Positions 1 to 64,000 of a stretch of DNA of 64,000 bases are shown here, in pieces (the stretch's first letter is position 1; every line of letters begins with the position of its first letter). The translations under genes were made by a program, and so were the position numbers. Source of the DNA: Xiphophorus maculatus (Eukaryota; Chordata; Actinopteri; Cyprinodontiformes; Poeciliidae); NCBI RefSeq assembly GCF_002775205.1, contig NC_036451.1:22244351-22308350 (forward strand), read 5' to 3'. Below the pieces are notes generated by a model. The model was not told where the DNA came from. It saw nothing but the letters and a program-made list of their open reading frames with translations, and did no database searches.

Positions 1-1166
1 ATATTGGGAAAGCATAAAATTGCTGCATAATGTTGCATTTATTGCTTGAATCCTGCCTCCTGTCTCACCCACAGCTTTTCTATTGAATTTCTATGGTGAC
101 CAGATCTGACTTACCGTATTTCCTGGACTAGATGTCTCTCCAGAATATAAGTCGCATTAGTAAAAAAAAAAAAGCAACATTATGAGTCGCTCCTGACTAT
201 GAGACGCAGTATCAGTCAAGCTATGCAAAAAAGTGTGAATTATAGTCCAGAAAATATGGTAATCCTGGAGTCTCTGAATACAGAGTAAACCAAGGTATTA
301 CAGATCCACCACTGTGCTTAACAATGAACCTCTTCACTTTTTTAACGCCAGTCTCACCTTGAGTCTTTTCTTGTTCGGAAGCTCAACTGTTGTCTCATTT
401 GACCAAAGCACGTGGTTGCAAGGAAAAGCTTAGCAAACTCCACGTGTTTTCATTTGTGACTATAGGACAGAAAAAGGTGTCCAGTTGCCATGTAGATAGT
501 GTTTGAATTATTTATTTGACAGTAGAGATTTGGTGGATAGTTAATGTCTTGTAATAATCTCCTGATGTCTGAAGATCAACAGACACCCTCCGTAGTTGAA
601 CGTTTTTCTTGTCTTTCCTATTTTTAATAGTATCTAAGAAAAAACGGCCTCCCCGAAATGTCAGGTTTTTTTCCCCACGCAGAAACTTGGCGTCAGTGAT
701 TAGTTGTTAAAATATTTTTAGACTTCTTAAGTTGCCACCAAATGAAGCAGTAGTTAGTCAGCTCTGATATTTATTTTTTAATGTGGGATTTTTCTACTTT
801 TCGTTCAATAAACACATTGAAATTAAAGGCGAGAGGTGACTAAATTCTTCACAGTGAGACAATGCTGCTGCAATGAAAGGTGAATCTACATGTTTACTTT
901 GGGTGGCAGCAACTGTGGCGGATACTTTATGCTCATTCAAAAAGTAATCCAATCAGAACCACGGATGCGCAACAGAAGCATCTTGACTTAAAGTTTGGGG
1001 AAAACGATTTAAATCTTATTGCTTTGTATCCGTGGCTCTGACTTCTATTCTATTTTTTAAAATTATTTCACAAACTTCAAAGGTGGCACAGACAGAAAAT
1101 GAAACGTGATTGTGGTCGCCGGGGCTTTCATAGATGGTGCCTGTCGTTCTGCATGTGTGTTTACAG
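1..1166. other. USP24 intron (left edge of window)
   Basis: No coding exon is recognisable before the acceptor ending at 1166, so this is read as the intron upstream of the first USP24 exon in the window. It holds a short TA-flanked MITE at 112-261. From about 290 to 700 there is AT-rich sequence resembling an old, degenerate DNA-transposon copy. The roughly 620 N-terminal residues expected for USP24, including its UBA region, lie further left. Confidence 0.6.
112..261. mobile_element. Short MITE with pogo-like termini
   Basis: About 150 bp bounded by TA dinucleotides. The left end reads TACCGTATTTCCTGGACTA and the right end TAGTCCAGAAAATATGGTA, imperfect inverted complements of each other. 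The interior repeats 'ataagtcgca' and 'gagacgca' motifs. The TACCGTATTT start resembles the end of the larger element at 7069-7848, so both probably use Tc1/mariner-type (TA-targeting) transposition. It has no coding capacity. The family is inferred from terminal similarity only. Confidence 0.6.
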
Positions 1167-4100
1167 GCTTCTCAGCAGAGCACTCCTCAGACGGTCTGGG
1201 TCGTCCCCGCTCTGCGGCAGCTGCACGAAATCACCCGCTCCTTCATCAAACAGACGTACCAGAAACAAGACAAGGTACCGTAGCGCAGCACCGCCTCACC
1301 CGCGTCGCACCGGGTGGCGCCGTTGTGACCGTTCTCTGCCTCGCCACAGAGCATCATCCAGGACCTGAAGAAGAACTTCGAGATTGTCAAGCTGATCACG
1401 GGATCTCTCGTGTGCTGCCACCGACTCGCGGTGAGCGCGTCAGGGAACAACGGCCTGTCCGCTTCGACCCTGGTGGACGGCAGATACACCTACCAGGAGG
1501 TCAGCGTTGGGTTTTATTTGGTTTTTCAGCTCGTGAAACTTTCTGGAAACTTATTCTTAGTTTTTTTCAAAATGTGTGTCCAGTATCTAGACAGCCACCT
1601 GCGGTTCCTGGCGTTCTTCCTTCAGGAGGCCAGCCTGTACCTGGTCTGGAACAGAGCCAAGGAGCTCTGGGAGTGTCTGGTCTCGGGTCCGGATGTCTGT
1701 GAGCTTGACCGCGAGGTATGGAGAAGGGAAACCTTGTGCTCAGCTGTTTCTCATGTCAGGCACCTGATGTTTTTTGTTTTCTTTGCTCAGTGGAGGAATG
1801 CTGTAAAACATTATCGCATCTCCTTCATAAGGCAGAGGAAATGGATCAGAAAAGCATTCACTACAAATGTAGACTAAATATTTATAAAGAGATGCATGAA
1901 AGTTCCTCTACAGGTCTGAAAAATCAGGATGTTCGGAGATCCTTAAAAACTCTTAAATTCATGTATCTAAAATTAAGGCCTTAAATGTCTAAAAAAAACA
2001 ACAACATTTAAGGCGTTAAATAAGTTATTAAAAAAATCTTAAATTTTGTTACGCTGGACTATTTAATCGTTTATTGTATGTATTATTTCTCATGTGACTT
2101 TTCACACGCAGACGTCTTCATGGCGTTCTGTGACTCACTGCTAGCTGTTGTTAGCTACAAGTGTACGTAACTAACAAGTGTTAGCTACACTTGTTTTGTA
2201 CACATTGACATATAGGTCTGAAATTCCATTCATGGCTGTCTTAAATTTGAGTTGGTGAAACCACGAAAATAAAATTTCAAAAAGGTAGATTTTTTTAAAT
2301 GGATACTGTGTGGAAAACCTGCTGTAGACATCATATCATTATTAATATTATTTTTTTGTACCCCCAGTTGTGTTTTGAGTGGTTCACCAAGGGCCAGCAT
2401 GACCTGGAGAGCGATGTTCAGCAGCAGCTCTTCAAGGAGAAGATTTTGAAACTGGAGCCCTATGAGATCACCATGAACGGTGAGAGGCTCAACAGCGACC
2501 CCTACAGCTCTGAAACACCCGCGGCAGGAAGTTGACCTTGTTTGTGTCTCTCCTCAGGGTTCGGCCTGTTTAAGACCTTCTTTGAGAACGTGAATCTGTG
2601 TGACCATCGTCTGAAGCGCCAGGGAACCCAGCTGGTCAGTCCTCACTTGGTTTTTTTTTTCTCTTCTCTTCTGTTAAGTGAAGTCTAATTATAATATTTA
2701 TTGTATAATTTCTTCTAAAAAAACAAAAAGTGTGTGGAGCGCCTCGACCTGGCAGGGATGGATTTTATTTGGCGCATCGCCATGGAAACGCCTGACGAAG
2801 AGATAGCCAACGAAGCGATCCAACTGATAATCACTTACAGCTATACCAACCTCAATCCAAAAATGAAGAAGGTCAGTGTGTCGTCTGCGTTTCCCGTCAG
2901 TATAAACTGAACATCTGTCTGCTGGTTCTAAAATAGGCATGTTGAAAAAAAGACAAAGATTGGAAATTGATTTTAACTTAAATCTCATCTCTTATCAACT
3001 TTTCCACCTTCCAGGATTCTGTCTCTTTGCACAAGAAGTTCATTGCTGATTGTTACAAGCGGCTGGAGGTAAGCCCTGAAAATCGTAACAAGTTTTGACT
3101 TTAGAATCGTTAGAAATCAAAACCCAACAGAACATTTCTACTTTTTCTCGTTCTTTTTTTTAAAATTCATTTATTTATTTTTTACCCCAGGCCGCAAGCT
3201 CGGCCCTGGGCGGGCCCACTCTAACTCATGCTGTTACCAAGGCAACAAAGATGCTGACGGCCACTGCCATGCCAACGGTAGCCACGTCTGTACAATCACC
3301 TTCCAGGTACAGAGGGGGGTTTGGGTAAGAGCATGGCTACTTAACCTATTAAACATCAATCTTTTTCTTTTGTTGTTGTTTTGTTTATGTGATGATAAAA
3401 TGAAGCTGTTGTTTTTAATATTAGATACTCGTTTAAGTGTTAAGCCGTTTCTGTGTATGTTGACTCCTAGATCCACAAAGCTGGTGATAATTGAAAGACT
3501 GCTGTTATTGGCTGAACGCTACGTCATCACTATAGAGGTATGCTAGGAAGCCTAAATGTGTTACAGCAAAGGAGCTTTGTTTGTTTGTTTGTGATTTCAA
3601 TATTTGTCTTTGTTTTCTACATCCTGCTTCTTTGACAATGCTAACTACTCTAACTTTGCTAATTGCTAATATGAGATGCAAAAGCCTGTCTTGATTAAAA
3701 TTTTAAAATTGTAAAGCTCTCTCTCCATTTTTGTGTTTGGAGTGTGACAAAAACATCAGAAATCGACCAAGTTGTCTGATCGGTGCATCTGTTAAAAACT
3801 CAGACGCTCCAGATTAAAATTATGCTCCGCGATTTGTAGTTGGTCTGTGTTTGGGAAAACGATTCGTTTTGAACTCTAACCGGATATTTTCTGTTTCTTC
3901 GTAGGACTTGTACTCGTTTCCTCGCACCATTCTACCTCACGGGGCGTCTTTCAACGGACACCCCGTCACGCTTCACATCACCTACGAGTCAACCAAAGAC
4001 ACTTTCACTCTAGAGGTATTCTCGGGGAGGGGACAAAACCTCCAACTTCTGCCATGAAATTTGTCTCTTCTTCCACGACTGAGCGTGTGCCGTGTTTCCC

Positions 4101-7100
4101 CGCAGACTCACAGTAACGAGACGATAGGAAGCATCCGCTGGAAGATCTCCGAACACTTGAGCTGTCCGGTGGATAACGTCCAGATTTTTGCCAATGATAG
4201 CGTGGTAGGCGTTGCTCGTCGCGCTCGCCTGGTCTTCAGCATGTTTGCGCGTTGCGTGTTTGTTGACTTTCTTCTTCTCGCCGTCCATTAGCTGACCATG
4301 AACCGAGACCAGAAGCTGCTCTCGCAGCTCGGCTTCAGCGACGAGCAGAGCCTGACGGTGAAGAGCTCCGGCACCGGGACTCCTTCAGGCAGCTCGGAGT
4401 CGTCGGCCTCGGCCTCCAGCAGTTCCAGCTCTGCCGTCTTCAACTCAGCCTACGCCTTGGAGCAGGTGAATACACAAACGCACACACACACATACACTCA
4501 CTGAGGAGAACATCATCTCTGATGCGTCTTCTTTTATCATCAGGAGAAGTCCCTCCCTGGGGTGGTGATGGCTTTAGTGTGCAATGTGTTTGAGATGCTT
4601 TACCAGCTGGCTAACCTTGATGAGCCAAGGTGAGATGATTATTATTACCAGAGTTATCGTCAGCAACAAAATGACCCACATCAGGCGTTTCCTTAATCTT
4701 TTATCTCATTGGAAACTTTTTTTTTTTTACACAAATATAGAACAGTAGCTTAAAGTCACAATGTTTTCACCTTATAAATTTAGAACAAAGTTATAAAAAA
4801 TTTACCCAGACTTTACATAGCAACATCATCCCATTAAAAATAGGAACAAGAGGTGGCAGCAAATTCACTTTTAAGCAGAATGCATCTGATAATGCCTTAT
4901 GTTTAGTAGGTAATATATTGATAATAGAATAATAATGCAAGTTATGGAAACAGAAAGTTGAGTCTCCGTGGTTCAATTCAGACGCTGTTTTTCGCGTTAA
5001 TTGTTATTTTTCTTTTTAACCTGTAGGATCATCCTCCGTGTGAGGAAGCTGCTGCTGCTAATTCCAACAGACCCCGAAGTGCAGGACGCACTCGACAACT
5101 TCGTTCCCAAAGAATCCAGCGTCTGGAGCCACCAGGTACCTGAGGGCATCTGATCAGATCTGGTCATCACACCTATGAAGATCTCTACTCTAGTTTTTGT
5201 CTCTTCTGTTTGCAGAAAACCCTGTTCACCCTCGGCCAGGGTTCAGGCTCTCGCTCTCCGTCCGTGACGCCCAAGCAGCAGCATCAGCCCAGCGCCGCGT
5301 CCATCTTGGAGTCGCTTTTTCGATCCTCTGCGCCCGGCATGTCCACCTTCAGAGTGCTTTACAATCTGGAGGTACGCAGGCACCTGCTCCTTTTAGCGAA
5401 CCCGAGTTCAAACCTCGGGTTGCCTCATCGTTTCGTCGTCTGCGTGTGTTTAGGTGTTGAGTTCGAAGCTGATGCCGACGTCAGACGATGAGATGGCCAA
5501 AACCAGCAGCAAGTCCTTCTGTGAAAACTTCCTCAAAGCAGGAGGCCTGAGGTAAAACAAACTACTTTTCACTCTCCGGCCGTCTAGTCAGGCTGCGTTA
5601 CATTCCGTCACCGTGCTTTTGCCGTTTTCGGTCCTGACGGCGGCGTTTCCATGTTCTTCTTGCAGTCTGGTGGTGAACGTCATGCAGAGAGACTCCATCC
5701 CGTCCGAAGTGGACTACGAGACCCGACAAGGTGTCAACTCCATCTGCCTTCAGCTGGCCAGGTGAAGGGAATCTGTCGAAAAATATTTTTCACACGGGCA
5801 CAGCACATCAAAACCCGTTTTGTCAGGGTTTCAACCTTTTTCATTTCATTTTTTTCCTTTCTTGAAAGTTCTTGAAACTGACAAAGTAGACATTTTTGTC
5901 ATATTTGCTTTATCTCACAACATAGTGCACAAAGGTTGAATAGTGGGAAAATGAACATGTTTTTTTTAAGCAAATTTCAGCATAGATTAAATTATGATCA
6001 TTTGTTTTTTAAGTTTTAACTCAGGTGCGTAATGGGATGTAGATCTAAACTTTGACTAGGTCACTGTAACACAACAATATGCTTTGATCCAAACCATTCC
6101 ATGGTGTCTTCGCTAATCAGTCAACCACATTTATTTGTATATGGAAAAAGTGCACAGTGCAGTTTTCTGGAAGTTTGTTCCAGATTTGTGGTGCATAGAA
6201 GCTGAATACTGTTTCACCATGTTGGGTTCTGAGGCTGCAGAACCAGAAGATCCCATATGTTCAGTGTTTCAGGTCTTTAGTTGTGTGTGTGTAGAATTTT
6301 CCTGCAGCGTCACCTTGTTTATCTCCCTCCAATATCCAGCAACTCTGACCGGCTCTGGTTTCCTTGTTTCCTGGCGGTTCTTTCTTCAGGCAGTGCTTTT
6401 TTTATTTTTGCTTTCTCACACATAACGTTCTGTGTATAGGCCAAAGATTTTCCGTTCGAGGCTTCTTATGGGTCTCCTGCAACAATGGCTGTCATCCCAC
6501 TCCTCCATAAATCTGGCGTTTTATGGAGGAGTGTAAAACCGCTGGTTGTCAACATATTTTCCCATCCAGGCTGTAGATCTCTGCACCTCCTCCAGAGTTA
6601 CTAACGCTAGTTCTCTTATTTAATTATTTTTTCATTTTTTTTGCCTCGTCTGTCAGTTCAGTTAAAAAGCTTTTCCTGGACGGTGCCGTATTTTTTCAAT
6701 TTTGGGGGATTTATGATTAGGGTAGTTCTTCTCTACAGCTTTATCCCTGTTGGTCAAACGCATGCAATAGAGATAAAGCAGACTGAAGGTTTTGGTTGTA
6801 GCATTGTACTATGATTATTCTGATGATTAATCATTCAATCAGATTTTAAAAATCAGCACATTCTACAGATTTTCAATTTAACACTTAGACCTCTTTTTTT
6901 TACACAATATGAGGGATGCAATAAAACATGCAAATAAGCAAATAATTAAATTACTTGACTTTTTTTTTCTCCATCATCTAAAATGCATTCTATTTGTGTA
7001 CGCTTGTATCAAAGAATGCATCTGCAGCTACAAAATATACTGTACTCATCTGTTTATTTTTTTTAGATTACCGTATTTTCCGCACTATAATGCACACCAC

Positions 7101-10100
7101 ATTATAAGGCGCACCTTCAATGAATGGCCTATTTTAAACTTTTTTCATATATAAGGCGCATAGAATAGATGCTACAGTAGAGGCTGGGGTTACGTTATGC
7201 ATCCATTAGATGGAACTGCGCTAAAGGGAATGTCAACAAAATAGTCAGATAGGTCAGTCAAACTTTATTAATAGATTACAAACCAGCGTTCTGAAAACTC
7301 CGTTCATTCCCAAAATGAATGAACAGCTGTTTTATTATTTTCCCTGAGGTAAGTAAGTGACGTGGTATTTTTGTGACACAGTTTATCTTTTAACAACAGC
7401 AAGGTGTAACATATAGTGGAGGGGAACTTTTCCTCGATTCAATAAACACGTAAAAAACAGTCTGATACTGTTACAGTAAATCAAACGTTAGTGCAATCAC
7501 AATATATATCCACTTCCGCACCATTGATTCGTTCATGTTAAATTCTCTGGCTGCTGCTCTATTCCCATGTTCTACTGCGTGACTGATCGCCTTGAGCTTA
7601 AACTTTGCGTCGTAAGCGTGTCTCTTAATTGGAGCCATTTTGGGGTCTTTACACAAAACCCAGCGTGCACCGCGCGCTGCTTCTTCTACGGGGGAAAATG
7701 AAGTCGGCGTGTGCTTACCGTAGTTGCGAGACCTGCTGTGGCTCAATATTGGTCCATATATAAGGCGCACCGGATTATAAGGCGCACTCTCGGCTTTTGA
7801 GAAAATTGAAGGTTTTTAGGTGCGCCTTATAGTGCGGAAAATACGGTAATGGTTGGATAGCAAAAGGTGTTGTTTTTTTTGCTTTAAGAGTCTGTATATT
7901 CCAGTTAATGATTAATTGATTACTAAATTAGTTGGTGATTATTTGAGTAGTTGATTAATCACCATGAATTTGATTAATCGTTTCAGCCCTAATGGATCCT
8001 AAGCGTGTCTCCAACAACAATGCTGACATGCTATAAGCAAAATGCTGCATCTTTACCCATCTTAACTCAAAGCTTGTGTAATTGTGTGTTATTGATATAT
8101 GTGATGATGTATTTTGTAGCGTCACGTTCCTGCTAAACCATCAGATTTCTTTTTTCTTTTTTTTTGCAGGTTCCTCCTGGTTGGTCAGAGTATGCCTATG
8201 GCCCTGGACGATGACGTCATCAGGGACGGCGACGCGCTGTCGTCCCGGCCGTTCCGTAACGCGGGGCGGTCGGGTCGGCAGCTGTCGCTCTGCGGGACCC
8301 CAGAGAAGTCCTCCTACCGGCAGATGTCTCTGTCCGAGCGCTCGTCCATACGGGTGGAGGAGATCATTCCTGCCGCTCGCGTTGCCATTCAGGTGCTGGA
8401 CTGAAACCTTTCCCTGAGAGAAAAGAAAAACGTATTTTATCACACAGAATGCGGTTTTCTTTATGTCCACATTTCTTGATGCTTGTCTAGACCATGGAAG
8501 TCGGGGACTTCACCTCCACCGTAGCCTGTTTCATGCGTCTCACCTGGGCTGCCGCCGCGGGCCGACTGGACCTCGTTGGCAGCCAGCAGCCAATCAGAGA
8601 AACCCACAGCGCGCTGCTGCCACAGGGAGTCCGCACCAGAGTCAGCAGCACTGGTGGGAAGGAAAACTATAAAAAGAAATATGTCTCAGTAAGTTTGATA
8701 AGCATGCTTTGTGATATTGTTGCTCATGCCTCTGCAGGAAGCAACTGCAGCTCCAGCAGCGAAGGCGAGGCCACCCCGACCGCGCTGCATGCTGGGATAT
8801 GCGTCCGACAGCAGAGCGTCTCCATCAAGGACGCCATCATCGCCCGCGAGGCTCTGTCACTACTGGTTACCTGTCTGCAGCTACGTTGCCAGCAGATGTG
8901 TAAGAGGCTTCAGTGCATTATCTCAGTTCCTCCTTGAAGATGCGATCGCAGCTATTAATGCAAGTTCACTTTCAGTATTCGTAAATGCTGCAATTTTCAC
9001 AGACTCTATTACAAGTCGGACCGATCGCCTCAATGTTTTCTGTTTCCTTTTTTGCTGACCAATCATTGCAGCTCTGCTGAATTCTGATCAATCCTCTTAG
9101 CCTCCTTCAAATTTTACTTCCGGTTTTATGACTTTCTTGAAAGCTGATCCTGCAAGAAGGTTTGCAAAAAACCACTTTGAGAAGTTCGGATCATTCTGGA
9201 GGGACTGAGTTGTGATGCTGCAGGCTTTGGCAACTTAAAAAGAGATTTTATATGCTGTGCTTTTTCTCTCTCGACAGCTTCCTTTTACACCCTTCCTTCC
9301 GTCAGCGATTTCATTATCGATATTCTGCTGGGCTCTCCCAGTGCAGAGGTAATCCTCACTCTGAAGAAAGTTCAAAGGAAAAAAAAAAAGTCGTCTCTGC
9401 GCCGTCACGACGATTATAAAAGTTCTGCTTCCACCTCCTTTCAGATCCGCCGCGTGGCCTGCGATCAGCTGTACACGCTGAGTCAGTCCGACACTTCGGC
9501 CTTCCCTGAAGTCCAGAAACCCAACCTGTTCCTGCTCTCGGTCATCCTGACCGCCCAGCTGCCGCTATGGAGCCCCACGTCTGTCATGAGAGGCGTCAAC
9601 CAGAGGTACCACAGCAAGAAACACGGACAGAACGTCAGAACATTGTAGACGTTTAATGCAGGGCTACAACCAGTGATTATTTTAGTTATTCATTAATCTA
9701 TTATTATTATTATTCTGACAAGTGAAAGGATGGTAACACACATTCTGTACATATTTTAATTTAAGCCTTTTTAAATATAATATTAGGAATACATTAAACG
9801 ATGCAAATAAGTAATTAAATTCATTTTTTAAAATAAAAAAATAAACATTTTATTACCTAAAATGTACGGCCTGATATTTTGTAGCAAAGGTTGCAACAAA
9901 AAACATACTTAACATCAAAACAGTGTAAAGTTGATCTGTGGATTATTTTTATGAATTAACCTATTAATAATTGGACAGCAAAAGGTGCCAAGTAGGACTT
10001 TTTTATTTTTTTTTACATTATTTGAACCGGGTGAAGCTAAAATTCCCACTTGAGTTTTGCGTAGAACATATTTACAGACAAATGGTTTTTTTTTTATCTT

Positions 10101-11990
10101 GAATTCTAAATGTTTATATTTTTGGCCTACTTGCTGTTCTGAGCATGCCGTTCTTTCAGCAACTGGCCTTTTTTTGAGTATACCGTATACTGTTAACGAT
10201 TAATCAACTACTGAATTAGTTGACGATTACTTCAATAATTGATTAATCACGATTAATCCTATTAATCACCTCATGTTGACTCCTTCTCCTCAGGTTACTC
10301 TCCCAGTGCACTGAATATTTTGACCTGAGATGCCAGCTTCTGGATGACCTTACCTGTAAGTAACTTCCATCAGGCAAAAAAAAAAAAAAATTGTTTTGTT
10401 TTGTTTTTTACCAGATGAAAGAGTTTCTGATTGAAATCTTCCTGACTTGCTTATCAAAGATTTGTTCTCTCTCCCGATGTGCGTCAGCCTCAGAGATGGA
10501 GGTGTTGAAAGTGAGCGCGGCCAACATGCTGGAGGACGAGATTTCTTGGCTCGACAACTTTGAGCCCAGCTGGAGCTCAGAGATGGAGACCAGCGAGGCA
10601 GACAACATCCTGCTGGCAGGACACCTCCGACTCATCAAGACCTTGCTCTCTCTGTGCGGAAATGAGAAAGAACACCTCGGTTAGTGGGCTTTGCGCCCCA
10701 GCGATGCTCGTCTGCAGCTCAGTGTTTGTTTTTTTAATCATTATCCGGTGACGTTTTGGAACTCTTCCTCTCCAGGTCCATCTCTGATCCAGCAGCTGCT
10801 CGATGACTTCCTGTTTCGAGCGTCTCGCATCATCATCAACAGCTCCAACCCGACGCCCTCTCCAGCCCCGAGCCACGACTTCCACCCCAAGTATAGAAAT
10901 TAGTTAGATTTCTCCCTTCTTCTTCTTCTTCTTTTTTTCTTTTGACTGACAAAAAAAAGGAAACATTTGAGTAAAAGAATCTTTTGTTATAGACTTAACC
11001 CTTTCATTTCACATCGATATAAAGATTTGAATTTTCCAATAACGGGCTCTATTTGGTGATTGTCTGAACTTTTATTAAATAAAAATTAAAAACTGCCACC
11101 ATCTCCATCCAGCCTGAAAACAAATCTGCCAAACGGATGTGTTCCAATAAAAATCTGACAGTAATACCTCAGCATATTACTTTTCATATTTCTTTTTCTT
11201 TTTTTTCATGAAATTACATGTTTCGCCACTAGTTGGCAGCAGAGCTCTTGTTAGGCTCTAATCTGACAAATCCCACCCCCCCTAACAAATCACCATGCAC
11301 TTCACACATTTTATTTTATAAACAGTCTCTGTCTTGTAGAATACGGACTGTTATTGTTGACTGTTGTTATGACCAAAATGGTATAAAAATATAAAAAGAC
11401 AAAAAAAAAAAAAAAAAAACAGGTGCAAATGGGGAAACGAGCTGCAAACACATGTAAAAAACAAAGGCAACAGAAAAGCGAAGCAAACAAGTAAAATGCT
11501 GCAAGAACAGAAAGCAGAAGCAAAAATAATCAAGCATACACTAAAGAAATGATATTTAATTGCATTTCAGTCAATACCATTTTCATTTTCTCATTTAAAA
11601 ATCGAATTGAACTACATGCTCATTTGCATATTTTATGTATTTCTAATATCGTATGAGAAAAAGCTTATGTTGGTGAAAAATCTGTAGAATGTGCCAATGT
11701 TTGTTTGGTTTTTTTATCCAATTAATTTATAGAATGATCAGTTTCTAAGATATGTGTTAATTGCAGGCAGCCCTACTGAGAATCAGCAGTAAAACTAAAA
11801 GATGTGTGTGTGTGTGTGTGTGTGTGTGTCTGTGTGTGTGATCAGGTGCAGCACGGCCAGCAGCAGACTGGCAGCGTACGAGGTCCTGGTGATGCTGGCG
11901 GACAGCTCGCTCTCCAACCTGCGGCTCATCACCAGAGAGCTCCTGTCCATGCACCACCAGTCAGATCCGTCACTCTGCAAGGAGTTTGAC
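1167..11990 (+). CDS. usp24: USP24 exon block 1: pre-catalytic region with ubiquitin-like segment
   Basis: Twenty-six exons: 1167-1274, 1350-1499, 1584-1715, 2368-2479, 2558-2634, 2731-2871, 3015-3068, 3191-3306, 3471-3537, 3905-4015, 4106-4204, 4292-4465, 4544-4629, 5027-5135, 5216-5371, 5454-5551, 5666-5761, 8170-8392, 8491-8653, 8738-8899, 9278-9348, 9445-9605, 10294-10355, 10488-10679, 10776-10890, 11846-11990. They total 3180 nt (1060 codons) in one frame. The exons at 3905-4465 encode the ubiquitin-like segment ([15 protein letters not shown], then [12 protein letters not shown]) followed by a serine-rich linker. The rest is the helical-repeat scaffold seen in large USPs. Boundaries were set by AG/GT signals and by continuity with the known USP24 sequence. 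Confidence 0.95.
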
Positions 11991-14900
11991 GTAAGATGGC
12001 CGCTCGAAAAAACATTCGGGGAAAGGGAAAGGAGGTTATTATTTGCTTAGATTCATTTTGTAACTCGCGACTCTCGCCAGCATTTACCTCCCGTGGAGAG
12101 CCGGTCGGTCTCGGGTTTTGTCGGGCTGAAAAACGGCGGCGCCACGTGTTACATGAACGCCGTGTTCCAGCAGCTCTACATGCAGCCCGGCCTGCCTGAG
12201 GTACGCTGACCCTTCTTCCTCTGCCGTTTTAAATGTCATCCCAGCACAGCCGAGTTCGTTTTCAAACCGCGTTTTTGCGTTGCGTTGAAGGCCTTCCTGT
12301 CCATTGAGGATGACACAGACCAGCCTGAGGAAAGCGTCTTCTACCAGGTCCAGTCGCTGTTTGGCCACCTGATGGAGAGCAAGCTGCAGTACTACGTGCC
12401 AGAGAACTTCTGGAAGGTAACGTTTAAGCCGGAGATGGGGTTTTCCGCTCTTAGTCAATACACGCTGACGTCCAAGCCTGTTGCAGATCTTCAAGATGTG
12501 GAACAAGGAGCTGTACGTCAGAGAGCAGCAGGACGCTTACGAGTTTTTCACCAGCCTGGTGGACCAGCTCGACGAACATCTCAAGGTACTCCACACGCAG
12601 CTTCGGAACCCGACAGAAAAACCAGCAAAAAAAACTAGGAAGTATTCACGTTTTGAACAACCTAACTCTCAAAGTGTCTTTCCTGCAGAAAATGGGGCGG
12701 GAGCAAATCTTCAAAAACACATTTCAGGGAATTTATTCCGACCAGAAGATTTGTAAAGATTGTCCGCACAGGTCGGAGGCGCAATCTCTACCATTACAAG
12801 ATTTTTATTTTTTATTTATTTTGGTGCTTAAGATATTAATGTTTCCTTCCGCAGGTATGAGCGTGAGGAAACATTCATGGCCTTGAACCTCGGCGTGACT
12901 TCATGTCAGAGTTTGGAGATTTCGTTAGATCAGTTTGTCAGAGGAGAGGTGCTTGAGGGCAGCAACGCGTACTACTGTGAAAAGTGCAAGGAGAAGGTTG
13001 GTGTTTTGCCCTGACCTCATTGACTCTGCAGTATTCCTAGACGCTGAAAGGTTTGTGTGTGTGTGTGTTTCTTGTCTGCGCAGAGAACCACAGTGAAGAG
13101 GACATGCATCAAATCTCTACCCAGCGTTCTCTGTATCCACCTCATGCGATTCGGCTTCGACTGGGAAAGCGGGCGATCCATAAAATACGACGAGCAGATT
13201 AGGGTAAGAAGACTTTTTTGTTTTGTTTTGTTTTTTTTTTACTTTAAAAAGGTGTCTTAGAATTAAAAAAAAAAAAAAAAAACCTTTCTTCTTGTGATTT
13301 TAGCCCCGGAAATCTTCAACTTGAAATTTTTGCGTCCTTAAAAAGTCTTAAATTCATGTATATAAAAATATTAATCACAGATCTTACATTTTGTTGTGGT
13401 AGGATTATGTAATCTTGTTTATTTTTCTGTCAGGCAAAGGTTTGAGTCACCCACAGACATTTTCATTGCATTCTGTGACTTAATGTTGTTGAGGCTACCG
13501 CTAATTAGCTGCTAATATCCCATGGTAACTAGCTAATTTCTTTTTGCATCTATCATGGATAAGTGCAGATTTATTGCCACCGGCTCTCTTCTGTTGCCAG
13601 TCCATGCAATGCTAAGGACATTCTGTGGAAAAAAACCCTGGAATTACAGGGGTTAAGCCTGTAGTATGAGAAGAACATATCTGCTGCCAGTAGTGACAAG
13701 CAGACCTCAGAAATATCATGGTTTTGTGCCTGTGGCGTGGCTACGGCTTCCCAGAAAACCGTCAGTGCTGCTACTACTGGCACTGATCTAAAAGCAGCCT
13801 TTTGTGCGACGCAAACTCTGAAGTCAGAGTACTAAACACGATGGTCCAGCACCTGTTGAACAATTTTATTTCAACAAAATTGTCACGATGGAGCGAAATA
13901 CAGCTGGAGGAGAAGAAAAGGAGACGGAAGAAGATTAAAAACAATTGGAAAAAATGTCTGTGTCTTAAATTTCATTCTTGAGGGTCTTCTAAAGTCTTAA
14001 AGTTGAGTTGGTGAATGCTGCAGAAGCCCTGCTGCTCTGTGACCTGGCTGTGTGTGCGCCTTCCAGTTCCCCTGGGTGCTGAACATGGAGCCCTACACCG
14101 TGTCCGGAATGGCCCGGCAGGACTGCAGCGGGGACGGGGCCGAGGGACGAGGCGACGGCTCCTCGGGAGGATCCCCCAGGAAGAAAGTTACAATTTCAGA
14201 GAACTACGAACTCGTGGGCGTTGTGGTCCACAGTGGCCAGGCGCACGCAGGACACTACTACTCCTTCATAAAAGACAGACGGTAAGACTCTGGTAGTGTA
14301 GTTTTCCATGGCAGAGTTTAGAAAGTCCCGCTTTGGGTGCCTGAACACACCGTCTGCGTTCCTGTGGGCTGCTTTAGGTGGTAAACCTCTCCAGATGTTT
14401 GGCTCTGGAAGACAAGAATGCTGACTGGGGTGGTGGATTATAATGAGGCCACAGATGGCTGAGGATTACATGCACCTCCTATTAAACATGAGTTTGTCTT
14501 AACCTTTATGTCTCGTAATGACTTTTTCCATAACATTAAGAAAGAGTAAAATCAAGAGACTAAAAACATTTAGCCAGAAACGACAAGTTTCTGCTAAAAA
14601 AGTATATTTGGGCTGCATGACGGCAGGGAAACATGTCATTGTGTTACAGTTAAAACCATGTCAATAGTATCTATGCGTATCAATAGCAGTATAAAAAGTA
14701 ATATTTGCACTACTTTGTGCATTAAGTAGTGCAATTAAAGTATAATCAAATGTAGTATTTTGATTAGAACTATTTCAGTGCAAAAAAAAGACATTGTGAT
14801 TATTATTTATTTTTATTTGTCGCGTGTTTCTTGCAGCGGAAACGCTCGTGGGCGCTGGTACAAGTTCAACGACAACGTAGTGGAGGAGTTTGATATGAAC

Positions 14901-17900
14901 GACGAGACTCTGGAGTACGAGTGTTTTGGCGGAGAGTATCGCCCCAAGGTTTACGACCAGTGTAAGTTTCTGCTGATCCTTTTCATTCGTTGTTTTGTTT
15001 GTTTTTTCAGTAGAATGTCTTATGACCATAAATAATCGAGGAAACCTGATTTTTCAGCCAACCCGTACCCCGATGTGCGAAGGAGGTACTGGAACGCCTA
15101 CATGCTGTTTTACCAGAAGATCAGCGACCAGAACTCGCCTGCCCTGCCGAAGAAAAGCCGAGTCAGCATCATGAGGCAGGAGGCGGAGGATCTTTCCCTG
15201 TGAGTCGTCGCCATGGTTTCTCCCGTCGCTGTTGTTGTCGTAGCATTAGCCAACATTAGCCGCTCTGTGGTGCAGCAGTAGGCAGTGTTATGGAGCTGCG
15301 AGGAAAGGAGGACATGGTTGACGTTTACTTATTTTTCCTAATTTTATGACGTTTCAACCGCAAGATAAAAAGAAATGCATCTCCACTTAATGCTGCCATC
15401 ACCATGTTTCATAGTGAGACATGTTTGTTGAGATTAAAGTACATACAGAAGAATGTGAAGGCAACTTGTTAGCACCATGTTTTATTTAGAGGTGTCAGAG
15501 TAATTGACACAAGAGTTTTCAGTTTAAAATCTGACAAATTGTGCAAAAGTAACTACTTTTGCAAGATGTTACTTGGAAATTAATATTGTACTTCCTGCTT
15601 GTCTACCAAATGTTAAAACTGCTGCTTAAAACTGCAAAACATATTGTTCATGCGCGGTAACTGTTACAGAAACATCAAATAAAGATTAGACAGAATAGAG
15701 GGGAAACGATTAATCAGATTAATCACGATGAATTGCGATTAATTGATTTTTGAAATAATAATTAGTGACTGATTAATCGTGAACTATGAAATTCAGGCTT
15801 TAAAAAAGACCATTTGTAATTGAGTAATTAAGCCAAAACTGAAAAAAATAAAATAAAATTGCATTAAAAAAAAAAAAACCTTTTTTGTCAATAAATCAAT
15901 TTTTTTTTTTTGCAGAACTCTTCAGACGGCAGCTTTAGTTTCACCAGCTTCAAATTCTGTAAAACAGACCAGATAAAACATGTTGCTGTCCAGTTATTGA
16001 TCAGTTAATCCAGATCTACACTGCATTGATGCAGACAAGCAGAAAGTGCTGAACTTTTCACATGTTGTTGTTTAAAGTATTTTTTAGCTGCAGATGCGTC
16101 ATTTGCAACAATTGATCTACAAAATAAAATATTTGGTTTTTTCTTCAAAAAAAGAAATGAAATTATTTATTTGCATTTTTAATGCATTTCTACTATTGTA
16201 TAAAATTAGCTTATGTGGCAAAATGAAATTAAAAATGTGCCCTTTTTTTAAAAAAAACATCTGATTTATCATCAAGAGTGTGCGATTACTAAAATAATTG
16301 TTAGCTGCGGCCCGAGACACAAACGGCTTTTTTAATGCTGCATTGTTGCCAGGTCTGCCCCATCCTCCCCCGACGTCTCCCCCCAGTCCTCTCCTCGGCC
16401 CCTGAGGGCCAACAACGACCGCCTCACCCTCCTGACACGCCTGGTCCGCAAGGGTGAGAAGAAGGGCCTCTTCGTGGAGAAGATGCCCGCCAGCATCTTT
16501 CAGGTAAAACGCCTCAGCCTGACAGGTCAGTCACGTAGGGACGTTTTAAGGCGTTTATGCCAGGATTCCCTCGTTGTGCGTTTTGCAGATGGTCAGAGAC
16601 GAGAATCTGAGGTTCATGAGAAACAGGGACGTCTACAACAGCGACTACTTCAGCTTCATCCTCTCCCTGGCTTCAGTCAACGCAGTCGGTGTCTGATGAG
16701 GAAAACTCCACAGTTACAGATTGTGAAAAAAAACGTAACATTATACAATAATCAGAAACCCTTTTTTCCGCAGACAAAACTGAAGCACCAAAACTACCAG
16801 CCTATGGCCAAAGAAAGCCTCCAGCTGGCCGTCCACTTTCTCTTCCACACCTACTTGCACACCAAAAAGAAACTCAGGTAATCGACCGCTGGCACGTGTG
16901 GCGACGCGTTTCTGTCAAGAAGTAGAGGAGTGAGCGTAAGAGAACTTGGCGTAGTTCACATTCTGCGTGTCTCCTGCAGGGTGGACACGGAGGAATGGAT
17001 GGCGGCGGTGGAGGTGCTGCTGTCTAAGAGCAGCGAGGCGTGTCAGTGGATGGTGCAGTTCCTGGTCGGATCAGAGGGACGAGAAATCATCAGGTCATTT
17101 ACCGCCTGGTGATGATGATGATGATGAGTTGTTCAGCATACCTCTGTCAGACTAGGTGGTGCTAGACCACCTGTCTTTTTTAATGTTGTTATTTTAATAA
17201 TTAAAAGAATTTTGTTAAAGGCACTTCAAATGCATCCTGGTTTTGAGTAGATTTTTGCTTTTTTGTTGTTGTTTTTTTTTTTACCCCCTGTGGTCATCAG
17301 GGTTTACCCTTCATCAGGGTTCACTCCTGTGGGTGTCTTGTAGAGCTGGACAGCTGAAAAACTTCACATCACAATGTACATGTTTCATTGATAATTATTG
17401 ATTAGTTTTGTGTAATTTAAATATCTGAAATGCGTCCAAACTGATGGCATGACCTTTCCTGTTTTATCCTCAGTTTTGAGACACGGTGGCAAAACTTGAA
17501 ACTGCTGCTGTGTTAGTTACTCAACAGGTTGTTGCTAGGCAACCACAGGTTACTCAGCAGGTTGTTGTGAGTGAGTTAGTTGATGCCACCACCCTTGCTT
17601 AGCTGACCGACTAAAGTCTTTCCTCTGCCTACATCCCCCAGAATGCTGTGCAGCTCTGGATCGGCATTCAGTGAATTTTCTGTATATTGAATATTGAGAG
17701 ATAACTTCAAACACAAATGTATTTATTTTCTTGCGAGTGTGTGTAAATTGGCAGTGACATTAAGACAATTGTCTGGAAGAGGCAATCAAAAATCCGCCGG
17801 CATTTCTGCAAGGTGCCCATTTAAATATCTGTGCACACCACTGCTACAGATTTTTTACATCCACCTCCTGCAGCTGTAGTTAACATGCTAACATGCTCAA

Positions 17901-20900
17901 TAGTATGCGATATCCTCGTTCTGTCTGCATCTGGAGTCGGAATGTAGCATTGGCGTCTCAAAATCATTCGCGTGTGCGTGGTTCTCGTCTCCTGGATGCC
18001 GATTGGCTGAAACAGCAGGGCCGGTCTCTGGAATGTAAACATCCGGAGCCGGAGGACAAGTTTCCTGAAACACGGGGGTTTGTAGAGAAATGCGTCAGGG
18101 ATTTGACTGTCCTGCCTTGTAATCATGGGGTGATTGTTTTATTCGCACGCGCGATTGGCTGCTGAGCATCGCATGTTGAGGCACCGGGAACGCCTTCTGG
18201 CAAACGGTGCCAGATCCTGGAATGTGTCCTCAAGGCCAAAAGCAGTAAAACAGAAAGAAGAGGGGAAAAAAACAGAAGGAAAGAAGGGATTTCTGGCTTA
18301 TTGTTGACGTCTCTGCTGCAGGGTTTGTCTGCTGGAGTGCAGCGTTCGGGAGGTGAGGACGGTGGTGGCGTCCGTCCTGGAGAAAGCTCTGGAGAGCGCG
18401 CTGCACTTCGGAGACCCGGGCCTGGACAGCCTGACCGACGCCTTGCTGTCGCTGCTGGACAAAGACGTTCCTGAGAACGTGAAAAACTGTGCCCAGTACT
18501 TCAACCTCTTCAGTAACTTTACCCAGAGGGTAATTCTTCACTGCAGCGTGAACTTTTAAAATATTTGTGAGATTTTAAAGAAATGATGATAATAATAACA
18601 TCCTCACAGAGAGTTTTAAAAAAAATGAATGTCTGTTCAGGGTTGCGGTCCCTGCCAGCTGCTGTTGAAGCACTCAGCCTACCGTCGGATGCTCATCTTC
18701 CTGTTGGGACCCAACAGGCAAAACAACCAGGTATTACTCTACACCAGTTTTGACATTGTTGGCAATTTCAGTTCTAAAATATTATGATTTGGACATTTGC
18801 TCCAACTTCCTCTTCTGCTGCTGCTGAGCGATGGAAGCTCTGTAAAATGTTCGGTTCAGGGTTGCAGGCGTCCTAAGTTGACTCTTGTTGTTCTTCCAGA
18901 ACCGGCGGTGGAGTCCGGCTCAGGCCCGGGAGTTCCTCCACCTCCACAGCAGCCTGGCGCTCATGACGCTGCACTCTGACCTCAGCCCCCAGCGGACCCT
19001 CGGTGAGCCACCTTCTCATATTTGAATCTCTAGATTCCTTCTCCTTCGTCTCTCGTCGGACGGTCGGTTTTTATTTGTTTCGCCCCTCCGTAGCTCCTGG
19101 GGGATCCAAGCTGCCCGCGAGTAGCGTCCACTCCTCCGGCCCGCTCCTCCCGCTGCACTCGGACATTCTCGCATCTCTCTTCACTCCGGAGGGACAGCCT
19201 TACCTTCTCGAGGTTAACGAATCATATTTGACTTTGCTGAACGGACCAGAAAATGCGAAGCTCTCTGACTGATGCGCTGCTGTTTTTTCGCCGTGAACCC
19301 CCTCCAGGTGATGTTTGCGATGCGCGAGCTGTCGGGGCCTCTGTCTCTTCTGATAGAAATGGTCACCTACTGCTCATACTGCAACGAGGGCTTTTCGCTG
19401 GGAGTGCTGCAGCTACTCAAGGTACACCACACAATCCTTAAAGAAAAAAACAAAAGAAATTTGACGCCAACTTAGTAAATATCGATATAAAACCTTTAAA
19501 ACAGAGTCAGATGGAGACGGCTCCGCCTCACGAGCTGAAGAACGTTTTCCAGATGCTGCAGGAGATACTGGTGAGCGTCACTTTGGTCACTCTCACCACC
19601 GTTTGGTTTTCAGCCGCGTTAACCTCCTGCGAATCCTTCATCTCAGGTTGTTGAAGACCCTCTGCAGTCCCAGAGGCTCAAGTACGCCTTTGAGTCGGAC
19701 AAAGGCTTGTTAGGTAAGGAGGGGCGGTCGTGGTCGTTGTTATTTACTGGCTTAAAGTCACGGCTGAAAGCATCGTAGCTTGTGAGAAAAACTAACGCAA
19801 CGCTGTCGCCTCTCAGCTTTGATGCACCAGAGCAACAATGTGGACAGCAGGCGCTGCTACCAGTGCGTGAAGTTCCTGGTCACATTAGCTCAGAAGTGAG
19901 TATGCAGAGGTTCGAACTGATTATTATAGGTAGACAGGTGTCCTCTTTTTTTAAAAAGAAAAGTAAAAAAAAATTAAATAAGGGTAAAATTGGTAGTAGC
20001 ATTCAAGTAACATGATTTCCTTTTTTGCTTGTAAGCGAGAGGAATTAGTTATTTTCCTGTGCACAGCAGCAGCTGATGGGAGCGTTACTCAACGCTTTGC
20101 AATAGGGCTGAAATAATTTATTGTATTATTAGTGATGAATTCATTTATTAAAATAATCGACAACTAATTTAGTCATTAATTATTTACAGGAGTATGCAGA
20201 CTGTAAAGTATGCCATTTTCTGACAAAAAAAAAACAAACAAACAACACACCCAGAGCAGTAATTAAGCCAAAACTGTACAAAAAATGTAAATATGTTCTA
20301 CCAAGAACTCTGAGTGTCATAGTTTTAGCTCATTAAAAATATGTAAAATTCTCCTATTGAGCACCTCCAGTTATTTATCACTTTATTGAAAAAAAAAAGT
20401 CTATTCTCAAAGGGTTTACTTAAGTATTTATTTCTTATTTATTTATCTGCGAATGCACCCTGTGCTGCATTATTGCATTTTAGGCTATAAAATGTTTTAT
20501 TTTCCTATTTTGAAAAAAAAAAACATTAAATTATTTGTTTATTGCATTTTTTTGTTGTTGTTGTTTACATGTTTTTAATGGTGTATAAAATAAGATTAGG
20601 TGAATAAATGAAAACTTTGCAGAACTTTGCGTTGCACATAGTATCCGGTACTTTCTCTGGCATCACATTAAAGTGACGTAAAACAATTTTAAGAGACGCG
20701 AAGCAATAACTTTTTGCAATATCTTGATAAGTGTAACCAGCCACTTCTTTATTGCATTGTGTTAAGTAAACAGCATCCTTCACGTCTCTTCGCTCAATGA
20801 TTGTCATCCTCCATTTGTTGTTTCTTTTTTGTTACAGGTGTCCTCCAGCCAAAGATTACTTCAAAGATTTGTCTGGCCACTGGAGCTGGGCCGTGCAGTG

Positions 20901-23900
20901 GCTGCAGAAAAAGGCAGGCTTGTTGAATCATTCTTATAGAAATGTACAATAATAGGATCTTTTTTTATTATTATTATTATTGCTCCGTTGGAGTCTCTTC
21001 CATGTGTTGTGGTTTTATTCGAAGCAAACAGGAACTGAGAGGAAACTTTTACCTTAAACCAGTTGCTCCAACTCCCAACTGTTGACTGATTCCTGCAGAT
21101 TAAACGTCCAAGTCAAAAGTTTTTAGTTCCTGATCTTAAATCATTTCACATTACAAAAAAGAAAATCATAACGACACATCATCCAACAAGAATCTTTATC
21201 TTTAACGGCATATCCGACTCAACAGGAGAGTTTGCTTTAGCGCTGGCCCAACGTTGGCATGTTTCTCTATGTTTTGATGTGACTTATTGATGATGCATCC
21301 TATAACAAGGTACAGCGCGGGTGCAGTTAATGGCGTGTTGCTTTTCTGCTTCAGATTGTTGGCGCTTTGCTCCGACTGTCATAAAATGCGGTGATTAGTT
21401 TTTCAGCGTGAGCAGAGCACTAAAGAGCTGCTGCAGTCGCTCTTATGCTGTGAATTTGATTGTAACACGTCAAAAGGCTTAGGTTTAAAGCAGAGAACCA
21501 GATTTCATAAAAACAAAGAGTGGTGCATCAACCATGAAACGTTTTGTAAGACATAAACGCAAAGACTGGTGGAGATCGTTGGGAAATGACTTCGTGTCCT
21601 GGTGGATTTAAAATAAGAACAAATTACTTCTTAGAAATGAGAGTTTTCATTGACCTTGACGAGAGACGGCGGCGCCGCCGCAGGAATTAAGTCGGGTCAG
21701 GAGGTTCTGTTACTGATCATTTTAAATATTAGTATAAAAATGTAAGCAGGGTTCGTATGGGTTCTTGAAAATGCTCAAATTTCAAGAACGTCCTTGAAAG
21801 TGCTTGATGGTCAAACTCCAGAGTTTTGTAATAAAGCCTAAGTTTGGAAAGTGTTATTTACAGTAGAAGCCAGATATTTAAAGATAATTTTAAAAAACCC
21901 TTTTTTCCCCCCCTCATTGTCTAAAGTTAAATCAGACCAAACTTCTCTTGATTTTGGCCAGATAGAATTACCAATTTTTTTTTTTTATTTGCTCAATGCC
22001 AGTAAACCGATCTGGAACATCTTTTTTTTCTTCTTCTTCTTTTTTGTGACTTTCTTGAACCAGTCAGGTGTACAGAGAAAGTGTGAGACATTTCGAAACA
22101 GAAAACTTTGTTGTGTTTTACTTTATCTTGTGGAATACAATCACAAGATATTATTAATAACAATCATACATTATTAGTAATAATAATTTAATATTAATAA
22201 TATAAATCTTTTTTAGTTCATTTGTATTGTTTTTATCTCCAAAATGTGGAAATTTACCATAAAAATCCTAGAAGATTGCTAGGATTATACTGTGGGAAAA
22301 GTGTACAAACCCCATTTAAAACATTATTTTTTAGGTTTTTATTTCTCAGTTTGACTTTTTTCTAAAAGCTGTCATTTTAGATGTTTTTTTTGTTTTTTAT
22401 TTGACTAGTCTATATAACAGTACTTGTTTCTCAGTAATATCTATCATCTCAGTGTGATGCACAGTTCAGCTAAACCTCCAGCAGCTGTTAATTTGCCACG
22501 ACGTTGAGCATCGTGCTGCGTTTAGGTCCCGCGTGTTCGCCTTTTCTGTTGAGATTGTTTCTGCTTTAGTTGAAATGAAGCAGAGTTTTGTGTGTGTGTG
22601 TGTGTGTGAGAGAAAGAGAGAGAGAGAGAAAATCTAAATATCTAATGTGAGAAATCCTTTTCTTTTGCTCCCTGCAGATGACTGAACATTACTGGACTCC
22701 CCAGAGTAACGTCTCCAATGAGACGTCCACCAATAAAACCTTCCAGCGCACCATTTCTGCACAGGTACTCGCACACAAAAACCTCATCAGCAGTCACACC
22801 TGCTCTTCTGCTGCCTTGTCAAACCCACGTTTGTGTTTCTCTCTGTGTGTGTGTGTGTGTGTGTGTGTGTTAACACCTGCAGGACACCTTGGCCTATGCC
22901 ACGGCATTGTTAAACGAGAAGGAGCAGTCTGGCAGCAGCAACGGCTCCGACGGCAGCCCGGCGAATGAAAACGCAGAGCGCAGCCTCCGACAGGTAGTCA
23001 TCATCATCATCAACAACAACAACAACAACCCCGCTGGCTGCTCAGAGCAGCGGGGCTCTGAAAATGACTCATGCTGTGACGGCGGCTCACATTCAGCTCT
23101 CACAGCCAGGAAGAAGAGGGGAAACAATGGAATAAAAATGGCTGAGCTCACTGGCTTCTGTGGAAAGATTAGAGGAGGCAGATTGTTTCCTCCTACGGTT
23201 GTTATTAGCCGTGGATTGGAAGCCGTTTTCTTTCTTCTGACTCTTGTCAGCATGCCTACACGGGATCGTCGGGAGGCTTTTTGTTCTTCTGGTATGAATA
23301 GAACACACAATGAGTGGGTTGGATTGAAATTATAATCCTGGTGTCACTGCCTAGCTCATGGAGGCTTTATAATTGTTTTTCCAGTTCTTGCCTTCAGAAA
23401 TAGAGAAACGTATCCGCGCTCCTGGAAGTTTTAAGTTTTATTGGGGTTTGACGTGAAAGCGGCACAAAGTAGTGCACTACTGCGAAGTGGAAGGAGCGTG
23501 TTGGATGATTTTCGAAGGCAACTTGTTGCTAAGCCTGACACGGATAATTAATTGCACGATAAATTAAAATGAGCTCCATAATTCCCGTTCTGATGAGTCA
23601 CGATTTTTGAAGGGCAGTTTTGTTTACAGAGGCTTCAGAATCCATTTTATTTGTGGCTTTTGGTTGCGTGTGGTTTTTATTTCTGTTTCATTTGTTTTTG
23701 TTGTTCGTTGCCTTCTAATTTGAATATTTGATGTGTTTTCCGCTTCCAGTGTGGAGAGTTTTGTTCAAAATTAGAGTGTATTAGTCTGAGAGGGCAGACT
23801 TGCATTATTATGCTACGGTTAATATATTATTAGAAAATGGTCTCGAAACAACAATATTATCGTTTATCGCAATACTTTCTGGGACGATTTATCGTCTAGC

Positions 23901-24581
23901 AAAATTCATTGTTATAGGCCTTGGACTTCGATTGTTAATATATTACTTGAAAATGATCTCAAAATAACAATATTATCGTTTATTGCCATAATTTCTGGGA
24001 CAATTCATTGTCTGGTAGAATTTGTTTAGTGTGTCAGAACTAGTTGCTGCATTTTATTAATTAGAATTAGAATAAAGTGGACTTTCAGTTCATGCCACAC
24101 CACTCCGATTTCTGGTTGTAAATTTGTGAGATGTTACAGATTACCCTTAATCTACCTACTCTTCGTGAATTGTCATACAGCAAGAGTACGTCAGAGGCTT
24201 ATTGAGTACCGCTGTAAAACAGACTGCTACAGGAAATCCTTCCTCCCCGGCGCTACTAGCACCACTTTGAGGAGCCTTACATAATGAGCTACAGCATTTT
24301 AATTTCCCTTTGTGATAAACAATTTTTAAATGAAATTAAACACTTCAAGATTCTACCTCACTGTTGGGCACTACTTTAATTGGTCTCTACAGAACTCCAA
24401 TAAAATACTTTAAAGTTGCAGCTGCAGAAATGAATAAATAAAATATATGAACGCTTTATCGAGACACAATAAGTGGTTCTGTGAATACGTTACATTTCTG
24501 CCTCCTTCTCTCCCGCAGGGCTCGGAGTCTCCCATGATGCTCGGCGATTCAAAGAGCGATCTAGAAGACGTGGACTCTTAA
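1167..24581 (+). CDS. usp24: USP24, ubiquitin-specific protease 24 (partial, 5' end outside window)
   Basis: USP24 is a very large cysteine deubiquitinase (about 2620 aa in human) that removes ubiquitin from protein substrates. Fifty-one exons can be joined here with consistent phase to 6000 nt, 1999 codons and a TAA at 24579-24581. About 620 N-terminal residues are therefore missing to the left. The predicted protein follows vertebrate USP24 along its whole length: [19 protein letters not shown] at the first exon, the GATCYMNAV Cys box, the GHYYSFIK His box, and the ESPMM..D.EDVDS C terminus. The spacing of the catalytic Cys and His (270 residues) is close to human (272). All introns are GT-AG except the last-but-two, which is GC-AG. 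There is no frameshift or internal stop. It converges tail-to-tail with PCSK9, as in mammals. Confidence 0.98.
6799..7991. mobile_element. hAT-like non-autonomous element, interrupted
   Basis: The left end (…gattattctgatgattaatca) and the right end (tgattaatcgtttcagcccta) are imperfect inverted complements, of the type 'agggctgaaacgattaatca' found at the ends of several copies in this window (about 9659-10268, 15698-16312, 20103-20620 and the 11774 end). The interior before and after the nested MITE matches the 9659 copy (for example 'gcaataaaacatgcaaataagcaaataatt' against 'aacgatgcaaataagtaatt'). Assignment to hAT rests on the termini; the flanking duplications are too decayed to read. Confidence 0.5.
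7069..7848 (-). mobile_element. Pogo-like MITE (deletion derivative of a Tc1/mariner-superfamily element)
   Basis: A 780-bp unit flanked by TA on both sides. The left end is TACCGTATTTTCCGCACTAT and the right end its near-perfect inverse (TAGTGCGGAAAATACGGTA). Repeated 'ataaggcgca' motifs lie just inside both ends. On the minus strand, 7510-7638 encodes [20 protein letters not shown] and a further stretch ending ESMVRKW. This is the N-terminal helix-turn-helix typical of pogo/Brinker-type transposases; the reading then runs into a stop, so the catalytic domain is gone. It sits inside an older hAT-like copy and is therefore the younger insertion. Confidence 0.8.
9659..10268. mobile_element. 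hAT-like non-autonomous element in USP24 intron
   Basis: Starts 'cagggctacaaccagtgattatttt' and ends with repeated 'gattaatcacgattaatc'. This is an imperfect inverted terminal arrangement shared with the copies at 6799-7991, 15698-16312 and 20103. The interior is AT-rich without coding potential. It fills most of the intron 9606-10293. Confidence 0.5.
11803..11840 (+). repeat. (TG)n microsatellite next to a USP24 acceptor
   Basis: About 19 TG units with one interruption, ending 5 nt before the exon that starts at 11846. It takes the place of a normal polypyrimidine tract in the intron's last 45 nt. Confidence 0.9.
12081..15199 (+). CDS. usp24: USP24 exon block 2: USP catalytic domain
   Basis: Nine exons: 12081-12200, 12291-12416, 12487-12585, 12689-12771, 12855-12996, 13084-13203, 14067-14281, 14837-14961, 15058-15199. 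The first encodes [20 protein letters not shown], with the catalytic cysteine codon at 12147-12149. The third has the [10 protein letters not shown] box. The next two carry two CxxC pairs (CKDCPHR and CEKCK), the usual zinc-knuckle positions of USP fingers. The seventh carries the catalytic histidine (GHYYSFIK, codon 14253-14255). The eighth has WYKFND, the C-terminal part of the His box. All signature residues of an active USP are present, so catalytic competence is likely. The linker after VSGMARQD (about 14120-14180) is glycine-rich and diverges from mammals, as expected of a disordered insert. Confidence 0.97.
13316..14015. mobile_element. Degenerate transposon copy in USP24 intron
   Basis: The 863-bp intron 13204-14066 holds a unit with related end sequences: 'gtccttaaaaagtcttaaattcatg' on the left, and 'gggtcttctaaagtcttaaag...gagttggtgaa' on the right. 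A related unit lies at about 1915-2270 in another intron ('gatccttaaaaactcttaaattcatg' and 'gagttggtgaaaccac'). The two share the interior text 'gcattctgtgacttaatgttgttgaggcta' in recognisable form. It looks like a decayed non-autonomous hAT-type element; the family is not certain. Confidence 0.4.
15698..16312. mobile_element. hAT-like non-autonomous element in USP24 intron
   Basis: Left end 'gaaacgattaatcagattaatca', right end 'gattactaaaataattgttagctgc', the same terminal type as the copies at 6799 and 9659. It lies in the intron 15200-16352. The part of that intron before it (about 15385-15545) also contains degenerate Tc1-like text ('atgctgccatcaccatgtttca'). Confidence 0.45.
16353..24581 (+). 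CDS. usp24: USP24 exon block 3: C-terminal region
   Basis: Sixteen exons: 16353-16503, 16589-16684, 16774-16877, 16980-17093, 18322-18529, 18641-18730, 18900-19002, 19094-19212, 19308-19421, 19505-19570, 19647-19713, 19817-19895, 20838-20913, 22678-22764, 22883-22993 and 24519-24581, ending in TAA. The block encodes the alpha-helical C-terminal tail of USP24 (for example [20 protein letters not shown] and [11 protein letters not shown]). The last two exons are serine- and acid-rich. The exon ending at 20913 reads CAG AAA AAG and is followed by GC rather than GT; the next exon starts ATG ACT GAA CAT TAC TGG, exactly as the family requires. Two acceptors (11846 and 22883) are preceded by long TG tracts. 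Confidence 0.95.
17094..18321. other. USP24 intron of 1.2 kb, repeat-like, no exon seen
   Basis: No additional exon fits the USP24 frame here. The middle part has internal repetition ('actcaacaggttgttgctaggcaacca', then 'actcagcaggttgttgtgag'), which looks like a dispersed repeat. The open frame at 17893-18165 has no family resemblance and no splice support. Confidence 0.4.
20103..20620. mobile_element. hAT-like element remnant in USP24 intron
   Basis: Begins 'agggctgaaataatttattgtattattag', the same terminus as the other hAT-like copies in this gene. Further in, 'tttttaatggtgtataaaataagattaggtg' resembles interior text of the copies near 11640 and 16200. The right end could not be placed. 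It lies in the intron 19896-20837. Confidence 0.4.
20914..22677 (+). other. GC-AG intron of USP24
   Basis: The upstream exon ends AAAAAG at 20913 and the intron starts GCAGGC. The acceptor ends CTGCAG at 22677. Frame continuity (Q-K-K then M-T-E-H-Y-W) demands this junction. The nearest GT, at 20922-20923, would shift the frame into an immediate stop. The interior is AT-rich, with a (TG)n(GA)n tract at about 22588-22630 just before the acceptor. Confidence 0.85.
22837..22870 (+). repeat. (TG)n microsatellite in short USP24 intron
   Basis: About 16 TG units inside the 118-bp intron 22765-22882, about 12 nt before the acceptor AG. Confidence 0.85.
22994..24518. other. Last USP24 intron with duplicated repeat segment
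   Basis: No exon is seen. About 23835-23925 and 23945-24035 are two tandem versions of one segment ('caacaatattatcgtttat…tctgggacgatttatcgtct' against 'aacaatattatcgtttat…tctgggacaattcattgtct'). A third version lies inverted at about 43745-43835. They are pieces of one dispersed repeat family. Confidence 0.5.
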
Positions 24582-25177
24582 CTCCTCCGGCTGGCGGGAT
24601 GACTCCGGCGGCGGGGCGGCATCAGGTCCAAGCAGCCGGGCCGGGTCGGAACGGCCGGCGCCGTGCCTCTGATTGGACAGGACTCTCGGAACTCCACAGG
24701 AAGCCAATCAGGACACTTTATCTCGGTCGCCAGGGCAACCAAGCAGCTGCGAATAAATCATGAACTACTTCCTGTCAGAGCGGCCAAGGCGACAAATTCT
24801 CATTAAAACGGGGCACCACAGCCGATCGGGTCGGGAATAGCGCGCTCAGCGGATAACTTCAGTTTATCCTTTTTTTTTTTTTTTTTTAATTCACTCGTAA
24901 CGACGTGGAGTTGGAGGACGGGCTCGGGTGGTGTTTTATCGACGCTCTGCTCATGTTTGCCAATGTATTTTTTTTTTGCGACGGGCTTTATTCACTTTGT
25001 AATTAAGATTTTTGCTCCATATGTGTAATTTTCAGTGTAAGATAATATTTTAAAGTCTTCTCCTCCACAGCCATGCAAAATGAAGGAGGCGACCGCTGGA
25101 GCTGCTCTAGTGCGCGCGCCCACAGGAACTCACAGGCGCGCGCTTGTACAGAAACACCTCCACCCTCACGAGCTCCT

Positions 25178-25231
25178 GGGAGGACCGGGCGGGTGGGAGG
25201 ACCGGGCGGGTGGGCGGGCGGGCGGGTGGGG
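25178..25231 (+). promoter_or_regulatory. G-rich tract, potential G-quadruplex
   Basis: Nine or more runs of at least three G separated by 1-7 nt (pattern GGG-c-GGG-t-GGG…GGG-c-GGG-c-GGG-c-GGG-t-GGGG) on the sense strand of the USP24 3' UTR. Such spacing meets the usual rule for an intramolecular G-quadruplex. Whether it forms in RNA or acts in control of the transcript is unknown. Confidence 0.6.
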
Positions 25232-26953
25232 TTCAGTATGCACTTTATAGTCCAGCCCAGGCTATTGTGATGTACAGCAGGATGGGTCAATTCCTCCAGA
25301 GCCACTCAGCGCTATTCTCTTCTGTTTGGGTTTTGTTTTTAACAATGTTTGCAGTGCCACTTACTCAAGCCGCTCTCCCTGTGACTGGACCTTTGACCCC
25401 GGAGCCACAGGGGACCCCTGTGGCTGTCAGGATCGGGACAGATCTCAAACTAGCAGTGCCATAGTCAGCACTCAGCCCAACCCCTCACATTTTGTATTTT
25501 TCTCTGCCCAGGACAGGGAGCCTCACGTGCCGATTTCTATTTTATTTGAGTCTTTTCATCGCTACGTTTTGTTTTTTGTTTCGGATCTTCAGCCTTATGC
25601 AACCTGATCTGGACAGGCCACCGGTGCCGACTGAAGGGGAAGCTCAGGAGCACGTTTTTTTATTTTATTTTTATGTTTTACTTTTTTTTGCTTTCAGGTG
25701 CCAAGGGGTTACACATCCACAAACACACACATGCACAAGAGGAATGACTCATTCAGTACGCTCACATATATGCACATCAGTCCTTTTCACGTCGTTGTTA
25801 CCAATGCTCTGGTGGCTTTCTTTTTTCTTTTTTTGCTTTGTCTGTCTGCCTTTCTAAACACTCACATGTAGCTTCTAGTGTTCACACTGCGTTACCTTCA
25901 TCCCCTCACGCCCCCCAACCATCGGGAGTCTTAAAGTGCCTTAATCTCCCGATGGACGCCATCCTCACATGTTCAGTCAACGCCTTGCTTCATGCGCGTC
26001 TCCTGTAGGACTGCTACAGGCCTCCCTGTCACAGTCCGAACAGGGAAAGTCACCTCTGTGTGTCGTGATAAAGGATATTTGTGAATGTAGCTGATGGAGA
26101 ATGGGGGGGAGAGGAGTGTACACACACAGGGTTCTGGTGATGGTTAAAAAAAAACAAACAAGAAAAATTAAAAACAAATAAATTGCTGCTTCTTTTCACT
26201 CTGTTTCCAGGCAGTAGAAACTGGCGTAGTTCAGGCGAACACCTTTCCACTCAGCTAGCTTAGCAGGTCAGCTATCAGCTTTAACAGGTCAAAGTTTACA
26301 GTGTGATGACCCCACGGTGTGAGGCAATCACGCGAACTGACATTTCTGTTGAACTGCTCGCGCCCCGCCGCCCCTCCCTCCTCTCGGTCTCATTAGTTGT
26401 GAATGTCACGGCGTGCTGCTCCGGCACGTTTGCATGTGTGGTGGTGAAAGTTTGTGCTTTTTTTTTTTTTTTCTTATTTTATTTTTCCTTCTTCTTCAGC
26501 GTGACGCAACAACAACAAAAAATAATCCCCCCCTCCCCCCCCGTGTTGTTTGCTATGTGATTCGGTATCATTAGCACTTACTGGCACGAGCGAGGCCGCT
26601 CCAACTTCGCGAGGAAGCTGCGTTTGCGGCATCGTGCCAAGCCGTAGCGTGGCCATGGCGACGCGGGCTGCGCCCACCTGAGGAGTGCGTCTTGTGCGCC
26701 CGGGCCTCCTCTGCACCAACACAACTATTTAAAGACAGGGCAGGGGGTTTCGAGACAGAGTCTTTTGTTTTATTGTGGGGATGCGGGGAGGGAGGAGCAA
26801 GTGCGTGGGGTTGGGACTTGGCATCCCTACGGGGTTTTTACTGTGTTTTCGATTTTGAGAGTCCACTCCCGACAACGCAGCAATCTGTAACGCATGTTAA
26901 AACTCGATTTTAATTTGTACATCAGAGTTTGATTAAGGGGAAATTTGATATAA

Positions 26954-26959
26954 AATAAA
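26954..26959 (+). terminator. Candidate distal USP24 poly(A) signal
   Basis: Canonical AATAAA, about 2.37 kb after the stop codon, with GT-rich sequence within 40 nt downstream. Confidence 0.45.
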
Positions 26960-26980
26960 CTGGAATGCACAACCTTTTGT

Positions 26981-29437
26981 AAACGTACTTTTCGTGCCAT
27001 GTCTGCACATCGGCCTTATTCTTCATCTGACGATCATGGTAGAAACGACTCTCAAGGTTTAACGCCTGGAGACACAAAGAGATCCTCTAAAGTTATGAAT
27101 TTATCTAACATCAAGTGTTCAAAAACATCCCACACTTTCCTTTCATATTAGGCAGAAGCAACTATTCATTGGTTTAACTTTTCAAATAAAGACTGGACAC
27201 AATCATGTTGTTGCTGCTGAAAACAGACTAAATGCTTTTCAGTTTTCTTAAATCGAGCCCAAAAGAAATAAATTTGTAATCTGCTTGGCTTAGTGTCAAT
27301 AAGGAAAGCATGCAAAACACTTTTGAAGTTTTGGACCTACAATGGTTTAGACCAGTGGTTCTCAAACTTTTTTCAGTGATGTACCCCCTTAAAAATATAT
27401 TTTTAGTCAAGTACCCCCTGACACGGGCAAAACATTTTTGGAATAAAACAGAGGTACAGTGCTGTAAATACCCTGTAAATACTGAATATAAAATTCAGTG
27501 CATGAACACACATTTATATTTTATCGAACTTTTTACAAAATAATTTTTCCCAAGACTTATTATGAGGAGCCTACTGATTTTTTAAAGATATTTTGAAAAG
27601 CTTCACGTACCCCCTGCAGTACCTCCACGTACCCCCAGGGGTACACGTACCCCCATTTGAGAACCACTGGTTTAGACATTCCTACACTAGTTTTTTTAAA
27701 AATTAAACATATTTCATTCTTAGCTTATTGGATAAAAAAAAAAAATTCATAATAAAAGAAATTTTAGTGATTTAAAAAGAAGTTTCATTTCTTGACCTGC
27801 AAGCAAAGCCCAAAGAGAGAGAACGCAGGCTTTGCTGGTTTGATATTGACAGAAGATGACAACTTTGGCAAAGACTAAAATCTTCCTCCAGCATGGTGAT
27901 GGCGGAGTGATGATCTGGCACACTGTTTGCAACATGAACATATTCTAAACTCCTCTCTCAAAGAATTTTTGTGTCAAATTTGAGAGAGAATTGGGGGGGG
28001 GGGGGGGGAAACTTCATCATGAAACAGGAAAAGGACCCCAAACTTAGCAGCTGATTTACAACTAAATTAAAAAGTAAATGGAAGTGTTATGGCATACTAA
28101 AGGCCACATCTCAGCTTTGTTGAATTGTTTCCTAGCATCCCATCTGTTCCCCTAACAAATCAAACTCCAGAAATCTCACCACCTGTGGTTATTAAAAGAA
28201 GACGTCTAACAAAAAGGTAAACTTACTCCTCAGCTGACTTTCTCGTAAACAGTTAAACATGCAGACCTGATTTCATTTCAGTTGTGAAACTCTAAAGGCC
28301 ATTCCTGTGTTTTATATTAATACTTGTGACAAACAAAGTGACATCTTGTCAGTATCAACCCCTCTTTCCCTCCCGGAGTGAGAACCGAATACATAAAAGG
28401 AAAACGAACATCGCAGCATCGCAGCGATGACAATCAATCAGCGGTGCAACCGTCTGATGGAGCCGTCATCAAGGCCCTGCTGCGTCGCATCTGGAAACCA
28501 ACACCGCTGGTTTTCAGGTGGCACTGATTCCTCCTGCAGCTAATGTTGAGTTTCATGTTGCACCGTGGGGGGGCAAAAAAACTGCAATTATGGCTCGTTT
28601 GGCAGATTTTTTTTCAGAACCTTTTTTAGTTCGTTAGCCTGAATTTGGTTTCCAAACCTTCTGAATCACCTGGAAGAGTTCAGGAACAATCAAAGTAAAG
28701 ATGTTTGACCAATGCTACACTGCTCTATGTTTGGCAAAAGTCGGTCACAACATAACTGTCACTCAGACCTACAGGCACAAACCAACCGAAAAAGGTGAGT
28801 TAAGAGGAAAGTATTATGAAACATTGACTTTTGGAGCTTTACATCATCTTATAATGTTAATCCCTCATCAAAAACATACCTGGAGAGTCGCTTTGATTCT
28901 TTCCTGCATGTTTGAGAAATCCTTTAATCTCTATGGCAACCATTCAGCTGTACAAAACATCTGGGGGGACCTAGCTCCGCCTTTGAGGACAAAGCTCCTC
29001 CTCAGAGCTGCAGTTTCCAAGCATCCGCCTCACAGCAGCTGACCCCCACTCAGCTCCTTCAGACTAGCCAGCAGCACTTGGCAAACACCTGGTGGAGCTG
29101 CACATCTGCTGAGCTGATCTCAATGCAACGTTGGTAAATAATAAAAAAATAATTAAAAAAACATTGTTAAAGGGTTAATAAAGGAGGCATGTTGTAATGA
29201 CTTCCTGAAGGCGGAGTTTCAGGAAGAGCCGGAGTTTCTTAAAGAGACGCAGGCTCAATTTCAAGATGTTAAACTACAAAGTCAAAATTCTTTTAAGTCA
29301 TATATGCAGCATTTTTACGACTGAAGGCAACAGCCACTTGACTGTACTATAAAATGGAAAACACACAAAACTGCCCCTTTAAGTGTTATGTGCTGTGTTG
29401 GGCTCGGACAGACCGTACGTCAGGTACGTCATGATTG
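26981..29437. other. Intergenic region between convergent USP24 and PCSK9
   Basis: No conserved coding segment was found on either strand. It contains a hAT MITE at 27353-27669, a run of 16 G at 27993-28008, and otherwise AT-rich sequence without recognised elements. Confidence 0.5.
27353..27669. mobile_element. hAT (Charlie-type) MITE with intact target-site duplication
   Basis: 317 bp with termini CAGTGGTTCTCAAAC on the left and TTTGAGAACCACTG on the right, the classical Charlie-group inverted repeat. Perfect 8-bp duplications GTTTAGAC flank it at 27345-27352 and 27670-27677. The interior repeats 'gtaccccc' motifs near both ends. There is no coding capacity. The perfect duplication suggests a fairly recent insertion. 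Confidence 0.9.
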
Positions 29438-29443
29438 TTTATT
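29438..29443 (-). terminator. Candidate PCSK9 poly(A) signal
   Basis: AATAAA on the minus strand, about 220 nt beyond the PCSK9 stop. Another lies at 29485-29490. Either would give a 3' UTR of about 0.2 kb, short compared with the mammalian gene. Confidence 0.35.
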
Positions 29444-29664
29444 ATGCTTGTTCGTACAAAGATACAAAAAAATAACAGGATATATTTATTCTTTAAACCT
29501 GTATCTCCCAGATGGTTTGAAGACGGCTAACAAGACAACGTGGAGCACGTTTCGACTTAATCATACGGCTGTAATCGACATCTTTGCAGAAGTGCTTACT
29601 GTAGGTACATTAAAGTGTCTCCACGGGGTGAAGGAGCTCAGAGCGAAGACGGATGACACTGTGA

Positions 29665-32418
29665 TCAGTTGGGAGTTGTAGCAGGGGGGTCTGGCGGTGT
29701 GACACGGCAGCAGACGGCTACGCCCTCCGCCTCCACTTCCCCCGCGCTGCGGATCCGGCAGCCGCTGCCCTCGGGCACTGACCCGACGACGGCAGAGCCC
29801 TCGGAGACGGCGCTGCAGTCCGTCACAGTCCAGCCCGAGGGACAGGTCACCTCAACCTGCGAGAAGAAAACCAGGATACCCGGGGGGTTATAGAGACATC
29901 TGGGGGCAGGGGGAGGAGGAGAGAGGATTGATACATGTCTCCGGTTTATTAAAACACCTGCTCTTTGTCAGACGTCGTGGTTTCCAACAGACGGCACTGA
30001 AGAGACGGAGCGTGGCAGCAGACTGCGTGCGACGTGACTCCGTCCTTCACCGAGCAGCTCCTCCCGGCGCCGCGATGAGGGCGGGAGTCGGACGAGATCT
30101 CGGCTGCGGACCAACTGGTGCAGCCTGAGGAGAAATAAAAGCACTGAAAGGATGGAGCCCGTTTTCCTCCCAGAAGTCATCTTGAAAGAAAAGCCAAACA
30201 ATTCGGTCTGAGATTAAAAACCATTGGAGGATGCCGTCATGACATTTGAAGCCTCCTTTTTACACCTCACACAGTTGGCATTTATCCTGCCCAGGAGTGT
30301 GTGTGTGTGTGTGTGTTTTCTCTCCCTCTCCTTTGACTGATTGCCATGGTAACATAATTGACCTAGAAGCTGCTGTGTATAGCAAATTGAATAGCTTGCA
30401 CACTATGTATATGCAACAGAAGGATATCTGAGGAGCGTGTTTCACTGTGGCTCTCTCTCGTCTGGTTCACGTCGATACGGTTTGATGTGACTGTGTTACT
30501 GTGTGTTACATTCACACAGTAACTGGGGAAAAAAAAATTAAAAATCATCCTTGAACTTCCCTAGATTTTGTCTTATTGCAAACACAAACTTCAGCCAGTG
30601 TCATTAGGGTTTTATATGATTGACCAACATAAAAAAAAAAAACGTTTTCCAAATGAGATTCTTAAATGTGTGGCTTGCATTTATATTCATCTTCAGATCT
30701 GTGAGCAGCAATTTGTTGGGATTTAGGTTTGGCACCATGTCATATGAACATACTTTATTCTGAATTATTATTTTATACTCGCCATATTTTTACACTTATT
30801 CTGCTGGAAAATTAATCTCTCATAAAGTTTTGTTTTTTTTACCATTTCCTTCCCGCTAGTTGCTCTACCTTTAGCTAAATCCAACTTCCCCGTCCCTGCA
30901 GAAGAAAACTATCTCCACACGCAAGTATTATCTGTAGCTTCTTTCTCTACACATGGCATCTTGCATGCCAATCAAAAGGTTCAGTTTTGGTTTCTCCTTC
31001 TTCTGTGTCTTCTGCATGGTTTGTAGCAAACTGCAGCCGGACTTTGGACAGTTCTAATGACGCCAGCCTGCACCAACAAAGTGTTTTGCTTATTGCAACC
31101 AGTATCAGCTGATAGGCATCCCCAAAACTCAACTGTGACCCCAAATCCTCCAAAAATTGCACTGCAAAAACATAAAATCTTACCAAGTATTTTTAGTAGT
31201 TTCTAATGCAAATATTGTAACACTCGAAATAAGACAGAACTAACTTGCAAGTAACTTTTCAGCAAGAAATATGAGCTTGTTTAAAGTCAGTAATTCCTCG
31301 ATATTGATGGAAAAAATGCTGGTCATAATGAAATAATCTGCCAGTACAGCGAAACATTTACCTTAATATGGGAAAAACGTCTTATTCCACTGGCAAATCT
31401 TTTAAATCATAGATTGTACTTATTCATTATTATTAAGGAATTACTGATTTAAAACAAGCTTGTATAACTTGATGAAAAGTTACTTGTAAGTTAGTAGGGC
31501 ATTTGCATTGGAAACTAGACCAAAACACGTGTTTTTGTAGTAAAAGCCACGTATTGATTTTTTTTTTTCTTCCGTTCCTCAACAGTGCAGAGCTTCACTT
31601 GAGTATTTCACAGGAATTAAACTTCCAATGAACACGGCTGGGACTTCCTGTCAATGACGAACCCCTCCCCCCAAAAGAGTTTTGCTTGCTGTCACTTGGC
31701 CTCAAGAAAGGCCGGTTTGCTTGTTGCCGGTCTGCCGCTGGCTGGTCACGCTCCTTACCCGTGAGGTGGTGCTGTGGGCCCGCACACTGAGCGTCCCGCC
31801 CGGGCCCGGGGCTCGCGTGGGCGCGGCACTGCAGACCATCCACCACACAGCAGCGGGCCACCGCGAACACCCCGTTGCCTGTCAGCCCGTTGTAGGCGAC
31901 GCACTCCATGCGTCCGTTGCTCTCCTGCGAGACCAAGGAGACGCGGCTTCAACCCGCTGCGCCCGCGGAGTTCCTGTCAGTTTGGGCGGCGAGTGAACTC
32001 ACGGTGAGCGTTTCTCCCACACGGGCGCCGTCAGGGGCGTAGCTGCTGCAGCCCATCATTTCCTCCCCGACGCGACAGCGGCTCACGGCCGCGTCCGCGC
32101 TCGACAGGCCTGACCTTTCTGACCACACTGAGCGACACAGGAGCTCGACACCTGCACGTGGAAGTAGGACAAACCCGGTCTGAGGTGCACGTGGGGGGAG
32201 AGAAACTGTGCAAACTGTGCTGAGGTCGGGAAGTCACTAACTTGGTGTTGGGTTGTTGGCGGGAGGCATGGCTGCCACCAGGTTTGGAGTTGTGAGACGA
32301 TGCGTTTCAGACAGGGACAGGAAGTTAATTGTGTTGCTAACGGAGTAATGCAGCATCACCTGCAGGACCTGCACCGGGGAGGCCATCTGATTGGCGGACA
32401 GGATCACGGCTGCTATAC
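29665..32418 (-). CDS. pcsk9: PCSK9 exons 8-12: Cys/His-rich C-terminal domain
   Basis: Three modules can be read. Six cysteines lie in each (LLC, SRC, GC, MEC, CC; LQC, AQC, GC, SC, CC; LQC, VTC, DC, GC, CC), so all 18 cysteines of the human domain are present in the same order. Exon 11 (30124-29958) was found by frame and homology ([15 protein letters not shown] against human ASCCHAPGLECKVKE). The protein ends PPATTPN and lacks the human tail. The human N-glycosylation site in the second module is not conserved. Confidence 0.93.
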
Positions 32419-35400
32419 CTACACACACAAAAACAGACCAAAGTAGAGGTGTGCCATACAGTATACCGATAACGATACTGATACCGATACTTTCTATTTA
32501 AGATTGATATATTATCAAATGTCTGACATTTAGGTGTTTTTGTGTTTTGGTTTTGTTCTCTGTCCCAGGCTTGAACAAAAAAAATTCAAAGTTTCCATCC
32601 ATTTCCTAACACCCTTGTCCCTAATGGGGTCAGGAGGGCTGCTGGTCTCCAGTTAATGTTCCGGGCAAGAGGCGGGGTCACCCTGGACAGGTCGCCAGTC
32701 TGTCGCAGGGCAACACAGAGACAGACAGGACACACAACCATGCACACACACACACACTCACACCTAGGGAGAATTTGGAGAGACCAACTAACCTGACAGA
32801 TAGAGCCAGAGAACCCGGAGACGCATGCACAGGGAGAACATGAAAAACTCCATGCAGAAAGACCCCGGGCCGGGAATCGAAACCCAGGACCTTCTTGCTG
32901 CAAGGCAGCAGTGCTACCAACTACAAAATACTTTAATAACATATTAACATATATTTTTTTCTAAATAAACTGCAGAAAATATAATTTTTGAAGGTAGAGC
33001 TAAGAAACTACGGTCCAAAAATAAAATCTGAAGATGTAATCAGAAACTAAATGATCAATTTTACGGACTTGGTGTCGATATATTGATATTTTTTTGATCG
33101 ATCCGCCCACCTCCAGACCAAAGTATAAAACATTATAACTCGGTTGTTTGTCATAGCGGCTGTTTGCGTCGAGGCCCACCGGCAGCGTGAGCGGCAGCCT
33201 GTGACGTTCCGCTCTGTGAGGTGAAGCAGGTGCTGCAGTCGCTGCTGGCGCTAACGATGTCATCACCGGGCGCAAACAGATCGACGCAGCGGCCGAAGTT
33301 GGTACCCCCTGCTCCTTGCGACATGAGCTGGTCCTCAGAGTTCACGGCCCCTACGGTGATGACCTGCACAGACGGAATGAGGGTCAGAGGTCGCGATCCG
33401 GCCTGTGTCTGTTCCCGTAAGTGTTCCCCTTCGACCTCGGGTTCTGAAGCGGGCGAATAGAGGCAAGCGTCTTCTCTGTAGTTCCCTGCAGCGGCGACGA
33501 CGGCGGCTCCGCGGGCCACCGTCTCTCTGCATGCTGCGTTCAGTGACCGGCTGAAGCCGCCGATGAAGGGCAGCAAGACAACCGCCGCGTCCACGGGGCG
33601 CGCCAGTAAGGTCGCTCGGATAAACTCCAGCCCTGAACAGGAAGCGAAAAGACCAGCAAAGGTAAGTGCAGGTTCACTTCTGTAACTTTTTCATGTCACA
33701 ACCACAAAATGCAATGTGCGTTTTATTAGGATTTTCACGTTTGATTATTTGTGGAATATTTCGCTGCAGTTACAGCAGGTTGGTCTTAACTAGGTCTGCA
33801 TGTTTACAGACTGAAACTTTTACCCATTCTGTTTTGGGAAAACAGCTCCAGCTCGGTCAGATAGGATGGAGAACATTTATGTCTGGACTTGGACTGGACC
33901 ATTCTAATACATGAATTAGAATGTATGTATTAATACTAATGCATTCTTATTAGTATTAAGAATGTATTAGAAAGTTTAGATCAAAGTTTAGATTTGATCT
34001 AAACATTTTTAGATCAAATCTAATTGTGAGTCTCAAGTCTTTTGTCACCTTTAGCGGGTTTCCTTTCTTGTATTTAGCTCCATCCATCATCCAATCAACT
34101 CCGACCAACTTCTCGTCAGACCGGACAGAAATCACATGTGGCGTACCCCAAGGTTCAATATTAGGACCCCACCTTTTTTATATCTAAATACTCTAGCTAG
34201 CTCAGATTTGAACAAGTAATAAGAAACCATAACTATAATGCAGATGGTACACGTCTCTACATTATAATGTGACCAGGTGACTCCGAACCCATTCAAATAC
34301 TAAACAGAACAAATCAAAAAGAAGAGAAAAAATAAATGCATGTTTTATCATGGGAATGTTGTGCTAGAGGTTTTGTGCAGTTAGTCTTTCCTTTGAACAT
34401 GGTGTGTTACCAAAAACAGATCACTTCTGGTCTCATCTTAGCAGCGCTCTTTCTTCCACACGCCTTTACTCCAATATTTTCTAATAAACCTATCCGACTG
34501 TATTTAGGAGGTTGAAGTAAAGGGGCTTAATACAAAAAGTATGCCACGCTTTTCAGATTTTTGAAAGTTGCAGCAAACTTTACAAAACATCCACCATTTT
34601 GCATCCATCTAGAGCGCATTGAGGTTGTCTGGTTGTAACTCAAAAATAACTTTGAAAAAAGAAAAAGAAAAAAAGAAGTTATCTTTTTAGATGCGATCTT
34701 GTCTGGTTTTAACAGTGAAGCCACCCGACCTGCCAGAGCTCCGGAGACGGTTCCTTTCCCCTGACAGTTCAGCACACGGACCAGGTTAACGCCGGCACCC
34801 CGAGCAACACCCGAATCCGATCCCGTCACGACACCGGCCAAGTGCGTGCCGTGACCGTCACACTGACTGGCCTGCGAGAAGCAGGAGAAGAAGAAGAAGG
34901 AGAAGAAGCTGAGCATGCATGGTAGCAGGGCGCAGGTCAGTGTGAAGGTTTTGTTGCCGAGCTGCTGTTGACAAACCTGCCTATGAACTCTGACCCCGTC
35001 CTCCTCAGGAACATTATTAAAGTCTGTGATGAGAACTCGTCCTTCAACCTCTCTGTGGGAGCTCTGCACGCTGCCATCCATCAGGTACACCTCGGCCATC
35101 TCTCCATCATCTGTAGAGGACGACACGCGAAGAAGGCAGGTTGCGTTACCTCAGCTGTGTATGCAGACAGACGAAGACAGAGCTGGAGGACAGACGGACG
35201 ATTTAGCTCTACAGTGGACATAAATTAGTCTAGTAAGATGCTTGGTTTTTGTGATTTTTTAAATTAATTTATCTTTTTTTGTGGTATTTAAGCTGAAAAC
35301 AAGGATAAATGAAAACTAAACTGAAATAATGTGGTTAAAAGTAAACACACACACACCATGTTAAATAAGAATCGCATCCAACCGTCCACCATTAAAGTGC

Positions 35401-38400
35401 CTCCAATTAACCCTAATTGAGCTTTTTCTGACATTTTCTTCAGTGCAAATCTATGAACTGCAGAGAACTTCCAAGACATTACTTTGATCTCATTGTCAAA
35501 AGGTATCAGTCAGGAGAAGGGCACTAAAAAATGACCAAGGAACACAGAGAAAGAAGTCATGAAGACTTCTCAACTGATCAGAAAGGCCTTAAAGAAGCTT
35601 TCTGGTCATTTAGCACATGTGGCTTTGTGGCAAAAAAAAAAAAAAAGAAAAAGAAAAGGAAAGACTTGCTAAAGTTTAACGAGACAAAAAATAATACGTG
35701 AAATCTCCCAAAAGTATGAGGGGGTTAAAAAAAACAAGGTTGAACATTTTGGCCATAATTCCAATCAAACGTTTGGCACAAAACCAACTGAATGTCACCA
35801 AAAATAAAAAATAAAAACACCAGAGGAAAGCGCCGTGATGATGGCATCATTCCCTGTGGCTGACAGCTGCAACCGTCGGCCTCAGTCAAGGTGGAGGAAA
35901 TCAGACACAGCTCTACGTATCAGTGAGATGGCAGTACAAAGCCTTCAGTCGTCCTCTGGGAGGCTGAAGATGAAGAGGACCTTCATCTGTCATCACTGCG
36001 ATGACCCAAAGCATGCAACCAGATACGCAACAGAACGGGCTGTTGGGTGATGTGGAGCGGACAAAGCACAGACCGGGGACGTTTTTACAAAGCTAAGTAG
36101 GTAATACTGCCAACGGATCAAAAGATGCTTCAACCAAGTATCAGCTTCAGTATGTAAATTTAATTAGTTTTAGTTTTTATGTTAAAATTATGGGACTCAA
36201 GGTTAGTGCAGAAGCCGTAGAGGCTGTTTCCTGTGAATTTACTGTACGATGGCGGCCAGTAGAGGCTAGAAAATCTTAGACCAAACATACATTGTAGAGC
36301 TATTTACCTTGGTCTGTTATTTTTGTTTTTGAGCTGGCTTTTATATCAATGGTGTGTCTGTGTGTGAGCAATTTAATATATTTAAAAGTGACTAAAAAGA
36401 GTAAATACAAGCTGCAGCTGTGGAAAGCAGTGCTAGATGGAGAGGTTGGCAGATTTATAGCTTTCAGACACACTTTCAAGAAGTGCTTGGGGTGTCCTTC
36501 CACTATCCTGACTGAAAAAAAAAAAACATGTCTTTTTTTTTTTTTTAAACTACTCTCTCCACCTGACAATAAAACTCATGAGACAGTCAGGGGGATTTTA
36601 AAGCTGTTATTTTGTAAACCTGTCACCTTCTGCATTGTTTACTTGCTGAGCAGACGATGTGGCTGATGTTTGAAATGTCAGCAGTGTTTTCCTGTGAGAT
36701 GCAGTGTGTGTGTGCGCGCCCGTGGGGGTGGGGGAGGCGTGTGTGTGGGTGGGGGTGTGTGTGCATTGCAGGGGGACGACACACTGATCACAATCTCATA
36801 AGCTCGTATGAAACATCTGCGCGTGGCCACCTGCGGTCCAGGGTCACCATGGTGATAAGAAATGCCAAGCCAATACGTGGGTAATTTAATTTGGATGAAC
36901 TGAAAAGCTCTTCTGAACGTGTGTGGTTATTACCTTTTCAGTCACCGTAACGCCTGCAGAAAGTTTGAAGCCGTCACACAAACACAGACACCAAAAAAAA
37001 AAGTGCTTTATGTTATCACCAATGTGTTAAAAATGGGTTTGAAGTAGAAACGTGTCTCTCTGGCGTTATAACAGAAAGCAGCAGTTAAGTTGAAGAAAAA
37101 CGAGAGAAACTGGGAAAATATCGTGAAAATAAGCAAAGCTATAAATGGTGGATGCAGACGGAGACTCACTCGGAGGCAGGTACGTTGCGTTTACTGAGAC
37201 GCCACCGTGAGGCTGCAGTAATCGCTGCAGGTTCCAGGGGGCGCTCTGGGCAAAGATGGACGAATCTTCCTCTACGTATTGGACATGAGGAAGCTTCAAT
37301 GCCTGACAGGAGAACGACCAGAAGAAGGCAAAGAAAAAAAACAAATCAGTGCACTTGAGTGATCATATTTTATCAAATGTTTCAAATAACTTAGAGACGC
37401 CGGCGATAAAAGTAATTTAATTAAAGAATAAACATGGCTGTCCTGCTTTTGGATTATTTTTGTAGAAAATATTAAGTATTTGACAGTCTACTGAACTCTC
37501 AGTGCTACTTTATTCATTTTCTGTGAGGTAAATATCCATCCATTCATTGCAGGGTCATGGTGGGGGTTTTACGTCCCGGACAGTTCGTCAGTCCATCACA
37601 GGTAAAGTAAATATATTTAAGGTAATTTTTTTCTTCTTCTTTTGTAAATTGTAGTTTTTTTTTGTTTTTTTTGTGATGGGAAGGTTTAAGGCTCCCAAGA
37701 TCCCAACGCGCTCTGTTCTCCTTAAAAGGTAACCAGAGGTTAAGCTCTTCCATGACCAGACCAGGTGCACTTGAGTAACCATGACAACGAGACAGGTCAG
37801 CTGGTTATAGAAACACCGGGACCTCCGAGGGCTTTTCAGACCGAAAGTGAAACAGAATCCACCGAGCTGCGCTATTTATTTACATTTCTGAACAGAGTAG
37901 TTGACTGAACTTTGACCCAGGCCTGCTGTGAAGCACCTTGTTTATTTTTTATCGTATTATTATTATTATTATTATCTTGTTTGTTTTATATTTTTACTAT
38001 TGATCTTCTTATGTGTCTGGAATAAATATTTGATTGATTGACATATAATCTTGTCGCCATTGGGACCAATGTCATAACTGACTGGACAACTTTACTTTCC
38101 AGTCTGCTAGGAAATAAAAACTATTATTTACTATGAGGTACATAATAGTTTTCCTAGACCTCAGAGATGGACCAAGACAAAAATATAATTTTTTTAAATT
38201 TATGTTTAAACAACTCCTGTTTAAAAAAAAAACAATATGAAAGGGGTTTCGAGGGTTTTACCATGAAGACCTCTGGTGGTTATTTACACTAAAGATCAAG
38301 CTAGCTGCTATTTGCCAATGACCTGCACTGTGAAACATAAACCCATAAACGTTAAGCAGCAATTGTAACTTATATGGGTGAAAGTAATTAAAATAGTTAT

Positions 38401-39691
38401 TTTCTTATTTGCTCCTATTTTTGTACCAGACGTTTAATCTGGACGGATGTTTTAAGCACTTTCTGCTTTACGCTGGGTGTTTCATATGAAAGGTCATGAT
38501 AAAACCGTGATCTACAATGTTGTTTTTTTTTTTGTTTATAACTTCACTGCAAATGTCACAGAGGCTGGACGGATTCTGACACTGCTATAGGAAGGACGCA
38601 TGGATGGACAGAAGGATCGATATTTTAGTCAAGCAGAGATTATCTTCACTATTATAGGAGCCTTCTCCATTGAAATAAAATACTTCTGTAATTTCCTTCA
38701 TTAAGTGAACGGCGGTAAGAGTGATGATTCAGAAATCAACCCTAGTTGTCAGTTTAAAGTACAGAACTGTGGAAATGAAAGGTTAACACCAGCATTATGA
38801 TGCTGTAAATCACAGCTTCTCACCAGGTGTAATTCTGGTAAAACACGTTTTCCTCATAAAATCTACATGCTTGCTGCCAAAACTGCTGCCGTTAAGGTTC
38901 CCACACTTAAAACATTTGCAGTTTTTTGTGATCTGATGCATTTTTTGGGGTTGTTGTTGTTAGCATCAGCTGACTCTCATTTTTGCAGTTGTAACAAGAT
39001 AATCCATGCAATTTTACCCTTTTTTAGGTGCCTTTTTGTTGATTTTTACTTGTGTGCATCAACCTCTCATAATGAACTTCAGACAATTGGCATCAGACAG
39101 TGCTGATTTTAAAAGGTTATTGCTGTTAGGTAAAGTATTTATTTACCAGGTGAAGTACATCGCGGCTCATTTTGACCAGAAAGCCCTGCAGAACTCCAGA
39201 GTAGGTCTGCAGGACCTCCAGCGGGTTTCCTCTCCGGGCGGCTCTGGCTCTCAGCCTCCTGACGGTCCTCTGGACCTGAGACTCGTGCGTCCCTTGGTGC
39301 AGGACGACCAGGTACTGACCGGGCATGCGCCAAGCCGCCTGCAGGGCAACGCAGGTGAGAATAATAATAATAATGATGATGATAATAATAAGATGACGAT
39401 GACGATGATGTCTACATGAATCCGCTGCAATTTTTCTTTGAAGATGACTTGGTGTCACTGACAGATGACTGACTTCTGGCTGACGCTGCGCCGCCAGCGC
39501 GCCTTTACCTTGTTGCACTTGAGGAACTCTGCGGCTGGCTCTCCTCCAGTTCCAGGCTGAAGCCCGTCGTCGTCGTCGCGGATCCGCTCCAGGACCGTGT
39601 CGTCGTCCTCAGCGCGGTCCTGCGCGCACACCGCCGTACATGATGCGCACAGACACAGCGCCCAGCCGATCCATCCAGAAACGGGACGCAT
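29665..39691 (-). CDS. pcsk9: PCSK9, proprotein convertase subtilisin/kexin type 9 (complete)
   Basis: PCSK9 is a secreted proteinase K-like protein that cleaves itself once. It then binds the LDL receptor EGF-A repeat and sends the receptor to lysosomes, raising plasma LDL. All 12 exons were placed (minus strand): 39691-39509, 39338-39147, 37302-37170, 35110-34977, 34871-34730, 33632-33436, 33363-33180, 32418-32242, 32151-32003, 31924-31759, 30124-29958, 29856-29665. They give 2016 nt and 671 aa, against 692 aa in human with the same exon count. Triad residues are Asp181, His221 and Ser381, with oxyanion Asn312. The start MRPVSGW is preferred over an in-frame ATG three codons upstream because it begins a normal signal peptide. 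There is no stop or frameshift. The gene lies tail-to-tail with USP24. Confidence 0.98.
30520..31190 (-). mobile_element. Degenerate Tc1-like transposon fragment in PCSK9 intron 10
   Basis: On the minus strand, 30947-31186 reads [18 protein letters not shown] followed by [15 protein letters not shown], recognisable as the Tc1-type transposase segment before the second catalytic Asp but broken by changes. The flanking text 30520-30640 ('gattttgtcttattgcaaac…attagggttttatatgattgacc') matches the noncoding end of the same kind of element. It is inactive. Confidence 0.55.
32242..37302 (-). CDS. pcsk9: PCSK9 exons 3-8: subtilisin-like catalytic domain
   Basis: Motifs in order: EVYLMDGS (Asp181), [10 protein letters not shown] (His221), [14 protein letters not shown] (Asn312) and [11 protein letters not shown] (Ser381). 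Residues that contact the LDL receptor in human are kept: the equivalents of Arg194 (SHRE), Asp238 (TGSD), Asp374 (SSDCSTCF) and Phe379. The Val380 position is Thr. The furin-sensitive loop is RVHRQ against RFHRQ in human, so the two arginines are kept and Phe216 is Val. The usual HVAG after the active Ser is HAAG. Substrate cleavage other than of itself is not expected, since the prodomain stays bound in this family. Confidence 0.95.
32446..33114. mobile_element. Transposable element filling PCSK9 intron 7
   Basis: An 11-bp direct repeat AGACCAAAGTA lies at 32435-32445 and 33115-33125. Just inside, the left end reads 'gaggtgtgcc…gtataccgataac' and the right end 'gatcgatccgcccacctcc', imperfect inverted complements. 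The interior contains a nested SINE-like unit (32590-32925). Element and intron (32419-33179) almost coincide, so the insertion explains most of the intron. Confidence 0.6.
32590..32925 (-). repeat. tRNA-derived SINE-like repeat, copy 1
   Basis: Nearly the same sequence as the copy at 48873-49252. On the minus strand, its start carries B-box-like text (GGTTTCGATTCCCGG) after 'gtagcactgctgccttgcagcaagaaggtcctg'. The tail has 'ggatggaaac'. It is inside the older element in PCSK9 intron 7. Confidence 0.7.
33680..34590 (-). mobile_element. Tc1-like remnant with nested LINE fragment in PCSK9 intron 5
   Basis: 33680-34100 and 34390-34590 together resemble the noncoding and transposase text of one Tc1-like family (for example 'agctccatccatcatccaatcaactc' and 'ggggcttaatacaaaaagtatgccacgcttttcag'). 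Between them, 34115-34330 is unrelated and LINE-like, so the Tc1 copy was interrupted by it. Confidence 0.5.
34115..34330 (+). mobile_element. L2-like LINE reverse-transcriptase fragment
   Basis: Forward reading gives [11 protein letters not shown], the typical motif just before the catalytic YADD box of non-LTR reverse transcriptases. A degraded NADGTRLY follows where YADDTQLY is expected. Frame breaks and stops occur between. A dead fragment. Confidence 0.6.
35390..36060 (+). mobile_element. Degenerate Tc1-like fragment in PCSK9 intron 3
   Basis: Forward frame at 35835-36050 ends [19 protein letters not shown], a decayed version of the DNDPKHTA…motif around the second catalytic Asp of Tc1 transposases. 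The upstream text 'tttggccataattccaatcaaacg' fits the same gene. Many stops; inactive. Confidence 0.5.
37170..39691 (-). CDS. pcsk9: PCSK9 exons 1-3: signal peptide, prodomain and autocleavage site
   Basis: Exon 1 encodes a hydrophobic signal peptide (about residues 7-23, likely cut near VCA-Q) and then an acidic stretch (AEDDD…DDDDG). This parallels the acidic N terminus of the human prodomain, but without its tyrosine. Exon 2 holds the inhibitor fold ([15 protein letters not shown]…GFLVKMS) with an Arg-rich helix [13 protein letters not shown], matching the heparin-binding arginines of human PCSK9. Exon 3 has [16 protein letters not shown]; by homology self-cleavage occurs after Gln144. Intron 2 (37303-39146) holds no recognised exon. 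Confidence 0.95.
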
Positions 39692-39765
39692 TCTGCACAC
39701 CTCGTTTTCTTCTTTCTTTTCTTTCTTTCTTTATTTTTTTAATATATATAAATTTTAAATCCTCG

Positions 39766-39779
39766 GATTAAATATTTAA
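39766..39779 (-). promoter_or_regulatory. Possible HNF1-like site near PCSK9 start
   Basis: The minus strand reads TTAAATATTTAATC, 11 of 14 bases shared with the HNF1 site of the human PCSK9 promoter. Here it is 75 bp from the ATG, not next to the SRE as in human, so it may be chance in AT-rich DNA. Confidence 0.25.
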
Positions 39780-39990
39780 AAGGAAATCCCCGATGAGAGT
39801 TTTTATTTCAGTCTGACTTCTGCAGATGTTGTCGGTGTGCCGCCATCCCCGGGGGCTGCTGCGCGTCCTGCGTGCCACACAGTCTGATGACAACCTCCAA
39901 CCATCTGCTCTGATTTAAAAAAAATATATATATATATATCGAAGAATTGATTCTTATCATTTAAGGCGGGGACTGGTGACGTCCCCGCGG

Positions 39991-40000
39991 CTCACGCCAC
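39991..40000 (-). promoter_or_regulatory. Sterol regulatory element of PCSK9 (SREBP site)
   Basis: The minus strand reads GTGGCGTGAG, 300 bp upstream of the PCSK9 ATG. The characterised human PCSK9 SRE is GTGGCGTGAT at a similar distance. A GC box (GGCGGGG, 39965-39971) lies 20 bp downstream, and a CCAAT box lies 120 bp upstream (minus strand, 40121-40125). SREBP2 with Sp1 or NF-Y is the expected driver. Function is inferred from sequence identity and position. Confidence 0.65.
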
Positions 40001-40120
40001 CTCTTTTGTATCGAATGATTGTCCTCCGTTAAAAGCAGCTCTTTCTGTGGAGGGGTCATGTTTCACGCTCCTCTGTGATTGCTGCGTGTCAATCAAAGGG
40101 AGAAGAACTTCCTCCCAGGG

Positions 40121-40125
40121 ATTGG
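40121..40125 (-). promoter_or_regulatory. CCAAT box upstream of PCSK9
   Basis: CCAAT on the minus strand (within AACCAATCCC), 120 bp upstream of the SRE-like site. NF-Y often cooperates with SREBP. Confidence 0.4.
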
Positions 40126-43100
40126 TTGATGCTGCTTTAAGGCGAACAGCGTGTTGCTGCAAAAGTTTTCTCATGTCGTTGATTTGTATTATTGTCTATT
40201 GAGGAAAAGGTAATAGACTTATTCAATTTGATTTTATGTGCTAGGTGAACAAAGAGCACTGCACATGTTTCAAGTGGAAGGAAAGTCATACGTGTTACGA
40301 CATATTTTGCAAAGAAAAATCTTAAAAGTGTGACGTGCCTTTGTTTGAACCCCTGCTTTACTCTGATGTCCCTAAATAAAGCTGCAGCATTGGCATCACG
40401 ACCACCGACTAGGAGGTTAGAATATCCAGCAATATCCCCAAGATTTGGACACTGACCTCTAGCGGTCCAAAAGCTGCAAATCTGCTAAGAATCCCACCCA
40501 GCAAATCCCAGCACAAAGCCCTGAACTTGCTGGAGGGAGTAGATGTGTCGCTTTTAACCTGAATGCACATTGGAGTCTCTTTTGGGATTGTTTTATTTTT
40601 AATATACATGAGACTTTTATTCCTCTTTTTAAAGTCAGAATGGAAAAAACTAGAAACATACCAACAGAATCTGCTTTCGCGACGTTGCTTCAGTTATTGT
40701 TGGACTCTCATGTGATTTCAAGAATTTTATGTCGAATGCATTCATTTCTCTGCTCTGGCGTTTCCACTACGTTGATTTATTTTACATTTTAAGCATGGCA
40801 TTTCCATTTCACATATTTTGACCGGTAAGCCCTACTTGAGCTCATAGACAAGTTGCTTTTGCTCGAAACCTTCAGCTGGGCACCGAGGTTTGTGTTTACT
40901 TCCTTATGCTCTGATTAGCAGATTTCTTTCGATTTCTTTAAAAGCAAATATTAAATAGATCGAAAGCTCTTATGAAAGTTGTTGGTGTCAGGGGAAAAAA
41001 TGGAGTTATACATAGGTTGGATTTCATGCACAGCTGTCAAATAATTTACATCTAGAAAAGGGGAAACTCCCCACCTTGACCACTTTGAATTTAATATTAA
41101 AATATTGCCCACTTTTGTATTACAATTCAGGGCTGAAAGAATTGCGGTTCTTTTTTTTTTTTTTTCAAAATCCAGATTTGTGTGTTTAACAATGATGGAC
41201 ATGGAGAACAAATATGCTTTTCAAACATGTGTATTATTATTATTTGTATTTTACCACTGGAGAATTGTAGGAACTTGTTTTATTTGAAGCATCAATGAAT
41301 CAAAAAAAAAAAAAAAAAAAAAAAAAAAACAGTTTTGGGAAATTTATTTAAAAAAAAAACACACACACACAGTTCTTCAGGTGGAAAAATAATAATAACA
41401 CAAATCCTTCTTTTTCACTGTTAACAGCGCCATCTGCTGGGGCTACCGTGTAAAAACACGTTCGTTAAATCATTTCCCATGACAACAGAACCGACCCACG
41501 TAGGATAATTTCCTTTCAATAGCAGCACAAGACGTGTTCTGTTAGATATATTACATATTTGCGTTGCTGGTTCTGTCATTCGGCTTCAGTCCTGAGTTGC
41601 TTTTGCTTTTGACCCAGTGAAGTTTGCTCGGTCCGCTCTCCTTCAGACCAGATGCAGCGTGGGACAGCTGCGGCTCTCATTCATCTGCACACCGTCCGAC
41701 CTTTGGCCGCAGGAACCCGGCCGACACGCAGCGTGCCTGAAAACAAAAGCGAATAGTGGCGGTGGGAGGAGGAGGGACAGGAATAGAAGCTTCATCACAC
41801 TGTCCCCGTTTATTTTATTTTATTTTATTTTTAACTCTGAAGAGGAGATTTGCTGAGCCGGCATGTCTTTATCGAGCAGCCCAGTAATTACAGACCCACT
41901 CAGGCAGCAGGAGGCGCGTGAGAGCCTCGTTTCTGGCTCGAGCGCTTTAATCAAGAGATCGTTAACGGCCCTCTGCTCTCGCGCCACCAGCAAATTCAAT
42001 CCTCCTCGGTCACAAATGTCGTGGCGCTATCTCTCCTGTTCCCCTCATTCCACTCTTGAGAACCGCTTTCTAGCAAAAAAAAAAAATAGAAGACGAACGT
42101 CTGCGTAGATATGATCGGTTATGAAATCTTTTATCTTTTTTCTTTGTAAATTTAGCTACTTTTCAACAAGGCCTGAGCAGAAAGGAGAGCTAACGACATT
42201 CTCCTTATTTGCCCAAAGATGGTTGCTGAGGCTATGCTAAACCATGTTTAATTGCGCAGTGTACTTTTTTTTTCCATGTTAAATGTAAGGCATTAAGTTT
42301 GCGTAATATTTCGGGCTCGTTTGAAGAAAACTGGATAAAAAATATTTCATCTATTCTAAAAAATAAAAGCAGGATCTAGCAGATATTTGAGCACCAAGGT
42401 GTACTTTAGCGTATAAGTCAAAGAGTATTTACCGTGAAAATAAGGAAAGCAGAAAACGTGGGGAAAAAATATAACTTTGTGTTGTAGCTAACATTTTAGT
42501 AACCAGAATTTTATTGTAAATGTCATGGTTTTGTCCATGATGTGGGGCCACACAAAATCAGTTCAGGGGCTGCAAATGGCCCCGGGGCCTTTCTTTGAAC
42601 ACCCTGGCTCTAGCTTGTAAATCAGAGTGCTGCTTTCAGGATGCATTATGTTGCTTATTTGTATTTTGGAACCACGTCTCCCTGAAAACCTAACCATAAC
42701 CTATAGGTCGTAAAGAGATGACGTCACATCGGGTCGTTTCTATTTTCCTCGCAGCAGAACCTGGAGAAACTGAAACACACACCCGGAAGTAGTCCAGTCA
42801 GATTTATTTATCAACCCTGATCAACTCGATTAAGCTGTCCCACGGTTCTCTTTGTTTTTCCTTACGTCTAATTTTCTCACAAAGTTTTCCTTCAGCATCA
42901 CTGAAACTTTGTTGGGTTTCCCCCCCCCCCCCCCTTCCTTCGTGTCTACTTTAGTTCAGGAACGATTCAAAGTGAGGAGCCGTCCGACAGTTTGCGCCAG
43001 ACGTGACGGCCTCTAACTCCTTCCCACAGAACGACCTTCAGGCTGGTCCAGGCAGCTGTTGTGCTGAGACTCCGTCTGTCAACAGAGCTGGGAACGAGAC

Positions 43101-43476
43101 GGTTCCGTCTGGTCTCAGTTAACCAGTCAGAGTCCGACTCGCTTCAATGAGACCCAATACGACTCGGGTCAAAGCGAGGAGTTTGATTTTCTGATTGGGT
43201 TGCATTCTGGGATGGGAAGTCGATCGACCCGAAAGGTTTTTTTCCACCCCGGGTTTCGACCGTCCTTCCTTTATCCTCTACACGTGTCCTTAAATTAAGA
43301 CGAGTCAAAGAAATCAAATAGAAAGAGATGATGAAGCCTCTGATCAACTAACAATACCGTTTCTCTGGAATCTAACACAAAACACAAGGGAATTTGTTAG
43401 GTTTTTTTTCCTTTTTTGTAACAATACGTCTACGTAATACAGTTTATACTGTTGGTAAACTTATTTCCCCTTAAGT

Positions 43477-43685
43477 CAGGGGTGTCAAACTCCAGTCCTC
43501 AAGGGCCGCTGTCCTGCAACTTTTAGATGTGCCTCTGCTGCACCACACCTGAATAGAATAATTAGGTCATTAGGAAGACTCTGGAGAACTGATCTAATTA
43601 AGCCATTTCATTCCAGTGTTTTGTACCTGTGGCACATCTAAAAACTGCAGGACTGCGGCCCTTGAGAACCGGAGTTTGACATCTG
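43477..43685. mobile_element. Short hAT-type MITE
   Basis: Left end CAGGGGTGTCAAACTCCAGT, right end CCGGAGTTTGACATCTG, with inner inverted matches (CTCAAGGGCC against GGCCCTTGAG). This terminal type (CAGGGGTGTCAAACTC) is common for hAT MITEs. The flanking 8-mers are similar but not identical, so it is older than the 27.35-kb copy. Confidence 0.75.
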
Positions 43686-43871
43686 CGCCTAAAGTGATGC
43701 CACATATGTGAGGTAAATGTTGTGAGTTGACCATGCGTTGGCCTGTCAAGGTGACAAATTTTGCTGGACGATAAATTGTTCCAGAGGTTATTGTGGTAAA
43801 CGATAATATTGTTGTTTGAGACCTTTTTTTTTTCTCCGAAGAGTTTTTGCGGCACTAGTGGCTAGTATTTT

Positions 43872-44012
43872 TTAGGCGACAGTAGGCAAACAGGAAAGAG
43901 GGCGAGGAGAGGGGGGAGAACATGCGGCAAAGGTCACCGGGACCCGAACCTGAGGACTAAGGCGTCCAAACGTGGGGCGTGCTAACCCCCTGCGCCACCA
44001 CAGCACGCCCCT
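43872..44012 (-). repeat. tRNA-derived SINE
   Basis: The minus strand starts 'aggggcgtgctgtggtggcgcagggggttagcacg', with an A-box-like TGGCGCAGGGGGTTAGC, then a B-box-like GGTTCGGGTCC about 35 nt later, then a CT-rich tail segment ('ttctcccccctctcctcgccctctttcctgt'). This is the layout of a tRNA-headed fish SINE. Confidence 0.7.
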
Positions 44013-44858
44013 TGAGACCATTTTTAAGTAAAATTATGGTAATGGCAAAATAATAATGCAAGAGCACATTGTAAAAGATCAGCAAATTTTAAATCTTAAT
44101 GGACATTTAACACTAGACCTGGAAGACATTTTAAATATCCAAAATAAATAAACAAAACAATAAATAAAATGAATTCTGAAGTCTTTGTAAACAAAATTGT
44201 CCTTCAATTGACGGCTAGTTGAGACCAAAACACCAAACTGAAGACTTTCATCATCCAGTCTTTGGTAGAAAGAGAGAGAGAGAAAAAGAGATAAACCATA
44301 AGTCATGCCAGTAGAGATATTTGAGTTTGTTTTAATTTATCATGTGATTAATTGATTTATTGATTATTGTGACCTCCAGCCCAATGAAACCTTGTGGAAT
44401 CAGTTTGGGCGCACCCTTTGCACCAGACTGACCACCACAAGCACACTTTGCTGACCTGCAGCAAACACTGGTTAAGCAGTAGGATGTCATCCCACATCAG
44501 TGTGTGACCAAGGAGGATGAATACATTTCTTAAAATGCCAAAATGAAAGGTTTAGTTTGCTTTCATTTGCGTTTAGTTTTGCATCTCAACCCTAATTTTT
44601 CAGAATGCGTAAACTGGTGCGCCTACTAATTGGAGATTCTTGGTTTTATTAGCTACTGGCTATAAATTGCTGCTCAATTTGTAATTTAAGTGTCAAAATT
44701 GTAATTCTGAAAACAAATTACATTTTGTAACATTTAATGATTCTCCTTAAAGGATATAATTACACGGCTCCCACATTGAGGAATATATCTCATGTTCAAA
44801 TATGTGAGACTGAAGGTTTTTATGTCATCAGGCTGATGCTTAAATATTATTTTGCAGC

Positions 44859-46323
44859 CTAACGGAGTGGAGACCCGTCCTCCGCTCTCCCCTGGAACTC
44901 TGCTGCTGTCACCGCGTTCAGACCGGCTGATGGGCTCTCAGCAGACGGAGCACAGGGAATAGGTAAGACCCAGATAACTGGCACCATGCTGTGTGTGTGT
45001 GAGTGTGTGAGTGTGTTAAGACAGCACCTCTCATCTCTGGCAGAGCCCATCAGATCCTCCAGGCTTTCCTTCTGAATCACGGGCGTCACGACGATCTGAC
45101 GAACACACGCCTTTGTTTACAAAACCTCACTCTAGTACATCCTGCATGTCAAAAACTCAGAGTTTTCTTCAGGCAGAGGTGGTGCGAATACCCCAAAAAA
45201 GTAGCAGCGCTACTTCAATGTGTTTTTTTTTTTTTTTTTACTCTAGTGAAAGTAAACATATCCATTCAAGAAATTACTCAAGTAGGAGTAAAAAAACAAA
45301 ACAAAAGAAAAACAACCAAAAGCTACTCAAGTATTGACCAGAATATCAGTCCTTTAATATTAAAAAATGACATCATCAGATGGACCAAAACATAAAGTCA
45401 AGTATGTGGAAACATTGATAATTAGATCTATTTTTAAGTAGCATAATTACAAAAAAGGGAACTTTTTTTTTCCGAATCTTAGTCAAACTTGTGGGTAACG
45501 CTTTACAATAAGCCTCCTCTATAGATTGCTAATAAATAGTTTATACATATGTTATTAAATAATCTATAAGCCTTTTCTAAATCACTAATAACTGTTTATT
45601 GGGCATTAAATAAAGACGAGTAGGAGACTATGTGCTAAAATATTACATTTACAATTGCTGATTGTACTTACAAGTTAGTCTGAAATGTTTAGTATAAAAA
45701 CTATAGATCAAACGCAGGTGAACAGATTTGGCTCACTATTTGGCAAGAATTTTGTCTCCTTCTTACCCTTAACTGATGTGTAACAAAAGTCATTAATGAT
45801 TTGTAAAGTGTTTAGAGATGAATCAATAACATATCAGGGAGCATTAATGTAAAGTGGGACCTATTTATGGATCTTTAACAGAAACTGCAGGTGTGTGTTT
45901 GTGTCTGGTGGGTTTTTGGTTAGAACAAGCTCACTCTTCACTCAGTGAAGTTACTTATTGTGGGCAGAGAATCCAAGAATTTCATGTAAGAGCAGCAATG
46001 TTTCATAATAAAATTACTCAAGTAAAAGTAAAAAGCACAGCGTAGTAAAAATACTCCTAGAAGTCCCCCCCCCCCCCCCCCAAAAAAAAAAGTTACTAAA
46101 GCAAAAGTAATTGAGTAAATGTAACTAAGTACAACCCGACTCTGACCTTGGGATAGCACTGGCAGAGGCTCCACACTGTCCCAGCACAGACCATGGTGAC
46201 CCCGACGACGCACATCGTCACGTAGACGTGCGGGCGCTCCTGCATCATGAGGAACAGGCCTACGGCAACCACAGAGAGGCCGGCCACTATGAGTCCGTAC
46301 CGATACGGCTTCCCCTCCGCCAT
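44859..46323 (-). CDS. bsnd: BSND, barttin (exon 1 certain, C-terminal part provisional)
   Basis: Barttin is the two-pass beta subunit of ClC-K chloride channels in kidney and inner-ear epithelia. Exon 1 (46323-46147, 59 codons) encodes [16 protein letters not shown], transmembrane segments at about 9-27 and 34-54, then WSLCQCYPK. It aligns without gaps to human residues 1-59. Arg8, Gly10 and Ile12 (human disease positions) and the palmitoylated Cys54/Cys56 are kept; Gly47 is Ala. A probable exon 2 begins at 45095 after GTTCGTCAG, with [19 protein letters not shown] in the right phase (0), and the frame stays open to TAG at 44859-44861. Another short intron may lie inside. The product would be about 110-138 aa, far shorter than human (320), and no PPxY motif was found. 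The neighbours PCSK9 and TMEM61-like genes support the identity. Confidence 0.82.
45174..46144. mobile_element. hAT-like element in BSND intron 1, with another repeat nested
   Basis: Left end 'cagaggtggtgcgaatac', right end 'gtacaacccgactctg', imperfect inverted complements. Sub-terminal text ('actcaagtaggagtaaaa', 'actcaagtaaaagtaaaaa', 'gagtaaatgtaactaagtac') is the signature of a very common fish repeat. Within it, about 45490-45865 starts 'ggtaacgctttacaataa' and ends 'ttaatgtaaagtgggacc', the ends of another MITE. A 16-C/9-A run is at 46066-46090. The right end falls 2 nt inside the intron from the BSND exon 1 donor. Confidence 0.65.
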
Positions 46324-49300
46324 CGCTGTGAACCTCTGCTGCAGCCCTCTGCTGCGCTGACTTGAAGCATGACGGGGGGTGGAGGGGGTAAGAAAGATTG
46401 AGTGGGCTCTTTGTGTGACAGAGCTTGAAGGTGAAGGTGGAGAAACTGCAGTGGTGGTTCCACTCCGCTGCTTATTACAGCCTGCAGACACTCTGCTCAG
46501 GTCAGGTATAAAATTGCAGGTGTGCGTCTGTACCTGAAAGGTCACCTTGCTTCAGGCTGCTGTACTAAATAAAATCTCAGCTTGTGGGGGCACTGCTCAG
46601 TCGGCTGTCGGTGTTTGCTTGGTTTACGGCCATCCTCCTGTTTCCTCCTCTTCAGGGATTCCCTTCCTCTGAATAAACGGCTTTATAGCAGTCAATACCA
46701 GCCTTAGAAAGCCGCTCAGCCGTTTCTTAGCTCTAGTTTATGGTGATGTGACAACAAAACGAACAACAGGCTGCCTGCAAACTGTGAGCAATCGGCAACA
46801 ATGCGCTGTTAGCATTCTGCTGTCATTGCTTTCCAGTGCAGGAGTCACATGAATTCCAACAGGTTAGGAGGATTCCCCAGTTTGGTGTCTAGAAGAGGCC
46901 AGCATCAATCTGCTGACTTGGGATCCAACAAGATGGAATGTACTAGCAAGACATAGTGAAACTATTAGCATTTGGTGTTTTATTACAACCAGTCGGTGTT
47001 TAGCTAATGTTTAGATTCCCTTTAGTGTGTCGTGTGTCTAATTTTTGCACGTCTGCTCTACTGACATCCAGACTGGCAGACGTTTAGTGTCCTGGGCCAC
47101 TGAAAACACTTTGCCATCTCCCCATTTCATTCAGTCAGTAATCTCCTATGAATGATGAATCACATGATGACTAGCATGAGGTTAACAGTGGCGCCCCCAG
47201 AGGGGGGAATGGAGGTTAACAGGGGACTGTGGCCCGCTTCTTGGAAAGTGTTGGAGTCATGTTCCGGTCACAGAAAGACATACAGGGTTATCTTCTCCAA
47301 GCAAGAAATAAATGTAAAAAACAATAAATAAAAGATTTATAAAATTTAAAATATATATTTATATATTTTCTGGCTATTTGTACGCATGGCAGGTTTACAT
47401 TTAAAAAATTAAAAATAGGCACACACGCAGACAAACAGCTCTGGGAAAAAATTGAAGAGTCCACTTCATTGAACCCCATTGAAAACCTCCTGGTTACTCC
47501 ACCAAATATTGATTTCTGAACTCTTCCTGAGCTAAAACATTAGTATTGTTGTTTCTAAATGAGTATCAACTTGTTTTCTTTGCATTATCTGAGGTCTGAA
47601 AGCACGGCATCTTTTTTTTTTTTGTTATTCTGACCATTTCTCGTTTTCTGCAAATAAATCCTAAACTTGGAATTTCAGAGACATGTTGTCAGTAGTTCAC
47701 AGAATAAGAGAACAATGTCCATTTCACTCAAACATAAACCTATAAAAAGTAAATTCAGAGAAACCGATAATTTTAAGTGGTCCCTTGTATTCATATGAAT
47801 GTTTTGTATTTTCGCGATCTTCAGGTCTGAGTTTGGAGGGCCTCTTTGCCGCCACCCTGATCTTTGGCTCCCTCTGCAGATTCTCTATTAGTTTCCAGTG
47901 AACAACTCTGGTTGGTTCACTTCACAATGTTAATATCAATTCCAGTCAGCAGAAACACGTTGGTGAAATGAAAAGATTACAGCAAACCTAAATCTGTCAG
48001 GGATACGATGTTAAAATCACTTCAGGCTTAAGATGATCAGCGGCTTTGCGCTCAATTATTATGTAAAATGTGCAGCGTCCCAGAAAAGCTCAAAACGTGC
48101 TAATTGGTGCCTGGAGGGGGGAAACATGCACATCCAGTCATTTCTCTAGCATGGTTTGATTTGTGGGTTTGTTTGTTTTCTTTTTTCTTTGCTTACTGAT
48201 CTCTAAATTTGGACACATTTTTAGTTATTAACAATAACTCAATATCTCCCAAGATTGTAGTCCTATAAACTAATAAATGCAAAATTTCTACCTGTAATTA
48301 CTTTATTCCTTAATAGTGCAACAATAACTCCACGCTAAAGAGAATTTTGAAACGGCAACATAAACGTAATTTAACGTGTTCCTCCCGTGAAGCAGTTGGC
48401 AAACATGTAGCTGTGGATTTACTGAGGCTAGTTCCCTCTATAGCCTGTACAACACCAACTAATATACACAAATATTGAAAAAATAATAATGCCAGAAATC
48501 CTGGAAAGTATTACAAAGACATCCTTTATTTTCTTATGTAGAAACTGCCTTATCTGATGACAAAGCATATTTTCATCCCATTCTCAGTGCATGATGCCTT
48601 ATACATGTGATACATTCATCTTTCAGCCTAAAAGAGGTTGTTTAAAAACATTTTTAATACAAGTGGATTATTTTTTTAAATCTCTATATAAAAATAACTA
48701 AATTTAGCTCTTTTTTGTGAATCCTACATTAGCTGGGAGGCTGCACACAGGAGAATCTGTCCAGGCCTTCGGGTTAATGGGTGAGCTAAGAATGGAGTCC
48801 TCTGATGTAGTGGCAAGATGCAACCCACTTCCTGTACACTTCCCCTTTAAAATGGGCCAGGGCTTTTATTTCATCCATCCATCCATTTTCTTACACTTTT
48901 GTCCTTAGTGGGGTCGGGAGGTGCTGGTGCCCATCTCCAGCTAACGTTCCGGGCGAGAGGCGGGGTCACCCTGGACGGGTCGCCAGTCTGTCGCAGGGCA
49001 ACACAGAAACAGACAGGACACACAACCATGCACACACACACACACACACACTCACACCTAGGGAGAATTTAGAGAGACCAATTAACCTGACAGTCATGTT
49101 TTTGGACTGTGGGAGGAAGCCAGAGAACCCGGAGAGAACCCACGCATGCAAAGGGAGAACATGCAAACTCCATGCAGAAAGACCCCGGGCCGGGAATCGA
49201 ACCCAGGACCTTCTTGCTGCAAGGCAACAGTGCTACCAACCTAGGGCAGCCTAGGGCTTTTATTTCCAACACAGAATTAGTTTAAGGTTATTGCACTTTT

Positions 49301-49977
49301 TTATGCTCCCTTCTTACACTGATTTTGTTTGATTTTTTTGCCTGAAATATACAGGAAATACCTTATATCTTAAAATGAGTTTTTCATATATCGCTTTGAA
49401 CCTCTTGATTCTGCTGTTACACCTGACAACAAAGGTAGTTTTTCTATTCTATTCTTCTGGAAAGTATTAATCATCCTTTCTTTTCTTTCCCCCCCCCCCC
49501 CCGTTTCTCAAAAATCCTGGCATTTTATCAAGAGTTTGGACGCTTTTCAGACCAGGCCAGAGTGAAGCAGCCAAGGGGAAGAAAAAAGAAAAAAACAAAT
49601 AAATGGATAGCTGCATAAAATAAACGACATGGCGGCAGATTGAGACAACACTGCATATGGGTTGCAGGCTCTAGTGAATTAAAAACAAGATATGTGCTTT
49701 AACATAGGTATGCTGCAGATATATGAAACTGAAGTTTCTCGTGTTTAAACGTAAAGACAAGGCGACAGATCTCACACCAGCATTTCCTGACAACAGTTGA
49801 ACTTCCATTCCTGTCTCTGTGACGGCCCAACCGTCCACGGGAAGCCTGAGCTAAAAAGTCGAGTCTCGATTGGTCGACTTCAAGGCACGGAGGAGGTTTG
49901 CTGCTGTGAGTTCAGACAAAGCTCTTCGCTTAGAAGAACAGTAGGCACCGGAGGAGTGTAGGAAGTCCAACCCAGTT
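46324..49977. other. BSND upstream region and intergenic DNA
   Basis: No exon was recognised. About 47438-47780 is a decayed DNA-transposon copy (ends 'gctctgggaaaaaattgaagagtccac' and 'gagaaaccgataattttaagtggtcc', imperfect inverted complements). A SINE with clean duplications is at 48873-49252, and a C run is at 49491-49502. The BSND promoter should lie just above 46323, but no clear element was seen. Confidence 0.45.
48873..49252 (-). repeat. tRNA-derived SINE, copy 2, with perfect 14-bp target-site duplication
   Basis: Flanked by identical AGGGCTTTTATTTC at 48859-48872 and 49253-49266. On the minus strand the head has 'ttggtagcactgttgccttgcagcaagaaggtcctg' and the B-box-like GGTTCGATTCCCGG; the 3' end is a (GGAT)n tail. 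Long direct repeats plus a simple tail are the mark of LINE-driven retroposition. About 90% the same by eye as copy 1 at 32590-32925. Confidence 0.85.
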
Positions 49978-52900
49978 TTAAACTTGCTGGCTGCCATCTT
50001 GATTTGCACATGCAGTGTGTTCAGGAAGTTGCCGATCGTCGAGCTCGTAGTCCGGCTGTTCGCCGGGCTCCTGGTTCGCCTCCTGGTTTATGTGCTGGCT
50101 CTTCATCACCGTGTCGTACGACGGCGGCGGCTCCATGGTCCAGGGCGGCGGGGTGGACGGCAGGGACGGTTCGGGCTCCGGCGAAGTGCTGACGGCGTTC
50201 GTCGACATTTCCCGGCGGATTCGGTCCAGCCTCCTGATGGGAACACGCCAGAGACTCGGTGAGGACTTCCTGTTTTAATCTGAAACAGAAACTTCCTGAA
50301 TACTTCCGGAACGCCTAACATGCAAGTACAGTACAAGCGCCCGCTACAAATCTGGTTTCCCTGTTAATGCAGATGGACACTGAATTTTTTTCTGAGTTTT
50401 CATTTCATAGGATTTGAATTGTAAATAAGGCCACCAACAAGTTTTGGGACGCACCTTTTCAATAAAATATTGATTTTAGAAAATACTGTAGAAAGCTGCA
50501 TGTCCTGTTCTTATTCAGGAAAATAAACAAGAAAATAGGAAGCAATTTACTAAAAAAAAAAAAAAAAAAAAGTGGGAAAGTCAAAAGTCTGAGATCCTTT
50601 TTGTGCTTTAAATCTACAATAATGTTATATAGATTCTTGATTTTTGACCAAAGCAAAACAGGATATGTTGCTTGTTTTATTGAAATATTGTGATTGTGAT
50701 TTTTGTGGCTCGTGAGTGCTTTCAGTTTGATGATGTCTGGCACGCAGTGGGAATAGTTGGGACACCGCCGACTTATGCAATTAAAGACAACACAGATCAC
50801 GTACTAAATGAGTCACATGAAATAAAAACAGCTCTAAACGTCTCCCATCTCACAACTGATGGAGGAATCATTTAGTCATTTAGAGCCTCCAAACAATGCC
50901 TCCAAACAATGCCTCCAAACAAAATGTTGTTGAAAATGTAAAAAAAAAAAGAAAAAAGATGAATTTACCAACAACCAAAAAAAAAAAAACCCCACATGGC
51001 TGGAAAAATTTTAGACAGAGCTATTTAGTCTATGTATTTACGGCAAGTGGCTTACGGGTGTTTTGTGTTTGGAAGAAATCAGACGTTTTCCAAACATCTG
51101 CTTACACGGATCCACACTCACCACACCCAGACACCTGATGTCACCAAACTATGTTCTATGAAACGATAGAATCTATATTTTCCAAAGGTCTGATGACATC
51201 ACGATAGGCTGATGTCTGGCCGCTCTCGGTGCTGAGATGGAGGTAGAACGAGAGCTGGAGAGAGAGAGAGAGAGAGCGATGGACTGACTGAGTCGGATCC
51301 ACTGAGATCAAAGTCCAGCTTTGCTTCTGTTTGCCGTTTTGTTTTATTTTTGGAAGGCGACATTCAGAACCGCAGGTCGTGACCCTTATTAAGCGGCGAC
51401 CCAACAAGACTCCAACAGTGAGGCGTCATCCGTTTTCTGAGCGCTCTGGACCTGTTGGACCTCAAAGATCCTCCTGTGGGCAGGTGAGCCAAATGCAGAC
51501 AAAATCCTGGAGTAGTGAACGTACATTTAAAGCTAAATCCTTCATCTGGTCATCAGATTTCATTTAGTTTTCAAAAAGTGTAAGTTTTGCTTATTTGCGT
51601 AATTTATCATTGAAATGTTTTAATTAATGGGATTAGTTAGAACATTTTTGGATTCAATTTGTGACCGGATCCAATACAGTCATTCAATTTTCAATATGAG
51701 TGCCAACATTGTGATCTGGAGCACACAGACGCTGTCTCTGCCCATTTCCTGTCTGGTGGCCGTCAATAAAGGCCAGTAGTGCTAAAAAAAAAATTATATA
51801 TACATATACATGCTGTATATATGTATATATAATTCTGACAAAATTTTTTATTCTTCAGATTACGTTTTGGTATATTAGACTGATATAAATATGTTTTTTT
51901 AATACTCGCTGTTGCTTTGGCCTTATCGCTCTACGCTACGACTTCACTTCAGCAGGTTTTAGCAGCCTGCAGTAAAACTACACTGTGATGTTTATTCTGC
52001 ACTAAGATAAAGACAATAGAGCGGTTTATTATATATATATATAATATTAATATTATATATAATATTAATTCTAAACAAGGTGCCATCAAAGAAAATGCAA
52101 ATTAAACCAATCAGCTAGCCTACACTTTTTGGAGTTTTAACATGAATAGTTTGGTCATGCTGTCAGATATGTGAAGGTATTCGTAGAAAAGGGTTTTAGT
52201 AGTAGAAAAATTGTGTGTGTGACTATCAGGTGAAGCCGTCCAATAAAGAATACAAGGTTTCCAGTTGTGTTCATTTTAGCCAGAATGCTACAGTGTTGCT
52301 CCAGTGTCGCTACAGAGTTGCTAGCACGGGATGTCAGCTCCAGTGGACTCTACAGACTCCTGAACAGTTCATCATCATCAAGTTTATTCTGACATTATTT
52401 ATTTATTATTATTATTATTTAGGACGCAGACGATATGACCATCTCCAAGAACTACCACTCCATGTCCCAGAAAGGTAGCCTGTCTGTTGTTTCCCACCAT
52501 CAGTTTTCCTAATCTTTGCCATACTACGTGTCTTAGCCAATAAGCTGGGACTTTGCAATATTTTCCTGATTTTACTCAAACAAGTAAAAGGAATATTGAA
52601 ACGCAGCCCAGTTTGTTCGTCTGCGGAGTCTATTGTTCTCTGTGCCGGTGGTTTCCTGTCTGTCGCTCAGCTCGTTATTTCAGAGAAGAGCGAGACGTCG
52701 CAGCTGCTGCCGTCCGGTCGGCTTTGGTCTCAAGGCAACTTTTCCAGTGAACTTCCAAAAAGTAAAATCGTCTCTGGGCGAATTCTATCCATTTTGTTCA
52801 TCCCTACATGTTGCATTTTGATTCAGAGGACGCAGAGCCTTATCGTGCTGTGCAAACAGTATATGCCAACTTCTTCTGTTTTGCTTTTTGTCATTCTTAC

Positions 52901-55680
52901 ATGTTCCAGACTTATGTTTTTTTTTTTGTTTTTTTTTACATCAGTAAATACAAAATGTGTGTTATTTAAATGTTGATCTTATTTGTTGAGGGGGAACAAA
53001 ACTTAACATTTATTTAAAAGTTACTACCTCTTAAGTACTGCTTCTGCCACACTTGGGAGCAAATCTGCTACCCAACGACGTCAGTCTTTGCGATAACCGG
53101 CAATAAGTCTATTAGGTTGTTTTCATTCAGTTGTAGATCATGCAAGATTTAAACTTTGACTAGGCCACTCAAAATGCATGATTTTTGAGTGGATGTTTTT
53201 GGAGCCTCTTAGAGGATCATCGTTCTGCTGCATGACCCACGTTTGGCTGACGTTGAACTTTTCTACTCGAGAACAGGATTCATGGGTTCATCACTTTGAG
53301 CCAGTGGCTCAGGTCCAGAAGCAGCAGAGAAAGCCTAGATCATCATACTGACCCCACTGTGTTTGACAGTGAGTGATATTCATGAAATGCTGAGATGCTC
53401 ACCCTCCAAAAATGTCAATTTTGTCTCATTTGTCTATGGAATATTTTTCAAAATCCTTGGGGATCATCGGGTTTTTCTTGGCTAATAATAGGCAGCTATT
53501 AGTGTTCTCTTTAGTAATCACTGGCTTCTTCCTGAAATTGCCCCATTTCCTTCCAGACTGTTTTTTTCTTCTCTTTAATTGAGGGATAATGACTCTCACT
53601 GCTGTTTACTGAAATCCTAAAGCAATCGATATGGGTTTGTAACCCTTTCCAGACCGACAGATGTCAAAAACTTTATTTTTTTGTGTTTGTTTGTGCTTTT
53701 TAAATCAAATCTTAAGCTTTTATTGTTTACGCGTACTTTGTACAAGTTCTACTTAAGTGATTTCTTGACTCTACAAGTGGCTCATCACAAAATGCATTTT
53801 TCACAGCCATGTTGGTTTGCGTCGCTTTTTGTTCTTTCAAACAAAACAAAAAAACAAACAGTATTTTGTAGTCAATGGGTGACTTTTGTCTGATACTAAA
53901 ACACACAAGTGATGGGGGGGGGGGGAGCTTCTTATGTTGTTTTTTTTTTAAATCAGCAAGGTTGCCATTACTCCCTTCCCCACCAGTGTAGCGGGTTGTT
54001 TCGTTGACCGGCCAATGAACGCATGCTAACTGTAACCAGGATCATTTTCTATATTAGATTTAGTTTATTTATTTTATTTTCCATTTTGTTAGATTTATTT
54101 TTTAAAGGGTTACTTAAACATTTTTTCCTCTTCCCCTTAATTTATTTAACACCAACCAGGCGAGAACAATAGTGTTCTCGCGTGGCTCTGACGTCATGTG
54201 ACAGCTGCACATCAGCGTCCTAAATTGACAGCACAGTTTATATGGCTGCAAATCGCAGCTTAGGCAGGAAACGCTGCGGGACTCTGATGTGCAGGTAGGC
54301 TTCTGGTCTGTTCCCGACGAGGTTTTCAGATCTCTATTGTCTGTTTTTCAATCGTGTATGTCTGTTAACTTGCAGCCGGGTGATTACTCAACCAAACGTT
54401 GCAAGAATCACGATTAGTCAAGAGGGAACTGGTGAGTGTTTGGTAGGGAGCTAGTATGCTAGCACTAGTCTTCCAGCCTGTTGTGATTGTATATTGATTT
54501 GTTGCGTAACAATATTGGTTGCATAAGTTATATTTACTTATGAAACGTCTCCACATGTAACTGATTAATTAGGTCTGTTTATACAGGCCAGGTGCGTTGC
54601 AGATCCCTCGCGCAAGGAGTGGCTGGAGGGATCTTGACAATAGCAAGGATTGTCTGGTTTCACCGACCAGACTGGCGAGCTAAAATAAGCAGGATACCGA
54701 AACACAAGACTTATCATCTGGGAATATTCTTCCGACCTAATTGGAGGATCAGCTCAAGTCCCCATTGAAGGAAGTGGATTATTTTGGTTTTTTTCCATCA
54801 TCAACAAAGACTGGTGGACGTCCTTGGTATAAGGAACTTTAACTTGTTTTTCCTTTACACTATGGACTAATGTGTATATATATTGTATATATATTGTAAA
54901 TACTAAATACAACTCACCAATTTGCACCATCTTACTGTCTCTGTGCTTTACAAATTGCCATCTCCTCCAGTAGCCGAACCTAGCTAGACTTTAAGAACTG
55001 TTTGGATAAATTTTAATTCGGATTATTTAAAATCTTGTTAATCCTTGAACGCAATGTGGGTTACATAACGCTGTAACTTAAGAGGGAGAACATGCGCCAC
55101 ATAACTGCTGACGATAAGCAAGGTGAGCATGTTGGGGAGCTGGGATACTGTGCTCATGTGAATGAATTCACACAATTCCTTCACATTTTTACAAGTCTGT
55201 CTCTGGGCCCAATTGTCAAAAGTCTTCAAATCAAGAACAGCATGGAGGTTTTTATAAAGTAGGATTTAAAAATAATAATAAGAATGTATTTTTTACTTAT
55301 TTCTGAGCTTTCCTTTTGTTTTATCCCTCAACTCCCCCATGTTGGGAACCACCACTTCACCCCGAAACCCAAAAAATACCCCCGCTGCTGTCACTTTCAA
55401 AGAGTGTTTACCTTTGTATGGCCAGGGCCTGCTGTGGGCTGAAGCGTGTGCCAGTGGGGGGGTGCAGGAGGAAGTGTCCAGGCACTCCCACCTGTAAATT
55501 CTTCTTAGCCATGCAAACTCCTGCCACCATCACGCTCAGACCCCCCATACCCAGAAAAATCCCAAGTACCATCAGTGGGACCGTGGCGTGGTACGCCGTC
55601 CCAGAGCTAAAGATCATGATTCCTCCGGAGGTCATCAGCAGGATGCCCAGACAGAGCAGCGTGCCGTGATGGATCGACAT
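49978..55680 (-). CDS. TMEM61-like two-pass membrane protein, paralogue B
   Basis: Two exons: 55680-55412 and 50233-49978, joined in phase 2 to 525 nt, 174 aa. Exon 1 encodes MSIHHGTLLCLGILLMTSGG, with transmembrane segments at about 7-27 and 33-57. Exon 2 is proline-rich, with PPPWTMEPPPSYDTVMK (PPPSYD at 125-130, a WW-domain-binding PPxY motif), then an acidic, glutamine-rich tail. The upstream in-frame ATG at 55977 was not used because the paralogue at 61344 starts at the equivalent MPSLHHG. The place between BSND and DHCR24 is that of TMEM61 in human, and the human protein also has two hydrophobic segments and a WPPPSYE motif. The 5.2-kb intron is rich in repeats. Function is unknown; by kinship with barttin it could be an accessory membrane protein, but that is inference. 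Confidence 0.75.
51240..52750 (+). other. Possible plus-strand transcript inside the paralogue B intron
   Basis: Three segments have good splice signals: one ending 51483 (GGGCAG|GTGAGC), one at 52423-52474 (TTTAG|GACGCA…AAAG|GTAGCC) and one from 52671 (CGCTCAG|CTCG). With the ATG at 52435 the last two join to a 39-codon frame ending TGA at 52748-52750 (MTISKNYHSMSQK + ARYFREERDV…). I recognise no family. It may be an unrecognised small gene, a noncoding antisense RNA or chance. Confidence 0.2.
53041..53680 (-). mobile_element. Degenerate Tc1-like transposon remnant
   Basis: Text such as 'aaactttgactaggccactcaaaatgc' and 'tccttggggatcatcgggtttttcttggc', and at the end 'taaccctttccagaccgacagatgtc', is the complement of recognisable Tc1-like transposase stretches (SQSPDLNP region back to the N-terminal helix region), full of indels. 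Inactive; it lies in the paralogue B intron. Confidence 0.45.
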
Positions 55681-56358
55681 CTCAGGGGCTCCTGCCCTCC
55701 GCGGCTTGGTTTCTTCCTGTTCCCGCAGAAGAGAGGAGACGGATAAAGATCCGAGATTGTGCTTTGTGTGGGTGGGTGTGTGTGGGTGCGTGCGTGTGCG
55801 TGCGTGTGTTGGGTGGGAGTGGGAGTTAGACAGAGGCATAACAGGGGAGGCAACAACAAGAACCAGCAAACAGAAAGCAGATGGAATGTGAGCAACATGT
55901 AAATAATAACCTGCAGGGAAACCGCGCTGGGAAAGCTTGACCATTACTCCTTCACAAGTGATCAACTCTGACTCCAAATCCCTGAAGAAGAAGAGGAAGA
56001 AGAAAAATCCGTGGAGAGCCGATTTATCCAGGCCAGTCCGAATTTCCAGCGAACCCCGCCGCGCCTCTCCCTCTCCCTTTCTCTCTCTCTCATACCCCGG
56101 CGGCTCTACCGCCTCTTCCCCCGCTGAACGCTCATGTCGCCCGCTTGGTGTTTCTCCAGAGCCAGCAGCGTCGAAAAAAACCCTCTTCGATCAGAGTTGA
56201 TGTTGTCGCGGAGTGGGTTTCATCTGGTCACAGCAGCAGCAGAGGAGGAAGAAGAAGAAGAAGAAGAAGCGGGCAGCTGCGGTGGAGGAAGTGCTTTTAT
56301 TTTTAATGAGGAAGGCTTTTTTTTTTTTTCACTGACGAGGAATTGAGGGCAGGCCGTC

Positions 56359-56389
<31 letters not shown>

Positions 56390-59300
56390 TCTGAACATTG
56401 TCACTTGGCCGCTGTTTGGACAGGCTGTTTGCTGCACGGAGAGTTATAGCCGCAGTTAAAGATGAGCAGTTCCAGCTGGAGATGGAGCCGATCGGCCAGC
56501 CCGACCTGAAGCAGGCCGCAAATCAAGCGCTATATCTCTTTATTTGGGTTCTCATCCCTCCGCCTTAATAAACTTGTTGCCTGAGCAGAGGCGGTCGCAC
56601 CAATAGGGTCCGCCCACCCCGGGCCCCACCAAGGCTTTTTTTTTTTTTTTTTTTTGATGAAACGGTTAACTGGTCGTAGTTGTAAACTTTTCTAAACTTG
56701 TAAATAAAAATAAAAGCCATGAAAACTATCTGTGTATTACATCTAAAAAATAAATAAATAAATAAATAAAAAAACATCAGGGCTGCCTCTTCCATCCATG
56801 TGTTTTATTTAAGAAAAATTAATACACTCACATGGTCTGACATATATGTTCACTTCCTCAATAGTAATAATAATCAGACACATTAGACATGCACACGCAG
56901 CAATTTTGTCTCTACTTTTGTGAATCCTGCTGGCTGCATTTATTGTGCTTGTTCAGTCAGAGATCAGAGGAGGGCAGTGCAGCTTCTTTCTTCACAATGA
57001 ATAGTGCAACGTAGGGTGATGGCAGTATTATGCACTCAGTGTCAGTCATCCAGAAAACATCCTACAGTTTTGGGGTTTTTTTGCCTGCTTCGACAAACCT
57101 TTTTTTTTTTTTTTTTTTCACAATTGTAACTCCGTCTGAATCGTTTGTCTTATGACCTAGGATAATGGTTTCCAGTTGATGTTTTTAGCATTTGTGCAGA
57201 AACGAAGCACACATTCATATAAACAAGCAAACGATAAACATGACACGTACAAGTTAAAGTGGATACATGTGGAAGCCGTTCAAGATGTAGTTGAATGCCC
57301 CCAAGACAACGGAGAAACGAGTTCAGTGCAGCTGGAAGTCAATTCCCACGTCGCAACGTTGGAGATAAAAGCCTCTGAAAGAAGGTCGCACCTGGAAAAC
57401 TGATTCAAATTCAACCACTCTGGTGTCATTCTTTAAAATGGAAACAAAAAAAACATGCGACCGCAATTGTGCAACAGCAAATATTACCGGTTGCAATATT
57501 TAAAAGCAGAGGATGCTACGCCAAAGAAGGGCAGTGGTCTGTTGAGCACATGGAAGCACATATGGTCAGATGAGTCAGTGTTCCCAGGCTTCCAGCACAA
57601 TGAGGAGGAGAATAAGCTTAGCACATAAATGGAAAAAAAAAACGAGGCAGGCATTTGTTCAAGATTTTTCTTTTTTTCACACACAAAATAAAAAGAAACG
57701 TGCAACTTTGCAGGTTAAAAAATAATTTAAAAAAATACAATTAGTCAGCTGGGAAATCCCAGAAAGCAAGTGTGCACAAGTATTTGTTGAATTAAACCAG
57801 GTTTTTGTACCTTCTGCTTGCCTCTGCTGCTTTAAGGCAACTGATGGAGGTCAACATCATTTCAGCTGCTGATGTTTTCCCCATCAAGCCCAAAGTGATT
57901 GTCAAAGCTCGGCACGTAAAGGTTTGCAACAACTTCAAGGATGGTATTTACCTAGAAAACAACCGTTGGTCACACTTGTTTCTCTGAACTCCTGTGAATG
58001 TTGGTATTTTGTGACGAGGTCTCCATCACTGCCAACTCTTTTCAGTCAAAGTGTGACCAACGACCTTGTTGATTTGCTGTTGAAAAGCTGCAAATCAGAT
58101 AAAAAACAACAATCTACTGTCACATGCGTCAAACCCTCTGCAACTGAGCCAGATGCTAAATTCTTTGCATCTTGAAATTGTTTCAATTTGATTTAAAGAG
58201 AGATTTAAAAAAAAAAGGCAAGTTTCTTTGATTGGCATTAATCAATATCTTTGGTTTTCTTTACATTCATTATTAAACATTTGATCTATGTGCTTCTGGA
58301 AGTCCTCAAACTGCATAGTTACTGATTTAAAGTGTAAGCGATAAGTGTGGTCAGTTTCAGCTTGGCTGTATATCCCCCTTTTACGCAAAAAATATATATA
58401 GCCAAATCCACATACGAATGTTTTATGAGATGAAGATTAAAGATTTGGAATGGGTAAGCCAAAACCTAGAAGTGAACTTGACAGGAAGTGAGTTGGGTCG
58501 CCTCAAGGCGGCCGTGGACAATCTGAGAGACTCTGAAAATGTTAGCAGGATGAGAAGGTAGAGTGGGAAAATATTGGCAAGTCAAAATGTTGGACGCCGA
58601 CAGACTTATGCAAAAGACTAAATGCTGAAACTGAGTCAAAACAAGCTTCAAATAATTACTTTAAAAGGCTTGGTTACACTTATGCAGCCAGAATATTGCA
58701 TCTTTTATCGTTTTCCACCCACTTCGAGGAAATCTGTTACTTTTTCAGTTCAATTGTGATGGCTATGTATGACATTGTATCTGGGAAAACACCGGACATT
58801 ACATTATACACTACAAAATCTTGTAGTGCCTTTTGAGATCCATTATTAGACTGGGAGAGGGATCAAATAAAAAGTATTACCTCAAAATGTCCCCTTAAAC
58901 CTAGCTCCAAAAGTGAATCAATCTCCGTTCTTCCCTACCCGTTGTGGTTTTAGAACCATAGATTAAGCTTAAAAAAAACAGTAACATAGCGTCAGTCAGA
59001 AAAGTTAAGGTCTGTAACTTCTTACTTTAATCATTTAAGCTGCATCAAAACTCAGTGGTATGTATGATTGAGGCTTTGCCCCCTTTAAATGATTTAGCCT
59101 CATGCAAATAGAGGTGAACGGTCTTGGTTCATTAAAGCTTCTGGCTTCAGAATTAATATTTGGTGAAAAAGGTTTTTAAAAAAAGAAAGAAATTTGGTAG
59201 GTATGTCACTATTAAATGGGTTACCTTTTGTTACCCAGCCATCATTAAAACTCACCTCATCGCTGTGTTTTGCTAAGCTAGGCTAACATGCTGTAGCTGC

Positions 59301-59475
59301 TTCTCAGTTCGTACTTATTTTGTATTAATATTATCTCCAATACATGTTTTATGATACAAATCATCCTAGAATGATCCCTAAAAAAACAATGTAACACTCA
59401 GTTTGGAATGTAAGAATGATATTTAAGCTAGCTCAGGATTTGTTAGCAAATTGTTGAAATGTTGGCTTACATTGC
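55681..59475. other. Region upstream of paralogue B, no gene recognised
   Basis: The first 700 bp (55681-56400) are GC- and CT-rich with (CA)n and (GAA)n tracts, and probably include the 5' UTR and promoter of paralogue B. From 56600 to 59475 the sequence is AT-rich, with T runs (56634-56655, 57101-57118) and no supportable exon on either strand. Confidence 0.4.
56361..56388. repeat. (CA)n microsatellite
   Basis: About 14 CA units. A (GAA)n tract lies nearby at about 56245-56269. Confidence 0.85.
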
Positions 59476-59481
59476 TTTATT
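59476..59481 (-). terminator. Candidate poly(A) signal of paralogue A
   Basis: AATAAA on the minus strand, about 155 nt after the stop of the TMEM61-like gene at 59634. Confidence 0.4.
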
Positions 59482-59633
59482 TTGCCCAAATTACCTCGAA
59501 CTAGCTTTATCATGTTTGACGTATTTAATGTAGAAAAAAAAAACATGCAGTGAACTAGGGAGAAGTAGGCTTCAGATGAATCACGAAGGTAGGAGCTAGC
59601 ATCAAATTTGTGCCCAGTTTAGAAGAGGACGTG

Positions 59634-61344
59634 TCACACCTCAAAGCTAATCTCTCTCGACTGTCCAAATAAGGGCTCTGTTGCCAGGTGTGTGTCTGAA
59701 TATGCACGCCGCAGGTGCGTAGAGCTACAGGTGGTCTTGATGGCGACCTCATATGGAGGCGGGGGTTCCAGCCACGGTGGAGGGCGAGGTGCTGGACTTA
59801 ACCCGCCACAGTCCATGGGTGGGTAGTCGAAATCTTCACCACGAGTAGCGTTCCTCTGGCTCTCCATCGTCCTACAGCCAGAAAAAGTAGTTTTGAGAAC
59901 AATCGTGTGAAAGCAAACATAAACAGTAAAGGTGCTTTTTTGAGATACACGTCAAACTTGTTGACATTGCCAACAAGACAGGACTTGTACGAGTCTTCTC
60001 CTATAACTTTTCTTAGGTTCTCCTCTCTCCAGTGCACCCCAAAACTGTCCTCTAAGACTTAGGCATTAAAAACAATTGATTTTTCTGTTTGGTGAAATGC
60101 CCCTATTATGGTCCAGTTTTAGTTTTCTGGCAAAACCCACTAGATTTATAAAATGAACATTTCTTGTGTCTCAAAAGAGTGTGTGATGCTATCCACTCCA
60201 ACCAGGTTCCCAGGGTCTTTGGATCACTGATCCTCCAGTGTACTTTCGACAGTGGGAACATGGTACTCTTCCACGTATTCATCCTTTGGTTCCCACCGAA
60301 AATCCGAAGAGTTACCCGACCAAATCAAACCAATCGAGTTAAAAGTCGCAGTTTTAGCTCCAACTGATGTGACATAACCACCCCCTGACTTATGAAGATC
60401 AACATGCATCTGCTTTGCTTAAAACAGCATGTTCACTTATGTGTCCCATTTTAGAGAGTGACTACGAGAAATGCGCCTCTGCATCTGGTCCTATTTATAG
60501 CCCAGGGAAACAGGAAGTCATAGATCACGAATACATAAACCCTTGGATGAGTTGAAGTAGTATAGGTAAGAATGTTTTAATTAGTTATTCACTCTTTCGG
60601 AAGCATCAAATAATGTTTTAAGATACCAAAAACAGCAATATTCAGAGGCAACACAGCCACAGGCTCAACAAGAACACACACACACACACACACACAGATA
60701 GGATGCTTGAAACGATCCAATATTTGCAACATTTCTCAGCACGATGTTTGTGTTTTGTAGAGTGAACGAAGTGGTATTAGGGAGTGAACAGCCAGGCGGC
60801 AAATTTCATTACCTTGGCAAACTGAAATCTGAACCCTTATTGAAAGGGCAGCAACAAACATGCCAAGACGTTTAAACAGCGATGCCTTTTTTTTTTTTTT
60901 TTTTTACTCGTTGGATTCAACCAAAAGGCATAGTAAGTAAGCTAGATAATAAAATCAGTAGTCATAAAACAACAACCCATATTTACAATGACAGCATTTT
61001 TTTTCCCCTTCTTCTTCGTTCACCCACCTGGGCAGAAACACGGACTGGGACTCTGGGAACCGAGTCAGCTGAGGAGAGAAGAGAGCATGGCTGGAGTAGT
61101 TGGAGTAGTCGTTGTAAGGGTAATGGGGACAGTCCGGGTCGAAATCCCGCTGGTTGTAGGTCGCTACGTTTTTGCTGTTCATGGCCCAGAAGAGTCCCAG
61201 GATGAGCATGACCACCCCCAGCACCACGCAGCACAGCGAGAAAGCCTGCAGGCGGCTCTGGTAGGAGGCCAGGAAGGCTGTGGAGCCCCCGGTCACAATG
61301 AGGAAGGCTCCGACGAAGATTGCTCCGTGGTGCAGGGAAGGCAT
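59634..61344 (-). CDS. tmem61: TMEM61-like two-pass membrane protein, paralogue A
   Basis: Two exons: 61344-61028 and 59871-59634, joined in phase 2 to 555 nt, 184 aa (human TMEM61 has 210). Exon 1 encodes MPSLHHGAIFVGAFLIVTGG, transmembrane segments at about 9-28 and 34-54 (CCVVLGVVMLILGLFWAM), then a tyrosine-rich stretch (PHYPYNDYSNYSS). Exon 2 has PPPWLEPPPPYEVAIK (PPPPYE at 142-147), the same block as in paralogue B, and ends REISFEV. The ATG at 61410 is in frame too and would add 22 residues; the inner start is preferred by alignment to paralogue B. The nearest gene is DHCR24, head-to-head, as TMEM61 is in human. The role is not known. The PPxY motif suggests contact with WW-domain proteins such as Nedd4-type ligases (inference). 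Confidence 0.8.
60674..60696. repeat. (CA)n microsatellite in paralogue A intron
   Basis: About 11 CA units inside the intron 59872-61027, which otherwise shows no exon. Confidence 0.85.
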
Positions 61345-62473
61345 CTCCCCCCAGGACTGCAACCTGTCTCTGAGCTCTCTGCTGGGCTGGGGCCGGCTGG
61401 ACGGTGTCATTCACATGTAAACAGTAGCACAGAGCGCGGTCCCCCTGTGCACTCTGACAAAGACCAGAGATCCAAGCGATTTACAAGAAACCCCGACGAG
61501 ACGAGTCCTTCTAAATCTCACTGTTTGGTCTCCATCACTTCCATCTCCATTAGTGCTGAAACACTGCCGATCATTTTTAGTCCATGTGTTTATTCTCTCT
61601 CTTCTGTTCCAAATTGTTGGTTTGTTGCAAAACTTGAGGGGAAGTATAAAAGAAGAATGAAAATGTTGAAAGCTCTGATGGCTAATGTTGAGCAGCTGTG
61701 TGTTTATCATCAAGCCAGATGGACAAGAGGACGGCAGAGCCCATTAAGAAATCTTTACTGGCGCCCCACCCTCCCTCTAATGTGTCCGAAGGGTACCACT
61801 TTAGCCTGCGTGTGTGTCTGCAAGAGGGGATGAGAGACAGGAAGAGGGACAGAGGGTGGAAGAGTGCAGGTCGAAGCTATTTTTCTGAGCACAAATGGAC
61901 GCAATGTAGAGAACAACTGGCTGTATTCTTCAGCGATGTGTGTCATGAAGCGTCATGACTCTGAACCCTAATTTAGTTTGAGAAATTTACAAAGTGCATC
62001 CTGTCTTAAATAAAGAGAAAATAAGTCCCACAATGCCTTGCGAGAGCATTTACACTCCAAGAAGTTTTACATTTGTCATGCTACTACCACCGACTTCAGC
62101 TTCGTTTTGCCAGGAATTTATTTGATAAGCAAACCAACACGAGGCTGTGCTGTGTTGTGTTGAACCACCTTTCACCGCAGTCACTATGGCAGGTCTTCTG
62201 GACGTGGCTTTGCACAGCTGGACACATTATAGTCACAAAAACTCCAAAGGAATAAAATGAAACTTTTAAGACTTTAATCTTTTTCTTCACCGATTCCCAA
62301 ATTGTATACGACTAAAAAATGAGGAGAAAATGGTGGGAAAAGGATATAGCTGAAGCAACAATGCATTGCTTCAGTTAGTGATGCTGCAGATTGTCAAACT
62401 TTTTTGAAAACAGCCTTGACTCTCTGTTGCACTTTGCCTGTAAATTCGCCCCGCTCGCATGTGGGCAGATGGC

Positions 62474-62483
62474 GTGGTGTGAG
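62474..62483 (-). promoter_or_regulatory. SREBP-like site upstream of DHCR24
   Basis: The minus strand reads CTCACACCAC, 8 of 10 bases of the SRE consensus ATCACCCCAC, about 290 bp before the ATG and 20-130 bp from a CCAAT cluster. Human DHCR24 is an established SREBP2 target with SRE and NF-Y sites. Here the function is inferred. Confidence 0.45.
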
Positions 62484-62500
62484 AGTCCGTCTGCTTTATG

Positions 62501-62613
62501 ATTGGCCAATCAGCAGACACGATCTCTCTCTGCCACGCCCTACGGCCCCACGGTTAACCAATAGGATACAAACTGAGAGATCAAGCCCCGCCCTTTTCGG
62601 AATATCGACCAAT
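62501..62613 (+). promoter_or_regulatory. CCAAT/NF-Y cluster and GC box of DHCR24 promoter
   Basis: ATTGGCCAAT (62501-62510, overlapping boxes on both strands), CCAAT at 62558-62562 and CCAAT at 62609-62613, with CCCCGCCC at 62586-62593. The spacing of about 50 bp between boxes is common in sterol-controlled promoters. Confidence 0.6.
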
Positions 62614-62769
62614 CAGCCTTGAATAAAGGCGGAGTTTGCAGTACACCTACCTGATCAGGAGTCGGGAATCTTTTACCCCAGCTGAATTTTTTATTTTTAT
62701 TTTTTTAAGTTTAAGCTCGGGTTTTGGCTGCAGCGTCCATCAGACCGGCTTCTGACCCGAGCTGACGCG

Positions 62770-63000
62770 ATGAGTCCGCTATTGTATTTAGGAGCTCTGC
62801 TGGTTTTCTTCCTGCTCTGGATCAGAGTCAAAGGTCTGGATTACGTGATCGTCCACCAGCGCTGGATATTCGTGTGCTTGTTCTTACTGCCCCTCTCGGT
62901 TATATTCGATGTGTATTATTATGCGAGAGCGTGGCTCATTTTTAAGATGTGCTCTGCACCTAAACTGCACGACCAGCGCGTGCGGGACATCCAGCTACAG
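62770..63000 (+). CDS. dhcr24: DHCR24, 24-dehydrocholesterol reductase, exon 1 (partial gene)
   Basis: DHCR24 (seladin-1) is the FAD-dependent ER-membrane enzyme that reduces the C24 double bond of sterol intermediates in the last part of cholesterol synthesis. Exon 1 gives 77 codons, from [20 protein letters not shown] to RVRDIQLQ, followed by GTGAGT. It aligns without gaps to human residues 1-77 over the N-terminal membrane anchor ([20 protein letters not shown]) and the start of the lumen/cytosol linker. The FAD-binding domain is encoded by later exons beyond 64000. The ATG is preceded by a CCAAT-rich promoter. Confidence 0.96.
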
Positions 63001-64000
63001 GTGAGTGAGGGCTACGTCATCATCTCGTCATCACAACATTCCGGCACAACATACTGCTGGATTTATAGTCTCCTGATCTGAACTGCAGTAGCCATCACCG
63101 TGTATATAATATGCGTTTTGAATCAGAAAAAGCTTGTACGGGGGTTTGAACCAGGGGCGAATCAAGACTCAATGGGGCCCTGAGTAGAATGTAATTTGGG
63201 GGGGGGGGGGGGGGGGGGGGGGGCACTTCCGGCTAAGCTTTGATTTGATTTGACTTAGCTTGGCTGTGGGACTTATGTTCCTTTCTAGTTGCAAGTTGGA
63301 AAACTGGTCAAAGTTGCTGTTTGTTTTGGTGCCACCTCCATTAGCAATACATGCCAAAAATAAATAAATGCATGCACTTCTCGTTAAATCAAAGCAACAT
63401 GCACACGTATAGTGATGATAGAACGCTATGTATGTTACAGACTTAATGAGACGTATCAGAAGTGTTTATACTTGCAGCTTTCATTATGTTTTGTGTGTGC
63501 TGCAGCCATATTGGATTCTAAGCTTGAGTCTGACTGGTGATTTCCTTCTTTCCTAATCAGAGTCCGGATTTTAGAGGGGATCCTTGTTTTATTTCCAAGT
63601 ACAATATTTGACTTGCCAGTGAAAATACAACTCGGTTAAAGGAGATTCATTGGGAGTTTCAAAATGTTATGTTGTGTTTACAAGCAACGATTGGTAAAAT
63701 ATTAACCCACTCTTGCTTTAAATTGCTGATCAACTGATTGTGAATCCAATTTTATTATTGAATTAGCGCTGTTATGGTTACGCCAACTTTATGACGGTTT
63801 TTATTTGTCCTAAATACACCATTAATGCAAATTAAATTGCTCTAAAGCCTCCATACCAGCAGGGGGCACTAAGCAGCTGCAATTCCTGCACATTCCCCAG
63901 CTTTGCGTGACTTGGAACATTTATATCCTTTAAATTTAATGCCTAAGATTAACAGTATATAAGTAGATTTCCCTATATAGTACACTATATAATGTACTGC
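63001..64000 (+). other. DHCR24 intron 1 (start), to right edge
   Basis: No second exon is visible. It contains a run of 26 G at 63198-63223, followed by AT-rich sequence and repeat-like text. Confidence 0.7.
63198..63223 (+). repeat. Poly(G) run of 26
   Basis: Uninterrupted G26. Runs of this length are hard to sequence, so the true length may differ. Confidence 0.85.

Follow-up and report, generated by a model that had tools for sequence, protein, structure and literature searches.

Genes of the PCSK9–DHCR24 interval

The window, a 64,000-nucleotide stretch of the Xiphophorus maculatus genome (C9:22244351-22308350), carries a plus-strand gene with a UCH domain (Pfam search) on its USP24 side, then PCSK9 on the minus strand, three further minus-strand genes, and a DHCR24-like first exon on the plus strand. 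The UCH-domain gene is taken as USP24 from its position. All three of the minus-strand genes that the initial annotation had placed between PCSK9 and DHCR24 are present, and each encodes a two-helix hairpin in exon 1, where hydropathy peaks were found in every case. We refer to the second and third of these as gene A and gene B. The features are as follows.

33151..33690, minus strand: PCSK9 catalytic-domain stretch (best PDB matches PCSK9, E 5e-47; Pfam Peptidase_S8)
44859..45116, minus strand: possible BSND tail exon region, tentative (open frame; no Pfam match; no [LP]PxY on the minus strand)
46147..46323, minus strand: BSND exon 1, from the start to CQCYPK, with two transmembrane helices and a phase-0 donor (Pfam Barttin PF15462)
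49978..50233, minus strand: gene A coding exon 2, tail and stop (gene model, genome search)
50113..50151, minus strand: gene A block PPPWTMEPPPSYD, with PPxY motif (motif scan; outer coordinates from the gene model)
55412..55680, minus strand: gene A coding exon 1, 269 nt, with MSIHHG start, two-helix hairpin and phase-2 end (gene model, hydropathy)
59634..59871, minus strand: gene B coding exon 2, tail and stop (gene model, genome search)
59748..59783, minus strand: gene B block PPPWLEPPPPYE, with PPxY motif (motif scan; outer coordinates from the gene model)
61028..61344, minus strand: gene B coding exon 1, 317 nt, with MPSLHHG start, two-helix hairpin and phase-2 end (TMEM61 the best Pfam match, below cut-off)
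62770..63000, plus strand: first coding exon of the gene taken as DHCR24 (the exon itself without a Pfam match)

We take the last of these genes to be DHCR24 from its position, its sequence and a FAD_binding_4 match just outside the window on that side (E 7.4e-6; 26.1 bits, slightly below the 26.4 cut-off). A passage on the human locus lists RP11-67L, TMEM61, BSND, PCSK9 and USP24 on one side of DHCR24 (PMC9139953), and the window read from its right end follows the same gene order as that passage; because the fish order is the human order, genes A and B occupy the place of TMEM61, between BSND and DHCR24. In cattle, BSND and TMEM61 are named as genes of one association window in passages of two papers (PMC9511494, PMC9999328).

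The first of the three minus-strand genes is an ordinary barttin gene. Its exon 1 (46323-46147) matched Pfam Barttin PF15462 at E 3e-8 and 34 bits, above the cut-off of 27, and in the genome search (E up to 10) nothing but the exon itself was listed, at 33.9 bits; a PDB search with the same exon (E up to 10) returned no match. The hydropathy peaks (at least 1.8 over 19 residues) lie at residues 9-27 and 35-53, and the donor follows directly after CQCYPK in phase 0. The two-helix first exon proposed for this gene is secure, its identity being that of barttin itself, and the proposed end at 44859 depends on putative tail exons. In the three minus-strand frames downstream of barttin exon 1 (39731-46323) no [LP]PxY was found, the BSND model being incomplete; either the fish barttin tail has lost the motif, or it carries another form of it, or the motif is split by an intron. 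Elsewhere on the minus strand, 48871-49068 and 32586-32960 probably belong to a single dispersed repeat: in translation they share a 10-residue run, with similar residues after it, and an 11-residue run.

Genes A and B as a tandem pair

Both genes have frames open across two exons with GT-AG junctions, and encode proteins of 174 aa (A) and 184 aa (B). The shared exon count, phase-2 junction and M..HHG start described in the initial annotation were recovered, and our models give the same outer coordinates (49978-55680 for A and 59634-61344 for B). The starts were chosen by the mutual likeness of the two proteins, and B has a further in-frame ATG 66 bases upstream (61410). At the threshold used for barttin, hydropathy peaks fall at residues 6-24 and 34-52 in A and at 8-26 and 34-52 in B, so that the spacing of the two peaks is nearly equal in A, B and BSND. 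An AlphaFold model of B (two-row) places helices at residues 4-27 and 33-65 with low confidence (mean pLDDT 53), and a PDB search with B (E up to 10) gave no match. GC3 is 0.73 in A and 0.70 in B, against a GC content of 0.43 for the window.

Genome searches covered the assembly of 704,300,149 bases in 101 contigs and were run exon by exon at the protein level, with the best candidates alone being scored. They found one copy each of A (E up to 10) and B (E up to 0.001) and no additional copies of A or BSND at E up to 10 or of B at E up to 0.001; two extra places listed for A, at E 4.4 and 5.2, were read as chance.

The intron of gene A may house a nested gene on the plus strand (approximately 51250-52760, with borders seen by eye). 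Its candidate 5' exon ends at a CAG|GTGAGC donor (51483) and is followed by 52423-52474 (DADDMTISKNYHSMSQK) and, from 52684 on, by an open stretch (EKSETSQLLPSGRLWSQGNFSSELPK), the borders showing AG and GT. This candidate had no Pfam match and no PDB match (E up to 1), and the genome search (E up to 10) returned only itself.

Their sequences mark A and B as paralogues. In 2000 composition-keeping shuffles no score matched that of the two proteins compared, the phase-2 introns interrupt the same aligned arginine, and the hairpins taken separately were equalled by 22 of 2000 shuffles in local and by 9 in global alignment; BLASTP between the two is weak on its own (E 0.012). Along the tails, similarity is slight before the PY block, where 68 of 2000 shuffles did as well, and absent after it, where 1123 of 2000 did. 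The PY block itself, PPPW-x(1-2)-E-PPP[PS]Y, occurs once per tail, its PPxY reading PPSY in A and PPPY in B. PPxY is the usual ligand of WW domains. A search for PPPW.{1,3}PPP.Y across the six frames of the window matched the A and B blocks and nothing else, and there were no matches in 100 first-order Markov simulations, which upholds the common block that the initial annotation had singled out. Among the residues shared by A and B, 28 of 42 have codons that differ at the third base alone. Because the two proteins are only 25-27% identical, we reject a recent duplication, and on this sequence divergence the duplication looks old.

Relation to TMEM61 and to barttin

Against the Pfam TMEM61 profile (PF15105), the whole B protein ranked that family third (E 0.15, 12.3 bits), behind Tetraspanin and Xan_ur_permease. 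TMEM61 ranked first when exon 1 was searched (E 0.0079, 16.4 bits; residues 29-58 on profile positions 51-80) and when residues 1-71 were searched (E 0.0042, 17.3 bits), all three scores remaining under the curated cut-off of 30.1 bits. Gene A matched no Pfam family, either as a whole protein or as exon 1. In a shuffle control of 30 sequences, out of 40 that were made, TMEM61 was never listed at E up to 10, a range in which the HMMER filters discard most matches above E 0.1. Other families were matched by shuffled sequences at E-values as low as 0.0005, one of the 30 matching Xan_ur_permease, as B does; the E-value of B alone is therefore weak proof. A genome-wide TMEM61 search listed three weak places elsewhere, with B absent from the list. 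Neither protein reaches the cut-off of either Pfam family, barttin or TMEM61, that had been suggested for comparison.

Given a sub-cut-off B and a matchless A, we label both genes TMEM61-like, by position for A and B and by sequence also for B, and do not file them as members of the family. Both are probably TMEM61 relatives that have diverged. Passages of PMC5015219 place human TMEM61 in a family of unknown function and name it as a TMEM with down-regulated expression in clear-cell kidney tumours, and a passage of PMC9511494 calls it unannotated. Searches of the literature for TMEM61 or transmembrane protein 61 returned no title on a fish TMEM61 pair among the matches listed.

Membership of A and B in the barttin family was rejected: PF15462 was absent from the listings of both proteins (E up to 10, with filters that drop most matches above 0.1). 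When the hairpins were compared, B and BSND were equalled by 1 (local) and 14 (global) of 2000 shuffles, and A showed no similarity to BSND (1117 local and 471 global of 2000). The barttin intron lies right after helix 2 in phase 0, and those of A and B lie in the tail in phase 2. Kinship of A and B with barttin is accordingly a lead and not a result, suggestive at the level of sequence. The initial annotation had proposed a tandem duplication, in fish, of genes that may be akin to barttin; of this, the tandem pair at the TMEM61 place stands.

A common origin of BSND, TMEM61, A and B in a single ancestral gene for a two-pass channel accessory protein, with A, B or both still working as accessory subunits of ClC-K or another chloride channel, is unlikely, since this reading has to contend with the lack of BSND–A similarity, with the barttin intron being elsewhere and in another phase, and with the absence of a Barttin listing for either protein. 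Convergence offers another account, in which B alone would be orthologous to TMEM61 and A would be a two-pass PY protein of separate origin that came to have a similar layout. It would explain why the TMEM61 match and the barttin resemblance are found in B only and why the tails are alike chiefly in the PY block; we nevertheless consider it quite improbable, for the introns share their phase at the same aligned residue, the HHG start is common to both genes, which adjoin one another, and the hairpins are alike in the shuffle comparison. Finally, one of the two could be a decaying or untranscribed copy, which the open frames, GT-AG introns, high GC3 and synonymous divergence at shared residues of both genes make highly improbable.

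Proposed function and comparison with known systems

We lean, with modest confidence, towards an old tandem pair of TMEM61-like genes whose PPxY tails would dock NEDD4-family ligases and thereby control how much of a membrane partner stays at the surface. By analogy, the N-terminal two-helix hairpin predicted from hydropathy would hold the partner, presumably one of epithelial transport. The long tail is probably disordered and cytosolic. The motif and its parallels suggest that the tail PPxY would dock the WW domains of these ubiquitin ligases, and ligase recruitment could then set the surface amount of the partner, much as reported for the barttin PY motif and ClC-Ka. According to passages of the papers concerned, PPXY is the PY motif that Nedd4-2 recognises in ENaC (PMC9753149), and Nedd4-2 internalises ClC-Ka/barttin via the barttin PY motif (PMC7314819).

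A ClC-K-like exon is present in the genome at C1:7372495-7372656 (one exon picked from 31 matches), with CLC-K (1.7e-12), ClC-Ka (1.8e-12) and ClC-2 (3.8e-10) as its best PDB matches. Zebrafish ClC-K/barttin has been published (Perez-Rius 2019, as cited in a passage of PMC8098666). Together these indicate that a channel partner is likely available in fish, any link of it to A and B being one of analogy. A bolder extension would unite BSND and TMEM61 with A and B in a single ancient tandem family of accessory subunits for channels; in fish, the NEDD4-dependent control exerted in mammals by the barttin tail would have passed to A and B, splitting epithelial chloride regulation among neighbouring genes. 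The lack of [LP]PxY downstream of barttin exon 1 in the incomplete BSND model, while A and B carry one each, fits such a split, which we nonetheless regard as very unlikely.

Under the tandem-pair reading that we favour, a PY block conserved in an old fish pair suggests that what matters is the tail motif together with the hairpin, and A and B are two genes that could be removed in laboratory fish. If the link to barttin were true, this channel subunit, familiar from Bartter syndrome with deafness, would gain a wider family. The locus of this old tandem pair is known, and so is the kind of gene, which is as yet uncharacterised.

TMEM61 has two transmembrane helices, and A and B each show two hydropathy peaks. 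The pair shares with TMEM61 its place between BSND and DHCR24 (human, in the passage of PMC9139953) and a similar length, human TMEM61 having 210 aa and the family 150-211 aa in a passage of PMC5015219. It differs in having two fish genes where the human passage names one (PMC9139953), and in profile score (16.4 bits for B against a cut-off of 30.1, and none for A). Barttin adjoins A and B on the same strand with similar hairpin spacing, the hairpin of B being weakly alike, and is a two-transmembrane subunit whose PY motif is a target of Nedd4-2 (PMC7314819), just as A and B combine two predicted helices with PPxY. The pair departs from barttin in lacking a Barttin profile match and in intron position and phase, and its tails carry the motif, unlike the fish BSND region, where no [LP]PxY was seen. 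NDFIP1 and NDFIP2 are short adaptor membrane proteins of the NEDD4 family system, whose PPxY motifs recruit WW-domain ligases. Like A and B they are short membrane proteins with PPxY, and they are set apart in helix number and in the order of motif and helices.
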